A stretch of DNA of 64,000 nt from Bacillota bacterium (lineage in GTDB: Bacteria; Bacillota; SHA-98; UBA4971). Each line of letters starts with the position of its first letter. Position 1 is the stretch's first letter. Positions 1 through 64,000 of the stretch are shown here, piece after piece. The notes beneath the pieces were generated by a model. It saw nothing but the letters and a program-made list of their open reading frames with translations, made no database searches and was not told where the DNA came from. A program made the position numbers and the translations under genes. The DNA lies in contig DUSX01000003.1 of NCBI GenBank assembly GCA_012842395.1, positions 1-64,000 of the forward strand, in the 5' to 3' direction.

Positions 1-86
1 AAGGCAAACCCGTCGAAAGGCGGGGACGCAAAGCCACGGGTCTAAAGCCAGGAGGGGTTCTGGCCATGATAGCCGGGTTGCCGAAG
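1..86 (+). promoter_or_regulatory. c-di-GMP-I (GEMM) riboswitch aptamer, 5' edge cut by window
   Basis: The sequence carries the conserved blocks of the GEMM-I aptamer in order: GGCAAACC at 3-10, a GAAA tetraloop at 15-18, GGGACGCAAAGCC at 23-35, GGTCTAAA at 39-46, a P3-type hairpin (CCAG at 48-51 pairing with CTGG at 60-63), then ATGATAGCCGGGTTGCC at 67-83. The outer 5' strand of P1 lies before base 1. It leads directly into the Flp pilin gene at 312. This implies that cyclic di-GMP, the second messenger of surface attachment, controls the pilus operon. The aptamer is recognised from the motif pattern; whether it is an ON or OFF switch is not visible directly. Confidence 0.93.
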
Positions 87-240
87 AGAAGGGACTTTTG
101 GAGCCTGCTCGTTTGGCAACGCCGACGTGCAGGCTTCGTCTTTCTGAAGAGTCTCTTCGGCAGGCCGCGAAAGGGGCCTGCGGGTCAGCCGGGTTGCACG
201 AGCCCAGCGGTTTTGCCCTGACCTGATCTGACCCAGTTTT
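79..240 (+). promoter_or_regulatory. Expression platform of the c-di-GMP riboswitch
   Basis: TGCCGAAGAGA at 79-89, which contains the 3' strand of aptamer P1, is perfectly complementary over 11 bases to TCTCTTCGGCA at 152-162. This gives an obvious alternative to P1. Inside and beside it are two GCCTGC strands (103-108, 176-181) and two GCAGGC strands (129-134, 160-165) that can pair in either combination. Further down, GGGTCAG (182-188) pairs with CTGACCC (228-234) and is followed by AGTTTT, a terminator-like end. The 11-base AGCCGGGTTGC of the aptamer is repeated at 187-197. The pairings are seen; the switching order is inferred. Confidence 0.6.
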
Positions 241-311
241 CGAGAGCGGTTGACCACAAAGACCTCTTCACGCGGTCGTCGGGCATACTTGCACGAAAGG
301 AGGTGTGAGTC

Positions 312-494
312 ATGTTGGCGCTGCTGAAGAGGCTCTTCTATGAGGAAGACGGACAAGGCATGGTCGAGTACGGGCTTATCATCGCCCTCGTTGCGGTAGT
401 GCTGATCGGTGCGCTTGTGGCACTGAGAGGTGGCCTTGAGGGCATATTCTCGCGTGCGCAGAGTGCTCTTGAGGATCCAGAGTCGGCTCAATAA
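312..494 (+). CDS. flp: Flp/Fap-type pilin 1
   Basis: This 60-residue protein is a type IVb (Flp) prepilin, the structural subunit of the Tad pilus. It has a short charged leader, then GQGMVEYGLIIALVAVVLIGAL: the Gly of the peptidase site, Glu at +5 and Tyr at +6 of the mature pilin, and a single hydrophobic helix. Length fits the family. The start is set by AAAGGAGGTG about 8 bases upstream. It is the first gene behind the c-di-GMP riboswitch and is followed by a second pilin and the prepilin peptidase, so it is probably the major subunit. Processing is expected at the inner membrane by the peptidase encoded at 844. Confidence 0.93.
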   Translation: MLALLKRLFYEEDGQGMVEYGLIIALVAVVLIGALVALRGGLEGIFSRAQSALEDPESAQ

Positions 495-676
495 TCTTTC
501 GGGACGTTGATATCTAGGACGCAGCGTGTGGGCTGTCGGTTGCGCTGCGCTTGCTGTCGAGCTCTGTCGACCCCTCCGGCAGGGCTCCGTCCCCATGTAT
601 TGTCGGGGCAGGTGTGATCCGAGCACGTGGTCGCCCGACAGACCGTTCCGGGAAGACCGCTGGAAAGGGGGCACCA

Positions 677-847
677 ATGGTGGATAGGGTGAGGTTGGCC
701 CGTTTGGCGCGCGACGAAAGCGGTCAGGGAATGGCCGAGTACGCGCTGATAATCACCCTGGTAGCTGTCGTGTTAGCCGGGGTCGTCGCACTGGTCGTCG
801 CGAGATCGGCGGACCTGCTCGGACGAGCGATCGAAGCCATTGAATGA
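677..847 (+). CDS. Flp/Fap-type pilin 2
   Basis: A second Flp prepilin of 56 residues. The motif SGQGMAEYALIITLVAVV holds the processing Gly and the Glu-Tyr pair, followed by one membrane helix. The open frame extends upstream to 551, but that part is Pro/Arg-rich and not pilin-like. GAAAGGGGG lies just before ATG 677, so I take that as the start. The stop overlaps the peptidase start as ATGA. The two pilins differ at their C-ends, so this could be a minor subunit. An unannotated 180-base spacer with no clear gene separates it from pilin 1, which may allow unequal expression. Confidence 0.88.
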   Translation: MVDRVRLARLARDESGQGMAEYALIITLVAVVLAGVVALVVARSADLLGRAIEAIE

Positions 848-1440
848 GTGGATGGTTGAGGCTGCGGAGGGTGGTCGATGTGGCACGGATCGTTGCGGCC
901 CTGGCAGTCGCCGCAGCGGGAACGTGGTGGGACGTAAGAGAGCGGCGAGTGCCAAATGAGGTTGTGATCGGCGGGCTTGGCGCTGGCCTTGTGCTTGGCC
1001 TCGTTACAGGTGGTTTTCGCGGCCTCGGCCAGTCCGTGCTGGGTATACTCACCGGTACCGCCATCCTCTTCGTGCCGTTCGCCCTCGGGTGGATGGGCGC
1101 TGGCGACGTCAAGCTTCTCGCCGCCGTCGGAGCGATCCTGGGGCCTAAAGGTGCGGCGTACTCGATCTTATACGGCGCCGTGGCCGGAGGCGTCATATCT
1201 GCCGTGGTGCTCGCCAGGCGGCGCCGGCTGGGGGTTACCCTTACGGCTATCCTCGTAGGCTTCTTAGGTTTTGCTTCATATATCATCCCGGGTCTCGTCT
1301 GCCGTACCGTAAGGGTTGTGCATCCCCTCAGAGAGACCGTGCCGTTGCCCCGCTCGGGCGTGGCGATCCCTTATTCGGCCGCCATTGGAATCGGTCTCGT
1401 GATAGCGATCGTTACGCGTTTTCCGTCAGCGTTCATCTAG
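844..1440 (+). CDS. tadV: Prepilin peptidase, TadV/CpaA type (A24 family)
   Basis: A 198-residue polytopic membrane aspartyl protease that cleaves the leader of Flp prepilins. Both catalytic aspartates of the A24 family are visible: the first in WWDVRERRVPN near residue 29, the second in GAGDVKL near residue 87. Hydrophobic segments surround them. It lacks the N-terminal methyltransferase half of PilD, as is usual for TadV/CpaA. Its start overlaps the stop of pilin 2, which indicates translational coupling. It is the only prepilin peptidase gene in the window. Confidence 0.93.
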   Translation: MSGWLRLRRVVDVARIVAALAVAAAGTWWDVRERRVPNEVVIGGLGAGLVLGLVTGGFRGLGQSVLGILTGTAILFVPFALGWMGAGDVKLLAAVGAILGPKGAAYSILYGAVAGGVISAVVLARRRRLGVTLTAILVGFLGFASYIIPGLVCRTVRVVHPLRETVPLPRSGVAIPYSAAIGIGLVIAIVTRFPSAFI

Positions 1441-1636
1441 GGGAATCCGGCCTCGTACGGGTCTCCCTGGGTGGCTCCTAGGTGTGGCGTCGTGCCCCGT
1501 GTCGCGATTGTCGTTCGGGGGGTCGAGAGGTGGCACAGCTAAGCGTGCGCCGGGCCGCATGCAGCGCAAAGATGCAGATGAAACAGCGCAACGCGCGCCC
1601 TGCAGGACGGGCGAGCAAGGAGGAGGGAGGCGGAGC

Positions 1637-2044
1637 ATGTCCCGCAATGAATGCTTTTCTCTTCCAAGAAGCAGCCGCGGCCAGGCCCTGGTGGAGATGG
1701 CCATCGTTCTCACCGTTCTCCTCCTCCTGCTCACCGGCATCATCGAGTTCGGGAGGGTCCTGAGCGCCCAGCTTGTCGTCTCTCATGCCTCGCGCGAGGG
1801 AGCGAGGATCGGGGTTCTCGGCAAGACCGACGCGGAGATAATAGAGCGTGTGCTTGACGCGGCGAGCGCTCTAGACGCGAGCAAGATCACGGTAAGCATC
1901 ACGCCTCCCGAATCCGAGCGGCTGCGAGGCGCGGAGCTCAGGGTGGAGGTCAAATACCTCGTTGACATCGTAGTCCCTCTCCTCAGCGACATACTGACAA
2001 ACCCGTATCCTGTGCGAGGCGTTACGGTCATGCGTGTGGAGTGA
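1637..2044 (+). CDS. tadE: TadE-family pseudopilin
   Basis: A 135-residue protein with the TadE signature: SRGQALVEMAIVLTVLLLLLTGIIEFGRV, where the Glu of the processed pseudopilin and one N-terminal membrane helix are clear. The remainder is a small extracytoplasmic domain. TadE proteins are minor pilins processed like Flp and help assembly. The frame runs back to 1484, but the stretch before 1637 is Arg-rich and unlike TadE; AGGAGGG at 1621 and ATG 1637 decide the start. It lies in the tad operon after a 196-base spacer and overlaps the next gene frame. Confidence 0.9.
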   Translation: MSRNECFSLPRSSRGQALVEMAIVLTVLLLLLTGIIEFGRVLSAQLVVSHASREGARIGVLGKTDAEIIERVLDAASALDASKITVSITPPESERLRGAELRVEVKYLVDIVVPLLSDILTNPYPVRGVTVMRVE

Positions 2045-2088
2045 AGGTCAGTGCCCCCGGGGGACCGAGCGAGGAGGTGGCGAAGGCG

Positions 2089-3030
2089 GTGAGTCGGGTG
2101 GCGCGTGTGAGCAGAGTCCTGTCGAATGAGAAGGGGAGCGTCATAGTGTTCGTTGCGCTCGCCATGGTGGTATTGCTCGGCATCGCTGCTATTGTGGTGG
2201 ACGTGGGCCTCCTGTACTTTAATAGAATCGCGCTGTCTAACGCTGCTGACGCGGCCGCGCTCGCGGGTGCGCAAGAGCTCCCGGACAATCCGGGCCAGGC
2301 GGAAGCCGAAGCCGTGAGCTACGCCGTGAAGAATGGGGCTGAAGAAACCCGTGTCGTCACCACCTTCCCGGACAGCCACAGCATAAAGGTGACGGTGTCC
2401 CGCACCGTTCCGCTGGGGTTCGCAAAGGTTTTCGGCATCGCCAGCAGCGACGTCAGCGCAAGCGCCACGGCCACGGTCGGGTCGTTGAGCGCGGTGTGGG
2501 GAGCGGCGCCGTTCGTTGTCCCGGACCAGGAGTTCGTGTACGGCCAGCCGTACACCCTTAAATACGGAGGTGGCGCGGGCGATCACGGAAACTTCGGCGG
2601 TCTCGCCCTCGGAGGGAGGGGCGCGAGCAACTACGAGGATAACATCAAGTACGGTTACCAGGGCTGGCTGCGCATGGATGAATGCCGAGAGGTTTGGCTC
2701 GAGACCGAGCCTGGCAACATGTCCGGCCCAACGGTGAGGGGGGTCACGTACAGGATATCCCAGTGCCACCACTCGCCGCCGTGTACGTTCGATCACTGTG
2801 CGAAGGACTGCCCGAGGGTCGTCGTGGTGCCGGTGGCCGACTTCAACCCGGAGGAGCTTCACGGGCGCAGCCAGGTTCGCCTTGTGGGGTTCGCCGCGTT
2901 CTTTCTTGAAGGCGTAAGCGGACCAGGCAACAAGTGCGAGGTCACGGGCAGGTTCATAAGATGGGTGGCTGATGGCGAACCTGGGGGCGCCGGGAATTAC
3001 GGCGTGGTCGCCACCAGGCTGAAAGAATAG
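2089..3030 (+). CDS. TadG-like pilus-assembly protein
   Basis: A 313-residue protein (from GTG 2089) beginning with a Tad-type N-terminal helix at about residues 16-40 (GSVIVFVALAMVVLLGIAAI) followed by NAADAAALAGAQEL, typical of the Flp-pilus TadE/TadG-like domain. The C-terminal half is Cys-rich (a cluster CHHSPPCTFDHCAKDC near residue 225), suggesting disulfides or metal binding outside the cell. It is shorter than proteobacterial TadG and I see no von Willebrand A domain. The frame opens at GTG 2041 with no ribosome site; GAGGAGGTGG at 2071 favours GTG 2089. Confidence 0.8.
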   Translation: MSRVARVSRVLSNEKGSVIVFVALAMVVLLGIAAIVVDVGLLYFNRIALSNAADAAALAGAQELPDNPGQAEAEAVSYAVKNGAEETRVVTTFPDSHSIKVTVSRTVPLGFAKVFGIASSDVSASATATVGSLSAVWGAAPFVVPDQEFVYGQPYTLKYGGGAGDHGNFGGLALGGRGASNYEDNIKYGYQGWLRMDECREVWLETEPGNMSGPTVRGVTYRISQCHHSPPCTFDHCAKDCPRVVVVPVADFNPEELHGRSQVRLVGFAAFFLEGVSGPGNKCEVTGRFIRWVADGEPGGAGNYGVVATRLKE

Positions 3031-3145
3031 CGACGGGAAGATACAGTAGAACGTCACGGCAGGTCACGGTAGAAGCTATGTTCCCGTGATGGTCAACCTC
3101 GCCTGCGAGGTGGGCTCGCTTGGCCGAGGACGAGGGGGTGGCTAA

Positions 3146-4111
3146 ATGAAGGGCGGTAAGTTCACGATTGCGCTCGCCCTGATACCCGGGCTCTTAGCTG
3201 CCGTCATGACCTATGTATACGTCAACAACGCGGCAAAGCCCAAACCTGTGGAGGTCAAGAACGTCCCGGTGGTGGCCGCCAAAGCGACCATACCGCCGCG
3301 CACCAAGATCACGCCGGACATGATCTATGTGAGGGAGATGCCGGAGAGCGCCATCCACGCGAGGACGGCGCGCGCGGCGGAACAAGTGGTGGGCCTCTTT
3401 ACCAAGTACGAGATACTCGAGGGCGAGCCCATTATCATGGACAGGCTGTTCGGCCAGAATGAGCCCGTGGGCCTCGCGTCCTCAGTCCCGCGGGACAAGC
3501 GCGCTGTGACCATTCCGGTGAACGAGGTGGTGGGCGTGGCGGGGTTCGTGAAGCCCGGGGACCGTGTGGACGTCGTGGCCACGGTTGACGGAACGGATGA
3601 GACCGGGGACATGGCTTTCACAGTGCTCCAAGACGTGGAAGTCCTCGCCGTGGCGCAGGACACCGAGGATACAAGCCAGGGCAAGGCCAAGGTGTCGACC
3701 AGTGTCACCCTGGCAGTGACCCCCTCTGAAGCAGAGAAGCTCGCCCTCGCCGAGGACATGGGCCAACTGCGTCTGGCGCTCCGACCGGTGGTTGCCTCAA
3801 CGACGAAGAGCTCCGGCATAGTCGCCCGGGATCTCCTCAAAGAGGTTAAAGGTTGGTCGCCTCCCAAATCGGCAAGCGAGAGCACCCCGCGGTCCGGTGC
3901 ACCTGTGGTCTCCCCTGGGGATACATCCCAGGGACCCGCCGTGACCATAACGCGCCAGGCTCCCCCAACCCCTGTGGCGCACGGGCCGTCATCGCTTCCT
4001 TCTCAGCTTGCCGAGAAGCCGATTTCCGAGCCTGAGGTGGTGGAGGTAATCAAGGGAACGCAGAGGACCTTCGTCACCCTGAGTGACGGCGGGGAGGCGA
4101 CCAAACAATGA
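3146..4111 (+). CDS. cpaB: Flp pilus assembly protein CpaB/RcpC
   Basis: A 321-residue protein with one N-terminal membrane anchor (residues 7-27), a SAF domain at about 40-105 (VVAAKATIPPRTKITPDMI), then the RcpC/CpaB core (AVTIPVNEVVGVAGFVKPGDRVDVVATV). CpaB is a periplasmic pilus-assembly factor thought to work with the secretin. The tail is Pro/Ser-rich and low in complexity. The last bases overlap the secretin start (ATGA at 4108), which fits tight coupling of the two partners. The 115-base gap before it holds only a short hairpin. Confidence 0.92.
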   Translation: MKGGKFTIALALIPGLLAAVMTYVYVNNAAKPKPVEVKNVPVVAAKATIPPRTKITPDMIYVREMPESAIHARTARAAEQVVGLFTKYEILEGEPIIMDRLFGQNEPVGLASSVPRDKRAVTIPVNEVVGVAGFVKPGDRVDVVATVDGTDETGDMAFTVLQDVEVLAVAQDTEDTSQGKAKVSTSVTLAVTPSEAEKLALAEDMGQLRLALRPVVASTTKSSGIVARDLLKEVKGWSPPKSASESTPRSGAPVVSPGDTSQGPAVTITRQAPPTPVAHGPSSLPSQLAEKPISEPEVVEVIKGTQRTFVTLSDGGEATKQ

Positions 4112-6501
4112 TTGGAACCCATCTGTCTCTTGGCACAAGGAGGAATAGACTTCTCGCCCTGGCGCTCATCGTCCTGGCTTCTGCCACGCTCGCCGTCGCG
4201 GCGTCCCCTGTGGCGGCGAGCGCGGCACCGGCAACACCGGGCGGGCTCGAGACCCAGACCCAGCCGGCGCAGCAGTCAGGACAAGCGCAGCAGGCGGTGC
4301 AACCGCAGCAGCCGGCCGTCGTCACTCGCAACCCGACATTCGCCGTGGTTGTAGGGGAATCGCGCATTCTCCAGGTCAATGGGCTGGTGAGGGTAGCGGT
4401 TGCTGACCCCAACATCGCCGACGTGGTGGTGGTGTCAAAGACCGAGGTCATCGTAAACGGCAAGGCTGAAGGACGAACAACCCTCCACGTTTGGGATGCG
4501 CAGGGTCGATCCAGTTACGACGTGCGCGTATGCGTCGACAACGCGGACGTCGTGCGTGAGATCGAGGAGACCATCGGGATAAGCGGCGTTAAGGCCAGGT
4601 TCGCCAGGTCGACGCTCCTCCTCGATGGGGTGGTCGAGACTGACGCCGATTCAGAGAGGGCAGAGCGCATTGCAAGGGCATATGCGGACAAAGTCCTTAA
4701 TCTCCTGACTGTCAGGCGACCCACCCTTCCCCCGGAGCCTCCGGTTATCGCTGCCTCGGAGGTCCAGGCCGCTATTGGCGTGCCAGGCGTTTCAGTGCGA
4801 GTTCTGAAGGATGCCGTGATCCTGGAAGGGAACGTGGAAAATCCCCTCGACTCGGATCGCGCCGAGAAGATAGCGAGGATCTTCTCAAACCAGGTTCTGA
4901 ACTTCATTGTAGTGACCCCGCCCTCTCCTAGCGACGAGGCGGTCGCAGAAGGCAAGCCGGCGCCCGCGTCGCCACCGAGCGCGCAGGGCGTTGGCGCGCC
5001 CCTCCCCCCGCAACCGCAACAAGCTGGTCCTCAGACAGCGGTGGACACGAGCGGTGGCGGAGCCGCAGGGGAGGCCGTGGCGGCAGCAGGAGCCGAAAAG
5101 GCGGAGACGCCCCGGGAGGCTAAGCCTAGCGCCGCTGGTGCCGCTGCTGAGAGGGTGGACTCCGACGCGGCGTTGCGAGATGCCATAGTGGCAGCGGTAC
5201 GAGACCCGGCCGTGGAGGTCACTGTGGTCAAGGGCAAGGTGCTTCTCGAGGGGCTGGTGTCGAGCGACTACGCGAAGCTCCGGGCGGAGACAGTCGCAAG
5301 GCTCTATGCCTCCAACGTCGTCAGCATCATCCGCGTTGAGGAGCCCGAGCCAGCGCCAGTGGCATCAGTGCCACCGGCGGCTTCCACGTCAACGCCCACG
5401 GCGCTAGGGTCCGCGCCCGCGCCTGCGCCTGCACCCGAATCTGGCGCGGAGCCAGCGGCTCCCGCGACACGACCTGAACCATCGCTCGAGGATAGGGTGA
5501 GCGCGTTCATCAACTTGCCCACAGTGTCGGTGCGGTCGGTAGACGGTAAACTTCTTCTTGAAGGCACCGTGCCTTCGCAAAGTGAGCTCGAGAGGGTCGG
5601 GAAGATAGCCGCCATGTTCAGCAAGGACGTAGTGAACCTCGTCGAGATGACCGATCCTTTACAGGTGCTTCTGCAAGCGAACGTGGTCGAGGTTAACAGG
5701 GACGCCCTCAAAAACCTCGGTGTAACGTGGGGCGGAGTGAACGGCGAACGAATCGAGCCCGGGTCGTTCCTGTTCGGGGAGGTGAGCTTTCCACCTCTCC
5801 CGCCCCTGCCCACGGATGTGACCACCTGGGAGGCATGGCGGCAACTCATTCCGCACGGCAGTCCCATCGAGGAGATCTGGAGACTCAGCCCGATTAGGGC
5901 TGTGCTTGACCTCCTCGTGAACGAGAACGCCGCCAAGGTGCTCGCGGCCCCGTCGCTGCTCACCCTGAGTGGGGAACAAGCTGACTTCCTTGTGGGTGGT
6001 GAGATTCCGGTGTACGTCGGGCAGAGCGACGGCAAGATCGCATTCGAGTGGCGGCCATACGGCATCAAGCTGACCATGCTGCCGGTGGTTGACTCGAGAG
6101 GCCGGATCGCAATAGACGTCCAACCGGAGGTGTCGTCCCTTGACTGGAACAACGCCCTTGACGTGGGGGACGCCGTGATTCCCGCGCTCAAAGTAAGGCG
6201 TGCCTCGACTCACCTCATTGTCGATGACGGGGCTACCATCGCCATCGGCGGGCTCCTTCAGAACAATGACGCAAAGATCGTGAACAAGATCCCGATTCTC
6301 GGAGACATCCCCATCATCGGCTCGCTCTTCAAGAGCGAGAAGTTTGAGAGGGGAGAGTCGGAGCTCGTGATCTTGATTACAACGAAAGTGGTGAAGACAG
6401 GAGAGCCCGTTACCCGCGACATGATGCTGCAACCCACGCCACCGGTGTCTGCGGAGGAATCGTCGCCGCCTGCGTCTGCGTCCGGGGGATCCGGGAGGTG
6501 A
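4108..6501 (+). CDS. cpaC: Tad pilus secretin CpaC/RcpA with four BON-like repeats
   Basis: A 797-residue exported protein: signal peptide (cleavage near ASA-AP at about 38), a pilus/secretin N-terminal domain (FAVVVGESRILQVNGLVRVAV), four BON-like repeats, then a type II/III secretin domain (about 560-770, VLAAPSLLTLSGEQADFLVGGEIPVYV). The repeats start near residues 147, 215, 350 and 460. Each has a hydrophobic VxLEGxV strand pair, then an E/R-rich helix ending in VVNLV or VLNFI. Ala/Pro/Gln-rich linkers separate them. Family members usually have about one BON domain and are about 450-550 residues, so this one is enlarged. A secretin implies an outer membrane to cross. Confidence 0.93.
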   Translation: MIGTHLSLGTRRNRLLALALIVLASATLAVAASPVAASAAPATPGGLETQTQPAQQSGQAQQAVQPQQPAVVTRNPTFAVVVGESRILQVNGLVRVAVADPNIADVVVVSKTEVIVNGKAEGRTTLHVWDAQGRSSYDVRVCVDNADVVREIEETIGISGVKARFARSTLLLDGVVETDADSERAERIARAYADKVLNLLTVRRPTLPPEPPVIAASEVQAAIGVPGVSVRVLKDAVILEGNVENPLDSDRAEKIARIFSNQVLNFIVVTPPSPSDEAVAEGKPAPASPPSAQGVGAPLPPQPQQAGPQTAVDTSGGGAAGEAVAAAGAEKAETPREAKPSAAGAAAERVDSDAALRDAIVAAVRDPAVEVTVVKGKVLLEGLVSSDYAKLRAETVARLYASNVVSIIRVEEPEPAPVASVPPAASTSTPTALGSAPAPAPAPESGAEPAAPATRPEPSLEDRVSAFINLPTVSVRSVDGKLLLEGTVPSQSELERVGKIAAMFSKDVVNLVEMTDPLQVLLQANVVEVNRDALKNLGVTWGGVNGERIEPGSFLFGEVSFPPLPPLPTDVTTWEAWRQLIPHGSPIEEIWRLSPIRAVLDLLVNENAAKVLAAPSLLTLSGEQADFLVGGEIPVYVGQSDGKIAFEWRPYGIKLTMLPVVDSRGRIAIDVQPEVSSLDWNNALDVGDAVIPALKVRRASTHLIVDDGATIAIGGLLQNNDAKIVNKIPILGDIPIIGSLFKSEKFERGESELVILITTKVVKTGEPVTRDMMLQPTPPVSAEESSPPASASGGSGR

Positions 6502-6506
6502 CGGCC

Positions 6507-7823
6507 ATGCCGGAAGAGAGAATCAAGATCCTCATAGTGGACGATGTGGCCGAGACCCGTGAGAACCTCAGGAAGCTGCTGTCGTTCGGGCAGGGGTTCA
6601 TCGTGGCAGGCGAGGCCGAGAACGGCAAGGAGGCGATCGCTCTAGCGAAGAGGCTCAGGCCCGATGTGATCCTCATGGACATCAACATGCCGGTGATGGG
6701 CGGCATAGAGGCGACCGAGGCGATCTCCGTGGAGGTTCCGACCACCACTGTCATCATCATATCGGTGCAGGGGGAGTCGGAGTATCTTCGAGAGGCGATG
6801 GCGGCCGGTGCACGGGACTACCTCATAAAGCCCTTTTCCAGTGACGATCTCATCAACACGATTCGACGGGCGTACGAGATGGACGCCAAGCGGCGGGCAA
6901 GGTTCGCGCCTGTGCCGATAGCCCAGCGTAAGGAGGGGAAGATCGTCGCGGTATTCAGCACGAAGGGCGGCGTGGGGAAGACCACCATAGCCACCAACCT
7001 CGCGGTCGAGCTCGCAAGCCATAGCCACAAGAACGTGGTGTTGATGGACCTGGACCTTCAGTTTGGCGACGTGGCCATCATGCTCGACACGGTTCCGATC
7101 AGGACCATTGCCGACATCGCGAAGGAAGACGAGATCGATTCGGAGCTCGTGGAGGCGTGCCTAGTCACTCACAAATCGGGGGTTAGAGTGCTCTCATCGC
7201 CATTGCGTCCGGAGCAGGCGGAGATAGTCAACGCCAAGCACGTCGAGGCCATTCTAACGCTCCTTGCCGAAGCCTACGATTTCATAGTCGTGGATATGCC
7301 GCAGGGGCTAAACGACACCACCCTTGCGGCGCTCGACGCGGCTGACAAGATCTTGCTTGTCACGACGCTCGAGCTTCCGGCCATCAAGAACGCCAGGCTA
7401 TGCCTGGAGATCATGGACGCCCTGGGATACGACGAAGACAAGGTCAAGCTCGTCGTGAATCGCTCTTCGCGGGACATCGGCCTTAGCATAGACGAGACCG
7501 AGAAGACCCTGCGCAGGCCGGTGGACGTTCACATCCCGAGCGATGGCAGGGTTGTCGTGCCATCTGTCAACAAAGGCGTGCCGTTTGTGACTAGCGCCCC
7601 GTCGGCGAGGATATCGCAGACCATACGCGATCTCGCGCAGGCGATCGGCGCCGGTGACGGCGATGACGCGGTCCCGGACGCGCTGGCGGGTCGCAAGGTC
7701 GCGGCGGCAGGCGGTGGCCAGGCAGACATAGTTGCGATGGCGGCTACGGAAGGCCACAGCGCAGGCGCGAGGCGACGTCTCGGGATCTCAGGGCGGATCT
7801 TCAGCATTTTCACGGGTGGGTGA
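6507..7823 (+). CDS. tadZ: TadZ/CpaE localisation ATPase with N-terminal receiver domain
   Basis: A 438-residue fusion of a CheY-like receiver (about residues 4-118) and a MinD/ParA-type ATPase (about 145-375). The receiver keeps the full phosphorylation set: Asp12/Asp13, Asp58 in MDINMP, Ser86 and Lys108. The ATPase has the deviant Walker A KGGVGKTT at 153-160. CpaE proteins place the pilus machine in the cell. Many have a degenerate receiver, so an intact one suggests real phosphorelay input here. A GGGAGGTG site decides ATG 6507 rather than GTG 6498. The C-terminal 60 residues are low complexity. No partner kinase lies nearby. Confidence 0.92.
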   Translation: MPEERIKILIVDDVAETRENLRKLLSFGQGFIVAGEAENGKEAIALAKRLRPDVILMDINMPVMGGIEATEAISVEVPTTTVIIISVQGESEYLREAMAAGARDYLIKPFSSDDLINTIRRAYEMDAKRRARFAPVPIAQRKEGKIVAVFSTKGGVGKTTIATNLAVELASHSHKNVVLMDLDLQFGDVAIMLDTVPIRTIADIAKEDEIDSELVEACLVTHKSGVRVLSSPLRPEQAEIVNAKHVEAILTLLAEAYDFIVVDMPQGLNDTTLAALDAADKILLVTTLELPAIKNARLCLEIMDALGYDEDKVKLVVNRSSRDIGLSIDETEKTLRRPVDVHIPSDGRVVVPSVNKGVPFVTSAPSARISQTIRDLAQAIGAGDGDDAVPDALAGRKVAAAGGGQADIVAMAATEGHSAGARRRLGISGRIFSIFTGG

Positions 7824-7832
7824 GCGTGACCC

Positions 7833-9341
7833 ATGTCACTTCAGGCACGGTTGGAGAAAGCGCGGCAAGTGCAAAGCGTGCAACAGGTGAAGCAGGGACA
7901 GGCAAAGCCGGTGCAGGCGGGTTTGGCGCCAGTGCGGGGCGGGCAAGGACCGCTGCATGCCGCCGCTCAGGCGGAGGACAGGGTGCTCCGGGTGCTGGAC
8001 TCGGCGCGATTGGACGGCGGGTCGGCGGCTGTGCAAGTCGAATCCGGGCCCGTCATGCCGCGCGAGGACCCGTACGCAGCTCTTAAAGAGAAAATCCATG
8101 AGAGGCTCGTAAAGGAGATAGACAAGGAGCTGCTCCGGAAGACCGACTCTCCGGCGGACCGACAGAAGCTGGCCAGCGAAGTGGAGGTGGTGGCGTCCAA
8201 GGTCCTCGATGAGGAACCCCTGCCTCTCATTCGCTCCGAGCGAGCACAGGTGATCTCCGAGGTCATCGACGATGTGCTCGGTCTCGGGCCCATAACCCCG
8301 CTCCTCGAAGATGACTCGGTGTCAGAGATAATGGTCAACGGCCCGAACAATGTGTATGTGGAGCGTGGCGGGAGGATAGAGCGGGCGAGAGTGTGCTTCC
8401 GCAGCGCGGACCATGTGATGCACATAATAGAAAGGATCGTGTCACCTCTTGGTCGGCGGATTGACGAGGCCAGCCCGATGGTGGACGCAAGGCTCCCGGA
8501 CGGGTCCCGGGTGAACGCGATCATCCCCCCGCTGTCGCTGGTTGGTCCTTGCATCACCATCCGGAAGTTCTCGCGAGAGCCATTCACCATAGATGACTTG
8601 GTCAGGTTCGGCACTCTGACGCGGGAAATGGCTCAGTTCCTCGAGGGCTGTGTGAAGGCGAGGCTCAACATCGTGGTGTCGGGTGGGACCGGCAGCGGCA
8701 AGACGACCACCCTGAACGTGCTCTCGTCGTTTATCCCGCCGGACGAGCGGATAGTCACTATCGAGGACGCCGCGGAACTGCAGCTTCGGCAGGAGCACGT
8801 GGTGACGCTGGAGGCGCGGCCCCCGAACCTGGAGGGCAAGGGTGCCATCACCATCAGGGATCTCGTGAGGAACGCCCTGCGCATGAGGCCGGACAGGATA
8901 GTCGTAGGGGAGGTGCGGTCGGGCGAGGCGCTGGATATGCTCCAGGCCATGAACACCGGCCACGACGGATCGCTCACCACGGGTCATGCGAACTCTCCCC
9001 GCGACATGCTCGCGAGGTTGGAGACCATGGTGCTCATGGCGGGAATGGATCTGCCGCTACGGGCCATCCGAGAGCAGATCGCTTCAGCCGTCGACCTCAT
9101 AGTGCATCAGGCGAGGCTGCGCGACGGCAGCCGCAAGATCACGCACCTGACCGAGGTCCAGGGCATGGAAGGCGACATCATCACGATGCAGGATATCTAC
9201 GTGTTCGAGCAGACGGGCGTGGACGAGCAGGGCAGGGTGGTCGGGAGATTCAAGGCTACCGGCATTCGGCCGAAGTTCCTGGAGCGGTTCGAGTCCATGG
9301 GAATCCCGCTTCCGTCCGGAATGTTCGTGGATTTCCTGTAA
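7833..9341 (+). CDS. tadA: Tad pilus assembly/retraction ATPase TadA (CpaF)
   Basis: A 502-residue secretion ATPase of the VirB11/PulE superfamily. A Gln/Ala-rich N-terminal tail is followed by the TadA N-terminal domain (VISEVIDDVLGLGPITPLLEDDSVSEIMVNG) and the catalytic domain, with Walker A GGTGSGKTT at about 284-292, the Asp box RIVTIEDAAEL and the His-box segment TGHDGSLTTGHAN. It acts as a cytoplasmic hexamer that drives assembly of Flp pilins through TadB/TadC. It lies 9 bases behind tadZ in the same operon. Confidence 0.96.
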   Translation: MSLQARLEKARQVQSVQQVKQGQAKPVQAGLAPVRGGQGPLHAAAQAEDRVLRVLDSARLDGGSAAVQVESGPVMPREDPYAALKEKIHERLVKEIDKELLRKTDSPADRQKLASEVEVVASKVLDEEPLPLIRSERAQVISEVIDDVLGLGPITPLLEDDSVSEIMVNGPNNVYVERGGRIERARVCFRSADHVMHIIERIVSPLGRRIDEASPMVDARLPDGSRVNAIIPPLSLVGPCITIRKFSREPFTIDDLVRFGTLTREMAQFLEGCVKARLNIVVSGGTGSGKTTTLNVLSSFIPPDERIVTIEDAAELQLRQEHVVTLEARPPNLEGKGAITIRDLVRNALRMRPDRIVVGEVRSGEALDMLQAMNTGHDGSLTTGHANSPRDMLARLETMVLMAGMDLPLRAIREQIASAVDLIVHQARLRDGSRKITHLTEVQGMEGDIITMQDIYVFEQTGVDEQGRVVGRFKATGIRPKFLERFESMGIPLPSGMFVDFL

Positions 9342-9404
9342 GCGGGACGAGGCTTCGAGTTCATTCAGACCCACGGTCAAACCACAATCAAAGGGGAGCA
9401 AGCT

Positions 9405-10400
9405 ATGCCTGGCCAACTGTTTGCAGCCGCTGTATCGGCGCTTGTGTTCATTTCCGTGGCGCTGTTGGCGCACGGCGTCCTTCGCGCGGTCGGCGAACGG
9501 CGCTCTGGAACATGGAGGCTCGCGCGCCTATCTGGGGCCGCGGCCAATGCGCCCGGCAGCCAGCCGCAGGCGGCCGCCGCGGCGGCTAAGAGCAGTTTGC
9601 TCGGCTCGCTGCGCCCGACCCTCGCGTTCGTGGGCAAAGCCTTCGAGAAAGGGGCGTACGCGGCGAAGGTCGAGAGGGAGCTCGCGCGCGCGGATATCCC
9701 GCTTCGCGGCTCGGAGTTCGTGGCACTCAACTTCATGCTCTTGCTGCTCGGGCTGGTCTCAGGGGTCGTTCTCACGAGAAACGCGGCTGTCGCCCTGGCG
9801 CTAGGGATCGCGGGGGGCTTCTTACCCAACGTGTATGTCAAATGGAAGCAGGGGCAACGATTGGGGAGGCTTAACACGCAGATAGCCGACGCGCTCGCCA
9901 TAATGGCGAACTCATTGCGGGCGGGTTACAGTTTCCTCCAAGCCATGGATATGGTATCGAGGGAAATGTCGCCCCCCATATCCGACGAGTTCTCGGCGGC
10001 CATGAAAGAGATGAGCCTGGGCGCGCCCACAGAGGGGGCGCTCACCTCGCTGGTAGACCGGGTTGGCAGCGAGGACCTCGAGCTTGTCGTCACGGCCGTT
10101 CTCATCCAGCGGCAGGTCGGCGGCAACCTTGCGGAAGTCCTCGATAACATTGCCCACACGATCAGGGAGCGAGTGAGGATACGGGGCGAGATCAGGACTC
10201 TCACAGCGCAGGGAAGGCTGTCCGGGATCATCATCGGCGTCCTCCCGGTGGGGCTGGGGATCCTGCTGTATGCCATCAATCCCAGCTATATCACGCTGCT
10301 CTTTACCAACCCAATCGGGAGAATCATGATCGTCATGGCGGTGATTGGCGAGATCATCGGCGCGTTGGTGATTCGGAAAATCGTCACGATCGAGGTCTAG
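9405..10400 (+). CDS. tadB: Tad inner-membrane platform protein TadB
   Basis: A 331-residue type II secretion system F-domain protein. It has an N-terminal helix, a pair of helices near residues 100-150, the conserved cytoplasmic F segment (IADALAIMANSLRAGYSFLQAMDMVSREM and VTAVLIQRQVGGNLAEVLDNIAHTIRER) and two C-terminal helices. TadB and TadC form the membrane platform on which TadA works. AAAGGGGAGC precedes ATG 9405. A 63-base gap follows tadA. Confidence 0.94.
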   Translation: MPGQLFAAAVSALVFISVALLAHGVLRAVGERRSGTWRLARLSGAAANAPGSQPQAAAAAAKSSLLGSLRPTLAFVGKAFEKGAYAAKVERELARADIPLRGSEFVALNFMLLLLGLVSGVVLTRNAAVALALGIAGGFLPNVYVKWKQGQRLGRLNTQIADALAIMANSLRAGYSFLQAMDMVSREMSPPISDEFSAAMKEMSLGAPTEGALTSLVDRVGSEDLELVVTAVLIQRQVGGNLAEVLDNIAHTIRERVRIRGEIRTLTAQGRLSGIIIGVLPVGLGILLYAINPSYITLLFTNPIGRIMIVMAVIGEIIGALVIRKIVTIEV

Positions 10401-10435
10401 TCCGGGAGGATTGACACAAGGGGAGGGGCTGACGG

Positions 10436-11353
10436 GTGGCCCTTTTGGTATCGGCGCTGGTATTTGTGAGTGTGACATCGGTCACCATGTGGTCCATGGG
10501 CTTGACGCGGCGTGAGCCCACCGCGGACGAGCGGCTCAAACGGCTCGCTGTCCTCACGCGCGTGCCCAGCGAACGCGAGAAGAAGCTCGCGCGGCCGCTT
10601 GGGGAGCGGCTGTTCGGCCCGGTTCTGCAGTCCATCAACAATCTCGTGGTGTCGGTCACCCCGAAGCACATAGTCGATGCGGTCAAGAACAAGCTCGACG
10701 CTACCGGGAACCCGTGGAACATGACCCCGGGTGACTACATTCTGATGCGTGTCGTGACGCTCGCGATCCTCCCGATCGCGGCGTTCGGGCTGGCGCTTGG
10801 CCTCGGCCCGAGCACCGCCCTGCTCCTGGCCTTCGTGGTTGCGGCCCTGGGGTGGCTTGTCCCGGAGATGATGATGCAATCAAAAAGGAAGGAGCGCGAG
10901 AAGCAGATCCGGAAGTCCCTCCCCGACGTGCTCGACCTCTTGACTGTGAGCGTGGAAGCGGGGCTCGGGTTCGACGCAGCCCTGGCAAAGGTCGTTGAGA
11001 GGAAGAAGGGCCCGCTCGCTGACGAGTTCGCCTTGCTTCTGCAGGAGATCCGCATGGGCAAGTCGAGAAGGGACGCCCTGCGCGAGGTCTCGGAGCGTGT
11101 GAAGATCGACGACATCACCTCGTTCATCGCGTCCGTGATACAGGCGGACCAGCTCGGTGTGAGCATCGCTAACATCCTTCGCATTCAGTCGGCGCAAGTG
11201 CGCACGAAGCGGCGCCAGCAAGCGGAGGAGGCGGGCATGAAGGCTCCCATCAAAATGCTCTTCCCGCTCATTTTCTTCATATTCCCCACGCTTTTCGTGG
11301 TGCTCCTCGGGCCCGCGATAATCCAGGTCGCCACGACATTCATGGGTCTGTAG
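10436..11353 (+). CDS. tadC: Tad inner-membrane platform protein TadC
   Basis: A 305-residue F-domain protein paired with TadB. The signature LPDVLDLLTVSVEAGLGFDAALAKV is followed by IASVIQADQLGVSIANILRIQSAQVR and a long final membrane helix (MLFPLIFFIFPTLFVVLLGPAII). The start is GTG 10436 behind AAGGGGAGGGG. It is the last gene of the tad operon; no tadD-type lipoprotein gene follows it. Confidence 0.94.
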   Translation: MALLVSALVFVSVTSVTMWSMGLTRREPTADERLKRLAVLTRVPSEREKKLARPLGERLFGPVLQSINNLVVSVTPKHIVDAVKNKLDATGNPWNMTPGDYILMRVVTLAILPIAAFGLALGLGPSTALLLAFVVAALGWLVPEMMMQSKRKEREKQIRKSLPDVLDLLTVSVEAGLGFDAALAKVVERKKGPLADEFALLLQEIRMGKSRRDALREVSERVKIDDITSFIASVIQADQLGVSIANILRIQSAQVRTKRRQQAEEAGMKAPIKMLFPLIFFIFPTLFVVLLGPAIIQVATTFMGL

Positions 11354-11360
11354 CTCATTC

Positions 11361-11406
11361 ACACCGCCTGCCGTCCAGGGCGTACTCGTCCGGCAGGTGT
11401 TTGGTC
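11361..11406 (+). terminator. Possible terminator after the tad operon
   Basis: CCTGCCG (11367-11373) pairs with CGGCAGG (11391-11397), flanked by ACA and TGT that extend the stem past a small bulge, and followed by TTTGGTCTT. The loop is long (17 bases) and the T-tract weak, so this is only a plausible terminator. Its position 14 bases after the tadC stop supports it. Confidence 0.4.
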
Positions 11407-11510
11407 TTAGTCTCAGGGCTCTGCTCGTTGATTCACTGATGGCCGCGACCGGGGTCGACGCTAGGTAGCGAGCCGCGTGGAAGGGGCGCAATGCCCCGGG
11501 ATGGAGGCGG

Positions 11511-11984
11511 ATGACGATGGTCGTCACGGCGGATGACGCCCTGCCCGAGGAGACGGGCGAAACCGCTGCGTTTTCCGTATTTACGACCGGACGGCCCGTC
11601 GAGGAGAGGGACAACCCTGGCGTGCGGTCCAGCGTCGCCGTGCTGAACATGACGCGCTCGACGGTGCTCGCAACGCGCGCGCAGCTTGCGCTCTCGGCGG
11701 CTGCCCGTGCGCGCGGGCTCCTCGGCAGGAAATCGCTTGAAGAGGGCGAGGGGCTCGTGATCCGGCCGTGCAAGGGCGTCCACAGCTTCGGGATGAAGTT
11801 CGCCATCGACGTGGCTTATGCGAATCGTGCAGGCGTCGTGGTGTGCCTGCTCGCGCCGCTCCTGCCAGGCAAGGCCGGGCCCATGGTGCGAGAGACGAGC
11901 TGGGTGGTGGAGCTTCCTGAAGGCGTGCTGGCGCGGACAGGCACCGTAATCGGTGACAGACTTCAAGTGTTTTACTGCAAGTGA
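11511..11984 (+). CDS. DUF192 family protein
   Basis: A 157-residue protein whose second half is a DUF192 domain: ALSAAARARGLLGRKSLEEGEGLVIRPCKGVHSFGMKFAIDVAYANRAGVVV, with the GLxxRxSLxxGEGLxxxPC and IHxFGM-type motifs. The function of DUF192 proteins is not established. The first 45 residues are not conserved and no signal peptide is evident. ATG 11511 follows GGATGGAGGC. It stands alone between the tad operon and a membrane protein gene. Confidence 0.8.
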   Translation: MTMVVTADDALPEETGETAAFSVFTTGRPVEERDNPGVRSSVAVLNMTRSTVLATRAQLALSAAARARGLLGRKSLEEGEGLVIRPCKGVHSFGMKFAIDVAYANRAGVVVCLLAPLLPGKAGPMVRETSWVVELPEGVLARTGTVIGDRLQVFYCK

Positions 11985-12341
11985 TGCCGTGCGAGGGTGC
12001 CCATCTCTCGCCCGATTGGCAATGCCAGAGTGACGGTGATAACTCGGCTGCAAGCATGCTACCCGGGAATGGCGTGCTCGCGGCGCACCTCCCCGGATTC
12101 GGCCCGCAGCCTGGCCAAATTCCGGGCGCCGCATCGCACAGGCGGCGCCAGTCCCAACGCTCCAAGGGGAAAACGGGTAAACTCATGGACCATGCATGGA
12201 CCATGCTTAGGAGGAAAGCCTGCGTGGTGCGCGGGCGCGCGGGAGCCGGCCTATTGCGCTGAGAACGAGGCACAGTCTGGGAGGAGATCCGAGGCGGGCG
12301 GGGAAACATTCAGGGAGGGAGCTGAGAGAGGCGAATCGGTC
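11985..12341. other. Intergenic stretch with an 11-bp tandem repeat
   Basis: No convincing gene is present, although open frames cross it. ATGGACCATGC is repeated in tandem at 12185-12206. AGGAGG-like bases at 12207-12215 are not followed by a usable start of a conserved protein. The following gene may begin anywhere from about 12200 to 12375, so part of this stretch could be its N-terminus. Confidence 0.4.
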
Positions 12342-12818
12342 TTGCTCGAGTCTTGGAACGAGTGGGTTTCAGTTGTGTCCAGGGAGACCCTGGTCTTTCT
12401 TACCGCAATGATGCCCGTTGTGGAGCTGCGCGGCGCGATTCCCCTCGGCATCTCGCTCGGGATGAACCCGGTGGAGGCCTGCGCCGTAGCGGTGCTCGGG
12501 AACATCGTTCCCGTTGTTCCAGTGATGCTTTTCCTGCGTTATGCAGCCGCGTGGTTACAACGCTTTCAGTCGGTCCGAAGGGCAAGCGAGTGGTTCTTCG
12601 CGCGCACACGCGCGAGAAGCGGTCTAGTCCAGAAGTACGGGCCTCTCGGTCTCGTTCTCTTCGTGGCGGTCCCATTGCCATCAACTGGGGCATGGACGGC
12701 TGCCGTCGCCGCCTTCCTCTTCGGCATCGGCATCCGCAAAGCCTTCATTGCGATCTCGCTGGGCACCGCCCTCGCGGGTCTCATCGTCACCGGCCTTACC
12801 TGCCACGTCATTCCCTGA
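12342..12818 (+). CDS. Small multidrug-export-type membrane protein (COG2426-like)
   Basis: The conserved part starts at about 12345 and reads WNEWVSVVSRETLVFLTAMMPVVELRGAIPLGISLGMNPVEA. This is the Sm_multidrug_ex signature, with a re-entrant PVxELRGAIP motif. Further helices follow, with KYGPLGLVLFVAVPLPSTGAWTAAVAAFLFGI near the end. Length from TTG 12342 is 158 residues, right for the family. The start is uncertain: the frame is open to 11997, but the upstream part is Arg/Gly-rich. Export activity is named by family only; the true substrate is unknown. Confidence 0.8.
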   Translation: MLESWNEWVSVVSRETLVFLTAMMPVVELRGAIPLGISLGMNPVEACAVAVLGNIVPVVPVMLFLRYAAAWLQRFQSVRRASEWFFARTRARSGLVQKYGPLGLVLFVAVPLPSTGAWTAAVAAFLFGIGIRKAFIAISLGTALAGLIVTGLTCHVIP

Positions 12819-13196
12819 GCGCCATCCATTGAGCATTGCCCCCTAAGCTGGCCGAGGAGCGAGTCCCCAGCCATCCCAGCCATCCCAGCCATCTTGAGTG
12901 CCCCTCCATCTGTATCTGTCGTTGCGGGTCCATGTATGCCTCCGAGTTGCGCCGCGCCCTATCCCTGCATCCTCCACACTTCTTGCCACGAGGGTTCCGC
13001 CCGCTCGGAGGGACGTGATAATCGTATCCGCGGCCCCCGATCGATCCCAGGCATACGTGACTGGGCCAAGCATACGGATTATAGGGATCGATGGGATTGA
13101 TACGGCGCCCGGCGCAGGTCCGAGGAACACGATGAGCGACCCGTTTCCTGAAAACGGCGGCGTGGGGCGGCGAATCAGGAGGAGGCATGGTGCACT
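12819..13196. other. Intergenic stretch with a 9-bp tandem repeat
   Basis: CCATCCCAG-type units are repeated about 2.7 times at 12868-12893. A 61-codon frame from GTG 13015 to 13200 has a GGAGGG only 2 bases from its start and no recognisable product; I do not call it. The ribosome site of the next gene (AGGAGGAGGC at 13178) lies at the end. Confidence 0.4.
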
Positions 13197-14714
13197 GTGA
13201 GGGCGTTCGAGTGGTGGCGGACGTGGCGGGAAGGCGCGCGTGCAACGGTGAGGGCTTCGAGGGCTGCGAGAGCTGGATGGAACCCGAGGGATTCGAAGTG
13301 CGCTGCGTGGTCCCGGGGGCTCGGGCGGCTGAGCGGGTTCGCGCGTTCAATAGGCGTACGTCGCCTTGGCTTCGCTGGCCTTGCGGTCATGATTGTGGTC
13401 GCCGCGGCGATGGCGGCACAAGGATCCCCAGTCCAGGCGGCCGTGCAAGAGAACGCGTCGCTTGAGGTTACTGCAACACCGTCCCGAGGCCAAGGACAGG
13501 GATACGGGGCAGAGTACGAGATGGAGCGGAGGCCGGACGTTTACGTGTTTGGCTTCATCCAGGAAGGCTCGATGATGGTCCCAGTGAGGCCGGTAGCCGA
13601 GACCTTTGGCGCCACCGTTCACTGGGTGGCAGGCCTGGGGACGCTCGTGAACGGCCATTTGGTCCGTACCGTGACGGTGCTGGGTCAGGCATACTCGCCC
13701 GCGCGAGAGCTTGCGCAAGTCCTCGGATGCTGGCTCGAGTGGAACCAGGCGGCGCGTGCGGTTACTCTGTCAAACGGGATCCAGAGACTAGTCGCCTCGG
13801 TGCCGCAAATGTCGTGGGAGGACGGGAGCGCCCTGTCGCCGGTGGCGGGCGAGTCGGGAAGCGACCTTCAGACCGTGAACGCGCCGGTCGTCACCATCAT
13901 GTCCACGTCGGTCGGAGGGGCCGGCGCAGGCGGCTCCGCGGGACAGGGCCTTCAGGACGCGAAAACAGGAGCCGAGCTCGCGGTCGTCACGATCACGACT
14001 CTTCACGAGGGGCGAGGTGCTCCGCCGGGGGGAGATGCTGGCACCCACGCCGGGACGAGCGGCACCGGGGATGGTCAAGAGGCGCCTGCTCCGGCGGGCA
14101 AGATCGCTCTCACGTTTGATGACGGTCCGGACGAGGTTTACACGAAGGAGATCCTCGACGTCCTGGAAAGGCACCACGTGAAAGCCACCTTTTTCCTCAT
14201 CGGCAGTCAAGCCGAGCGTCACCAGGGCGTTGTCCGCCAGATCGCCTCTGCAGGCCACGAGCTCGGGAATCACGGGTATTCGCACTCGAGGCTCACGACT
14301 CTGTCTCTCGAGGCCGCGCGACGCGAGATCGCTAGGACGCAGGAGGTTATCAAGGCCGCCACGAACATCACGCCAGCTTGGTTTCGCCCGCCCTACGGCA
14401 GCTACAACGAGGAGATCCAGCGGACGGCGAGAGCGGAAGGCGCCGCAACGGTTCTGTGGACCCTGAATCCTGATGACTGGCGGAGCCCCGGCCAGGCAGT
14501 CATCGTCCAACGGGTCGTCTCTGCCGCGAGGGACGGAGCGATCGTGCTCCTACACGTGCGAGCGCAGACCGCCCGCGCCCTACCAACGCTCATCGAGGAG
14601 CTCAGGGCGAGGGGATTCGCACTTGTGCGGTTGTCAGACATTCTCTCCCCGGGGGGTAAAGAGGAGCCACAGCGCCGCCCGGGGAGTTCAGTCGATCCTG
14701 ACAAGGCCCGTTAG
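13197..14714 (+). CDS. Exported polysaccharide deacetylase (NodB domain) with copper-amine-oxidase-like N-domain
   Basis: A 505-residue protein with an Arg-rich N-terminus, one hydrophobic segment at about 58-80 (signal anchor), then a copper-amine-oxidase N-terminal-type domain at about 115-200 (GFIQEGSMMVPVRPVAETFGATVHW and VNGHLVRT), a low-complexity linker, and a NodB deacetylase at about 300-485. Catalytic motifs are visible: TFDDGP at 306-311, metal His359 and His363 in NHGYSH, RPPYG, and LLHV where LLHD is commoner. It should deacetylate peptidoglycan or another N-acetyl glycan outside the membrane. The start is GTG behind AGGAGGAGG. Confidence 0.9.
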   Translation: MRAFEWWRTWREGARATVRASRAARAGWNPRDSKCAAWSRGLGRLSGFARSIGVRRLGFAGLAVMIVVAAAMAAQGSPVQAAVQENASLEVTATPSRGQGQGYGAEYEMERRPDVYVFGFIQEGSMMVPVRPVAETFGATVHWVAGLGTLVNGHLVRTVTVLGQAYSPARELAQVLGCWLEWNQAARAVTLSNGIQRLVASVPQMSWEDGSALSPVAGESGSDLQTVNAPVVTIMSTSVGGAGAGGSAGQGLQDAKTGAELAVVTITTLHEGRGAPPGGDAGTHAGTSGTGDGQEAPAPAGKIALTFDDGPDEVYTKEILDVLERHHVKATFFLIGSQAERHQGVVRQIASAGHELGNHGYSHSRLTTLSLEAARREIARTQEVIKAATNITPAWFRPPYGSYNEEIQRTARAEGAATVLWTLNPDDWRSPGQAVIVQRVVSAARDGAIVLLHVRAQTARALPTLIEELRARGFALVRLSDILSPGGKEEPQRRPGSSVDPDKAR

Positions 14715-14726
14715 CGAGATCACGTC

Positions 14727-14945
14727 CCAAGTGTGGCGTCACAAGCCTTCGTCTTATTTCTTGATGGCGCTATGGTTGCCGGTGCTTGTGCTGGTGCTTG
14801 CGCGAGGGGGCGTGGAGAATTCGGCCGTCTCGCTCGCACGCCGAATTCAAACGAGGCGCGCGCCAGGCGCGCTGTCCCCAGAGTGCAAGGCCGGCAACGC
14901 TGAACAGGGACCCCTCCGCTGAAAAGTGGCGCGGACTTTGAGCGG
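14727..14945 (+). repeat. Dispersed repeat family 1, copy 1
   Basis: This matches copies at 33402-33603 (+), 29212-29415 (-) and, more loosely, 28642-28817 (-). Shared features in order: an AAGTGTGGC or AAGTGGAGGTGC start, GTTGCCGGTG (14775-14784), a GAATTCGGC/GCCGAATTC hairpin (14817-14825 and 14840-14848), a GC-rich hairpin, CCGGCAAC (14891-14898) complementary to the first arm, then ACCCCTCCGC and GAAAAG with a closing CTTT arm. It begins 13 bases after the deacetylase stop. It is non-coding and folds as a multi-branched structure. Confidence 0.85.
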
Positions 14946-15188
14946 AGCCTGCTAGACTTGTTCACTCACTGCTAATTCGCGCGACCGCAGCGACGGGTTC
15001 GCGGGCTTCAGCCGGGCCGAGACGGCGTAACGTGGGGAAAGCCAACGGTCTCTTGGCGAGATGCTTAGTACGCTCCTGGATGCGAGAGCCTGCCGGGAGC
15101 CAGCGGCATTCGGCTCGCTCGACAACTCGGCAGCTGAGCGGAAAACGGCATGCTGCGAGATCTCGCGAGTCCACGAGGCCTGTGAGCG
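14946..15188. other. Intergenic stretch upstream of recD2
   Basis: No gene or clear repeat was seen between the family 1 repeat and the recD2 promoter. Short frames on both strands have no recognisable product. Confidence 0.4.
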
Positions 15189-15218
15189 TTTACTGCACCG
15201 GCGGGTGTATGTTAAAAT
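15189..15218 (+). promoter_or_regulatory. Probable sigma-A promoter of recD2
   Basis: TTTACT at 15189-15194 and TAAAAT at 15213-15218 are separated by 18 bases, giving a start near 15225 and a leader of about 35 bases before ATG 15260. The AT-rich -10 stands out in GC-rich DNA. Confidence 0.55.
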
Positions 15219-15259
15219 GAGGCAGCCGAGACATTCATGACCTCGCACGGAGGACAGGC

Positions 15260-17548
15260 ATGCCTTCGATTCAAGGCACGGTCGAGCGCATCACGTACCG
15301 CAACGAGGACAATTTCTACACGGTGGCGAGGGTCGCGTGCACGCACATGGACGCGGCAGGGCCGGAGACCCCTTCTGCACTCGGCCGGGCGCACGGGCGG
15401 GCACCGGGAGACGGCCGGCCAGGGGGCGCCCGGTGGCCCCGTCGTGCGCTCCCCGTGACCATCGTGGGCACTTTTCCTTTCATCAGCGTGGGGGAGACGC
15501 TCGCGCTCGAAGGCGAATGGGTGGAACACCCAGAGTACGGGCGGCAGTTCAAAGTCAAGAGCTACGAGTCAGTCGTCCCGGCGACGCAGAAGGGCATCGA
15601 GAAGTACCTCGGGTCCGGGCTCATCAAAGGGATCGGGCCTGTGACAGCCAAGAAGCTCGTGTCGCACTTCGGGCTCGCGACCCTTGATGTCATCGAGCAT
15701 CACCCCGAGCGGCTCACGGAGGTCGAGGGTATAGGGCCTGTGAAGTCCGCCGTTATAGCCCGTGCTTTCCAGGAACAGAAGGAGATACGGAAGGTGATGT
15801 TGTTCTTGGCGGGCCATGGGGTGAGTCCCACGCTTGCCGTCAAGATATACCGGCGATACGGGGACGCGTCCGTCCAGGCGGTTCGTGAGAACCCTTACCG
15901 GCTTGCCGACGAGATCCACGGTGTCGGGTTCAAAACCGCGGACAAGATCGCCTCTCAGCTGGGGATAGAGCCGACCTCTGCCGAACGGATCGCGGCGGGC
16001 GTTCTGTACGTCTTGAACGAACTCGCTGGGGACGGCCACGTTTACTATCCCGAGGAGTCCCTCCTCGCCGAGGCGGCGAAAACCCTCGGTGTCGAGCAAG
16101 ACCTGGTAGCGAGGGTACTGCCGGCGCTCGAGGAGCGCGGCGCGATAGTGCGCGACACCGTGGAAGGGGAGAAGGCGGTTTACCTCGCGTACCTGTACCG
16201 CGCCGAGACGAGCGTCGCCGAGAGGTTGATGGCGCTCGCGGGAAGGTCGCCTAAGCCGCTCACAGTTGAGTTGGACCGGCTCCTTGGAGAGCTCGAACGC
16301 CGGGATGGAGTGCGCCTCAGCGGTGAGCAACGCACCGCTGTGGAAAAGGCTGTCCGCCGTGGCGTGCTTGTGCTGACAGGGGGCCCCGGCACCGGGAAGA
16401 CCACCACGGTGCGCACCATCCTCCGAATCCTCGAGTCGGCTGGGCTGCGGGTGGCTCTCGCGGCGCCCACGGGCCGTGCGGCGAAGAAGCTCGCCGAGAC
16501 GACGGCACGCGAGGCAAAAACCATCCATCGGCTGCTCGGCGTGAGCTTTGGGCAGGGACAGATGTCCTTCGAACACAACGAGGGCGCGCCCATCGATGCT
16601 GACGCCATTGTTCTGGATGAGACGTCCATGGTGGACATTCAGCTGATGAGCCACTTTCTTGCGGCCGTCCGCCCGGGCACCAGGCTCGTGCTCGTGGGCG
16701 ACGCGGATCAGCTGCCTTCAGTGGGGCCGGGGTCGGTGCTGCGCGACGTCATCTCCTCCGGTGCCGTGGAGGTTGTTCGCCTTACCGAGATATTCAGGCA
16801 GGCGAGGACGAGTATGATAGTCACCAACGCCCACCGCGTCAACAGGGGTGAGATGCCTCTTCTGAACAAAAACCTCGCCGAGGGGGCGAAGGCCGACTTT
16901 TTCTTGATCGCAGAGGACGATCCCGAGAAGGTCGCGGCGCTGGTGAAAGACCTCGTGACGCGGCGCCTTCCCGCGTATGTGGGGTGCGACCCCATCGATG
17001 ACATTCAGGTGATGGCGCCGATGCGACGGACGGTGACAGGCGTCGAGAACCTCAACGTCCTCCTGCGGGACGCGCTCAACCCCGCCGCGGCCGGGAAACA
17101 CGAGATACGCATGGGCGGGCTCGTGCTCCGTGAGGGCGACAAGGTTATGCAAATCCGCAACAACTATGACAAAATGGTATTCAACGGGGATATCGGGCGA
17201 GTTGTGAAGGTGGACGAGGAGGACCAGGAAGTCGTGGTTGCGTTCGTGGAGCCCGACGGCACGCGACGCGTCACGTACGAACAGCACGAGCTGGATGAGC
17301 TCGTGCTTTCCTACGCGATCTCGGTCCACAAGAGCCAGGGCAGCGAGTACCCTGTCGTGGTCATGCCCATCACCACTCAACACTTCATAATGCTCCAGCG
17401 AAATCTCCTCTATACTGCCATCACTCGGGCGAAGCGTCTTGTTGTGTTGGTCGGCACAGCCAAAGCCCTCGCCATCGCCGTGAAGAATAGCACCCAGGAC
17501 CGGCGCTGCTCCGGGCTTGCGGAGAGGCTGCGGGCGGCCGTGCACTAG
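15260..17548 (+). CDS. recD2: RecD2-type ATP-dependent DNA helicase
   Basis: A 762-residue SF1B 5'-3' helicase of the RecD-like (YrrC) family, found in bacteria without RecBC. The N-terminal OB-like domain GTVERITYRNEDNFYTVARV is followed by helix-hairpin-helix repeats (GSGLIKGIGPVTAKKLV, TEVEGIGPVKSAVIA). The motor has Walker A GGPGTGKTTT near 374, DETSMVD and the late motifs SYAISVHKSQGSEYP and LYTAITRAKR. An unusual Pro/Gly/Arg-rich insert of about 37 residues lies in the OB domain near residues 27-64. Its codons have a GC-rich third position, so it looks real. The family acts in DNA repair and replication-fork processing. Confidence 0.95.
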   Translation: MPSIQGTVERITYRNEDNFYTVARVACTHMDAAGPETPSALGRAHGRAPGDGRPGGARWPRRALPVTIVGTFPFISVGETLALEGEWVEHPEYGRQFKVKSYESVVPATQKGIEKYLGSGLIKGIGPVTAKKLVSHFGLATLDVIEHHPERLTEVEGIGPVKSAVIARAFQEQKEIRKVMLFLAGHGVSPTLAVKIYRRYGDASVQAVRENPYRLADEIHGVGFKTADKIASQLGIEPTSAERIAAGVLYVLNELAGDGHVYYPEESLLAEAAKTLGVEQDLVARVLPALEERGAIVRDTVEGEKAVYLAYLYRAETSVAERLMALAGRSPKPLTVELDRLLGELERRDGVRLSGEQRTAVEKAVRRGVLVLTGGPGTGKTTTVRTILRILESAGLRVALAAPTGRAAKKLAETTAREAKTIHRLLGVSFGQGQMSFEHNEGAPIDADAIVLDETSMVDIQLMSHFLAAVRPGTRLVLVGDADQLPSVGPGSVLRDVISSGAVEVVRLTEIFRQARTSMIVTNAHRVNRGEMPLLNKNLAEGAKADFFLIAEDDPEKVAALVKDLVTRRLPAYVGCDPIDDIQVMAPMRRTVTGVENLNVLLRDALNPAAAGKHEIRMGGLVLREGDKVMQIRNNYDKMVFNGDIGRVVKVDEEDQEVVVAFVEPDGTRRVTYEQHELDELVLSYAISVHKSQGSEYPVVVMPITTQHFIMLQRNLLYTAITRAKRLVVLVGTAKALAIAVKNSTQDRRCSGLAERLRAAVH

Positions 17549-17822
17549 GCGATGGGCACCCGATATCTCGCGCGTCGCGTTCTCTCGCATCCGCTTGAGG
17601 CGACGTGCGGGGTTGCGGCCATGTGTCTTATTGTGGCCGGCTATCTTGGGTAATGTTGGGAATGAGAGAGATTCATCCTTCTGGGTGAAGGACGAGGGCG
17701 GTCGCCGTCGAAAAACACTAACATGTGTCTGCGGCTCGCGCCCCGTGCTCTTGTCCCCGACCTGGGGCTGGCGAGAGCCACTCCTGTAGCGTGGGCACAC
17801 TATCAGCAGCGGCCTGGGGGCA

Positions 17823-18746
17823 ATGGATATGGAAACAATCCTTCGCGAAGTCCTAGACGAGATCAGGAGCGTGAAGTCCGATGTACGCGAGCTGAAAGAG
17901 GGCCAGACCAGGCTTGAGACTCGCTTCGTAGGGCTAGAGAAAGCTCAGGCCGGGCTTGAGACGAGGTTCGCAGGTCTTGAACAAGCTCAAGCTGCGTTCC
18001 AGACGCGGCTTGGGGAGCTTGCAGAAGGTCAGGCCAAGCTTGAGACGCGCTTCGGAGAGCTCGCGCAGGGCCAAGCTAAGCTTGAGACGCGCTTCGGGGA
18101 GCTCGCGGAAGGTCAGGCTAGGTTCGAGGTGCGGGTCGCAGGGCTCGAAGAGGGGCAGGCCAGGCTTGAGACGCGTTTCGCAGGGCTGGAGAAAGCTCAG
18201 AGTAGGCTTGAGACACGTTTCGTAGGACTTGAGCAAGCTCAAGCTGGGCTTGAGGGGCGGTTCGTAAGGCTTGAGAGGGCTCAAGCCGGACTAGAGACAC
18301 GGTTCATAGGGCTCGGGGAGGCCCAAACGAGGCTCGAGACCCGGTTCGCAGGGCTTGAGGAAGGCCACGCCAGGCTTGAGGCCCGGTTCGCAGGGCTCGA
18401 GGAAAGCCACGCTAGACTTGAGACGCGCTTTGCAGAATTCGGAGAAGCTCAAGCCAGGCTTGAGAACCGGGTTGGGGAGCTTGCAGAAGGCCAAGCCAGG
18501 CTCGAGACGCGCGTTGGAGGGCTGGAGGCGGGTCAGGCGAGGCTTGAGACGTGCGTTGAAGACCTCAAGGCAGGCCAGGTCCGGCTCGAGAACCGCATGG
18601 AACGGGTAGAGGCCGGGCAGCTTCGTATCGAAAGCCGACTCGAGACCGAGGTTATCGATAAGATCCGCGTTCTGTTCGACGCCTTTCAACTGCACCAGGA
18701 AAGACTCGACCGTCACGAGGAGAAGCTTGAAGCCCTTCGAAGGTGA
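17823..18746 (+). CDS. Coiled-coil protein of seventeen 14-residue repeats
   Basis: A 307-residue protein with no signal peptide or membrane segment. After a 27-residue start, seventeen consecutive 14-residue units run from residue 28 to 265 with no insertion or deletion (consensus QARLETRFAGLEEG). A helical tail follows (residues 266-307) that ends LDRHEEKLEALRR. Fourteen residues are two heptads, with hydrophobic Leu, Phe and Leu in core positions, so a long continuous coiled coil is expected. At DNA level this is a 42-bp tandem array. I recognise no family function; similar proteins are often annotated only as coiled-coil. GGGGGC precedes ATG 17823. Confidence 0.85.
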   Translation: MDMETILREVLDEIRSVKSDVRELKEGQTRLETRFVGLEKAQAGLETRFAGLEQAQAAFQTRLGELAEGQAKLETRFGELAQGQAKLETRFGELAEGQARFEVRVAGLEEGQARLETRFAGLEKAQSRLETRFVGLEQAQAGLEGRFVRLERAQAGLETRFIGLGEAQTRLETRFAGLEEGHARLEARFAGLEESHARLETRFAEFGEAQARLENRVGELAEGQARLETRVGGLEAGQARLETCVEDLKAGQVRLENRMERVEAGQLRIESRLETEVIDKIRVLFDAFQLHQERLDRHEEKLEALRR

Positions 18747-19160
18747 ATCTGGCCCAATGCTGCTTTCTACTACAGCAGCCCGGTTGTTAGCTCGTTCAAG
18801 ATGTCGCCATGCTTTGGCCTCCCAGAGGGGGCCGCTGGTGCTGAGGCAGTCGAGAGCGGCAGCCCGGGCGGGGTGCCCGGAGGACGTGTTACGAGAAGCC
18901 CCGGTGACCAACATAGTTCGAAGTCTGAAGTCCTCTCTCCGCTGCCACAGGTTTGTTCCCGCCTGACATCTTTATCCCATTCCCAACCTAGCTAGCGCGA
19001 AACACAACCGCTTCAAGGGAAGGACGGGCGCGCGCGTCACGCAGCGCTGCCCAGCCTTGCGCTCGGATGACGGCGCCTCAAAGCAGGGCGCCTCGCGAAG
19101 ATCGAGCCCGTCGTGCGAGTGGCGTAGTCTTGCTTTCCTCTCATGCACCGCCGGCGATCC
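18747..19160. other. Gene-free stretch upstream of an inverted repeat
   Basis: No conserved coding frame, RNA gene or promoter could be supported. The stretch separates the coiled-coil gene from the inverted repeat at 19161. Confidence 0.4.
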
Positions 19161-19296
19161 AAGTGAGGGTGCGGGAGGCTATTGAACTTGCCCAGCAGCT
19201 GCCGATTTGGGCCACCTCAGCGACGGCTTTGTAGGCCTCAGTCAGGCTGAGGAGACATAATGCAGGGAAGCTCGATGGCCTCCCGCACCTCCACTT
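19161..19296. repeat. Inverted repeat with coding-like arms
   Basis: AAGTGAGGGTGCGGGAGGCT (19161-19180) matches the reverse complement of 19277-19296 at 17 of 20 positions, and similarity continues about 12 bases inward. Read in one frame from both ends, the arms give VRVREAIEL and VEVREAIEL with silent third-position differences, as if two homologous gene fragments lay head to head. The outer AAGTGgAGGTGC also resembles the start of repeat family 1. It may be a decayed mobile element or gene duplicate. Confidence 0.55.
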
Positions 19297-19449
19297 AGCG
19301 CCTTAGGGAAAAGCAAGAGGCGACCAGCGATCCCACCACACATGTCTAGTCGCCGAGACACTTGCCTCGGACAGTCGTCCGCTCACTTCAGCCGTGTGAT
19401 TGTCAACGAACTTGTCCCGCGCGATGTCTACGCCCGTGGTCGTACGGGT

Positions 19450-19461
19450 GTTCGCACGAAC
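19450..19461. promoter_or_regulatory. Possible activator site upstream of the sigma-54 promoter
   Basis: GTTCGCACGAAC is a palindrome with a two-base centre, about 90 bases upstream of the sigma-54-type element at 19537. Enhancer-binding activators usually bind inverted repeats 80-200 bases upstream. Only one copy was noticed, so this is weak. Confidence 0.3.
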
Positions 19462-19536
19462 AGCCAAACCACCGTCGTGCGCCCCTCGCGGCCAGCGTGG
19501 GCAGGCTTTTGCTGCCGCGTTGCCAAGCCGCTAAAG

Positions 19537-19553
19537 ACGGCATGGGTCTTGCG
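19537..19553 (+). promoter_or_regulatory. Sigma-54 (-24/-12) promoter match
   Basis: GGCATGGGTCTTGC has GG and GC separated by exactly ten bases, with GGCAT close to GGCAC at -24 and TTGC at -12. Transcription would start near 19564, leaving a leader of about 80 bases before ATG 19645. A sigma-54 activator gene lies at the far end of the same cluster (27387-28541). I found no equally good match in front of the other cluster genes. Confidence 0.5.
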
Positions 19554-19644
19554 ACATACGCCGATTCGATCGCGGATATTCGTATGTACAAAGGCCGTCG
19601 TGGATGGTGAACACGGACTTGTGAAGAGGCGAGGAGGGCTACCA

Positions 19645-21444
19645 ATGATGCGCCGGCCGATAGTCTTTGCGGCAGTTGCCGGGTTACTCTTGTTTGGTTT
19701 GGCTGCCATTCCTGCTCGTGGGAACTCCCTCACCGTCTATAGGCTTGATCCACCCAGCGGATGGGTTGAGCTCCCGCCGGTCAATCCATACGCCACGGCG
19801 GTGGGGGAGGGCCCGCTGCAGGGTTGGAGCAACGCGGGGTCGGTGTCCTGGCCGGTGCGGGCGACCGCGACGTTCGAGCCGGACATTGAGAAGGCTGAGC
19901 TTACCGTGGATTTCATCCCCGTCTCGCGGGACATCCGGCCCAACGAGGCTAGGCTCTTCATTGCGCCCCTCGGACAACGCCTGGAGTGGCGGGTTGTGAT
20001 AACGGTGAGGAACCCAAACGACGTGGCGATGAGGGACGTGAGGGTGCGCGACGAATTCGGGCCCGCATTCCGCGTCACGCTGGCGGGGAGACCGCATGGA
20101 GACGCTCGTATCGAGGGTGGCGACCCCAGGGGCAGCCTGCGTCTCCAGGCGGACCTTGTCTGGGACATCGGCGACCTTGCGCCGGGAGAGGCGGCCAGGG
20201 CGGAGGTGACCGCGGTCACCGGCCGGGATGGCCACGGCAACCAGCAGTTCTCGCGCGAGGGAATATACTCGATTGATACCGGTGCCCGCCTCACATATAC
20301 CATTGCCGGGAAACCGCAGATCCGGAACGCCGCGTCCGGGAGCGTCATCGCTCGCAAGCGGGCAGACGCGCTGCGTGGCGACGGAACACCATTCGACGTG
20401 ACCCCTGCGCCTATCGCAGGTGAGGCTGCCGGTGGTGAGTCCCCCGTCGTCCCCGTAGGCCCGCTCGTCGCCGGCGGAGGCCTGCAGGTTGGCGGGGCCA
20501 GCATCGTCAGGGACAGCGGCGAGGCATCGGGCGGGGTAGGCACGCGGGACATCAGCAGGACTGACCCGCGTCTCATCGTAACGGCCGCGGCCAAGACGCC
20601 AAACATCGCCGAAGACGCGGGACAATTCGTCGTTCCATGCGGCGAGTATGCCGAGTGGGAGGTCACTGTGAGCATCTCGTGCACCGCTGACTCCCGCCTC
20701 AGAAGGTGGCAGGTGGGTCTGGAGTTCGGGCCGGAGCTTTGGGTCGAAGAGGTCCCAGGCTCCAGGGACATTGTGGCTCATCCCGACCCAGGCACGGGTC
20801 CTCCTGTCGAAATAGCGCGGGATCCCGCCAGTGGCAAGTTCAAGGTGACTTGGAATTCGTCCTGGTCCGGGGTACTGCCTTTCGGCGCGTCAGGCCAGTT
20901 CAAGCTGAAGGTGTACACTGCGGAACCAAGCGGGTATGAAAGCCCTGGGACGTTTACCTTCTGTGACAACATGACCCTAAGCTATGAGACGGTGTCCGAG
21001 TCGGGCACGGTCGCCCTGAGTCCGCCCATATTGATACAGGCTGAGGGTGGACACGCGAACGTGTCGCTCGGCGCCACCCGGCTCGATTGGCGAGTGCGGA
21101 AGGGCGGCACATACGCGGCACTCGCGACGGAAATGAGCTTCACCGGCACTGGCAAGCTTGCGATCCAGTTCGATGGCTTCGCCGATCTTGCACGCCTCGA
21201 CGGCGGGGCAGCCACCATCGCGACTTGGTACGGCTTCGGCGACGATCTTGGAGCGGTGGAGTCTAGCGGCTGGATCGCAGCTTGCGACCTGAACCTGGAC
21301 GCCAATTCACGTGGCCCGATAAGACTTGATCCAACAACTCCTGCCCTTCTTCGGATGTGGTCAAAGATAACCGTGGGCGAGGAAGACTCGTCATGCGAGT
21401 ACGAGGACGTGGGGGTGGTCACCTTCATCGCGAGCAACAACTAG
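19645..21444 (+). CDS. Exported protein with DUF11-like repeats and a shared C-terminal domain
   Basis: A 599-residue secreted protein of unrecognised function. It has a signal peptide (residues 1 to about 26), a region with GQRLEWRVVITVRNPNDVAMRDVRVRDEFGPAF and WDIGDLAPGEAARAEVTAV that resembles DUF11-type adhesive repeats, a Gly-rich linker, and a second related region near 325-455 with paired cysteines. The C-terminal domain (about 474-597) contains WRVRKGGTYAA, FDGFADL, GWIAACDLN and SSCEYEDVG. The same domain forms most of the next protein. GAGGAGGG at 19631 fixes ATG 19645; the frame is open to 19342 but the extension has no signal. It is probably the largest surface component of the cluster. 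Confidence 0.75.
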   Translation: MMRRPIVFAAVAGLLLFGLAAIPARGNSLTVYRLDPPSGWVELPPVNPYATAVGEGPLQGWSNAGSVSWPVRATATFEPDIEKAELTVDFIPVSRDIRPNEARLFIAPLGQRLEWRVVITVRNPNDVAMRDVRVRDEFGPAFRVTLAGRPHGDARIEGGDPRGSLRLQADLVWDIGDLAPGEAARAEVTAVTGRDGHGNQQFSREGIYSIDTGARLTYTIAGKPQIRNAASGSVIARKRADALRGDGTPFDVTPAPIAGEAAGGESPVVPVGPLVAGGGLQVGGASIVRDSGEASGGVGTRDISRTDPRLIVTAAAKTPNIAEDAGQFVVPCGEYAEWEVTVSISCTADSRLRRWQVGLEFGPELWVEEVPGSRDIVAHPDPGTGPPVEIARDPASGKFKVTWNSSWSGVLPFGASGQFKLKVYTAEPSGYESPGTFTFCDNMTLSYETVSESGTVALSPPILIQAEGGHANVSLGATRLDWRVRKGGTYAALATEMSFTGTGKLAIQFDGFADLARLDGGAATIATWYGFGDDLGAVESSGWIAACDLNLDANSRGPIRLDPTTPALLRMWSKITVGEEDSSCEYEDVGVVTFIASNN

Positions 21445-21819
21445 CGCGCCTCAGGTACTTCACGTAACGCAGTCGCGGGTGCTCCGCGCAACACAGGCGA
21501 GCGCGCCCGGTGCTGAGCGCGGGCGGTGCCGAGGCTAGCGCGGGGTCCCGCGAATCCTCTGGGCGGTCGGGGCGCCCGGCGCAGCGTCTCGATGCGCCGC
21601 GATGACTTGACTAGCGTGCCAGATGAGCCTTGGGCATCGGGAAGGACTAGCAAGGCTGAGCGGGGCTCGGGGTGACTCAAGAGGAAGGCCGTGGAATGCA
21701 GGTTCGCAGACTGTGGGCTGGGAATCATAACCAGGTAGGTCCAACTCCCAAGAGCGTCGGGAGACGCTTCGGAGGCTCAGAAGGCCTCAAAACACCTACA
21801 AGGAGGTTGAATCCTGAAT
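21445..21819. other. Intergenic stretch between the two exported proteins
   Basis: No gene was found. AGCGTC/GACGCT around 21754-21769 forms a small tetraloop hairpin, and AAGGAGGT at 21800 is the ribosome site of the next gene. GC-rich minus-strand frames here have no product. Confidence 0.4.
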
Positions 21820-22536
21820 ATGAAGAGGATCATCGTGATGCTTGCGCTGATGGCCGTGCTTTCGGTACCGGCAGCGGCTCTGGCGTACAACCCGGGAGTA
21901 GCTCTGCCGAGTGGCGCCACAGAGGTTGAAGCCTTTGAATGGAACGGCACTGTGTGGTCAAGCATGTGGGTGAACGGAGCAGGCGCGCCCGCCGCGAACG
22001 CCCGGTGCTGGTCCAGCACGCCTGATAGCGGTGCTTGCAACAAGCAGAATTGGGTCATCAACATCACGAACCACGCATCGGTCGCCCAGTGGATCGATTG
22101 GTCCATTGGCGGCACGCGATGGGACTGGCGCATCAGGAAGCCCGGGACGTACGCCGCTGACTGCATAAACTTCACCATAAAGAGCAACAACGACGTCGCG
22201 GTGAACTTCGACGGGTTTGCTGACCTTGAATACCTGGAACAAAGCGCCGGGGTGAAACAGACCATCGATACCTACTACTCCTACGGTGGCTCCATTGAAG
22301 CGGCTCAGTCGAACGGCTGGATACGGGCTGCGGACCTGAACAACGCCGATTTCATATTCCCCGACGGCTCGGCTCTTCATTCAGGGCTCAACTACAAGCT
22401 CTGGAACAAGATCGTGGTCGAGAACTGCAACTCGTCCTGCGAGTACGAGGATACTGCCACCATAACGCTTACGGTCCGGAACATGAAGCACTGGATTGAT
22501 CCTGAGACTGGCAACTTCAAATCCGATCAGACCTGA
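21820..22536 (+). CDS. Small exported protein sharing the FDGFADL/SSCEYED domain
   Basis: A 238-residue protein with a clear signal peptide (MKRIIVMLALMAVLSVPAAALA, cleavage near 22). The mature part is rich in Trp, Asn and aromatic residues. Residues about 95-222 align with the end of the preceding 599-residue protein: WDWRIRKPGTYAA, VNFDGFADLEYL, SNGWIRAADLN and NSSCEYEDTATITL. Two cysteine pairs (one near 62-72, one in CNSSC) suggest disulfide bonds outside the cytoplasm. Spacing from AAGGAGGT to ATG is about 12 bases. With its size and abundance-type leader it could be the main subunit of a surface structure. No known family was recognised. Confidence 0.8.
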   Translation: MKRIIVMLALMAVLSVPAAALAYNPGVALPSGATEVEAFEWNGTVWSSMWVNGAGAPAANARCWSSTPDSGACNKQNWVINITNHASVAQWIDWSIGGTRWDWRIRKPGTYAADCINFTIKSNNDVAVNFDGFADLEYLEQSAGVKQTIDTYYSYGGSIEAAQSNGWIRAADLNNADFIFPDGSALHSGLNYKLWNKIVVENCNSSCEYEDTATITLTVRNMKHWIDPETGNFKSDQT

Positions 22537-22679
22537 CCACGAGCACCTCGTTCCGTAAAAACCGATTCGGTGCCTCACCGTGTCCGCTGAGGCCAGCCTG
22601 AGACGAAGCCGGCCTGAGAGAAGTCCTTCCCGGAACCCTGTATTACCTGGAAAGGTGAGCCTTGCACGACACGCGGGAA

Positions 22680-22710
22680 GATCAGGGGTGGCGGGTCGCC
22701 ACCCCTGATC
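22680..22710 (+). repeat. Perfect 14-bp hairpin before the chaperone-like gene
   Basis: GATCAGGGGTGGCG pairs perfectly with CGCCACCCCTGATC around a GGT loop. It ends 7 bases before the ribosome site of the gene at 22733 and is not followed by a T-tract, so it is not a standard terminator. It could slow transcription, stop 3' decay of the upstream message or adjust the ratio of subunit to chaperone. Confidence 0.8.
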
Positions 22711-22732
22711 GGACCAGAGAGGAGATAAGCTC

Positions 22733-24532
22733 ATGATGGTTCCTCATTCATCACGGTGTGACGGCCCTGATGGGTCCAGCCATGGCACGAGCAGGGCTTG
22801 CCGGATCACCCGGATCACGTCGTACGTGTTTCTTGCCTCGGTCCTCTTGTGGACGTTCGTGAGTTGCTTCGTCGGCGTGGCGCACGCTCAGGTATCCATC
22901 AGCCTGACCCCGCTCCTCATTGAGCTCACCGGAGCTCCAGGCGAAACGAAGACCTTCAACATCCTGCTCGTGAACGAGAGCAAGACGGCGACCGCGCACT
23001 TCCGAGTATTCGCCTCGGATGTGGTGCAGAAACCGAACGGCGACTATCGCGTCGTCGAGCCGGGCGAGTCAGAGTACTCGTGCGCCAAATGGATAAGGCT
23101 GTCCAAGGAAGAAGCCACATTGGGCCCAGGCGAAGCGCTTTCGGTGGACTGCAAGCTTGCGATTCCTAGAGGTACATACGGCGGGAGATTCGCGGCGGTC
23201 GTATTCGAGCTCGTGCCGGAGGAGAGGACGGGAGAAGAAGCTTTCGCATCCACCAAGTTCCTTCAGAGGTTCGCCACGGTGGTAGAACTCGCCATCCCTG
23301 CGCCGAGGGTGCGAAAAGCCGTCACCATCGCAGGATTCAGTGTGAAGGCTGCCGCGGACGACCCGAGGTATGCTGCCGCTTACGGCAAGGATGCCTTGAT
23401 CCTCATAGGCGAGGTCAGGAACGAAGGCAACACACACGTGTTCGCACGCGGCTACCTGACTCTCAGAGACGGTTCCGGAAAGCGCCTGCGCCAGATCCCG
23501 CTCGGCTCGGGCCGGGGTTTGGTGCTGCCCGAGACCACCGTCAACCTTGTCTCGGTGCTCCCCTCCGGCCTCGCCCCAGGCAACTACATCGCGGACATCG
23601 CCGTGAAGTATGGCGGAACGAGGCCAGCCCTGGCAAAGGTGCCGTTCACGCTAGCTCCAAGCGGGGCCGAGGCAAGGCGCGTAGAGGGCGGGGCGAGGCT
23701 TGCCCCGTTCAACGTGCAGCCAGCCGAACTCGACCTAACCTACCCGCCCGGCGCGGTGGCCGCGCGGTCCATCGTGGTCGAGAACAAGTCCGATGTCCCC
23801 ATCCATGTGGAGGGGAGAGCGTTGCCGCTCGTGTACGATGAGGAAGGCGAGTTAGTCCAGGACGAGGCCGCGCTCGCTGCCGCACCAGCCAAATGGAGCT
23901 GTGCCGGCTGGATTGAGCTGCGGCCTGCAACCATGGACATCCGACCGGGCGGCAAACAAATGGTTCGTCTCATGATCAATATCCCCAAGGACCAGGCCGG
24001 CAGCAGGTATGCGAACCTCGTATTCACCGGAACACCTGTGGAAGACCAAGGAGGCGCAAGGCAGGATGCAGCGGCAGCATCGCCGGCAGCGTCCCCGGCG
24101 TCCCCCGCATGGGCCGGGGAGGCCGGCGCCCTGGTTTTCCTGACCGTCGGCAAGCAGGCGGAGAAGCTCGCGGAACTTGGGGAACTCAAGATCGAGGACG
24201 GAGGCCCTTCTGTAGGCTGGATATTCAGCACAGCGCTCAAGAACACCGGCGCCACCCACTTGAAACCGCAGGTCACGTTCGGCATCAAGAGACATATCGT
24301 CCCCGAAAGCGTCCCGGGGATCGAGTATGTCGGTCCGGGCTCGTGGCAAGAGGTCGATTCCGTGGATCTCGGTGAGCTCGATAGCATAGTCCTCCCTGGC
24401 GGTACGAGGCTGATTCGAGCGGGTTACGCGCGTGCTCTTGAGCCTGGGAGGTACATGGTGGAGGTTACCGTAAAATACGGCGGCAAGGCGCCCCTATATG
24501 TGTCCGGGGAGTTTGAGGTGAAACAGCCGTGA
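22733..24532 (+). CDS. Exported chaperone-like protein, two tandem immunoglobulin-fold halves
   Basis: A 599-residue secreted protein: long signal peptide (cleavage near AHA-Q at about 51), then two halves of about 270 residues with the same layout. Matching pieces are LTPLLIELTGAPGE and VQPAELDLTYPPGA, CAKWIRLS and CAGWIELR, IPRGTYGGRFAAVVFE and IPKDQAGSRYANLVFT, and two copies of VKYGG near the ends of the halves. The layout resembles periplasmic pilus chaperones and DUF916-type proteins (inference from pattern). It may escort or cross-link the exported proteins encoded just upstream. The start is ATG 22733 behind AGAGGAGA. Confidence 0.75.
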   Translation: MMVPHSSRCDGPDGSSHGTSRACRITRITSYVFLASVLLWTFVSCFVGVAHAQVSISLTPLLIELTGAPGETKTFNILLVNESKTATAHFRVFASDVVQKPNGDYRVVEPGESEYSCAKWIRLSKEEATLGPGEALSVDCKLAIPRGTYGGRFAAVVFELVPEERTGEEAFASTKFLQRFATVVELAIPAPRVRKAVTIAGFSVKAAADDPRYAAAYGKDALILIGEVRNEGNTHVFARGYLTLRDGSGKRLRQIPLGSGRGLVLPETTVNLVSVLPSGLAPGNYIADIAVKYGGTRPALAKVPFTLAPSGAEARRVEGGARLAPFNVQPAELDLTYPPGAVAARSIVVENKSDVPIHVEGRALPLVYDEEGELVQDEAALAAAPAKWSCAGWIELRPATMDIRPGGKQMVRLMINIPKDQAGSRYANLVFTGTPVEDQGGARQDAAAASPAASPASPAWAGEAGALVFLTVGKQAEKLAELGELKIEDGGPSVGWIFSTALKNTGATHLKPQVTFGIKRHIVPESVPGIEYVGPGSWQEVDSVDLGELDSIVLPGGTRLIRAGYARALEPGRYMVEVTVKYGGKAPLYVSGEFEVKQP

Positions 24533-24699
24533 CAGCCGCGCCCGACTCGAGCCGCGCCCAACTTTGTCGCCAGCGGCGGCCAGGCGGCCCCTGTTTCAGG
24601 CCGTGCGATGCAAAGTGGCGGTTTAGGCGCCGGGGCGGACTCGCGGCTCTGGGCCATGAGCCCTGGAGAGTTTAGGCTGACTTGGAGGAGGGGTCACAG

Positions 24700-25941
24700 A
24701 TGTCTGAATCAAGAGGTCTCGGGTTGAGCGGGAGAGCCCCGGCAAGGAGGCTCGGGCTTGGGCTTGTGCTGGCGCTCGCGCTGGCGATTGCTACGGTAGC
24801 CCTGCCGCAGGCGTCGATGGCGCAGGAGATCCTGGTGACCAACGTTTTCGACGGCGCCGACATCCTGAGCGTTTTGCGCGACATCTCCGCGCAGACGGGG
24901 GTCAACATCATGGCCGATGCCACGGTGCAGGGCTGGGTCACGGCGGAATTGCGCGACGTCCCCCTGGACAAGGCGCTTGAGATGATCGTTGGGCCGCTCG
25001 GCTATACCTTTGTCAAGGTGGGCGACTACTACGTCGTGGGGTCGGCAGATTCTAAGAACCCCAGTTTCCCGCTCCTCACCACCACAGAGGTGGTCAAGCT
25101 GAATTACGTCAAGGCGGAAAACGCCGCTAAACTGCTCTCGGATTTCTTTGCACCATATGTGAAGGTGGGCGCTACTGACAACGTTCTCGTAGTCACCGCC
25201 CCGGCCAGCCTGGTGCAGCGCATCAAGTCGGACATCGAGCGGATCGATCGCCCGGCACCGCAGGTCATGTTGGAGGCCGTCGTCATGGAGATATCCTCTG
25301 ACAGCGGAAAGTCCTTCGGGGCTGACTGGCGCTATGAGGGCAGCGGTGGCCAGGCTGATCCGACGGTGCCTTCCTCGGGCTTCGTGGACTTCGTGTCGGG
25401 AATCTGGGGGGCCAAGTACAACGTGGCTGGCGGTCTCGAGCACATCATCGCGTCCATGAAGGTTCTCCTGGATTCTGGGAAGGCACAGATACACGCGACC
25501 CCAAGGATCGCTACGGTTGACGGCGAGCCTGCCGAGATATTCCTTGGCAAGGACCGCTATTTCGCAGTCACGACGGGCAGTAACAGCGACACGTCCACGC
25601 GGCTGGAGTCCATACGGACGGGCATTTCGCTCAAATTCACCCCGCGTGTATCGGAGACGGGCGAGATCCTCGTGAAGATCGAGCCTGAGGTAAGCGACGC
25701 GGTGGAGACCTCGGACGGCCTGCCTCTCGTGAACAGGCGTCAGGCCTCGACGTCGATCAGGGTGAAGGATGGGGAGACCATAGTCATCGGCGGCCTGAAG
25801 CTGAAATCCGAGTATGAGGTCAAGTCAAAGGTGCCGCTGCTCGGCGATATGCCGGTCCTTGGTTTGCTCTTCAGCAGCACGAGGAAGGCGTCCACCGAGA
25901 CGGAGGTCGTGATCTTCATAACGCCAAGGATCATGCAATAG
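24700..25941 (+). CDS. PilQ/GspD-like secretin
   Basis: A 413-residue exported protein: signal peptide (cleavage SMA-QE near 36), an STN-type domain (about 40-100, FDGADILSVLRDISAQTGVNI), one secretin N-domain (about 115-175, VVKLNYVKAENAAKLLSDFF) and a secretin barrel (about 185-412) ending with VKDGETIVIGGLKL and KVPLLGDMPVLGLLF. It is short for a secretin, with one N-domain only, and is unrelated in layout to the Tad secretin at 4108. It lies in a cluster with no secretion ATPase or F-type platform protein, so it may borrow a motor or form a passive gate. GGAGGAGGGG sets ATG 24700. Confidence 0.9.
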   Translation: MSESRGLGLSGRAPARRLGLGLVLALALAIATVALPQASMAQEILVTNVFDGADILSVLRDISAQTGVNIMADATVQGWVTAELRDVPLDKALEMIVGPLGYTFVKVGDYYVVGSADSKNPSFPLLTTTEVVKLNYVKAENAAKLLSDFFAPYVKVGATDNVLVVTAPASLVQRIKSDIERIDRPAPQVMLEAVVMEISSDSGKSFGADWRYEGSGGQADPTVPSSGFVDFVSGIWGAKYNVAGGLEHIIASMKVLLDSGKAQIHATPRIATVDGEPAEIFLGKDRYFAVTTGSNSDTSTRLESIRTGISLKFTPRVSETGEILVKIEPEVSDAVETSDGLPLVNRRQASTSIRVKDGETIVIGGLKLKSEYEVKSKVPLLGDMPVLGLLFSSTRKASTETEVVIFITPRIMQ

Positions 25942-26177
25942 GACGTAGATAGGCGACTTCGGAACGGACGGATCATCACGCCGCGGTGTGCCACCGTGCT
26001 CCTCCTGAGGACCTGTGGCCCGCAGCGTGACCCTCCGGGCCGTGCCCAGTCTGACACTGGACATCGAGCGAGAGACCAGTCTCGCCCATGGGTGGTGGAA
26101 GGGCTGCTGGCTCGTGTGGTACGCGACAAGGCCGGCTCTGGGGCGTCCTTCCAGAGCCAAGGAAGGAGTGAGGCAAC

Positions 26178-27197
26178 GTGACTGCAACGACGGCATGTCG
26201 CGGGCCCGGTCTCCGGTCCGCCGGAGCGCACGGGTCTGCGGTCACCAACGGGACGGGAGTTGGAATCAAGGCGATGAGCAGGCGGCTTGCAGCGGCATTC
26301 CTGGCGACGCTGTGCGCTATGACGCTGCTCCATGCGGTCGCATCCGCTGAAGAGTACGGCTTCGTAGAGCCATTTGGGTTTGCGGACGCCCGCTTGATGG
26401 CCATGGGATACTCGTACGTGGCGGTATGGGACGAGCCCAACCCGCTCTACTCGAATCCCGCTGCGTTCGGCCTCCGCACGGAACGACTTGCGCTCACGTT
26501 TGGGTCGGCCTGGGGAGAGGGCGCCGGGCCGACTGACTTCAAGTTCATCGCCCTCTCCGACATGGACCGCGGCGGCGGGGCGGGTGGGTTCGCGTGGGGG
26601 CACTATGAGTGGCATGACGGGGACGCCCTCTTCTCGGGCAACACGTTCAACTACTCGGTGGGGAAGTCCTTCGCCAAGTGGGGCGCGCTCGGGTTTGGCG
26701 TGCGCTACCTTCGCGGAGCGGCCGCCGATGCAGCGGCTGACGATCCTAACGGGGACTTGCGCTGGCGCGGTCTTGCCACCGACGCCGGCCTCGTGGTGAA
26801 GCACAATGCGATCTCGCTCGGAGTCGTCGCCCGGGACGTAACCAGCACGCGACTGGTCTTCGACGATGGCACCGCCGTTACCCTGCGACCGAGCTATTCT
26901 GCGGGCTTGAGCCTGAGACTCTCGGCCGGGACGGTGGTTGCCGTCGACGCTCACCGGGCTTCACGGCCCGAGGGTGGGCTTGAGACCTACACTTACACAG
27001 GTGGCTTCGAAGGGTGGCTCACGCCTCATATCGCCCTAAGGGGCGGGATCATCGTGGGAGACGGCGGGGGCCTCGATGTGAAGGCGTACACAGGCGGGAT
27101 CGGCTTGCGGTTCGGCGATTTCGAGATGTCCTACGCAGTGCTCACAGGCGAAGAGCAGGGCAAGAGACAGTGCATAAGCCTTACCAGGCGCTTCTAG
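26178..27197 (+). CDS. Outer-membrane beta-barrel protein, PorV/UPF0164-like
   Basis: A 339-residue protein with a hydrophobic signal segment (MSRRLAAAFLATLCAMTLLHAVASA, cleavage before EEYGF) followed by alternating polar/hydrophobic strands and many Gly and aromatic residues. ARLMAMGYSYVAVWDEPNPLYSNPAAFGL resembles the N-terminal plug-like motif of PorV/PorQ and related barrels. The protein ends in LTRRF, the terminal Phe favoured by the BAM machinery. GTG 26178 has a strong AGGAAGGAG site, giving a 32-residue extension before the signal; ATG 26274 is the alternative. It supports the presence of an outer membrane. Confidence 0.72.
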   Translation: MTATTACRGPGLRSAGAHGSAVTNGTGVGIKAMSRRLAAAFLATLCAMTLLHAVASAEEYGFVEPFGFADARLMAMGYSYVAVWDEPNPLYSNPAAFGLRTERLALTFGSAWGEGAGPTDFKFIALSDMDRGGGAGGFAWGHYEWHDGDALFSGNTFNYSVGKSFAKWGALGFGVRYLRGAAADAAADDPNGDLRWRGLATDAGLVVKHNAISLGVVARDVTSTRLVFDDGTAVTLRPSYSAGLSLRLSAGTVVAVDAHRASRPEGGLETYTYTGGFEGWLTPHIALRGGIIVGDGGGLDVKAYTGGIGLRFGDFEMSYAVLTGEEQGKRQCISLTRRF

Positions 27198-27285
27198 GCG
27201 GGGTCTTGAGTGAATAAGAACATGCGGGACTTGGGGCGCCGGTGTTGCACCCAGGGACGGCGCTTCCGCCCCAAGCGGGGCGTAT

Positions 27286-27327
27286 CGACAAAACCCAGCC
27301 GGTCCGGCAGACGGCTGGGTTTTGTCG
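27286..27327. terminator. Bidirectional intrinsic terminator
   Basis: CGACAAAACCCAGCCG pairs perfectly with CGGCTGGGTTTTGTCG (16 bp, 10-base loop). T-tracts and A-tracts in the stem serve both directions. It separates the barrel gene (+) from the sigma-54 activator gene (-), which converge here. Confidence 0.9.
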
Positions 27328-27386
27328 CGCATCGTGCAGTCACCGGCAACCCCTCCTGCAAAGCCATTGGCATTCCTGCGCCCGAG

Positions 27387-28541
27387 CTAGCCCTTGCCTA
27401 GGATGCCGTATCGCTTGAGCTTCTTGTACAAACCCGACCGCGATATATTGAGCATCCTGGCTGTCTTGGCCCTGTTGTTACCGGCGGCACGGAGCGCTGC
27501 CATGAGGATCGCGCTCTCGTGGGCGGCGAGGGACTCGTCGAGCCCCAGTCCTTGAGATGTCGGCGCATCCTCCACACGCGAGCCAACAGTCTCCCAGAGG
27601 TACTCCGGAATGTCTTCTGGTAGGATCTCGGTGTCTTCCGCGAAGTTGAGGGCGCGCTCGAGGACGTTCTCAAGCTCGCGAAGATTGCCGGGCCAATGAT
27701 AGCTCAGAAACGCGTTCATCACCGTGGGATGAACCGACGTCACCGACGTATGGCAGACCTTGTTGAGCCTCCCCAGGAAACACTCAACAAGCTCCGGCAT
27801 GTCCTGCCTCCTTTCGCGCAGCGGCGGGATGGTTATCGTGATCACGTCCAGCCGGTAATAGAGGTCTTCTCGGAATGCCCCCGATGCTACCATCTGGCGG
27901 AGATTCTTGTTGGTGGCCGCGATAAGCCTGGCATCCGCCGGTATACCGCTAGTGCCGCCCAACCTCTCTACTACGCGCTCCTGGACCACGCGCAGGAGTT
28001 TCGCCTGGAGCGTGAGGGGCATGTCACCGACCTCATCCAGGAAGAGGGTGCCTCCTGAAGCTTGTTCGAACTTCCCAGGCTTTCCGCTCTTGAGCGCGCC
28101 TGTGAACGCGCCTGCCTCGTACCCGAATAGCTCCGACTCCATCAAGGCCTCCGGGACAGCGGCGCAGTTCACCACGACGAATGGCCCGTGCGCCCGGCTT
28201 CCGGCCTCATGGATGGCTCGGGCGAAGACCTCCTTTCCAACGCCCGTCTCGCCAAGGAGGAGGACATTGGAACTGCCGCGTGCCGCACGCCGGGCGAGGA
28301 TGCGGGCGGCGGCGATGCCGGGGCTGGAGCCGATTATCGCCGCGAAGGGATCGCGCTTGCTGTTCCGATCGTGTTCAGACTCTTGGCTGCTGTCTGGACC
28401 GGTGCTCCTGTCCCGGTCCTGGGGCTGGCCCGTCTCGCTGTCCCGGCGGTAGGCGCCGTCACAGCCACAGGCATAGTTGCGGTCGTGTCCCTTCCCCGGA
28501 GGATTCACATGATACATGGCAGGTAGCATGTCCTTTGACAC
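27387..28541 (-). CDS. Sigma-54-dependent transcriptional activator without sensor domain
   Basis: A 384-residue enhancer-binding protein. The AAA+ domain has Walker A GETGVGKE at 97-104, the sigma-54-contacting GAFTGA at 144-149, Walker [13 protein letters not shown] and an arginine-finger region ([11 protein letters not shown]). A Fis-type helix-turn-helix ends the protein ([26 protein letters not shown]). The first 65 residues are charged and low in complexity, with no receiver, GAF or PAS domain, as in PspF-type activators controlled by partner proteins. It converges on the exported-protein cluster, whose first gene has a sigma-54-type promoter. Start GTG 28541 is uncertain; nearby ATGs are possible. 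Confidence 0.92.
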
Positions 28542-28641
28542 TCCCCCTTGACTCCTTTGACGCTACAGCGAAGTGTCCTGGCAATGACGCGTTCTCGTCC
28601 CTCCTTCGACACCACCGAGCGAGGTGCATCAATCCCCGCCC

Positions 28642-28817
28642 CGTCTCCAGCAGGTGCCGCGCCAGCGGGCGGTATCGCGCTCGGGGACGGCGCTCCGAGC
28701 GGCGCGTGCTTCGCCGAAGTCCGGCCCGTCAGGCCAGTGGCCGGGCTTTGGCACCCCTCGTGCGATCACCGGCAACCCGTCCCAATAATCGGAAGCATTT
28801 TCGCACCTCCACTTAGT
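28642..28817 (-). repeat. Dispersed repeat family 1, copy 4 (diverged)
   Basis: Read on the minus strand it begins CTAAGTGGAGGTGCG, then has GGTTGCCGGTGATCGCACGA, closely matching the same part of copy 3. The central GAATTC hairpin is replaced by a different GGCC-rich inverted repeat, and GCGCCGTCCCC is kept further on. Loss of sequence with retention of paired arms suggests selection on structure. Confidence 0.6.
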
Positions 28818-29211
28818 GCGCTGCAGGACGTCACTACAAGATACGCGGGCCGCCACGATACGTGCGTAGCGGAGGTTGCCAGTGTTATGCCTTGGGGACC
28901 AGCTCCCAGGGGGCGCCTGGCTTAGGGCGACCAGTAGGTTTTGGAGTCAAGCCCGCCGAGCTGGGACACCCTACGGGAGCCGTCGAGTGTTCTCGTGCCG
29001 CCGCGAGCCATACCAGGGCGGCGCGAAGCGGCACGCTTCGTGTCAATCTCCCCAGGAAGCCGGAATACCCGGCGGCGCGATCCCCTCTGCGATCGTGCCA
29101 CCGGGTATTCCACGGTTTCGACTCAGTCTTAACCCAACGAGATAGGTAGGTTCCCTGGCACCGTCCTCGCCGACGCGACCTCTCGCGTTTCAGTGCTGCG
29201 GCGCCCAAGTA
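28818..29211. other. Gene-free stretch with large hairpins
   Basis: No coding frame was supported. GGAATACCCGG (29062-29072) pairs perfectly with CCGGGTATTCC (29101-29111), enclosing a further GCGATC/GATCGT pairing. CGTGCCGC and GCGGCACG around 28994-29035 form another stem. These lie between two family 1 repeats and could be part of a larger repeat block. Confidence 0.5.
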
Positions 29212-29415
29212 TGTTGCCGAAAGTTCGCACTGCTTTTCGGCGGAGGGGTCCTGCCGGGGTTGCCGGTGCTGCCCTCCGGGGACGGCGCGCTTGCGGCGTG
29301 CCTCGTTCGAATTCGGCGCGCGAGATAGCCGAATTCTCCGCGCCCCGTCGTGCACGCACCGGCAACCCTAGCGCCGTCAAGAAAGGAGACGAAAACTTAT
29401 GGTGCCACACTTAGA
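29212..29415 (-). repeat. Dispersed repeat family 1, copy 2
   Basis: On the minus strand it runs CTAAGTGTGGC, GGGTTGCCGGTG, GGAGAATTCGGC, GCCGAATTCGAACGAGGC, GCGCGCCGTCCCC, CACCGGCAAC (written here as its partner strand), GGACCCCTCCGCCGAAAAG and a closing CTTTCGGC arm. It is very close to copies 1 and 3. It lies about 200 bases behind the comFA stop in the same orientation. Confidence 0.85.
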
Positions 29416-29617
29416 TGTCTGCTTGGCAGCGTCAGGGCATCGGTTCCATGACGCGCCGGAGTCATGTGCGTACGAACGTACTGATTATTCTATATTATGC
29501 GCCGAAACCCTCTCTGCACCGCGCGGAACCGACGATCGCGTCGTGGCCTTCCCTCAGGCGCGCAACCGGCTCCCGTGTGGCGTGGCCCGTCCGGCTTTCT
29601 ACACGCCATCCGGTTTT

Positions 29618-31918
29618 CTACACGCCGATGTCGGGTTTTGTCCTGGGCGACGCGGGAGCACCGCCTGGATCCGCTGCGGTTACGAGGTATCCCGAGTCAG
29701 CCGCATGACGGTTCATGGCACGGATGGAGGCTACGGCAGTGCGCATCGCGGGTGACGTGCGCTCTGCGACGAAGAACACGCGGGCGCAGGGGTACTCTCG
29801 TGACCTCCCGGCCCGTCCTGCCATCTGCACGAGGGTGCTCGAGTCGAATACGCGGTCGAAGTCGGCGTAGAGGACGACGACGTCGGCCATGGGCACGGTG
29901 ATGCCCCTCTCCATGATCGTGGTAGTCACGAGGACGTCGATCCGTCCTTCCTTGAATTCCTCACGGAGCTGGTCGCGCTGAGGGTGGCGCGAGTGCACGA
30001 ATGCGATACGCGGCGGTGTGGTGGGCAGGCTGAGTGGGCTCTGGGGCGAGGGCGGCCCACCTTTCTCCGCTGCGGCGACAGGAGAGGCAAAGGAGGCCTC
30101 CAGCATGGCGCACGCCCGTCCGGCGAGCTCGACGGTGGGCACGAAGACGAAAACGCGGTGTCCTTCGTTGAGCGAGGCTCGCAAGATGGCGGTTACCTCG
30201 GATGGAAGCTCGGATGCACGTGGGGGCCGAGGCGTGTACCCTGGCCGGCACGGCGTTGAGAACGCGCCATGTTTGTCGACCGGCGGGAGGGACGCCGTGA
30301 CGATGGCTGGGACGGGAAGGGGGTGGCCGTGGTGACGGGCGGAGATCCTGGTCAGGCCAACCTCGCCCCGGTCAGCGGCGGCGAGCAGGGATTCGTCAGG
30401 GGTGGCAGTCATGTACACAGTCTTGCCGGCTGGCGCGGTGGCCCGCCTCATGGCATAGCGCAGCATCCTGTTGCCGCGGAACGGGAACGCGTCCGCCTCG
30501 TCGAGGATGACAAGGTCAAATGCCTCGTAGAACCTGAGCACCTGATGGGTTGTGGCCACCACGATGTCCGCGTCGAGGTAACGCTCTTGAGAAGCACCCC
30601 GAAGAGCAATGACGCGGACGCCTGGCAGGGCGGCGGAGATGCGCGGGGCCACCTCGGCCACGACATCGCTTCGTGGCACGGCGAACAGCACCCGGCCGCC
30701 GCATCCAAGGACACGGGCGACCGCCCCAAAGCACACCTCGGTCTTCCCCGCGCCACATACAGCGTGAACGAGACACTCGCTTCGTTCGTCCTCGGACACG
30801 AAGGCTTCCAGGAATTGCGATGAGTCTCGTTGCGCCTTCGTGAGCTCGAAAGGGAGCGCGACCTTCCAGGCCGGGGCGGGGCTCGTCTGGGGAGCGCAGC
30901 TCTCTGGGTACGCGGTGTGGTCCGAACGCTCCGCACAGTCCTGGCCTTCCAAAGCGTCTGAACGCGCCAGACGTTCTGTGTCCTCCGGGCGGTTCGAGCT
31001 CCGCGGCAGCTCTAGGTGCCGTGGCGATCTCGGACGCACCGGGGCGTAATAGAGGGGACGACACGACCTGGCCTCCCCCAAAGACGCGCACTCCATGCAG
31101 CGCAGACACTCGTCGCCCCCGCAACTTGCGCAGCTCGCCTCGCCGATCTCGCGCCCGCCACATCTTGCGCAGGTAGCAATCCCAAAGCGGTCGATGGCGA
31201 CTGACGGAACGCGCCCGACGACTCCGCGCAGGACAAGCACCTGAAGGACGTCCTCGAGCGGCCCTGGAACGGGATGTCCGCGCTCTTCAAGGGCGCGCCG
31301 GATCTCGCGCTCAAACAAGATCCGCCCCTCAAGGACCTCGCTGACAACGCGAAGATCCTCCTGCGACGGCATCTCGACAGGGACATGGTGCGGAGCGGTG
31401 AGCGCGAGTGCATCTACGTACGTGGCGGCGCCGGAGCGGAACAAAGCCTCGCCCGGGCCGGAACGAGACATGGGTGGGCGGCGCGCGGCGAAGGACGACG
31501 CGCGGGTTAGGACGCCGGCGAGGCCGAGATGATGGACGGCGGTTCGGGGCCAAGGAGCATACCGCCGGTGGGCCCAGACGCCGGTTTCCCTTGCAGTCAC
31601 CGCTGGTGGAGCTGGCGCCGGATGCGGTGCGGACCTCAGATTGGTGACGGCGGGGGCGGGAGCCACGATGTCCTCCGGTCGTCCCCCCGGCCTCGTCAAG
31701 ATGGTATCGCACCGTGTCCTCGTGGGGCTCGCGGCCCGGAGCGCCTCGAGCTCCGCGAGGGCGATGGGCAGGGGGCCTTTGAGCACCGTCAGGCGTTCGT
31801 AGCCATCCTCGGCAAGCACGGCGAGGTCAAGAGGGGGGTAATGAGACACGCCGACGAACGGGGGATCGTCATCCCGCGACGTGCGAGCCGCGTACACGAA
31901 GTAGAGCGCGCCAACCAT
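29618..31918 (-). CDS. comFA: Competence helicase ComFA
   Basis: A 766-residue DEAD-type helicase-like ATPase used in DNA uptake. A long N-terminal region is followed by two zinc-binding Cys clusters (CARCGGREIGEASCASCGG and CLRCMEC), Walker A VCGAGKTE near residue 388, DEAD (LDEADAFP), TATP and the arginine-finger motif QMAGRAGR. It is larger than the usual 400-460 residues because of the N-terminal extension and a Pro-rich insert before the last helicase motifs. TTGGAGGG upstream of ATG 31918 decides the start over TTG 31963. It is divergent from comFC rather than in the common comFA-comFC operon. Confidence 0.93.
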   Translation of the reverse strand: MVGALYFVYAARTSRDDDPPFVGVSHYPPLDLAVLAEDGYERLTVLKGPLPIALAELEALRAASPTRTRCDTILTRPGGRPEDIVAPAPAVTNLRSAPHPAPAPPAVTARETGVWAHRRYAPWPRTAVHHLGLAGVLTRASSFAARRPPMSRSGPGEALFRSGAATYVDALALTAPHHVPVEMPSQEDLRVVSEVLEGRILFEREIRRALEERGHPVPGPLEDVLQVLVLRGVVGRVPSVAIDRFGIATCARCGGREIGEASCASCGGDECLRCMECASLGEARSCRPLYYAPVRPRSPRHLELPRSSNRPEDTERLARSDALEGQDCAERSDHTAYPESCAPQTSPAPAWKVALPFELTKAQRDSSQFLEAFVSEDERSECLVHAVCGAGKTEVCFGAVARVLGCGGRVLFAVPRSDVVAEVAPRISAALPGVRVIALRGASQERYLDADIVVATTHQVLRFYEAFDLVILDEADAFPFRGNRMLRYAMRRATAPAGKTVYMTATPDESLLAAADRGEVGLTRISARHHGHPLPVPAIVTASLPPVDKHGAFSTPCRPGYTPRPPRASELPSEVTAILRASLNEGHRVFVFVPTVELAGRACAMLEASFASPVAAAEKGGPPSPQSPLSLPTTPPRIAFVHSRHPQRDQLREEFKEGRIDVLVTTTIMERGITVPMADVVVLYADFDRVFDSSTLVQMAGRAGRSREYPCARVFFVAERTSPAMRTAVASIRAMNRHAADSGYLVTAADPGGAPASPRTKPDIGV

Positions 31919-32274
31919 TCGACTCTTCTCCCTCCAATAAGTGCGTTTTCCGGCGGACGGCAAGCGCGTTTTGCGGGGGAAGGCGCGTTCCGACCGTGAC
32001 GGAGGGTTCCGTGATAGAGTCTTCGCCCTGCGAGGCGTAGGACCTCCCAGAAAATGGGGTGACGTCCCTAAACCACCTTTTGGGGTGATACGTCGTGTAT
32101 CACTCCCAAGTCATGCCATTTCCGTATTGTGCTGTCTTCCATGAGGAAGGTAAGATCGCGGTGTGCGGGCTCGGCGTGCAGGCGGGGATCGCAAGCCGAG
32201 GATGTGAAGGCTTGCGGCGTTTTCACCCAGTCTTTGCCTGAGACAACACAGATTGACAGCAGGGGGTACGGCGC
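31919..32274. promoter_or_regulatory. comFA-comFC divergent control region
   Basis: This 356-base region must hold both promoters. GTGATAC (32085-32091) and GTATCAC (32097-32103) form an inverted repeat with a 5-base centre that could be an operator or a short hairpin. No clear -35/-10 pair is convincing on either strand, and no gene is present. Confidence 0.5.
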
Positions 32275-33195
32275 ATGGCTCGTTGGTTCAGTGGCGGAGC
32301 GTCTGGCGCGCATTGCGAGAGCACGGGTACGGCGGCGGCTGCGCGGGCCGGTATGTCGGCCTCGTACTGCGACCATGCAGGGGGGCGTGGAAGACTTGAG
32401 GACGCCGTTGCGAGATTCGTGCGGGACGTCCTGGATGTGCTGCTGCCCGAAGAGGAAGGCTGTGTCCTGTGCGGGCAGTTCCACGCGCGGGGCCTCGAAG
32501 AGATCTTCTGCACACCGATATGCGGACACTGTCTGAGCAGGATACCCTTTGTGCAGCCGCCGTACTGCCTCAAGTGCGGCCGGCCGTTGAGGGGCGCGGC
32601 TCTCGGCCGTGGCGGCGAGACCCTACAAAGCAATCAGGTCTGCCGCGACTGCGCTTCGGGCGCGAGGTTCTTCGAGGTGGCCCGGGCGGTAGGGGTGTAC
32701 GACGGCGCGCTGAAAGACTTCGTCCACGCGTTCAAGTTCGGAGGGCGGCGGGAACTGGCCGAGGGCATCGGCGTCCTCATGGCGAGGGCCGTTGCGCGCG
32801 AGAAAGCGATGAGGGGTTCCGAGGTGTTGGTCCCAGTGCCGCTGCATCCGAAGCGTCTCGCTGAGCGGGGCTACAACCAGGCAGACCTGCTTGCGCGGGT
32901 AGTGGGGTCGTGCCTTGGCCTCCCTGTGAGGGCAGCGCTTGTTCGAAGCGTTCTTGCGGGAGAACAGAACAAGCTCGGGAGGCGCGAGAGGCGCGACAAC
33001 ATCCGCGGGGTATTCCTGGTCCCGCACCCGCTCGAGGTTGCCGGCAAGAGAGTGTTACTTATCGATGATGTGATCACAACCGGTGCCACTGCGAACGAAT
33101 GCTCGCGTGCACTCCTCCGTGCGGGAGCTGCCGAGGTCCGGGTGCTCGCTTCGGCCGTGGCCCCTTTGGAGAGGGAGTGGCTGGGCCGCGCCTGA
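32275..33195 (+). CDS. comFC: ComFC-type phosphoribosyltransferase family protein
   Basis: A 306-residue protein. After a variable N-terminus it has a Cys-rich zinc ribbon (CVLCGQ, CGHCLSR, CLKCGRPL, VCRDC) and then a PRTase-fold domain with VPLHPKRLAERGYNQADLLA, GRRERRDNIRGVF and the PRPP-loop motif LLIDDVITTGAT near 262-273. ComFC/ComF proteins are needed for natural transformation and work with ComFA. The N-terminal 45 residues look unconserved, so a later start is possible; ATG 32275 has AGCAGGGGG upstream. Confidence 0.92.
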   Translation: MARWFSGGASGAHCESTGTAAAARAGMSASYCDHAGGRGRLEDAVARFVRDVLDVLLPEEEGCVLCGQFHARGLEEIFCTPICGHCLSRIPFVQPPYCLKCGRPLRGAALGRGGETLQSNQVCRDCASGARFFEVARAVGVYDGALKDFVHAFKFGGRRELAEGIGVLMARAVAREKAMRGSEVLVPVPLHPKRLAERGYNQADLLARVVGSCLGLPVRAALVRSVLAGEQNKLGRRERRDNIRGVFLVPHPLEVAGKRVLLIDDVITTGATANECSRALLRAGAAEVRVLASAVAPLEREWLGRA

Positions 33196-33401
33196 AGTGC
33201 CGCCTCAGGTTAGCGGTATCTTTACCAAGAGCCCCGAGTCCTCGCATTCTCTTCCATTGACACGGGCATATCTCCTTGTCACGTACGCAACGCAGTCTCC
33301 CGCCCCGTCCGACAGCCTGTAGCGAGCTAGTCTAGTCAGGAATGTTGCTATTGCGCCGCCTTTGCGCGGATTCACCGGCTGGTTTCCTTCCCATTCGAAG
33401 G
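33196..33401. other. Short gene-free stretch after comFC
   Basis: No gene or terminator was recognised between the comFC stop and the family 1 repeat. Confidence 0.4.
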
Positions 33402-33603
33402 TCTAGGTGGGGGTGCAAGAGTGCTCCCGACTTTTGGGAGGCGTTGCCGGTGATTGCACGACGGGACGTGGAGAATTCGGCTGTCTTAAGCGCCGAATTC
33501 GGACGAGGCGCGCCGCAAGCGCGCCGTCCCCGGAAGGCAACACCGGCAACCCTGGGCAGGACCCCTCCGCCGAAAAGTAGCGCGAACTTTTGGCGACATA
33601 CCT
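33402..33603 (+). repeat. Dispersed repeat family 1, copy 3
   Basis: This is the best-formed copy. CTAGGTGGGGGTGC at the start; GTTGCCGGTG (33443-33452) pairs with CACCGGCAAC (33541-33550); GAATTCGGC (33473-33481) pairs with GCCGAATTC (33492-33500); GGCGCGC and GCGCGCC form a second inner hairpin; CGCCGAAAAG and CTTTTGGCG close a third. It lies about 200 bases behind comFC and next to the IS110 element. Confidence 0.88.
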
Positions 33604-33940
33604 GATATGGAAGGGCCATGTCAAGACCCTCCGAGCTGTTCCGTAGGATGGATTGTTAGTCGTTCACCCGGTCACATGCAAAGTACCTCTTTGGGGTTTG
33701 GGCAGTAGCGGGCGGACAGAGCGATGCGACGGCCTCTCATCTTGATATTCGCGGGTTGGATACCGTAAGACTTACACTCCGTCAGGGAGCTACCTCGGCC
33801 TAGACGCGTGCGTTCGGGCGGACCCCTTAGCACATAGGTAGTACGAGGATTCTCCCTACCGTCTCTCTGCCGCTCCGCTTACTGCTACACCTCCAAATCT
33901 ATCGGAAGTCTACATGCTACCAACAAATCCTGACCGAAGC
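33604..33940. other. Non-coding 3' flank of the IS110-family element
   Basis: About 340 bases with lower GC content than the surrounding genes and no coding frame, directly behind the transposase stop. In IS1111-type members the guide (bridge) RNA is encoded on this side. The element boundary could not be fixed from sequence alone because IS110 members often lack terminal inverted repeats. Confidence 0.45.
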
Positions 33941-35062
33941 CTACGCCACTTCCCTCTTTACGCTCTCTATCACTACTTCATGCGCAATCGCCCAGACAAA
34001 CCCCAACAGCTCCCGTGCCACTGCGACTACCACGACCTGTTTTGTCTTTCCCCTGCCCAGCATCTTCCTGTACTTGCGATTGAGCCGCATCTGCGCCTTC
34101 CAGGAAATTGCTCTAATCTCCTGCGATAGGCCCTCCTGGCGCTTTTTGAGCACAACCCCTACCTTCGGGGTGTGACGATAATTCCAGGCTGACTGCACTA
34201 TCACCCGGCGCACGTGAGCATTGCCGCTTTTGGTGATCGACCCCCGCCGCTCTTTTGCGCCACTCGAATACTCGCTTGGCATAACACCTGCGTAGGACAT
34301 GAGCTGTTTCGCATTCTCAAACCGGGTGATGTCCCCAAGCTCTGCCACCAGAGTCGCTGCTGTGATGAGATCCACCCCTCTAAGTGCCTGTAGCGCCTTT
34401 ATCACCCTCTGGTCAGCAAATGCCTCAACATACGCCGCTATCTCTTGCTCGAACCGCTCTATCCTGCTCCTCGCCTCATCGACCGCATGAATGTATTCTG
34501 CTAGCACTACTTGCTGCGCCGCTTGCTCGAAACGTATGCCCTCAAGCCACCGACGGTGTTTATCAGTCCATGCCCGTATCCCTTCAGGAGCCCTTAGCTT
34601 TAACCTCAAGAGGAACTTGCTCAATTGGTGCCGCTTCCTCAAAAGATCCTGACAGGCGTCTTCCCTTGCCCTCAAAAGATCCCTCAAAGTCTCCTGACGC
34701 TCATCAGGAACCCATACCGGCGTAAGATCCCCACTTCGCAGCAGCCTTGCAAGTTTCTTAGCATCCCTCCGGTCCGTCTTGACTCGCTCACCCGGCTTCC
34801 TCGGAACCAGTGACGGCGCAACTACCATACACGAACAGCCCATCGCTATAAGCTGCCTGTAAATCCCATACCCACAAGGGCCAGCCTCATAGCAGAACCT
34901 CAGGCCCCCTGGTTCGCCCAGTTTCCTTACCAGCTTGGCTATTGCCTGAGGCGTGTTAGGGATCACCCCGAGCCCCTCCGCGTCCTTCTCATCCCTACCT
35001 GCTACCGCAACCGCGATCGAATCCTTGTGAACATCCAGCCCGACGAATGTGGTATACTTCAT
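33941..35062 (-). mobile_element. IS110-family transposase (DEDD recombinase)
   Basis: A 373-residue intact transposase. The N-terminal RuvC-like DEDD domain has Asp10 in GLDVHKDS, Glu59 in CYEAGPCGYG and the pair Asp97/Asp100 in KTDRRDAKKLARLL. The C-terminal Transposase_20 domain has ALRGVDLITAATLVAELGDITRF, YAGVMPSEYSSGAKERRGSITKSGN and the conserved serine region. Its codon usage and lower GC differ from neighbouring genes, which suggests recent arrival. IS110 enzymes recombine DNA under a structured bridge RNA encoded in the element's non-coding end. No second copy is in the window. Confidence 0.95.
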
Positions 35063-35350
35063 GGTGCCGGCCTCCTTCGCTTGTAGCTCTGTGCTGGTGG
35101 ACCTTGTCTCCAGTATAACCTACGAACCGCGAATCGGGGCCGGCCCTTCCATTATGTCTAGATCGCTCAAGACGGTCGTCGTGCCCGGTCAAACTGGTAG
35201 GTACTGGGGAAGTTCAACAGTCTCACCCAGACTCACTTGGTGTGCGCCAGCCGCGAGGTTCCCTTGTATGCAACCCCGCAATGGCTCCCCCCAGGCCGAA
35301 GTCGCTAGCGGCGCGTGCGAGCTTCGATGGGGACGTGGTTAACCTCGTTG
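35063..35350. other. Non-coding 5' flank of the IS110-family element
   Basis: The 288 bases between the transposase start and the amidase remnant hold no gene. In classical IS110 members this side encodes the bridge RNA. A ribosome-type GGAGG (minus strand, 35068-35072) precedes the transposase start. The element's outer end is probably within this stretch. Confidence 0.45.
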
Positions 35351-35941
35351 TTACATAGTGCGCGCGAGCCAACTCGCGAGGATATGCTGGTCTCGCAGCC
35401 ACCCGGCAATGCCGTCCGTGATCGCCCGCGCGGCTTTCGTCTGAAACCCCTCGTCTCTAAGCAGCCTCTCCTCATCTTCGTTGGATATGAAGGCCAACTC
35501 GATAAGGGCGGCCGGCATTTTCGTGTGGCGCAGGACATAGAACCCAGCGTCCTTGACCCCTCGGTCCACAAGCCCGGTTGCGCGGACAAGGGGCACGTGT
35601 ATGGCCGCTGCGAGCTTCCTGCCTGGGTCGCTCGTCCTGTAGTAGTACGCCTCCGTGCCACGGGCGCTATCGCTACCAGCGGAGTTGCAGTGAATGGACA
35701 CGAACGCTGCGACTTCAGCGTTGTTGGCTCTCATCACGCGCGTTCTGAGGGGCACCGAGGCGTCTTTCGTCCTCGTGAGAATGACACCGATTCCCCCGTT
35801 CCGGAGCAGTGCTGCGACCCTCGCTGCCACGGCGAGATTGATGTCGGCCTCGCGCGTCCCGGCTCTCCCAACCGCTCCCGGATCATCCCCACCGTGCTAG
35901 TGGCCAGGGTCGAGGCACACAGCCGTCGTTCCCCTGAGCAT
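35351..35941 (-). pseudogene. N-acetylmuramoyl-L-alanine amidase (Amidase_3) broken by an in-frame TAG
   Basis: From ATG 35941 (GGGGGT nine bases upstream) the frame gives MLRGTTAVCLDPGH, then TAG at 35899-35897, then HGGDDPGAVGRAGTREADINLAVAARVAALL and the rest of a full Amidase_3 domain. Later conserved residues are intact: Glu in READIN, His in SIHCN and Glu in ALIELAFISN. Removing the six bases TAGCAC would restore DPGHGGDDPGA exactly, so this looks like a small insertion or duplication. Restart at the ATG near 35830 would lose the first zinc ligand. The neighbours are holin- and spanin-like genes, so it was probably an endolysin. Confidence 0.85.
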
Positions 35942-36235
35942 CCGGCATCACCCCCAAAGCTCGTGTTACGTTGATGCTAGCGCGTCACATGTCTTGTGAC
36001 GCCGCGGCACCCTTGTTCCAAATATCCTTGGACCCTTAGCCCGCAGTCGCGGCGATCCCGCATCGCCAACGCTAACGTATGCATGTGCCACTCGGGCTGT
36101 GACGCTTGCGGTCCGCTCCGCGTAGATTATGGAGGAGAAGTCGGGGCCAGGTGGGCGGCGCCCATCCGCTCCGTCACGAGTCATTTCGTTTCCTCGACTG
36201 GGGTCTCCGCCGGGCGCTCAGGAGGGGTGGGAAGG
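35942..36235. other. Gene-free stretch between amidase and holin-like genes
   Basis: This divergent spacer must hold the promoters of both sides of the lysis module. No strong -35/-10 pair or repeat was recognised. AGGAGGGG at 36220 serves the next gene. Confidence 0.4.
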
Positions 36236-36526
36236 ATGGAGAACGGGGTAACGATAGGGTACGATCTCAACGTTCATGATGCAGGACTCATCCCGCTAGT
36301 GATCGTGATCGTGCAATACCTCAAGAGGTACGTCGACAAGAGATGGGTGCCTCTTCTGCCGTTTCCGGTAAGCGCCGCGCTCTCGGCGCTCGTCGTCATC
36401 GGCTCCGCCGGCGAATGGCCGGGCTGGCCCGCGTTCCTCGCGCAGACCGCGGTGGAAACGTTGAAGGTGGCGTTCGCGGCCATGGGCTTGTTCAAGATAT
36501 ACTGGACCACGGTGCTCGGCAATTGA
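36236..36526 (+). CDS. Holin-like small membrane protein
   Basis: A 96-residue protein with about three hydrophobic segments: GLIPLVIVIVQYLK at 17-30, PLLPFPVSAALSALVVIGSA at 39-58 and AVETLKVAFAAMGLFKIYW near 70-90, with a Lys/Arg loop RYVDKRWV between the first two. Size, layout and a neighbouring amidase fit a phage-type holin that opens the inner membrane for an endolysin. The open frame reaches back to 35996, but AGGAGGGG at 36220 sets ATG 36236. Function is inferred from context; no diagnostic motif exists. Confidence 0.6.
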   Translation: MENGVTIGYDLNVHDAGLIPLVIVIVQYLKRYVDKRWVPLLPFPVSAALSALVVIGSAGEWPGWPAFLAQTAVETLKVAFAAMGLFKIYWTTVLGN

Positions 36527-36739
36527 TGCCGCCGCTCGGGATGGGAGACCCCGTCCGACAGCAGCCGCTTTGTTCCGGGAGACAACCATCGCTCCTGAAA
36601 TTGGCGTGAGGATGGTGCCAGGACGGCTGGAGGCTGCTGTGAGCGCGGCGCGAGGAGGGGGCTGTGTCCGGCGCGGCACCGAGCGTGGCCGGGCGGAAGG
36701 CGCCGGAAAGTCATACACGCGAGAAGAGGGGGTGATGTC

Positions 36740-37033
36740 GTGCTGTCGCCGATTGTCAAGAAGTGGCTCCCGTGGGTGATCGCGATAATTCTCGCAGGGC
36801 TTGCCGTGTTTGCAGGAATCAAGTGGTACGAGCGTGACCGCTTGTTGCGTGAGGCCCTCAAGGCCAATGAAAAGGTGGAGCAGGCGATGAAAGACGTGGC
36901 GTCAGTGGAGGAGCAGCTGAGACTCATCAAGGAGGAGATGAAGAAGCTCGACGAAAAGCAAGCTGAGATAGATGCGAGGGTGCGAGAACGCGACAAGGTC
37001 CTCGAGGAACTCGAAAGGAGGACGCGACAATGA
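36740..37033 (+). CDS. Inner-membrane spanin-like protein (Rz-like)
   Basis: A 97-residue protein with one N-terminal membrane helix (about 9-26, WLPWVIAIILAGLAVFAGI) and then a charged, uninterrupted coiled coil to the end (VEQAMKDVASVEEQLRLIKEEMKKLDEKQ). This is the layout of phage Rz inner spanins, which span the periplasm and pair with an outer-membrane lipoprotein. Start GTG 36740 has GAGGGGG upstream. Its stop overlaps the start of the next gene by four bases, as spanin pairs often do. FtsL/DivIC-type proteins share this shape, so the call is tentative. Confidence 0.55.
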   Translation: MLSPIVKKWLPWVIAIILAGLAVFAGIKWYERDRLLREALKANEKVEQAMKDVASVEEQLRLIKEEMKKLDEKQAEIDARVRERDKVLEELERRTRQ

Positions 37034-37758
37034 GGCAGCTACGACGTCTTCTGGTAATGGCGGGGGTGATCGCGCTCACGTTCGTGGCCTGTAGTGGGTC
37101 CGGCTTTGCGCAAAACTTGACGTATGCGGCGGGTCCGGCCGATGTGGCGATCGGGATCGCCACCCATCCTGGTGAAGTGCTCGCGTGCGCAGCAATTGTG
37201 GAGCAATCCGATGCAGGAGTAAACGCACAGGTAGCGGACGATACACCTGCGGTCAAAGAAGAAGGGCCGCCCGTCTCCGCGGCGTCATCCGATGAACCGG
37301 ATGGTCCGGACGGCGCGAGTTCCCCTTCGACCGGCCCGGCGGGTGCGACCTCAAAACCCGGCCCAGCGCAGGGCGCCGAGGTTCCCGGGACGTACGCGGA
37401 GCTAAAGGACTTGTATCTCAAGGCGCTTCAGAGGATCGTCGAGCTGGAGACGGCGCTTCAGGACGCGCTCGACCTCGCGCGCGGCTATCGCTCGGACTGG
37501 GAGGAAGAGCGAGCCTTGGCTGAAGCCCGGAAAGCCGAGGCCGAGCAGGCGCTCGAGGCTGCCAAGACCCTCCAAGACCTCGTGAACGAGATGAAGGACA
37601 TCATAAACAAGCAGCACGACATCATCATGAAGCTAACGGAAGTGAAGCCGACGTCAGTCGGTTTCACGGCCGGGGTATCCATCCAGCGGGCGGTCCTCGC
37701 ACCTGACAAGGTCTCGTACGCACCCGGTTTCACCGTCGGCATCATTGTGTTTCCGTGA
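37030..37758 (+). CDS. Exported coiled-coil protein, possible outer spanin partner
   Basis: A 242-residue exported protein. The N-terminal hydrophobic segment ends in LTFVACSGSG, close to but not a perfect lipobox, so it may be a lipoprotein. A Pro/Gly/Ser-rich linker (about 75-118) leads to a coiled coil (about 122-195, VELETALQDALDLARGYRSDWEEERALAEARKAEAEQ) and a beta-like tail (SVGFTAGVSIQRA, GFTVGIIVFP). It overlaps the spanin-like gene upstream. It is longer than known outer spanins. No family was recognised; the role is inferred from order and architecture. Confidence 0.5.
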   Translation: MRQLRRLLVMAGVIALTFVACSGSGFAQNLTYAAGPADVAIGIATHPGEVLACAAIVEQSDAGVNAQVADDTPAVKEEGPPVSAASSDEPDGPDGASSPSTGPAGATSKPGPAQGAEVPGTYAELKDLYLKALQRIVELETALQDALDLARGYRSDWEEERALAEARKAEAEQALEAAKTLQDLVNEMKDIINKQHDIIMKLTEVKPTSVGFTAGVSIQRAVLAPDKVSYAPGFTVGIIVFP

Positions 37759-37800
37759 GGAGACCGCAGTCCTGGGCAGGTACACTAAGCAGCCGTCCAT

Positions 37801-37855
37801 GGCGGCCAGCTGTCGCCGCCATCGAGAAGGTGAAAGTAGCAGCCGGCTGCTGGCC
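37801..37855 (+). repeat. Dispersed repeat family 2, copy A
   Basis: The core CCAGCTGTCGCCGCCATCG is followed by AGAAGGTGAAAGTAGCAGCC. Copies with the same core lie at 48302 and 60977. Here GGCCAGC and GCTGGCC-like ends pair to close a hairpin. It lies just behind the spanin-like gene. Confidence 0.7.
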
Positions 37856-37988
37856 TACCGTGCCGGACTTCAAGCAAGCGGGGCTCGCTCGGGCGCCGTC
37901 GCCAGCAGAGCAGCGGCGGCCTCGCGCAGCGTGATGAGGCGCGCGGTTCCCCCGGCCGGCGATCGCTCGCATGTGGCCGCAAGGCACC

Positions 37989-39026
37989 TCAGCCGCCGCT
38001 ATCCAGCTTCCTGGCGCTGGACTCTCTGACCGTGAGAGTGAGCGGAAAGAGGACGTGCCGCTCGGCAGGGGTCTGCCTCTCGATGAGCTTGATGAGGAGT
38101 TCTGCCGCCGCCTGCCCTAGGCGGTATATGGGCTGCGTGACCGTGGTAAGGGCCGGGGTTACGTACGCGCCGAGGGCTATGCCGTCGAATCCTACCACCG
38201 AAAGATCCTGCGGAACCCTGAACCCACGCTGCCTGGCGGCGCTTATTGCCCCGATAGCCATCATGTCATTTGAGGCGAAGACCGCTGTGACGCCCGGGCT
38301 TCGGTCGAGGATGTCCATCATGGCGCGGTATCCGCCGGGTTCGGTGAAATCCCCCTGTGCGACGTGCGACTCGTCATAAGGGATGCCGTGGCGCTGGAGC
38401 GCGGCGCGGTATCCCTCCAGCCGGCGGAACGTGGCGGTCTGGTCCGGCGGCCCTGCTATGCAGGCTATGTCCCTGTGGCCGAGGCTGACGAGATGGTCCA
38501 CCGCTAACTCCACGCCTGCCTCGTTGTCACCGTCGACCCAGCACACATCGCTGTTGCGCCCGGGGTTGCCCAGGAAAACGAAGGGGATGTCGCGCTCCTT
38601 CAGGAAGTCCACCCGCTCGTCGGTGACCCTTGGCTCGGTGAGGATGAGCCCGTCTACTCGATGAGAGCTGACGATCTTCGTGAATGCGGTGTTGCCGGCC
38701 GGCTCATCCTGCGATGCCCTGGGGCTGGACAGCAGGATCGAAAACCCCTTGGTAATGGCATAATCCCCAATTCCCCCTACGAACTCCAGGAAGAAAGGGT
38801 CGGAGAGGGAGCGTGGCGCGAACGGGATGACCAGGCCGATGACGTTGGTTCGACGCTTTGCAAGACCGCTCGCGGCAGAGTGGGGGTGATAGTTGAGCTC
38901 ACGCGCGAGCTGCTGGACCCTGGCACGCGTCTCCTTGCTTACACGCGGGTCGCCTGCGAGGGCTCTCGATACTGTTGACTTGGAGATCTTTAGCCACTGG
39001 GCAAGGTCCTGCATGGTGACAGGCAC
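37989..39026 (-). CDS. LacI-family transcriptional regulator
   Basis: A 345-residue LacI/GalR-type protein with an N-terminal helix-turn-helix (VTMQDLAQWLKISKSTVSRALAGDPRVSKETRARV), the hinge helix region NVIGLVIPF and a periplasmic-binding-protein-like ligand domain ending VPQDLSVVGFDGIALGAYVTPALTTV. GTG 39026 behind GGAGGAGG is preferred to the frame start at 39092. A palindrome typical of LacI-family operators lies 80 bases upstream (39107-39120), so it probably controls itself. No sugar genes adjoin it, so its targets are unknown. Confidence 0.93.
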   Translation of the reverse strand: MPVTMQDLAQWLKISKSTVSRALAGDPRVSKETRARVQQLARELNYHPHSAASGLAKRRTNVIGLVIPFAPRSLSDPFFLEFVGGIGDYAITKGFSILLSSPRASQDEPAGNTAFTKIVSSHRVDGLILTEPRVTDERVDFLKERDIPFVFLGNPGRNSDVCWVDGDNEAGVELAVDHLVSLGHRDIACIAGPPDQTATFRRLEGYRAALQRHGIPYDESHVAQGDFTEPGGYRAMMDILDRSPGVTAVFASNDMMAIGAISAARQRGFRVPQDLSVVGFDGIALGAYVTPALTTVTQPIYRLGQAAAELLIKLIERQTPAERHVLFPLTLTVRESSARKLDSGG

Positions 39027-39451
39027 GTCGTCATCCTCCTCCGGTATGGCGCCAGCCTGGGTCGACGACGCCCGATCCGCCCCTCGATCCACCCGTCGCT
39101 CCCGGCTGCAACCGGTTGTATTCCAAACCCACTCCTTCGCGTTTGTTTCCGCAATTCCTCTTTCGCATGATCATAGCCGACTACCTCTCGCAGTGCAAGG
39201 TTGCGGAACCCTTCCCGCCACGCCATCCTACGCCCCGCCACGCTGTCCGCCCGCCGCACTGCGCGAACTCTTACCGGCTTGCCGCCGGAGGGCCTGGCGT
39301 CAAGATCCCCCAAGAGCCCGGCTGCGGAACCTCCTTGGGGCCTGCAGGCCGGCCGTGCCATCCAGTGCCGGCTCGGTGCAGGCAGGAACGGTTCCGCATA
39401 TGATAGGTCCGGGTATGAGTCGGGCTGGAAGCGAGGGGGTGGCGTTGAGCC
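39027..39451. promoter_or_regulatory. Divergent control region with a LacI-type operator
   Basis: TGCAACCGGTTGTA (39107-39120) is a near-perfect palindrome with the central CG of LacI-family operators. The rest holds no gene. GCGGAACC occurs twice and GGTTCCGC once in the part nearer the L,D-transpeptidase, which may be further protein sites. Confidence 0.6.
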
Positions 39452-40480
39452 ATGGACGTGAAGCGGCCGGTTGCGTTCAAACGTGGCGACTCGGGCCCGT
39501 TCATTGCCGATGCCCAGGAGATGCTTGCCAAGCTGGGATTCGACCCGGGAGGCCCTGAGGGCGTGTTTGTGTCCAAGACGGAGGACGCAGTGAGGGCTTT
39601 TCAGCGGGAATACGGGCTCGAGGTCACAGGTGTGCTGGACTGCGTGACGCTGAAGCTCCTGTATGAGGAGGTCGATCCACAGAGTTACCCATCGGTGCTG
39701 ATGGAAGGACCCGTCGAGCAAGCAGGGCTGGCGGACGCGTCTCCCCCGGGCCAGTCTTCACAAGGTAGGTTTCGGTCGGGCCCGGAGGCCGCGGCAGGGG
39801 GACGGACGATAGTGATCAGCGTTGGGGAGCGTGCCCTCGGCCTCTACGATGGTGACCGTCTCGTGCGACGGTACCCGGTGGCCATCGGCAAACCCTCGAC
39901 TCCGACGCCCGTCGGGACCCACAGGATCCTCGAAAAGATCATGTACCCGGGCGGTGGCCTCGGCACCCGGTGGATGGCGTTCACGTATCAGATGCACGGG
40001 ATCCATGGCACCAACCACCCGGAGCTCATCGGGCAAGCGGTTTCAAACGGTTGCGTGAGAATGCACAACGAACATGTCGAGGAGCTCTATGACCTTGTGG
40101 ACGTAGGCACCCCGGTCATTGTCATCGGGGGCCCGCTAAGTTCATGGCCATCCTTGGGAAAAGCCCAGCCTCCGGTGTCATCGGGGGCGGCGGACGGGCA
40201 CGGACACGCATCTGAGCATGGCGGGCCTGGCAACCGACCTGAAAGCGGCCAGCTAGGTGGCACGCCGGGCGGCGAGGGGCCGTGGGGGCTCGCGAATCCG
40301 GGCTCAGCCCGCCCCAAGGATCCCCTGGGGACCTCGGGCCGCACATACGTCGTGCAGTCAGGGGACAGCCTCTGGTCCATCGCCCGGCGATTCGGCACCA
40401 CAGTGGACGCGATCGCGGCCGCGAACAATCTGGTTAACCCAGACCTCATCTATCCAGGGGACGTGTTGCATCTGCCGTGA
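39452..40480 (+). CDS. L,D-transpeptidase (YkuD) with peptidoglycan-binding and LysM domains
   Basis: A 342-residue protein in three parts: PG_binding_1 (about 8-75, DSGPFIADAQEMLAKLGFDPGGPEGVF), a YkuD L,D-transpeptidase (about 118-228) with catalytic HGTNHPELIGQAVSNGCVRM containing the active Cys near 199, and after a Gly/Pro-rich linker a LysM domain (about 298-341, YVVQSGDSLWSIARRFGTTVDAIAAANNL). It should cross-link or modify peptidoglycan. Unusually there is no signal peptide: the first residues are MDVKRPVAFKRGDSG. This occurs in some spore-associated YkuD proteins, where the enzyme is packed into the forespore or coat. Confidence 0.92.
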   Translation: MDVKRPVAFKRGDSGPFIADAQEMLAKLGFDPGGPEGVFVSKTEDAVRAFQREYGLEVTGVLDCVTLKLLYEEVDPQSYPSVLMEGPVEQAGLADASPPGQSSQGRFRSGPEAAAGGRTIVISVGERALGLYDGDRLVRRYPVAIGKPSTPTPVGTHRILEKIMYPGGGLGTRWMAFTYQMHGIHGTNHPELIGQAVSNGCVRMHNEHVEELYDLVDVGTPVIVIGGPLSSWPSLGKAQPPVSSGAADGHGHASEHGGPGNRPESGQLGGTPGGEGPWGLANPGSARPKDPLGTSGRTYVVQSGDSLWSIARRFGTTVDAIAAANNLVNPDLIYPGDVLHLP

Positions 40481-40507
40481 CCCAGGAGGTGCGAGCGGAC
40501 CAGGTCC

Positions 40508-40577
40508 CCGTCTCCGTCCTAGTCCCCGTGCCCGGCCCCTGGGCCGGGCACGGGACAGGGGCCAGGCACGGAGACGG
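40508..40577. terminator. Large nested hairpin between convergent genes
   Basis: CCGTCTCCGT (40508-40517) pairs with ACGGAGACGG (40568-40577), and inside it CCGTGCCCGGCC pairs with GGCCGGGCACGG. It lies between the convergent L,D-transpeptidase and ATPase genes. No T-tract follows, so it may act as a transcript-end protector or a non-canonical terminator. Confidence 0.6.
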
Positions 40578-40628
40578 TCCTCTCGCGCCGGGTCGCGCCC
40601 CACGCGTCATCCTCGCGCGGTCAGGCCT

Positions 40629-42353
40629 CTATCGAGCGGCTCTCATCTGTATGGTCCTCAGTCTGTTCAGAGCGGCGGCGATCTCGATGGGCCGGGCGAG
40701 AGAGTAATCACCGTGAATGAACGGGGCCACGACATCCATTCCCCGCGAGGCGACCTCCTGCTCAAGCCTCCCGATGAGCTCGGCGACGGTGGACCTGCCG
40801 TCGAGGAGGTGCGTTTCCAGATAACGGAGGGCGTCCGCGATGAACCTCGTCTGGCCCGGGTCCACGACTTGCTCCACGTTACGCAGGTCGATCTCTTCGC
40901 GGCCGAGCATGATGGCGTCGGTTCCCCGCGCCTTCGTCTTCGTGGAGCGGCGGTCGCCCGCCCTTGCAAAACCGAGCGACACCGGCACTCTGCCGGCAAC
41001 GCGCAGGTGCGCGGCGCCGCCCTCGAACGCGCGGCCGGTCGGAAAGCGGGCGGCCACTTCACGTGCGCGTCCCGTCACGTCCACAGGCTTGTACTCGTCC
41101 ATCATGATCACGGTGTCCGCCACGTCGAGGTAGTCCCCAGACCCGCCCAACACAAGCACGGTCGAGATCCCGTCCTCCGCGAGGCTCCGCACGCGATCGA
41201 TGAACGGCGTGATGGGCTCCTTATCCTTGGTCACCAGCGCCTGCATGCGCCGATCGCGGATCATGAAGTTCGTCGCCGACGTGTCCTCATCCAGTAGCAG
41301 GACCTTTGCACCGATCTCAACGGCCTCCACAATGTTCGCGGCCTGGGACGTGCTGCCGCTGGCGTTCTCAGTGGAGAAACGCCGCGTGTCCGCGCCGAAT
41401 GGAAGGTCGGCGATGAAGAAACTGATGTCGTCCTCGGTCACGGCGCGCCCATCCTCTGCCCTGATCTTCACGGCAAGGGAGGACGTCACCACCAGCTCGC
41501 GGCCGTCGCCGGGGATGTGGTTGTACACGCCGCGTTCTATGGCCCGAAGGAGCGTCGACTTACCGTGGTATCCGCCGCCCACGATGAGCGTCACGCCACG
41601 CGGGACTCCCATGCCGCGCACCGTGCCGCGGTTTGGGAGCGTGACCTCCAGCTCGAGGGAGGGCGGGGACTCGAACGGCACCACGTTGCCCCGATCGAGT
41701 GGGCGCTCGTCGACGCCGCTCCGGCGGGGGAGGATGGCTCCGTTCGCCAGGAACGCCACGATTCCGAGGTCGTCGAGGGCGTTGCGCAGAGCATCGGCGT
41801 CTTCGGCTGCCATGAGATGTTGCCGGAGGGCTGCGGTCTCGACGGCGGACATGGACGCGAACAGAAGCGCCTCCTGGACCAGCCTGGGGAGGGCGCGGCA
41901 GATGAGGTCCTCGGCCGCGCCGCCAAGGATGGTGCGCCCAGCTGCGGGGAGCCCCACCGTAAAACGCGCCTCCACAGCGTTCTCGTCGACGAGGACCGAG
42001 TTGCGCGCGAGGATCTCTTGTCCGGGCCGGGCCATGTGGATGCGGTCTCGTCCCTGTGATGCCGCGGACGCGAGCCCCGCGAGGCTGCTGAAGCGGCGGC
42101 TGAGGAAATCCCCCAACGCGACTCGGCGCGTGGGCGTCGAGAGGGCCCACGCTGGAAACCGCGCCACGCTCTGCGGGACGCGGACCCTGAACCTACTGGG
42201 CGGGGCGAACGGATCGGCTTGGACGTGGTCGACGTACAAGTCGAACCCAGGGAACTTGTACTGCCCTCGGATGTCCTGGTAGGCCTTGTAGCCGCGGTGG
42301 TCGATGCGGCGAAGGATCGATGCGAGCTCCGTGTGTGTCGAAAGAGTTTCCAA
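40629..42353 (-). CDS. Predicted ABC-class ATPase (COG3044)
   Basis: A 574-residue protein of the predicted ABC-class ATPase family (PF09818-like): an N-terminal region with RIDHRGYKAYQDIRGQYKFPGFDLYVDHVQADPFAPPSRFRVRV, a P-loop GGGYHGKSTLL near 255-265, LLLDEDTSATNFMIRD (Walker B) and the signature VLVLGGSGDYLDVAD. Members are soluble and of unknown biological role. TTG 42353 is the start, with GGAGGTGG seven bases upstream. It stands alone behind its own promoter, convergent with the L,D-transpeptidase. Confidence 0.9.
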   Translation of the reverse strand: METLSTHTELASILRRIDHRGYKAYQDIRGQYKFPGFDLYVDHVQADPFAPPSRFRVRVPQSVARFPAWALSTPTRRVALGDFLSRRFSSLAGLASAASQGRDRIHMARPGQEILARNSVLVDENAVEARFTVGLPAAGRTILGGAAEDLICRALPRLVQEALLFASMSAVETAALRQHLMAAEDADALRNALDDLGIVAFLANGAILPRRSGVDERPLDRGNVVPFESPPSLELEVTLPNRGTVRGMGVPRGVTLIVGGGYHGKSTLLRAIERGVYNHIPGDGRELVVTSSLAVKIRAEDGRAVTEDDISFFIADLPFGADTRRFSTENASGSTSQAANIVEAVEIGAKVLLLDEDTSATNFMIRDRRMQALVTKDKEPITPFIDRVRSLAEDGISTVLVLGGSGDYLDVADTVIMMDEYKPVDVTGRAREVAARFPTGRAFEGGAAHLRVAGRVPVSLGFARAGDRRSTKTKARGTDAIMLGREEIDLRNVEQVVDPGQTRFIADALRYLETHLLDGRSTVAELIGRLEQEVASRGMDVVAPFIHGDYSLARPIEIAAALNRLRTIQMRAAR

Positions 42354-42374
42354 GCGAAGACCACCTCCGCCTAG

Positions 42375-42414
42375 ATCATAGCATAATCATAGCATTACCT
42401 GCCTGCGCAGTCAG
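42375..42414 (-). promoter_or_regulatory. Promoter of the ABC-class ATPase gene
   Basis: On the minus strand CTGACT (42414-42409) and TATGAT (42391-42386) are 17 bases apart. A second TATGAT follows at 42380-42375, because an 11-base unit (ATCATAGCATA on the plus strand) is tandemly repeated. The gene starts 22 bases downstream. Confidence 0.55.
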
Positions 42415-42519
42415 TACGCGGTAGGCCCTGCACTACCCAATCCGCTGGATGGCCGGTTGGCATTCTCGGAATCAAAAGGAGGAATTGGGGGGCGACCGTC
42501 GAATAATCCAATCGGATCC

Positions 42520-42531
42520 TGAAACGTTCAA
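42520..42531. promoter_or_regulatory. LacI-type operator upstream of the sugar-locus regulator
   Basis: TGAAACGTTCAA is a near-perfect palindrome with core AACGTT, about 95 bases before the regulator start at 42625. The same core occurs in the palindrome before the GH65 gene at 43974, so both are likely bound by the LacI protein encoded between them. Confidence 0.5.
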
Positions 42532-42624
42532 GCAGACGGGGCGTTGAAAGGCATCCACATGAAATGGCCTGATCCGCGCAGATGCGTCCGGAGTCTGTGC
42601 GGACGGCAAGGGGACTGCGGTGCG

Positions 42625-43698
42625 GTGACTGTAACGATTAAGGACATCGCCAGGATCGTGGGGGTGTCCCCCACGGCGGTTTCGCGAGCGCTCAACGGCC
42701 ACCGTGACATAGGCGAGGAGACGCGTGCGAAGATCAAGCGCGTGGCCCAGGAGCTTGGATACCGCCGCAACGCCATCGCCCGCGGCCTCGTCACCAAGAG
42801 GACCGACACGATCGGCCTCTTCGTGCTGGGAAGGGGTGCCACCGGATTTGGCGACCCGTTCGCGTATGAGGTTATCCTCGGTGTCATGGACACGGTCAGC
42901 TCTGGCGGTTACGACCTTGTGCTCTACGGTATTGGAGGCCCATCGCCCGCGAGCGGGCGTCGGCTGGGCGGGCCCTCATGCGCCGGGTCGTACGTCGGAA
43001 AGTGCAAGGAGCGGCAGGTAGACGGGGTGATTATGATGGGGCTTCGCACCGATGACCCGCAGTACCGGTCGCTCGGAGAGCTCGATGTTCCCTGCGTGCT
43101 CATCGATGTGACGCCGCCCTGTGAGGGGATAGGCTTCGTTGGGTCCGATAACGTTCTCGGGGCGAAGACCGCGACCGAGCACCTCATTTCTCTGGGTCAT
43201 ACGAGGATAGGCATGTTGAACGGGCACGCGTACGCCACGGTAAGCGCCGAACGGCTTGAAGGGTACAAGATCGCCCTCATGAACGCGGGGATACCGTACA
43301 ACCCGGCCTTGGTCTTCGAGGGAGACTTCTCGGGTGAGAGTGGGGGGCGGGCGGCCAGGTACTTCATGGCGCTCTCGAACGATGTGCGTCCGACCGCTGT
43401 CGTAGCGGCGAGCGACGTAATGGCCATCGGACTCGTCCAGGCACTGAAGGGCATGGGGATCGCGGTTCCGCAGGACGTGTCCGTGGTCGGGTTCGACGAC
43501 ATCCCGAGCGCGTCCCACGTGGATCCCCCGCTCACCACAGTGCGACAGGCGCGCTATGATCTCGGCGCAACGGCGGCGAGGATGGTGCTGGAGCGCCTGG
43601 CCGACGGCAGCCGGTCTCCGAAGGCTTTCCCTCATCCCGGATTCCGGCTCGCGACGAACCTCGTCGTGAGGGGCTCTACGGCGCCGCCCCGGAGTTAG
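42625..43698 (+). CDS. LacI-family regulator of the GH65/sugar ABC locus
   Basis: A 357-residue LacI/GalR protein: helix-turn-helix VTIKDIARIVGVSPTAVSRALNGHRDIGEETRAKIKRV, hinge NAIARGLVTKRTDTIGLFV and a sugar-binding core ending SVVGFDDIPSASHVDPPLTTVRQ. A 25-residue insert with GGPSPASGRRLGGPSCAGSYVGK sits in the first lobe and is unusual. GTG 42625 with AAGGGG upstream is preferred to ATG 42544. It is followed by a glycoside phosphorylase and sugar ABC transporter, so it probably represses them until their disaccharide or glucose derivative binds. Confidence 0.93.
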   Translation: MTVTIKDIARIVGVSPTAVSRALNGHRDIGEETRAKIKRVAQELGYRRNAIARGLVTKRTDTIGLFVLGRGATGFGDPFAYEVILGVMDTVSSGGYDLVLYGIGGPSPASGRRLGGPSCAGSYVGKCKERQVDGVIMMGLRTDDPQYRSLGELDVPCVLIDVTPPCEGIGFVGSDNVLGAKTATEHLISLGHTRIGMLNGHAYATVSAERLEGYKIALMNAGIPYNPALVFEGDFSGESGGRAARYFMALSNDVRPTAVVAASDVMAIGLVQALKGMGIAVPQDVSVVGFDDIPSASHVDPPLTTVRQARYDLGATAARMVLERLADGSRSPKAFPHPGFRLATNLVVRGSTAPPRS

Positions 43699-44137
43699 CA
43701 AGGGTGCATTGCATCAAGCCCCGTGTATCTTCCAGGGGGGCGCCTTGTTGCGTGAGTCGCACTGGCGAGGGACGTCCCGCGGAGGGTGTCCTGAGCGGTG
43801 GGCGTCCTGTCCCAAGGGGTGGAGGCGGCTGGCTGAGCCGGAGGGGCAGGTCGGGGCGTCGACGGACGGCTGGGCGGCCGGGTGCCGCGTGTGGCGCTCC
43901 GTGGCTCGTGGGCGGCGACACCGGGGACATCGCGGTTGTAGGCTGCAAGACTGCAAGGAGACATGGGGTCAAACTTTAACGTTGAAGTAGTCATGATTGT
44001 ACCGGCAGTCAGTGTTGAATTGGCCGTCGGTCATGTCGGGAGATCATGTTCTCTTGGTTTGTGGCCCCTCAATGAGCTTGAGTGAGCATGGGGTGGATGG
44101 GCCGCGGACGGATGGGGGGGAAGCTGAGGAGTTGCGT
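43699..44137. promoter_or_regulatory. Control region of the GH65 gene, with a LacI-type operator
   Basis: TTTAACGTTGAA within 43974-43987 is a LacI-type palindrome sharing the AACGTT core with the site at 42520. No other gene is supported in the stretch; its plus- and minus-strand frames are compositionally driven. The frame of the GH65 gene is open from 43997, so a longer N-terminus cannot be excluded. Confidence 0.5.
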
Positions 44138-46777
44138 ATGTTGGATGAGGAATGGTGCATTGTTGAGGATAAGCTCGACATTTCCGGATTCGGCGCGCGG
44201 GAGACGGTCTGCGCTTTGGGAAACGGCTATCTTGGTGTGCGGGGCGCTCCGGAGGAGGGCCATCCATCCTCGGGCCCTGCGACGTTCATAGCGGGGGTGT
44301 TCGACGCTCCGCCGGGCGGAGTGCCCGAGCTGGTGGTGGTGCCCAATTGGTTGTGTATGCGCGTCTTCATCGACGATGAGGAGTGCACCATGGGGTCCGG
44401 GGAGTTGTTGGACTTCAGGAGGACGCTTGACATGCGTTGCGGCGTCCTGGAGCGCGTGGTGAGGTGGCGAGGACGGCGGCACGGGCGCCCTGTCCGTCTG
44501 ACCTGGCGCCGGATAGTATCCATGGAGGACATCCGCCTCGCGGCGGTGAGCCTCTCCATCGAGCCCGAAGCTGGGGAAGTCGATGTGGTGGTGGGCTCTC
44601 GCATCGATGGACGTGTGTCCAATGCCAAGGCAGTGCATCTCGACCTCGTCGAGCAGGGATGGGACGGGGATGCGAACTACATCGTGACGCGTACACGCTC
44701 GTCGGGCATCATGATAACTCAAGCTCAGATTGTGGCTGCTTCCGTCGGCACGGCCTCGGCCGGCGGGCGCGCGCCGACCCGCCGCAGCGGCGTGACGGCG
44801 GAGGACACTGCGGACGGGCCGATGATCACGGTACGGCTTCGCTGTCGTTCCGGCGAGCGCGCCACCATTGAGAAGTATGTGGGCTTTGCCACGTCCATCG
44901 ATGTTCCTCTGCCTGGCGACGGGCGCACGGGTGCGGCGGCTGGTCCTGACGAACGCGGCGCCCAAGGACACGCGAGTTGTGGCGGCGACACGCGCGCCGG
45001 GGACGATGGCGCGGGGAACGCGCTTGCCGCGGCGCTGAGCGCGGCTCGGCGCGGCGCGGCCTGCGGCTTCGCGGGGTTGCTCGAAAGGCACCGCAGGGTA
45101 TGGCACGACATATGGGACAAGTGCGATATCGTCATCGAGGGTGACGAGTTCGCCCAACGGGCCGTGCGCTTTGCCATATTCCAAATGGTGCAGGCCGCGC
45201 CGCGCCACACGGATCGTGTGAGCATAGGAGCCCGGGGCCTATCTGGCGAGGGCTATAGAGGCCACGTCTTCTGGGACACGGAGACCTTTGTGGTACCGTT
45301 CTTCACCTTCACCTTGCCGGACGTCGCGCGCAACATCCTGGGCTACAGGTATCACACCTTGCCAGCGGCCCGGAAGAACGCCGCCGCGAAGGGCTATCGC
45401 GGCGCGATGTTCGCGTGGGAGAGCGCCGATACGGGCGAGGAAGCCACGCCTCCGTGGGGCGATCCCAATCCCGAGACAGGCGAAAGGCGGCGGATCCTCT
45501 GCGGTGACCTTGAGCATCACATCACGGCAGATGTCGCTTACGCCGTGTGGCAGTATTGCGCGGCCACGGCTGACGAGGAGTTTTTCCTGCGCCAGGGCGC
45601 GGAGATCCTTATCGAGACCGGTCGGTTCTGGGCGAGCCGCGCGTCCTACAACCCTGCCTTGCAGGCGTACGAGATCCTGCATGTCATCGGCCCCGACGAG
45701 TACCATGAGGACGTGAACAACAACTTCTACACGAACGCCATGGCACGCTGGAACATCAGGGCCGCGCTAGCCACGAACGAATACCTCAGGGCACGTCATC
45801 CTTCTGAGTGGGCCCGTCTTGTGTCCTCCACTGGGATTAGCGAAGAGGAACTTGCCCACATGGCTGACGTTGCCACGCGGCTTGTGTGCGGCCGCACCGT
45901 TGCGGCTTTCGATGCCGGCCCGGCTGAGGCGGTCCAAGGCGCATCTTCAGGGTGCGCTGCAGATTCATGCACGCTTCCACCACCGGGGGTACCTGTGATA
46001 GAGCAGTTCGACGGCTTCCACGACCTCGCTGACGTGGAGATTCAGACGGGCGAGGGGACGTTCCGGCCTATGGAGGCCGTCATCGGTCCCGAGAGGCTGG
46101 CCGGGTCAAAGGTCGTCAAACAACCGGACGTGCTCATGGCGCTCTACCTTTTGGGAGACGGTATCGTGGCGGACTTCGGCCTTGCTGTCGAGCCCTTGGC
46201 GGGCGAGTGCGAGTCGACGCGGGACCGGGAGACCGGCTCGCAGGGCATCGTTAGCCCATCCTGGGCGAGGCTCCAGCGGTGGGGATCCAGGTTCTGGGCT
46301 AAGGTCGCTCGAGCGAACTGGGACTACTACGAGCCGCGGACCGACCACGGCTCGTCCCTGAGCTGCGCAATTCATTCCACCCTCGCAAGCAGCCTGGGCC
46401 TCGGTGAGCAGTCGTGGCGCTATTTCCTGCGCGCTGTGCGGATCGACCTTGAGGACTCCATGGGCAATGCTGTCAACGGGGTCCACATGGCGACCCAGGG
46501 AGGCGTATGGCAAGCCGTGGTGAACGGCTTCGCGGGCATTCATGCGGACGTAAGCGTCCCGCACGAAAGAGGACCACATGCTCACGCGTCTGGATTGGCT
46601 CTGTCTCCTGAAGATGTGACGGACCTTGCCCCGTGGGCGTGCGGCTCGCTCAGGGTTGAGCCGCGGTTGCCCCGTCACTGGAGACGACTGTCAGTCCCGT
46701 TCGTGTGGCGCGGCACCAAGGTGCGAATGGAGCTGAGAGGCTTGGCTAACGCAGGTGACGCAAGGGATCGGGGCTGA
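44138..46777 (+). CDS. Glycoside hydrolase family 65 phosphorylase
   Basis: An 879-residue GH65 enzyme (kojibiose, trehalose, maltose or nigerose phosphorylase group). The N-terminal beta-sandwich (ETVCALGNGYLGVRGAPEEG) is followed by the (alpha/alpha)6 barrel with FWDTETFVVPFF, AKGYRGAMFAWESADTGEE, the catalytic acid Glu521 in IGPDEYHEDVNNN, and PRTDHGSSLSCAIHSTLAS near the phosphate site. It splits an alpha-disaccharide with phosphate to beta-glucose 1-phosphate. Specificity cannot be read reliably. A GAGGAG site supports ATG 44138 over 43997. It is grouped with a sugar ABC importer and a LacI regulator. Confidence 0.92.
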   Translation: MLDEEWCIVEDKLDISGFGARETVCALGNGYLGVRGAPEEGHPSSGPATFIAGVFDAPPGGVPELVVVPNWLCMRVFIDDEECTMGSGELLDFRRTLDMRCGVLERVVRWRGRRHGRPVRLTWRRIVSMEDIRLAAVSLSIEPEAGEVDVVVGSRIDGRVSNAKAVHLDLVEQGWDGDANYIVTRTRSSGIMITQAQIVAASVGTASAGGRAPTRRSGVTAEDTADGPMITVRLRCRSGERATIEKYVGFATSIDVPLPGDGRTGAAAGPDERGAQGHASCGGDTRAGDDGAGNALAAALSAARRGAACGFAGLLERHRRVWHDIWDKCDIVIEGDEFAQRAVRFAIFQMVQAAPRHTDRVSIGARGLSGEGYRGHVFWDTETFVVPFFTFTLPDVARNILGYRYHTLPAARKNAAAKGYRGAMFAWESADTGEEATPPWGDPNPETGERRRILCGDLEHHITADVAYAVWQYCAATADEEFFLRQGAEILIETGRFWASRASYNPALQAYEILHVIGPDEYHEDVNNNFYTNAMARWNIRAALATNEYLRARHPSEWARLVSSTGISEEELAHMADVATRLVCGRTVAAFDAGPAEAVQGASSGCAADSCTLPPPGVPVIEQFDGFHDLADVEIQTGEGTFRPMEAVIGPERLAGSKVVKQPDVLMALYLLGDGIVADFGLAVEPLAGECESTRDRETGSQGIVSPSWARLQRWGSRFWAKVARANWDYYEPRTDHGSSLSCAIHSTLASSLGLGEQSWRYFLRAVRIDLEDSMGNAVNGVHMATQGGVWQAVVNGFAGIHADVSVPHERGPHAHASGLALSPEDVTDLAPWACGSLRVEPRLPRHWRRLSVPFVWRGTKVRMELRGLANAGDARDRG

Positions 46778-47041
46778 GCGATCGGGAGGGGTCCGGAGGC
46801 CGCGGGGCTGGCGGGATTCGGGGCTCTCACCTCGAACGATGCAGGATGGCAGGCTTCGCCAAGGCTGCCGGTACCGGGTGGCTCGGTGGCGAGACATGCA
46901 GAGGGGACGGAGCCTGGTGGAAAAGGAGGTGACGCAGGCGGTCACGTCACGGGCGGTCAGAGGGTAAGTCAGAGGGTGAAGGGAAGCCTGTAAACTTGGG
47001 TTCACCGGCTCCTGTTAGCTCAAAGGAGGGATAATGACAGA

Positions 47042-48289
47042 ATGAAGAGGTTCGCGGGTGTAGTATTGTGTGCTGTGCTGCTCATGGCGTTGGTCGGAGG
47101 AGCCTCGGCGGCCAACAAGGTCACGCTCGTGCTTTCCGGGTGGCAAGCGTCGCCTGAGGAACAGCAGCTCGTGGAAGATGCCCTGAAGGTGTTCGCTCAG
47201 AAGTACCCTAACATAGAGGTCAAGTACGAGCCCATCGTTGAGGATTTCCCCACGAAGATCAAGACCATGCTCGCTGCCCGCAACGCTCCGGACGTCTTCT
47301 ACGTGGACATCTTTTGGGCCCAGCCGCTCATGGAGCGCGGCATGTTGCTCGCTCTCGATCCGTACATGGCGAAGACTGGCACGAGACGGTCTGACTTCGC
47401 CGAGACCCTCCTAAACGGCTTCACTTACAATGGAAAGACTTACGGCATCCCGAAGGACTTCAACACGCTCGGCTTGTTCTACAACAAGAAGATGTTCGAC
47501 GAGGCCAAGATACCATACCCAACGCCCGACTGGACATGGGATGACCTGCGTAATGCTGCGAAAAAACTCACGAAGATAGTGGGTGATCCGGCGAAGGACC
47601 GTTACGGAATCTGCCTGCCGGTGGACGCTGCACGCTTTGGCCCGTTCCTCGTGCAGAGCGGCGCCCAGTTTGTGGATAAAACGGGTCGCAAGTGCCTGTT
47701 CGCCTCGCCCGAGGGGATAAGGGCGCTTGACTTCTACACGAGTTTCAAGGTGAAGGACAAGTCCGCAGTGATACCCTCAGAGGTCGGCGCGGGCTGGGGC
47801 GGCGACGCCTTCGGAAAGGAGCGCGTTGCCATGGTGCTCGAGGGAGGTTGGCTCATTCCATACCTGGACAACAACTTCGCTGACGTCAGGTACGGCGTGT
47901 GCGAGCTTCCCAAGGGACCGGCCGGACGGGGCAACATATACTTCACGGTGTCATACAGCGTCGCGGCGAGCTGCAAGTATCCCGACGAAGCGTGGCTGCT
48001 CGTAGAACACCTGACCGGTTACGAGAACCAGAAGAAGGTCCTCGAGACCGGCTTTGCCCTGCCAACCAGGGTCGCTCTGGGCGACCATCCGTTCTTCAAG
48101 GACAACCCGAACATGGCTGCGATTTTCAAGGGGTATTCCTACTCGATCCCGTGGCAATTCGGCGAGCATGGGGACAAGGTCATGAATGTGCTGAATTCCG
48201 CGATTGAGAAGGTGTACCTGAAGAACGAGTCACCCGAGAAGGCGATGAAGGATGCAGCGCAGGAGATCGACGAGATCCTTTCGGAGTAA
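47042..48289 (+). CDS. Sugar ABC transporter solute-binding protein
   Basis: A 415-residue family 1 extracellular solute-binding protein: signal peptide (MKRFAGVVLCAVLLMALVGGASA), then VTLVLSGWQASPEEQQLVEDALKVFAQKYPNIEVKY, APDVFYVDIFWAQPLMERGMLLALDPYM and GIPKDFNTLGLFYNKKMFDEA. No lipobox Cys is seen, which again fits a diderm periplasm. It captures an oligosaccharide for the two permeases that follow. AAAGGAGGG lies about 12 bases before the start. The nearer ATG at 47034 stops after three codons. Confidence 0.93.
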   Translation: MKRFAGVVLCAVLLMALVGGASAANKVTLVLSGWQASPEEQQLVEDALKVFAQKYPNIEVKYEPIVEDFPTKIKTMLAARNAPDVFYVDIFWAQPLMERGMLLALDPYMAKTGTRRSDFAETLLNGFTYNGKTYGIPKDFNTLGLFYNKKMFDEAKIPYPTPDWTWDDLRNAAKKLTKIVGDPAKDRYGICLPVDAARFGPFLVQSGAQFVDKTGRKCLFASPEGIRALDFYTSFKVKDKSAVIPSEVGAGWGGDAFGKERVAMVLEGGWLIPYLDNNFADVRYGVCELPKGPAGRGNIYFTVSYSVAASCKYPDEAWLLVEHLTGYENQKKVLETGFALPTRVALGDHPFFKDNPNMAAIFKGYSYSIPWQFGEHGDKVMNVLNSAIEKVYLKNESPEKAMKDAAQEIDEILSE

Positions 48290-48301
48290 TCGTCCGTAGC
48301 G

Positions 48302-48420
48302 CCCAGCTGCCGCCGCCATCGGCGCCGTCGAGAGGATGAAAACGTCACCCGACTGCCGTTTTCAAAGCAGTCGTCAATGCCAGCCTGCCGCTGGCACCAG
48401 CGATGAAAACGGCAACGACC
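48302..48420 (+). repeat. Dispersed repeat family 2, copy B (extended)
   Basis: It begins CCAGCTGCCGCCGCCATCG, then GAGAGGATGAAAACG, matching copies A and C, with a 9-base extra GCGCCGTCG. It continues with CGACTGCCGTTTTCA and a second GATGAAAACGGCA, so the copy contains an inverted pair of the GTTTTCA/TGAAAAC element. It begins 13 bases behind the solute-binding-protein stop. Confidence 0.7.
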
Positions 48421-48488
48421 GCCTATACTCGGGATAGGACTGTGCATCACCCCTCTGAGCAGGGCCTCGAGGTTCTGGTGCGTACCCC

Positions 48489-48535
48489 GGCCGGGTCGGC
48501 CGTGACCACCAATGGTCGTGGTCGCCCGCCCGGCC
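48489..48535 (+). terminator. GC-rich hairpin between solute-binding and permease genes
   Basis: GGCCGGG (48489-48495) pairs with CCCGGCC (48529-48535), and GACCAC pairs with GTGGTC inside. No T-tract follows. It could act as a partial terminator or RNA stabiliser so that the binding protein is made in excess over the permeases, as is common in such operons. Confidence 0.5.
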
Positions 48536-48583
48536 GGGCATAGCCCGTGGCCGACCGCTTAGTATGGGGGCGGGTGACTTTCT

Positions 48584-49549
48584 GTGACGCGTATCCTTGA
48601 CGGGGTGGTGAGAACGATGAGTGCCTCGCCCGGTCCAAGGGCTGGCACCGCGTGGTCGCATCTCGCGGCCGTCCTCAGGAAGGAAAGAGTATCCGAGGCC
48701 ATAACCGGGTACCTGTTTGTGTTGCCATTTCTTGCGGCGGTAGGAACATTCGTTTTCCTGGCCGCAGTATATGCCTTTTACCTAAGCTTTCATAAGTACG
48801 ACCTCTTTACTCCCCCGGAGTTCGTAGGCCTTGCCAACTACCGAAGGCTTCTCACCGACAGGAACTTCCGAATAGCCCTCCGGAACGTCGCTGTGTACAC
48901 CGCCGGCGTAGTGCCGACCCAAACGATCGTGGCGATAGCCCTCGCGGTGCTGGCGAACCAGAAACTCAGGCTCCGCGGGTTTTTCCGCTCGGCGTACTAC
49001 GTCCCGTGCATTACGTCTTCCGTTGCGAGCTCCCTCATCTTCATGTGGCTCTACTACAAGCAAGGCATCATCAACTACATCCTGTCGCTCCTGGGCCTTC
49101 CGTCCAATATAGACTGGCTGGGGAACCCATCTACCGCTCTCCCCGCCATCATGACGCTGGTTGTCTGGACGACCTCCGCGTACTTCATGGTGGTGTTCCT
49201 CGCGGCGTTACAGGACATCCCAACGAGTGTGTCCGAGGCGGCGAAGATCGATGGCGCGACTTCTTGGCAGAGTTTCCGGTACGTGACGCTCCCATTGCTT
49301 CGCCCGAGCATATTCCTGGTAGTCGTGCTCGGGACAATCGGGTGCATGCAAGTGTTTGACCAGGTGTACATCATGACGCGGGGCGGACCGCTCAAATCAA
49401 CGATGTCCATCGTCTACCTGGTGTACACGGAGGCATTCGGCGACCTCAGGTTCGGTTACGGGGCCGCCATGGCGTTCGCCCTTTTCGCGGTGATATTCGT
49501 GCTCACTCTCATTCAGAGGAAGTTCCTCGACGTCAGGATAGAGTACTAG
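48584..49549 (+). CDS. Sugar ABC transporter permease 1 (MalF-like)
   Basis: A 321-residue inner-membrane permease with six helices. It carries the EAA loop EAAKIDGATSWQSFRYVTLPLLRPS, which docks to the ATPase, and the N-terminal GYLFVLPFLAAVGTFVFL. Start GTG 48584 has GGGGGCGGGTG upstream; ATG 48617 is an alternative. It is followed by permease 2. No ATPase gene is in the locus, so a shared MsmX-type ATPase encoded elsewhere is expected. Confidence 0.93.
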   Translation: MTRILDGVVRTMSASPGPRAGTAWSHLAAVLRKERVSEAITGYLFVLPFLAAVGTFVFLAAVYAFYLSFHKYDLFTPPEFVGLANYRRLLTDRNFRIALRNVAVYTAGVVPTQTIVAIALAVLANQKLRLRGFFRSAYYVPCITSSVASSLIFMWLYYKQGIINYILSLLGLPSNIDWLGNPSTALPAIMTLVVWTTSAYFMVVFLAALQDIPTSVSEAAKIDGATSWQSFRYVTLPLLRPSIFLVVVLGTIGCMQVFDQVYIMTRGGPLKSTMSIVYLVYTEAFGDLRFGYGAAMAFALFAVIFVLTLIQRKFLDVRIEY

Positions 49550-49651
49550 CGGCGCGTCAAGATAGACTTCTAACGGGCGCACGCGCCAAAGATGGCGCGC
49601 ACGCCCCTAGAGTCTGGCGAGCGATCTTGCATGTGGAGGAGGTGTAAGGAG

Positions 49652-50599
49652 ATGGCGACGCGATATGACGCGGGGCGCGGCGATGGGATGGTGACGCGAC
49701 GCGGCGCGGCGCGCGGCGAGGTTCTCGCGGGGTCGTTCCACGTTCGGGCCCGCCAGATGCGTAGATGGCGCGCGTTTGCGGGCAAAGTGAAGGTCGTTGG
49801 GGTCTATGTTGTCGCGATGCTTGTCGCCGTCGTTACCTTGGCACCATTCGCCTTCACCATATCCGCATCGTTCAAAACCCTTTCCGAGGTCCTTGATTGG
49901 CCCCCGTCATTCATTCCTTCAAGGTTCACCTTGGACAACTACAGAGCGGTATGGACGATCTCACCCCTATTCCCGAGATGGCTCTTGAACAGCGCGCTTG
50001 CGTCCGGGATCACGGTATTGACGAACGTGTTCTTCTGTTCACTTGCCGGCTACGCATTCGCGCGCCTGCGCTTCCCAGGGCGGGACGCGATATTCATGGC
50101 GACCCTCGGCACCCTCATGATTCCCAGCCAGATCACGCTCATCCCGCGCTATATCATCGTTCACCGCCTGGGGCTCATTGACTCTCTTGCCGGCCTTGTC
50201 CTACCAGACGTGGCGCGTGTCTTTGGCGTGTTTCTGATGGTCCAATTCATACGAGCCATTCCGAAGGAACTCGAAGAGGCTGCGAAGATCGACGGGTGCT
50301 CGCGGTTCGCCACGTACGTCCACGTCGTGTTGCCGCTCTGCAGGCCCGTGATCGCGGCGCTTGCTATCTTTACGTTCCAAGGGACGTGGAACGACTTTAC
50401 CTGGCCCCTTGTGGTGTTGAATTCTCCTGAGAATTTCACCCTCGCTCTCGGCCTGAATTACCTTCGCGGGCAGTATTACACCTTCTGGCACCTGGTGCTG
50501 ACAGGGTCGCTCTTCAACATCGTTCCGATGCTTATCATCTTCCTCGTCTTCCAGCGGTATTTCGTACAAGGCATCACCATGTCAGGGCTCCGAAGCTAA
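49652..50599 (+). CDS. Sugar ABC transporter permease 2 (MalG-like)
   Basis: A 315-residue permease. After a 45-residue Arg-rich cytosolic tail it has APFAFTISASFKTLSEV, FIPSRFTLDNYRAVW and the EAA loop EEAAKIDGCSRFATYVHVVLPLCRPV, with the end YFVQGITMSGLRS typical of MalG-like proteins. GGAGGAGGTGTAAGG sets ATG 49652. It pairs with permease 1 to form the channel for the phosphorylase substrate. Confidence 0.94.
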   Translation: MATRYDAGRGDGMVTRRGAARGEVLAGSFHVRARQMRRWRAFAGKVKVVGVYVVAMLVAVVTLAPFAFTISASFKTLSEVLDWPPSFIPSRFTLDNYRAVWTISPLFPRWLLNSALASGITVLTNVFFCSLAGYAFARLRFPGRDAIFMATLGTLMIPSQITLIPRYIIVHRLGLIDSLAGLVLPDVARVFGVFLMVQFIRAIPKELEEAAKIDGCSRFATYVHVVLPLCRPVIAALAIFTFQGTWNDFTWPLVVLNSPENFTLALGLNYLRGQYYTFWHLVLTGSLFNIVPMLIIFLVFQRYFVQGITMSGLRS

Positions 50600-50621
50600 G
50601 GGGGAGGGGAGGGGGAGGGGG
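50600..50621 (+). other. G-quadruplex motif directly behind the permease stop
   Basis: Four runs of four to five G separated by single A bases start one base after the TAA of permease 2. This meets the standard G-quadruplex pattern with minimal loops and is likely stable as RNA or on the plus DNA strand. It lies at the end of the sugar operon, about 235 bases from the convergent hom gene. Confidence 0.75.
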
Positions 50622-50856
50622 CCAAGGGCAGCAGCCTGCACGGGACGACCACCCCAGGAACGCCTAGGAATGCCGAACCGAATGCGGGAGAGGCGAACTC
50701 CGGTCGCTCGCTTCAGGCCGCCCCGTCCCTCAGTCTGTGTGTGGTGGGCGCCATCTATGAGCCCGCCCCCGGTACGAGCCTGTGGTGTGAGCCTGCGGTG
50801 CTAGCCTGCGGCGCTTCGAAAGGACACGAGCCTGCCGGGCGCCAGCGCCGTCTCGC

Positions 50857-52203
50857 CTAGCGTTCGGCGGCGTCCTCCCCTTGACCGCTGGCCTGGATTC
50901 CCCCCGCCTCGACTCGGATGACGCTGGAGACCTCCTTGACCACCGGGAGCGTCCGGATGGACGCCAATGCGGAACGCAAATTCATCTCCTTCACGAAGTG
51001 TGTTATGAAGACGAGTCCAACCACGGGTGAGCCGGTTCCCTTTTGAATCACTGATTCAAGGCTCACGTGGTTGTCTCCGAAGGCCTTTGCGATCATCGCC
51101 AGCACGCCTGGCCTGTCCACGACCTGCAGCCGGATATAGTAGCGGGTTTCGATGTCCTCCATTCGTTTCACGTTGAGTCGGCCGCCCCAGGGCTTAAAGA
51201 CCTCAGGGCGGTAGTGGCGGCCATTGTGGGAGAGCCCCCGCGCCACGTCCATGATGTCGGCTATCACGGCGCTCGCCGTCGGACCCGCGCCAGCTCCTCT
51301 TCCATAGAACATGAGACTGCCGACTGCATTCCCGCGCACGAATATCGCATTGAACGAATCACTGACAGATGCGAGCGGGTGCCAAGTCGGAACGAAGGTG
51401 GGATGGACCCTCACCTGAAGACCCTCGCCGTCCAGCTTCGCGATGGCGAGCAACTTGATCTCGTATCCGAGCTCTCTCGCATACTGGATGTCAGTCTTGG
51501 AGACTCTGCCGATGCCCTCGGTGTAAACCTGCGCCGGATCTACCTCAACGCCGAAGCCCACCGACGCGAGGATCGCGAGTTTGTAGGCGGCGTCCAACCC
51601 ATCTACGTCCGACGAGGGATCGCGCTCGGCGTACCCTTTTTGCTGGGCATCAGCAAGCGCCTCTTCGAACTCCCAGCCCTCGCGGGCCATCCTGGTAAGG
51701 ATGTAGTTCGTCGTGCCGTTGACGATACCGCTGATCTCGCTTATGCGGTTGGAGGCGAGACACTCGTCGAGCGCTTTGATAATGGGAATTCCCGCAGCTA
51801 CGCTGCCTTCAAACCGAAAGGCAACGCGTGTGCGTTCCGCCATCTCCCATATCTCGCCCCCGTGTTTAGCGACAAGCTCTTTATTGGCGGTGACAACGTG
51901 TTTGCCCCTGGCCAGGGCGGACAACACATACTCCCTGGCCGGATTCACGCCCCCCATGACCTCCACCACGACGTCGATCTCGTCGTCTTCGAGAACCTCG
52001 CGGGCCTCTGTGGTCAGCATGTGGGGCTCAAGTCGCACAGAGCGTGGTTTGGCGACATCATTGACCAGGACCTTCTTGACCACTATGGGCACCCCGAGCT
52101 TCCTTGCGATGTCGTCATGGTTCTCGGCCAGCACCCGCACCACGCCGCCCCCGACGGTCCCGCATCCGAGCACTCCTATCCTGACTGCGTGCATTTGGTT
52201 CAT
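50857..52203 (-). CDS. hom: Homoserine dehydrogenase with ACT domain
   Basis: A 448-residue enzyme that reduces aspartate semialdehyde to homoserine for threonine and methionine synthesis. The NAD(P)-binding start is IGVLGCGTVGGGVVRVL. The catalytic domain has HVVTANKELVAKHGGE, GIVNGTTNYILTRM and AERDPSSDVDGLDAAYKLAILA. The C-terminal ACT domain (about 355-430, YYIRLQVVDRPGVLAMIAKAFGDN) is for feedback by threonine. GGAGGT seven bases before ATG 52203 sets the start; the frame reaches 52479. A good promoter lies 70-100 bases upstream. No thrB/thrC or asd gene follows. Confidence 0.96.
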   Translation of the reverse strand: MNQMHAVRIGVLGCGTVGGGVVRVLAENHDDIARKLGVPIVVKKVLVNDVAKPRSVRLEPHMLTTEAREVLEDDEIDVVVEVMGGVNPAREYVLSALARGKHVVTANKELVAKHGGEIWEMAERTRVAFRFEGSVAAGIPIIKALDECLASNRISEISGIVNGTTNYILTRMAREGWEFEEALADAQQKGYAERDPSSDVDGLDAAYKLAILASVGFGVEVDPAQVYTEGIGRVSKTDIQYARELGYEIKLLAIAKLDGEGLQVRVHPTFVPTWHPLASVSDSFNAIFVRGNAVGSLMFYGRGAGAGPTASAVIADIMDVARGLSHNGRHYRPEVFKPWGGRLNVKRMEDIETRYYIRLQVVDRPGVLAMIAKAFGDNHVSLESVIQKGTGSPVVGLVFITHFVKEMNLRSALASIRTLPVVKEVSSVIRVEAGGIQASGQGEDAAER

Positions 52204-52273
52204 CGTGATACCTCCCTGTGCGGCCTTGGGAAGGGAAGGCGGCTCTTCCCTGGAACCAGCATACATTTTCTCT

Positions 52274-52302
52274 AATGTAAAGCACTTTCTTAGCGGCGTC
52301 AA
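52274..52302 (-). promoter_or_regulatory. Sigma-A promoter of hom
   Basis: On the minus strand TTGACG (52302-52297) and TACATT (52279-52274) are separated by 17 bases. The start would be near 52267, leaving a 65-base leader before ATG 52203. The AT-rich element contrasts with its surroundings. Confidence 0.6.
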
Positions 52303-52933
52303 CAAGGAGTTGTCGAGCGACAGCCAAGTAGGAGGCGTGCTACGCGTGTGGATGCGGTACATGAAGCCGGGGTGGCACGTGTGAGGCAGGAAGTCACGCG
52401 GGGTGGGAGAGAGGAGGCCGGTGGGTACGCAAGTTGCGCGCAGGGCTGCCCGCCTTGCCCTTCGGACACGGCGCGCCATGCAGGGAGTCGGTGACGCCGG
52501 GACAGGTGACGGACATCAGTCGACCGTCCGCAAGCGTGGCAAAGGGAATTCATCAGGAGAGACCCCTGGCGGACGGCACTCGTCCCCGGCATAGGTGAGG
52601 TGTGCGGAACGCATCACGGGGGACGCGTGATGTAGGCAATGGATAGAAGAGGAAGGGTGACCCACATGACCGATTGGCTCCGGACGCGTGACGCCCGGAA
52701 CGAGAAGAGCGTGAGAGTTGGCGTGGGTCACCCGTCCCTCTGCGAATGTGACGTGGGGAATAGTAACGTCCCGCACGAGTGGTGCATGTCACTCGACCGC
52801 CCTTGGGAGTGACACAAAGACCACATGTGTCCAGCCACTTGGCAACCAAGCTGCATTCTCACGAAACGCGGTGCGAGCTTACCCAAAGATGCTGTCCACT
52901 CTGCTGTATCTGCTGCGGCCTGCCCGCCACGGC
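52303..52933. other. Gene-free stretch with paired palindromes
   Basis: No gene was supported. CATCACG (52612-52618) pairs with CGTGATG (52626-52632). GGGTGACCCAC (52655-52665) pairs perfectly with GTGGGTCACCC (52723-52733). GGACGCGTGA occurs twice, at 52621 and 52682. The block looks like a decayed small mobile element or a structured regulatory region, but no target-site duplication was recognised. Confidence 0.5.
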
Positions 52934-53191
52934 TTACTCATCAGCAACTATGGTGATCTCGAACACGTGCCTCGCGGGGTCGAACCCGCATGCCTCGACG
53001 GTTCCCGACACGGGACACACGACACGGCCGCCGAAATCGGGCGCGACCCCAAGGTCCTGGCCCCGGCGAACGCGATCGCCGGGGCGTACCCGTGTTCCCC
53101 CAGTGGCTTCGACGGCCACGGTCACGACACGCGAGCCTTCCTCGCACTGCCGGCCGTGCTGCTGTTTCGAACCTTCCCCGTCCGGAGACAT
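52934..53191 (-). CDS. Small barrel-sandwich (lipoyl/biotinyl-like) protein
   Basis: An 85-residue protein. The core VTVAVEATGGTRVRPGDRVRRGQDLGVAPDFGGRVVCPVSGTVEAC resembles the barrel-sandwich hybrid fold of biotinyl/lipoyl domains and the N-terminal domain of RnfC-type proteins. Signs are the G-x-x-V-xx-GD-x-V-xx-GQ turn followed by a V-x-x-PVSGTV strand. The modified Lys of carrier domains is absent, so it is probably not lipoylated. AAAGGAG nine bases before ATG 53191 supports translation. It follows phoA in the same direction by 127 bases. Function is unknown. Confidence 0.65.
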   Translation of the reverse strand: MSPDGEGSKQQHGRQCEEGSRVVTVAVEATGGTRVRPGDRVRRGQDLGVAPDFGGRVVCPVSGTVEACGFDPARHVFEITIVADE

Positions 53192-53318
53192 GCCACCATG
53201 CTCCTTTCACGTTCCGCGCGGCCTGCCCGGGGCGGAAGTATGAAGACACACATGCCTCGCGTGCAGCGCAAGTGCGGACGTGCGTTGGTTGGCCTCCCTA
53301 TGTGCCCCTGCGAGTCGC

Positions 53319-54731
53319 CTACTTGCCAACCGTCCCAGGAAACTCGACTCCTGCTGCGGCGGCGACTTTGCCTGCGATCTCAGTATTGTCGATGACCCCG
53401 GAGAACGCACCGGCACCGGGTCCAAAGGCGTACAGAGGCACAGGGTTTCCGGTGTGGCCTCCTGTCTCGCTCTTGAGCTGGACCTGCGGCGAGACGATGC
53501 CCATGTTGAGCCGCGCGGCGATCACCGCTCCTATCGCATATCCGACTTGATACGAAGCTCGCCCGCTCATGGATTGGACAAGCCGGATCTCGTCGTCACT
53601 GAGGTCCTTTATGCCTGCGAACTCCTCGAATACCCTGGCGATGCTCTCCGGCGAGAACTTGCCGTCGGCGCCGGTCTCCAGCTTCAACGCCATGAACTCT
53701 GGCGATACCTTGATAGTGCCCAGGGATTCATAGTCGAGCGGTTCGGTGGCTGAGAACCCCATCGTATCATGGTCTGCGGTCACTATCACAAGGGTGTCAC
53801 CGGACTCCTTCGCGAACTCGTGCACGAGCTCTACAGCTTTGGCGAAATCGGCTATCTCTGCGACCACGCCGGGAACGTCGCCCGCGTGCGCAGCATGGTC
53901 AATGCGCGAGCCCTCGATCATGAGGAAGAACCCGTCACTCGCTGTCTTGAGTACCTCAAGGGCCTTCGCGGTCATGTCGGCGAGTGAAGGTTCCTGGGTC
54001 CCGAGGTAAACGCGGTCTTTCTGGTAGTTCATGTACGAGGGGTGGAAAAGGCCGAGCACCTTTGCCCCGCCGCCGGCTGGCACGGCCGAGAGCTCATCTT
54101 TCGTAGTCACGACGGCATACCCCTTGGCCGCAGCCTCAGCCATGATGTCGCGGCCGTCCTTACGCTTTCCGTCACCCTTGCCCGAAGGCAGGTATTGGTC
54201 TCGCCCGCCCCCGAGCAGAACGTCTATCCCAGAATCAAAGAGCTGTGCTGCGATCTCCTGGGAGCCGCCGCGGGTGCCCCAATGTGCGCCGAAAGCCGCG
54301 GGGGTCGCGTCGTAGATCGTGTTGGTGACAACGAGTCCCGTGGCTTTACCCGCTGCCCGCATGGCTTCCAGGATGGTTGGAACCACGGTGCCGTCAGGCA
54401 GGACGGATATCATCCCGTTATTCGTTTTGTGCCCCGTGGCTATTGCTGTCGCTGCTGCGGCGGAGTCCGTCACTGTGTTATTGAGGGAGTGCGTTGTCAC
54501 TATGGCGACGTTCGGGAACGTTTCGAAAGGAAACCGACCGTCCGGGCCCAGAAGCGCGTTTCTTGAGACCTGAAGCGCACCAAAACCCATTCCATCGCCG
54601 ATGCACAGGATGACGTTCTTCGCCTGAGACGCGTTGGCACCCGGTTCCCCGGAGGCAGCAAACACCACCGACCCAAACAACGCGACGAGAGCGACGGTAA
54701 CCAGCACCTTGAGAAAACCGCTTCTTCTCAC
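53319..54731 (-). CDS. phoA: Alkaline phosphatase (PhoA family), exported
   Basis: A 470-residue phosphomonoesterase. The signal peptide (MRRSGFLKVLVTVALVALFGSVVFA) is followed by NVILCIGDGMGFGALQVSRNA (metal Asp), the nucleophile region NNTVTDSAAAATAIATGHKTNNG, MIEGSRIDHAAHAGD, VTADHDTMGF and a metal His in SETGGHTGNPVPLYAFGPGA. It acts in the periplasm or cell envelope to release phosphate. GTG 54731 with GGAGGTG upstream replaces the longer frame to 54827. No Pho box was recognised. Confidence 0.94.
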   Translation of the reverse strand: MRRSGFLKVLVTVALVALFGSVVFAASGEPGANASQAKNVILCIGDGMGFGALQVSRNALLGPDGRFPFETFPNVAIVTTHSLNNTVTDSAAAATAIATGHKTNNGMISVLPDGTVVPTILEAMRAAGKATGLVVTNTIYDATPAAFGAHWGTRGGSQEIAAQLFDSGIDVLLGGGRDQYLPSGKGDGKRKDGRDIMAEAAAKGYAVVTTKDELSAVPAGGGAKVLGLFHPSYMNYQKDRVYLGTQEPSLADMTAKALEVLKTASDGFFLMIEGSRIDHAAHAGDVPGVVAEIADFAKAVELVHEFAKESGDTLVIVTADHDTMGFSATEPLDYESLGTIKVSPEFMALKLETGADGKFSPESIARVFEEFAGIKDLSDDEIRLVQSMSGRASYQVGYAIGAVIAARLNMGIVSPQVQLKSETGGHTGNPVPLYAFGPGAGAFSGVIDNTEIAGKVAAAAGVEFPGTVGK

Positions 54732-55039
54732 ACCAACACACCTCCAGCCGTCTAGTTGGATTGTCATAAGTCCGCGCTGCCTTTCGGCGCGCAAGCCCTG
54801 GCCGGAGTTGCCGGGCTCACCATCCATGGACCGGGCGTTTGCCCTGCAACGTGTGTTGTTGAAGACTGGCAGATGGGGGAGCTAGATCCTCCACGTCCGG
54901 TCGTGGAATCACCCGCGACCCCAGTGCGCTCGGGAACAGAGACGAAGACTTCGCGGGCACCGCGCTTGGTCCGCGCGAGGATGGCCCGCCATGCGCTGCA
55001 TGTCCCCGGACTCGCGCACCGAACGCCAGCAGCCGGACA
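54732..55039. other. Intergenic stretch between phoA and the DUF421 gene
   Basis: No gene, repeat or clear promoter was found. It should contain the phoA promoter on the minus strand. Confidence 0.4.
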
Positions 55040-55777
55040 TTATCTATTCTGCGCGGGCGGCTCTTCCCCTGCCGACGCGGACCCTGGTTTTGGACGATCG
55101 TCATACTGATCCACGTACAGCTCGCCCTTTGTGTTGAGCATCGCAAGCATTACATCGCCGGGCTCGAGGCCCATGAGCGCGAGCTTGCCTCGCAGCCAGC
55201 CCTCCGATAATCTGTTCTTGTCGAGGTTCGCCGAGATGATTTGTCCCTGGAGGATCAGTACCGACCCGAGTCCCTCGTAGGTTGTGGGGATACCGAGGTC
55301 TGCTGGGGTGAGCGGCCTTTTCTGCGATTTCGGAAGCACGCTCAGCCTGCCGCTTGGTTCGAGGACAGCGAACTCGACGTCGGCGATGTCGAAGATGCTC
55401 TTGAGACGGAGGCGCGCCATGAGCTCGTCAAGAGTGATGTTGACCCGTCGGAGGTTGCACTCAAGAACCTTGCCGTTCTCAATGAGGGTGACGGATGAGC
55501 CCACGAGGAGTCTGCGCACAGCTCTCCACCGCACTGCGGCGGCTGACGTGAGGTACGCTAGGCACGCGAACGTCATCATGGCGACGAACGTGTTGAGAAC
55601 GTTGAGCTCGGTGTTGTAAGCCAGCGCCGCGGCCATCGACCCTAGGGCGATCCGGGCGGCGAGGGTAAGATGGGACGTCGGCCATATGGTGTGGCGCCCG
55701 GAGATGTGGGTTGCCACCAGAAGCCTGAAGAACGCAATAGCCGAGCGGGCGATCGATACGAGGACGGGCTGCTGCAC
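55040..55777 (-). CDS. DUF421 (YetF/YcaP-like) membrane protein
   Basis: A 245-residue protein. The N-terminal hydrophobic part has about three helices (ARSAIAFFRLLVATHISGR, ALGSMAAALAYNTELNVLNTFVAMMTFACLAYLTSA), followed by the DUF421 domain: LLVGSSVTLIENGKVLECNLRRVNITLDELMARLRLKSIFDIADVEFAVLEPSGRLSVL. DUF421 proteins occur in many spore formers and have no established biochemical role. GGAGGT before GTG 55777 is preferred to GTG 55816. Confidence 0.88.
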   Translation of the reverse strand: MQQPVLVSIARSAIAFFRLLVATHISGRHTIWPTSHLTLAARIALGSMAAALAYNTELNVLNTFVAMMTFACLAYLTSAAAVRWRAVRRLLVGSSVTLIENGKVLECNLRRVNITLDELMARLRLKSIFDIADVEFAVLEPSGRLSVLPKSQKRPLTPADLGIPTTYEGLGSVLILQGQIISANLDKNRLSEGWLRGKLALMGLEPGDVMLAMLNTKGELYVDQYDDRPKPGSASAGEEPPAQNR

Positions 55778-56055
55778 GGTGACCTCCGGAAGCGGACGGG
55801 TTCTCTGCTCTGGCACGCTCCGTACAGTCTTATAGTCTCTGGGAAACAGCCGGGCCTATGCGCGAGCTCTGTATGAGCGCAACAGAGCACCGCGTCACGA
55901 ATAACCCGGCCTCATGGATCGTCGAAAACTAACGGAGGACGTCAGCTGGCTTCGAGTCAGCTTCGAACGCGAGTTCGGGTTGAGCCCAGGCTGCCTCGCC
56001 TCCGCGCTCGCCTCCGCGGGTGGGCGGACGCGCAGGATCCTAGAGGAGAGGGGAG

Positions 56056-56850
56056 ATGCGAATGGACCAGGCAGGCGGCGTGGCCGTCAAAGTTCGCGAC
56101 CTCGTGGTGCAGTATGGCTCTGTCGTGGCCGTGGACGGCCTGTCGTTCGAGGTCAGGCGCGGCGAGGTATACGGGCTCCTGGGGCCGAACGGCGCTGGCA
56201 AGAGCAGCACCATCAAGACTCTCGTGGGGCTCGTGGAGCCGAGATCAGGAGAGGTGAGCGTCTTCGGGCACCCCCGCAGTGACGAGATGACCGTGAAGGG
56301 CTTGATCGGCTACGTGCCCGAGGACGTCCTCCTGTTCGATTCCTTGACACCGCGAGAGTTCCTAGAGTTCATAGCGTCCGTGCGGCGGCTGCCGGCCGCC
56401 GAGGCGAACGGCAGGGTGGAACAGATGGTCAAAGCGTTCCGGCTCGAATCGCACTTCGACAGCCCCATTGCTACGCTCTCGCTCGGAACGAAACAGAAGG
56501 TTGCCGTTATGGCGGCGCTCTTGCATGATCCGCCGCTCCTCATCTTGGACGAGCCGCTCAACGGGCTGGACGCGCGCACCTCCCGCATTCTCAAAGAGCT
56601 CGTAAGCTTGCACGCGCGCAAGGGCGGCGCGGCCATCTTCTGCACGCACATCATGGAGGTGGCGGAGCGCTTGTGCACGCGGGTGGGCATAGTGAACCAC
56701 GGCCGGATGGTCGGTGAGGGAACCATCGATGAGCTGCGGGCGCTCGTTCATGCGGACGAGTCGCTCGAGAACATCTTTCTCAAGGTGACGGCAGAGGAGG
56801 CCGGCATCGACGAAACCATAAGGGCGCTCGAAGGCGAGGGAAACGGTTGA
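56056..56850 (+). CDS. ABC transporter ATP-binding protein
   Basis: A 264-residue ATPase of the ABC-2/DrrA type: Walker A GPNGAGKSS, Q-loop region GYVPEDVLLFDSLTPREFLEF, Walker B LLILDEPLNGLDA and switch His in FCTHIME. The signature motif is LSLGTKQK instead of LSGGQ, a variant that still fits the family. The start is either ATG 56056 or ATG 56062, with GAGGGGAG just upstream. It overlaps the permease gene by four bases, so the two form one exporter of unknown substrate. Confidence 0.92.
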   Translation: MRMDQAGGVAVKVRDLVVQYGSVVAVDGLSFEVRRGEVYGLLGPNGAGKSSTIKTLVGLVEPRSGEVSVFGHPRSDEMTVKGLIGYVPEDVLLFDSLTPREFLEFIASVRRLPAAEANGRVEQMVKAFRLESHFDSPIATLSLGTKQKVAVMAALLHDPPLLILDEPLNGLDARTSRILKELVSLHARKGGAAIFCTHIMEVAERLCTRVGIVNHGRMVGEGTIDELRALVHADESLENIFLKVTAEEAGIDETIRALEGEGNG

Positions 56851-58631
56851 GGACGGAACAAGAAGTCTCGCATGCCTCAAGGCGTCTTGCTGATCTGTGG
56901 CGCATATCGGGCCTTGTGTACAGGGAGGCGATGTTCCAGAGCCTTTACGTGCTGAAGCGTGGGGGTCAGCTTCCTGAGACCAAAGCACCAGGCGACTTCA
57001 GGCGCTTCATGACCCAGGGCGCCATTGTGATGAAAGTCTTTCTGTGCATCTTCCTCGCAGGCACCGCAGTGGGTGCGGTCTTGGCGGTTGAAAAAGCCTC
57101 GTTCCCCGGGGTGACCCCCGCTGTGGCCATGGCCGTTGTTGTAGGTATCTTCGTGCTCTCTGTCATGTTCATTATCACCGTAATGGCCATTGACGTGGTA
57201 ACGGGGTTCGTCGCCGCAAAGGCCGTGCAAACGCTCGTAGCCCTCCCCATGTCGCGACGCGAGGTGGCCACCACGGCCCTTCTGGGCTTTCTCCGGATCT
57301 TTGACGCCCCGCTGGTCACGGGCGTCGTTGCGTTTGCTGTCGCGCACGCCGTTCTGACACGTTCTGTTTTAGGGGCCATGGCATATGCCGTGGGTGTGGC
57401 GACCGCAGAAGCCTTTGCGGTAGTCCTTGCGCTTTCGCTAGCAGAGCTTTTTTATGCGAGGGTGTTCAACCGCGCGGGGTCCGGTCTCCAAAGCGCGGCG
57501 AGGGCATTGTACCTTCTTGTGTCCATTATGCCCGGGGTCGGGATGTACCTTCTATTCAGCTATCAGGCTTCCGCAGGCAAGGCGGTGCTCTCCGCTGTGG
57601 CTGCCCACCCGGGGCTTGGGGTCGCGCTAATGTTCATTTACCCTGTGTCCTTCGGCTTCGTGGTCGCGGTTGCTTCCGGCGTGCAAGGGGCCTCACATGC
57701 CATGCTGGTGGGCTCGGGATTAGCCTGCCTTGTGTACGTCGGCATCGCGGTCTTGAGCCTTCGGTGGGCTGCGCAGCGGCTCAGCGCACGGGCGCTCAAC
57801 AGCGAGGTTCCTGGCATGGGCGCCGGGTGGCGGCTGTCTCCAACGGGGGCGGGTGCGAGAAGCTTCAGATTGAAGATCGTGGCGCCGTGGCTTGGCGTCC
57901 TCGTCAAGGACATGCGTATCGTGTTTAGGTCGCCATCTGAGGCCGCGTTGCTCCTCATGCCTGCCGCGGCCGTGGTCCCGTGGGCCATCACGATGGGTTC
58001 TCGCGGCCGGCTTGCGGTGGGTGCTCCTGACCTCGCCACATTCCTGGGGCTCATGGCCGTCACCGCCGTCCCCGCGCTCGTTAACGTGGAAGCGATCGGG
58101 TACACTTACTTGAAGACACTTCCCGTAAAGGCGCGGTGGAGCCTCGCAGCAAAGGCAGCTGTCGCGACCACCACTTACGTTGCATCGGTCATCGTATTGC
58201 TGGTGGTATCGATTCTGGTTGGGCGAGGCGAGGCCGACCAGATCGCTGTGTTTGGCGCATCCGGGGTCATGCCCACAGCCGCGGGCTCGCTGGTGACAGG
58301 TTTCGCGCTGTCATGGCGACCGGGCCGTGCTGGTCGGGGCGGTGGCCGCGCGGCCCGTCCTGACCGACCCCATCGCCGACCTCATCGTAGTGCTGACAGC
58401 CGCCCCGGTCTCCATCGCGGCCCGAGACTGAGGGTAAGCCCGTTTACGTCTCCGTGGGCCTACCTCAAGGCCGTCGCCAGCGGTGGACTAGTCATAGCAG
58501 TGCCTCATGTGGCCGCGCGAATCGGGCGGGCGGCCCTCGGGCTTCCGCAGCTGCCGACGTATTTCATCCTGGGCCTTCTTGAGTTCGGCCTTGTCGCCGC
58601 AACGACGCTCTTGCGACCGCGCGCAGACTAG
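56847..58631 (+). CDS. ABC-2-type permease with a locally shifted frame
   Basis: A 594-residue membrane protein with about ten to twelve hydrophobic segments, coupled to the ATPase before it (TTG 56847 overlaps its stop). Between about 58311 and 58435 the frame reads [19 protein letters not shown] and similar Arg/Pro-rich sequence. In the +1 frame the same bases read [19 protein letters not shown] then [19 protein letters not shown] with nearly every third codon base G or C. This suggests two compensating single-base shifts, real or from sequencing. The helix [20 protein letters not shown] and the end return to frame 0. The stop overlaps the convergent ackA stop by four bases. Confidence 0.85.
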
Positions 58632-59848
58632 AACGACACCGCGGTGGCACGCAGGGACGAAACGATGTCCATCGTGTCCCTGGCGATAACGAGTTCCTCG
58701 TTTGTGGGGATGACAAGCACCTTCACCGCCGAGCCTTCCGCTGAGATATCGGCCTCCTTGCCCCTTATCTCGTTTTTCGCGAGGTCGATCTTCACTCCCA
58801 GGAACCCGAGTCCTTCGCACACCCTGCGCCGCAGGAGTGGCGAATTCTCGCCGATCCCCGCTGTGAAGACGATGACGTCCACGCCGTTCATGGCCGCCGC
58901 GTATGCTCCTATGTACTTGCGAACGCGGTATTCATAGACGTCGAAAGCGTCTTTGGCCCGGGGGTTGCCCTGCGCCATCCCGGCCTCGATCTCCCGCATG
59001 TCGCCGCTCAAGCCGGAAAGCCCCATAAGGCCGCTGTGCTTGTTGAGCATGGCGTTCGCCTCTGCCGGCGTCAACTGCTCTTGCTCCATCACGAAGAACA
59101 CCACGCCTGGATCGAGGTCTCCGCTCCGTGTCCCCATCATGAGTCCTTCGAGAGGGGTGAACCCCATGCTTGTGTCTACGGACTTGCCGCCCTTTACGGC
59201 CGCGATGCTAGCTCCATTTCCAAGATGGCAGCTGACTATTTTCAGGTCCTCCAGAGGTTTTCCGAGGATCTCGGATGCGCGCTGCGCCACGTACCTGTGT
59301 GAGGTCCCGTGAAAGCCGTATCTCCGCACCTTATAGCGCTGGTAAAGCACATATGGGATGGCGTACAGGAACGCCTGCCGGGGCATCGTGGAGTGGAAGG
59401 CCGTGTCGAACACCGCCACCTGAGGCACGCCGGGCATGAGCGCCTCTGCTGCTGCAATGCCTGTGAGATTCGGGGGGTTGTGAAGGGGTGCAAGGTCAAT
59501 GCAGTCGCGTAGCGCTTTCTTGACCTCCTCTGTGATGAGAACAGAGCCTGTAAAAGCCTCGCCGCCGTGGACCACGCGATGGCCGACAGCTCCGATCTCA
59601 CTGACATCGCGGATGACACCGTGCTCTTGGTGGGTGAGCATATCCAAGACCTTGCTGATGGCGGTGGTGTGGTCGAGGACGGGGCCGACCTGCTTGACAG
59701 GTTGCCGTCCTTCGGGCCGGTGCGTCAAGATCGCATCGTCCGAGCCGATGCGCTCGACGAGGCCCTTTGCCATTACTGATTCATCATCCATGTTGAAGAG
59801 CTGGTACTTTACGGATGAGCTACCGCAATTAAGGACGAATATCTTCAT
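58628..59848 (-). CDS. ackA: Acetate kinase
   Basis: A 406-residue enzyme that makes ATP and acetate from acetyl phosphate. Family motifs are complete: [93 protein letters not shown] and [17 protein letters not shown]. Length is standard. AGGAGGC precedes ATG 59848. It lies 44 bases behind hbd on the same strand, which points to a fermentation operon. No pta gene is in the window. Confidence 0.97.
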
Positions 59849-59892
59849 GGCGCCGCCTCCTGCTGGGTGTTGCGATTTGCTCTAGATTGAGG

Positions 59893-60765
59893 TCATTCGA
59901 TGAGGTTTCCATCTTCGTCATATCTGAAGAATCCCTGGCCTGTCTTGACGCCGAGGTGCCCTCCGCGCACGAGCTTACGGAGCAGGGGGCACGGTCTGAA
60001 CTTGTGGTCCCCAAGGTCGTGGAACAGCCGTTCCATGAAGGTCAGGACTGCATCCAGGCCCATACGGTCGGCGAGTTCAAGCGGCCCTCTTGGGAGGTCA
60101 AAGCCCAGCTTCATGGCGGTATCGATGTCCTTAGCCGATGCCACGCCCTCCATCAGGGCATACATTGCTTCATTCAGGAGCGGCGCGATGAGCCTCGTCG
60201 TCACAAAACCGGGCGACTCGTGCACCTCGACGCCGGTCTTGCCCAGGCTTGCAATGAACTTGCTGGCCTGCGCGAATGTCTCGTCGGATGTTTTGAGCCC
60301 GCGGACGATCTCGACCAACTTGATCCTGGTGACCGGGCTCAGGAAGTGGAGCCCGATGACCTTGTCCGGCCTGCTCGTGGCAGCCGCAAGCTCGGTTACG
60401 CTCAGAGTGGACGTATTCGTCGCAAACACCACATGAGCCGTGCAAAGGTCATCGAGGGCCCTGAGTACCTCCTTCTTCACTTCGGGGTCCTCGGTGACCG
60501 CCTCAATTACAAGGTCGGCCGGTGCGATGCTGGCGAGTTGAAACGCGGGCCGGATGCGGCCGAGGGTAAGCCTCTTTTCCGCCTCGGTGATGGCCCATTT
60601 CTCCAACCTTTTGTTGAGGCTCCTTTCGATGCGTGCCCGGGCTTCGTTAACGAGTTCCTCGGTGCGGTCCACGAGGATCACTTCGTAGCCCTTTTCCGCA
60701 ACACTCTCTGCAATGCCGCAGCCCATTGTGCCCGCGCCCACGATGCCGACCTTTCGAATTGCCAC
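59893..60765 (-). CDS. hbd: 3-hydroxybutyryl-CoA dehydrogenase
   Basis: A 290-residue enzyme that interconverts acetoacetyl-CoA and 3-hydroxybutyryl-CoA. The Rossmann start [28 protein letters not shown] is followed by [38 protein letters not shown], where the catalytic His lies in [26 protein letters not shown] and [31 protein letters not shown] before GTG 60765 is preferred to ATG 60792. It is followed by ackA. No crotonase or thiolase gene is nearby, so its pathway partners are elsewhere. Confidence 0.94.
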
Positions 60766-60976
60766 AGCCCGATGACCTCCCGCGTTCGCCATATCATGTT
60801 TATCTACATCAGCGTATCAACGACGGCGAATGAGCAACTCCGAAGCTGACACGATGCCTCGTCGGAGACAGTGGGTTCGCCTGCCGGCTGTCGTCCCCAC
60901 TCCACACGCAACTTCCGACAAGCCTGGGCTTGGTCATCCACACATACCACTGGTACCGGAGTAGTTACCCATACCA
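60766..60976. promoter_or_regulatory. Upstream region of hbd
   Basis: On the minus strand TTGATA and CATGAT, 16 bases apart and about 40-65 bases before the hbd start, form a weak promoter candidate. No gene is present. Confidence 0.35.
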
Positions 60977-61040
60977 ACCAGCTGCCGCCGCCGTCGAGAA
61001 GACGAAAACGGCAGCCACAGGATGAAAACGGGCAACCACC
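60977..61040 (+). repeat. Dispersed repeat family 2, copy C
   Basis: It has the core CCAGCTGCCGCCGCCGTCG, then AGAAGACGAAAACGGCAGCC and ACAGGATGAAAACGGGCAACC. It shares 18 of 19 core bases with copy B, and the GAAAAC-GGCA element appears twice. The region from here to 61534 holds no gene. Confidence 0.7.
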
Positions 61041-61534
61041 GGTCATTTTCAACGTAACAAGTGAACGACGTCACAATCCCGCGGGGACCACTGCCAACGC
61101 AAACGACCGAGGTCCGCGGCGCTTTCGTCGGCGCGACAGGCAGGCTTGCGTCTGCGCTCCAGCGCCACGATCTCGACGCGCCCAGCCAGAGCCCGTATCG
61201 TCTCAAAACCCTTCTCCATTTTAGACCTAGGGACCCGCCGGGTCAACCTTTCGCAGGCGATTCTCACGTAAAGTACCACAAGTAGAAAATGTTACTGCGC
61301 CCGACGCAGGTGTCGGGGCTTCCATAAGAGGCAAGGGGCGAAAGCAGTCCGTGCCGAGCGGAGCTTGAGAGTCTCGCGCGGCGCCGGGATGCCCGCGGCG
61401 CAGACCCCGACATGGAACGAACAGTCCTGCAGGTGCCGCCACGCCGGGTCGTGGCAAGCGACCCGCGGCGGTCGAGCGTCGAGCACAGAGCGCTAAACCC
61501 AGGAGCTCCGAGGCGATTCTGCTCGTATCCACGA
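61041..61534. other. Gene-free stretch upstream of the PEPCK-like gene
   Basis: Frames on both strands cross it, including a minus-strand frame at 61227-61745, but none resembles a protein family, and that frame runs over the promoter and start of the next gene. Nothing else was identified. Confidence 0.4.
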
Positions 61535-61563
61535 TTGACACTGGTAGACGCTTAACATATAAT
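61535..61563 (+). promoter_or_regulatory. Perfect consensus sigma-A promoter
   Basis: TTGACA (61535-61540) and TATAAT (61558-61563) are separated by exactly 17 bases, the full consensus. The start is near 61570, giving a 50-base leader before ATG 61621. The strength suggests high constitutive expression unless a repressor overlaps it. Confidence 0.9.
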
Positions 61564-61620
61564 GCACCACAAAGGCTGGTGCGGGCGGGGCCGGCCCCCA
61601 GTCCCGGGAGGAAGGACGCG

Positions 61621-63531
61621 ATGTCTAGCATCGTCATTTCTTGGTTGCCGCGGCAGGTTATCATGTCCACGCCCGGCTCGGTTTGCGGGACCACCATGGA
61701 GCTTTTGTCAAGCCGCCCGTTCAAAGAAGTGGTCCGAAGTTTCATTTCCTGGCTTCGGCGGAAGGACTCGCCGCTCCTTGCCCTCTTTGCGGAGCCCGCG
61801 GCGGACTCGTGTTCGTCCGCAGGGCCCTGCCCACGGGATCACGGCGAGGCGGCCACTGCGACTGGAATTGAAGAGGAAGGGCTCTTGGAGAAGAAAGTGG
61901 ACGTGCTCGTCGCCCTCCTTCATGCGCTGGCTGCCTTCCCCCTTGAACAGGCTGCACGGAGCGTGCCTGGCGCAGAAGCTCTCGCCCGAGATCCGCGTTT
62001 GCTGCACGAGTTCGTGGAAGCGCTGTACGACTATTGGCGCCGCTTTAACCGCTTTCTCGTTTGTTACTCCGAGCATTCCGAACCAGGCGCGCGAGCCGGC
62101 GCGGTAGCCGGCGCAGGCCCCGCTCTCGGCTCGGGGTTCGGCCTTGGCCTCGATCGGAGGCCCTACCGGACGTTCAACGATACTGTGGAACAACTCACCC
62201 ACGTGGTGAGGGCTGCGTACCGCGATGTGTGCGAGAACATCACGGGGGACCACCCGCGTATCTACCGCCAGGTGGCTGCCGGAGCCCAGGTCGGCCTCAT
62301 CGCCGTGCCGAAGGATTGGCCGTGTCCTGAGGAGTACCGCACACTTCGCAATGTCCGCTTCATCCGGCAAGTGCTCATCGACCCGCCTCTCATCATCGAT
62401 CCCCCGATGAATAAGCGGACAGGCGAGTTTGTCAGAGTGCCCGACAACCCTCTTCTTGGGCTTGCGTTCAAGGCGGAGGAGTGGCTTTGCTACCCCGCGC
62501 AGGTGGGGCCGGTCGTGGTCTTCGTGTACTTTCATCAAGAGTTTATGGGCCTGGGCTGCTCCCTGGCGAACCTCTTTGAACTTGCCACCGACGAGCAGAT
62601 CAGGCGCGGGCCTGACGCCGTTTTTGCTTTCGGCGTCTCGCCTGAGGCAATGATGAGATTCGGGGAGCTTCCGACAGTCTTCCACGAAGACCGCGCCAAT
62701 GGCCTGCTGGTGGCGGCCATCCCTGGTGAGAACAGGTTCGGGTATTTCGGCTATCTCAAGAAGATGATCCTTACCCTCCACAACGTGCTCGTGATGAAGA
62801 AGCTCGGACGCATGCCTTTCCACGGTGCCATGACGAGGATCGTGATGAAGACCGGGCCGGCGGCCGGCGTCGTGATCATCGGCGACACGGGCACGGGCAA
62901 GTCAGAGTCCCTGGAGGCCTTCCGTGTGCTTGGGCAGGAATACATCCGCGAGCTCAGAGTCATCGCAGATGACATGGGGTCGTTCGAAGTGGCTCAGGAC
63001 GGCAGCATCAGAGGGTATGGCACCGAGATCGGAGCGTTTGTCCGCCTGGACGACCTCCAGCCCGGGTACGCCTTCGACCAGGTGGACCGGGCCATCATAA
63101 TGAGCCCTCACAAGACGAACGCTCGGGCGGTGATCCCCGTCACGAACACAGGCGATATACTGGCCGGGCACCGTGTGGACTACCTCCTTTACGCCAACAA
63201 CTACGAGGAGGTGGACGCAGACCACCCGGTCCTCGAGAGGTTCGGGGACGTCCGGGCGGCGCTTGACGTCTTCCGCGAGGGCGCCGCTATGTCCAAGGGC
63301 ACAACCACCTCTACCGGCCTCGTGCGTGCTTACTTTGCGAACATTTTCGGGCCTCCGCAATACAAGGACATCCACGAGGACCTTGCGGAACGCGTCTTCA
63401 AGGCGGCGTTTGAGCAGGGCGTGTTTGTCGGACAGATCCGCACGAGATTGGGGATCCCGGGCTACGAGCTCGCGGGACCGGAGGCTGCGGCGAGGGCTCT
63501 CTTCGACCTGATCTCCCGCACCGGTCGGTGA
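61621..63531 (+). CDS. PEP carboxykinase/HPr-kinase-like P-loop protein
   Basis: A 636-residue protein. Residues to about 260 are poorly conserved and contain a Gly/Ala-rich linker. The C-terminal half has a PEPCK-type P-loop GDTGTGKSE at 421-429, preceded by KTGPAAGVVII and followed by VIADDMGSFEVAQDGSIRGYGTEIGAFVRLDDLQPG, where the two Asp of the metal/ATP site lie. Canonical PEPCK substrate motifs are not obvious and the protein is longer than the ATP-dependent enzyme (about 530), so the reaction is unknown. GGAGGAAGG sets ATG 61621. It is driven by a perfect promoter and stands alone. Confidence 0.75.
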   Translation: MSSIVISWLPRQVIMSTPGSVCGTTMELLSSRPFKEVVRSFISWLRRKDSPLLALFAEPAADSCSSAGPCPRDHGEAATATGIEEEGLLEKKVDVLVALLHALAAFPLEQAARSVPGAEALARDPRLLHEFVEALYDYWRRFNRFLVCYSEHSEPGARAGAVAGAGPALGSGFGLGLDRRPYRTFNDTVEQLTHVVRAAYRDVCENITGDHPRIYRQVAAGAQVGLIAVPKDWPCPEEYRTLRNVRFIRQVLIDPPLIIDPPMNKRTGEFVRVPDNPLLGLAFKAEEWLCYPAQVGPVVVFVYFHQEFMGLGCSLANLFELATDEQIRRGPDAVFAFGVSPEAMMRFGELPTVFHEDRANGLLVAAIPGENRFGYFGYLKKMILTLHNVLVMKKLGRMPFHGAMTRIVMKTGPAAGVVIIGDTGTGKSESLEAFRVLGQEYIRELRVIADDMGSFEVAQDGSIRGYGTEIGAFVRLDDLQPGYAFDQVDRAIIMSPHKTNARAVIPVTNTGDILAGHRVDYLLYANNYEEVDADHPVLERFGDVRAALDVFREGAAMSKGTTTSTGLVRAYFANIFGPPQYKDIHEDLAERVFKAAFEQGVFVGQIRTRLGIPGYELAGPEAAARALFDLISRTGR

Positions 63532-63665
63532 ATCATCCCGCTTTCCGTATCAAGGATTGCCCCGGAACACGCGAATTGTCACCCAGCTTGAAACGTGCGG
63601 CGCGCCGTCGCCATGTGAGCAGTTTACGGCCCGCGCTGGTGGTGATAGACTCTTCGCGGGAGGGG

Positions 63666-64000
63666 ATGCGCGTGTACAGCAAGGTTGACGAGCGGATCGT
63701 GGACATGCTCGCGGAGATCGTCGGGTCCGAAGCCGTCGTGACCAGCGAGGAAGGCCTGGAGCCGTACTCGCACGACGAAATGCCGGGATGGCGGTTCATG
63801 CCCGAGGTTGTGGTGAAGCCCGGGTCGGTGGACGAGGTAGCGCGCGTGGTTCGACTCGCCGCGCGCGAAAACGTCCCTGTCACCCCGCGCGGCCTTGGGA
63901 CGGGGCTCTCGGGGGGCGCTCTCGCGGTCCATGGGGGCGTCGTCGTGTCAATGGAGAGGATGAACAGGCTCGTCGAGGTGGACCAGGACAACCTCATGGC
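63666..64000 (+). CDS. GlcD-type FAD-binding oxidase, N-terminal part (cut by window)
   Basis: An open frame runs off the window end. It begins VYSKVDERIVDMLAEIVGSE, then YSHDEMPGWRFMPEVVVKPGS and the PCMH FAD-binding motif TPRGLGTGLSGGALAVHGGVV, as in glycolate or D-lactate oxidase subunit GlcD. The enzyme oxidises 2-hydroxy acids and passes electrons to a partner Fe-S subunit that is usually encoded next. GGGAGGGG ends 6 bases before GTG 63672, so that may be the true start rather than ATG 63666. About 112 residues are visible. Confidence 0.9.
   Translation, partial: MRVYSKVDERIVDMLAEIVGSEAVVTSEEGLEPYSHDEMPGWRFMPEVVVKPGSVDEVARVVRLAARENVPVTPRGLGTGLSGGALAVHGGVVVSMERMNRLVEVDQDNLM

Follow-up and report, generated by a model that had tools for sequence, protein, structure and literature searches.

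Two neighboring genes on a contig of a Bacillota bacterium encode a large and a small exported protein that look alike over part of their length, which raises the question of what the common part is and whether the two proteins could be building blocks of a surface polymer. The original prediction, made from the DNA alone, proposed that the proteins share a domain and that the large one is a tip or anchor and the small one a main subunit. The stretch analyzed (hereafter the window) comprises 64,000 nucleotides, and features within it lie on the forward strand unless marked (-). The large protein (19645-21444, in a reading frame that opens at 19342) has 599 residues and the small protein (21820-22536) has 238; both carry a signal peptide, as read by eye from the sequence. 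BLASTP aligned residues 469-598 of the large protein with residues 84-221 of the small protein at 40% identity (E 4e-27), and the Smith-Waterman score of the domain alignment was 242, compared with a mean of 36 (sd 4.9, maximum 58) for 500 shuffles. With these values, and with the recurrence of the pair described below, the shared domain is confirmed. The four motifs that first drew attention to it, WRxRKxGTYAA, FDGFADL, GWIxAxDLN and SSCEYED, all fall inside the aligned block, which is C-terminal in the large protein (21049-21438). The expected extent has to be corrected for the small protein: the module is ~130 residues long and covers little over half of the chain (residues 87-220; 22078-22479) rather than most of it, with the remainder forming an N-terminal extension of ~60 residues and a C-terminal extension of ~18 residues. 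Ahead of its copy, the large protein has a DUF11/Ig-like N-terminal region, with a weak DUF11 match at residues 118-192.

Sequence searches did not connect the domain to a known family. No Pfam or NCBIfam model matched it, neither protein has an accepted family in these collections, profile searches of the PDB yielded nothing usable, and sequence profiles gave no link to any pilin family. Fimbrial and PapD_N models were likewise absent among the matches listed when 24 small proteins and as many products of the downstream chaperone-like gene were scanned against Pfam. The wide profile search, which was proposed at the outset as a way to expose a widespread enzyme or carbohydrate-binding domain, brought up neither. 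HAD_SAK_1, bacHORMA and SSO1725 were rejected as identities because they were chance-level matches to single members, and a phage origin was rejected because viral contigs held no relatives and viral folds gave no significant match.

The domain occurs in a minority of the genomes sampled from the phylum. A search with the small protein detected it in 22 genomes of a sample of 299 (20 clear and 2 marginal cases), and a profile search found it in 25 of 398. Nearly all of these 25 genomes carry at least two copies side by side, almost always as an adjacent large and small pair, and the alignment of the large protein took in 21 relatives. The named relatives are metagenome-assembled Firmicutes genomes, including DTU025, UBA6811, UBA1393, UBA4981 and a Halanaerobiales bacterium. 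Omp85 was detected in all 11 genomes tested, indicating that these bacteria have an outer membrane.

The pair belongs to a conserved operon. In all 20 relative loci that are not cut by a contig end, the large and small genes are followed by a gene for a chaperone-like protein and one for a secretin, and in most relatives the fifth gene encodes a PorV-like barrel. In the window, the chaperone-like, or WxLIP-like, exported protein (22733-24532) has 599 residues, and the secretin (24682-25941, with a probable ATG start at 24700) is short, consisting of an STN/N0 domain, one secretin N domain and the secretin barrel (PF00263, E 1.5e-44; PF03958, E 5.6e-12). The PorV-like outer-membrane barrel (26178-27197, with a possible ATG start at 26274) matches NF033709 at E 1.4e-7, below the cut-off of that model. 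Convergent with the operon is a gene for a sigma-54-dependent activator (27387-28541, (-)), which also lies at the operon 3' end in the nearest relatives (loci L023, L024, L025, L027, L037 and L045) and, judged from its position, may be a regulator. The adjoining activator suggested a sigma-54 promoter upstream of the operon, but pattern matches there were no more frequent than chance and relatives had none upstream; matches to sigma-70 promoters and terminators were also near chance level. Several other features surround these operons. Just upstream in the window is a gene for a 307-residue, highly repetitive coiled-coil protein with LETRFAGLEEGQA-type repeats (17823-18746), and related reading frames occur near the operons of several relatives. 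Two relatives have additional tandem small and chaperone-like genes (L032:9451-11932 and L034:4865-9318), the latter with a second, divergent secretin as well. Further downstream, the window holds an IS110-family transposase gene (33944-35062, (-)).

Structure prediction provided the information on the domain that sequence searches did not. A ColabFold (AlphaFold2) model of the mature small protein (ma0451ba936b4), built from 18 sequences from the window and relative loci, has a mean pLDDT of 84.8. When compared with the PDB by Foldseek, its matches were dominated by chaperone-usher pilins, led by CfaB (E 2.8e-4) and including CS17, CsuA/B, FimA, FimG, the pilin domains of FimH and PapG, and Caf1. 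Other donor-strand filaments appeared as well, namely TasA, TLP-1b, the Sulfolobus 0406 filament and CanA, with the TasA fiber (8aur; rank 9, E 6e-3, TM 0.27) weaker than the best pilins. VIA-align gave a Z score of 8.6 for CsuA/B (rmsd 2.7 over 115 residues) and 8.3 for the tip subunit CsuE. These are fold matches to a predicted model, with Foldseek TM values of 0.3-0.5 and Z scores of about 8-9, and middling Z scores are common for β-sandwiches, with models that have no clear match often reaching 7-8. The pilin reading therefore draws not on any single score but on nearly all matches belonging to one functional class. On this evidence the domain of the small protein is predicted to have the incomplete immunoglobulin fold of pilins.

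The boundaries of the domain fit this prediction. Residues 65-198 of the model align by VIA-align with the pilin domain as far as its C-terminal residue, and the alignment stops at the final residue of the FimH, FimG and PapG chains, which lack a G strand at this place. The C termini of most large proteins lie no more than a few residues from this position, and the large protein in the window ends one residue beyond its copy of the domain. Because the large proteins stop where pilins stop, the alignment suggests that they have no room for a seventh strand of their own and that the domain would need a strand from outside. A possible source lies in the small protein, where residues 23-86 (21886-22077) form an N-terminal extension of the mature chain that precedes the domain, falls outside the pilin match and contains strands in the secondary structure of the model, making it a candidate donor strand. 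Comparison of the N termini of the large and small proteins by hhalign gave a probability of 20% and E 0.001, compared with E 0.64 for a reversed control, a weak indication that several large proteins may begin with a strand-turn-strand resembling the N terminus of the small protein.

The chaperone-like gene points to the same pathway from the other side. Its product consists of two tandem halves, residues 54-307 (22892-23653) and residues 323-599 (23699-24529), each with two domains, and the halves are homologous (hhalign probability 99.9, E 7e-35). A profile of the family matched EfmWxLIP1 in the PDB (E 1.2e-4), and the Pfam model WxLIP_PGBD matched 12 of 24 members, weakly (best 8e-8). The predicted structure (pLDDT 80.7) has WxLIP as its best structural match (Z 15.8, to model residues 272-547, assigned to the second half), and also matches the chaperones of chaperone-usher systems, with Z scores of 12.9 for YadV, 12.7 for CsuC, and 12.5 for both CfaA and Caf1M. 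From this model, the operon is predicted to encode a PapD-like chaperone fold of two immunoglobulin domains, here duplicated. Two adjacent genes thus independently retrieve partner classes of one pathway, with the small gene leading to pilins and its neighbor to chaperones. Each half also contains a pair of strands connected by a loop of low confidence (model residues 99-137 and 372-421) that seems to be placed like the F1-G1 hairpin of chaperones. In WxLIP proteins, a hairpin is predicted by AlphaFold2 to insert into WxL (PMC10599100). No transmembrane segment was seen at the C terminus of the chaperone-like protein in its sequence or alignment. Within the 299-genome sample, the full-length protein (E < 1e-170) and clear domain matches mark one and the same set of 20 genomes, and the next-ranking matches, at E 2e-34 and weaker, are proteins encoded elsewhere that are reduced in length or more diverged.

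The region between the small and chaperone-like genes may bear on subunit dosage. A perfect 14-bp stem-loop (22680-22710) lies between these two genes and shows compensatory changes in relatives, with the arms GATCAGGGGTGGC/GCCACCCCTGATC replaced by the paired arms GAACAGGGGTGGC/GCCACCCCTGTTC in locus L024, and loci L030, L036, L040 and L049 have different stems. Perfect stems with a length of 9 bp or above were found downstream of 9 of 24 small genes, compared with 1 of 21 large, 0 of 24 chaperone-like and 1 of 21 secretin genes, and 0 of 120 shuffles. This concentration after the small gene is as expected if a subunit gene is expressed above its neighbors. The hairpin is a candidate mRNA stabilizer or attenuator, and protection or attenuation of the small-gene transcript by such a stem would be expected of a major-subunit gene.

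How would such subunits cross the outer membrane? The usher family PF00577 was detected in none of 15 genomes, including that of the window, while the E. coli control was detected. The operon itself contains no usher, ATPase, platform protein or type IV pilin. Its outer-membrane channel gene is a true secretin, with PilQ and GspD as best PDB matches. Two more secretins are encoded in the source genome. The first belongs to a T2SS-like cluster 8 kb upstream of the operon in the window (a 797-residue secretin at 4108-6501, a PF00437 ATPase at 7833-9338 and two PF00482 platform proteins at 9405-11350), and the second lies on a different contig in the vicinity of PilB/PilT-type ATPases. In a maximum-likelihood tree, which has some long branches and leaves details within the operon clade unsure, the operon secretins group in a well-supported clade of their own, to which the T2SS-like and T4P-like secretins from the same genomes do not belong.

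Secretins of the operon clade also occur at two loci without the shared domain, in genomes G165 (L060:188-10111) and G123 (L056:1325-9710). Both encode a tandem chaperone-like protein of ~510 residues, a secretin, a large barrel-like protein and several exported proteins of 160-230 residues without a Pfam family, some of which end in pilin-like strands of the form PAGxYxGEIVLTISAP. Because these loci combine chaperone and secretin without the shared domain, the pairing is not tied to one subunit family. Proteins with a single WxLIP/chaperone-like unit (~275-310 residues, with a 454-residue reading frame in L061) are found beside exported proteins of ~170-200 residues at L055:7507-8986, L057:697-2063, L058:7533-9712, L059:426-2212 and L061:6166-8093, and these loci are apparently a simpler relative of the chaperone-like and small-protein module. 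At L078:197-1519 (-), one reading frame fuses the N terminus of a sigma-54 activator to an operon-clade secretin (profile E 1e-155), and is either what a deletion left behind or an artifact in the assembly of genome G254.

We propose, with a probability of roughly 0.6, that the operon encodes a donor-strand surface fiber or short chain in which the small protein serves as main subunit and the large one as adhesin or cap, with the duplicated chaperone folding the subunits and the secretin exporting them. During folding, the immunoglobulin-like domain of the small protein would be completed by a strand of the chaperone-like protein, which would hold the subunits in the periplasm. In the fiber, this completing role would pass to the N-terminal extension of the following small subunit. 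The large protein, with the same domain at its C terminus and a functional head, would cap the fiber as a tip adhesin, or possibly act as an anchor. The dedicated secretin, aided by the PorV-like barrel, would then do the work of an usher and let the fiber through the outer membrane. We infer strand donation, polymerization, the position of the tip and export through the operon secretin in this scheme. For the division of roles first suggested, the pilin-like fold, the strand-bearing extension, the adjoining chaperone-like gene and the hairpins found mainly after the small gene all speak strongly, if indirectly, in favor, with polymer formation itself a matter of interpretation. The strand that large proteins may share with the N terminus of the small protein fits poorly with a simple tip that has no N-terminal extension, so that both tip and anchor suit the large protein. 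A further point against a fiber is that, to our knowledge, secretins do not catalyze donor-strand exchange.

In anatomy the operon resembles chaperone-usher pili such as archaic Csu and class 5 CFA/I. The two have in common the predicted subunit fold, a larger subunit with a C-terminal pilin-like domain, a subunit extended at its N terminus, an operon-encoded PapD-like chaperone and exported components in a diderm cell. In contrast to these pili, the operon has a secretin and no usher, its chaperone is duplicated to four immunoglobulin-like domains, its small subunit has a C-terminal extension that is absent from classical pilins, its subunits have no detectable sequence similarity to known pilins, and its hosts are Firmicutes. 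Without the defining usher, it is not counted as a member of the class. A Firmicutes precedent for donor-strand fibers exists in TasA/TapA of Bacillus subtilis, which has β-sandwich subunits, an N-terminal donor strand and a chaperone-like starter (PMC10151520). The TasA fiber is among the structural matches of the small protein, but TasA is a jelly roll, TapA is a single immunoglobulin domain, and the system has no secretin and a single membrane.

The relationship of the chaperone-like protein to WxLIP invites a different interpretation, in which the operon is a two-membrane counterpart of the WxL clusters, an inserted hairpin ties both the small and the large protein to the WxLIP-like protein in a fixed, non-polymeric surface platform, and the head of the large protein binds a surface or a partner. 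WxL/WxLIP (DUF916-DUF3324) clusters have the same three-part anatomy of a domain-only small protein, a large protein that ends in the domain and a two-immunoglobulin WxLIP (PMC10599100), an analogy that holds for all loci without a contig-end cut. WxL complexes are not described as polymers (PMC10599100), and the EfmWxLIP1, WxLIP_PGBD and best structural matches of the chaperone-like protein all lead to WxLIP. The shared domain, however, is not a WxL domain by either profile or motif count: PF13731 matched none of 24 members (E 0.1) and was found in none of 21 genomes, and two W-x-L motifs occur in just 3 of 24 small proteins. The modeled domain instead resembles pilins, and chains described as WxL are absent from the structural matches listed for the small protein, which still leaves room for kinship. 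Known WxLIP proteins consist of PGBD, HBD and a C-terminal transmembrane helix, whereas the unit here is duplicated, lacks the helix and comes with a secretin gene wherever the locus is complete, with a PorV-like barrel in the operon and outer-membrane genes in the hosts. We consider a WxL-type platform unlikely, although it is the strongest competitor of the fiber.

Export might also be the whole purpose of the operon, with the large and small proteins as secreted or surface cargo of the secretin, the WxLIP-like protein acting only as a chaperone for export and the domain as an export or docking tag rather than a polymer unit. Secretins are established exporters of folded proteins from the periplasm, the operon includes a barrel resembling PorV, a component of type IX secretion, and the C-terminal position of the domain in the large protein recalls that of some export signals. 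A tag, however, would not be expected to account for the greater part of a separate, conserved small protein, to have a pilin-like fold or to come with a partner of pilin-chaperone fold, and this makes cargo export improbable. A further view takes the operon as an offshoot of a type IV pilus or type II secretion system, with the secretin as its PilQ or GspD. The genome does encode T2SS/T4P ATPases, the T2SS-like cluster (4108-11353) lies nearby, and relative locus L036 has T4P-like genes beside the operon. Those settings, however, are already occupied by the two other secretins of the genome, and the operon secretin is shorter than GspD and PilQ and has no ATPase, platform protein or type IV pilin as partners in the operon. 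Its place in a separate clade led us to reject its identification as PilQ or GspD, and an offshoot of this kind is very improbable.

The donor-strand fiber, in turn, may be one instance of something broader. We tentatively suggest, at slightly below even odds, an usher-free chaperone-secretin pathway in which donor-strand fibers are served by a tandem WxLIP/PapD-type chaperone and a dedicated secretin clade, and which has at least two subunit families, one defined by the shared domain and one represented by the small proteins of L056 and L060, which look unrelated to it. Donor-strand fibers are known either with an usher, in Gram-negative bacteria, or without an outer membrane, as for TasA. 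In a literature search of incomplete coverage, we found no description of chaperone-type fibers exported by a secretin. Such a system would also annotate for the first time a domain that 25 of the 398 genomes sampled from the phylum carry. If the proposal is correct, these diderm bacteria would combine the pilin and chaperone parts with a secretin in place of the usher, giving a new export route for donor-strand fibers and a test of whether an usher is needed to drive strand exchange, and the operon could link the chaperone-usher pili of Gram-negative bacteria with the WxL/WxLIP complexes of Gram-positive bacteria.
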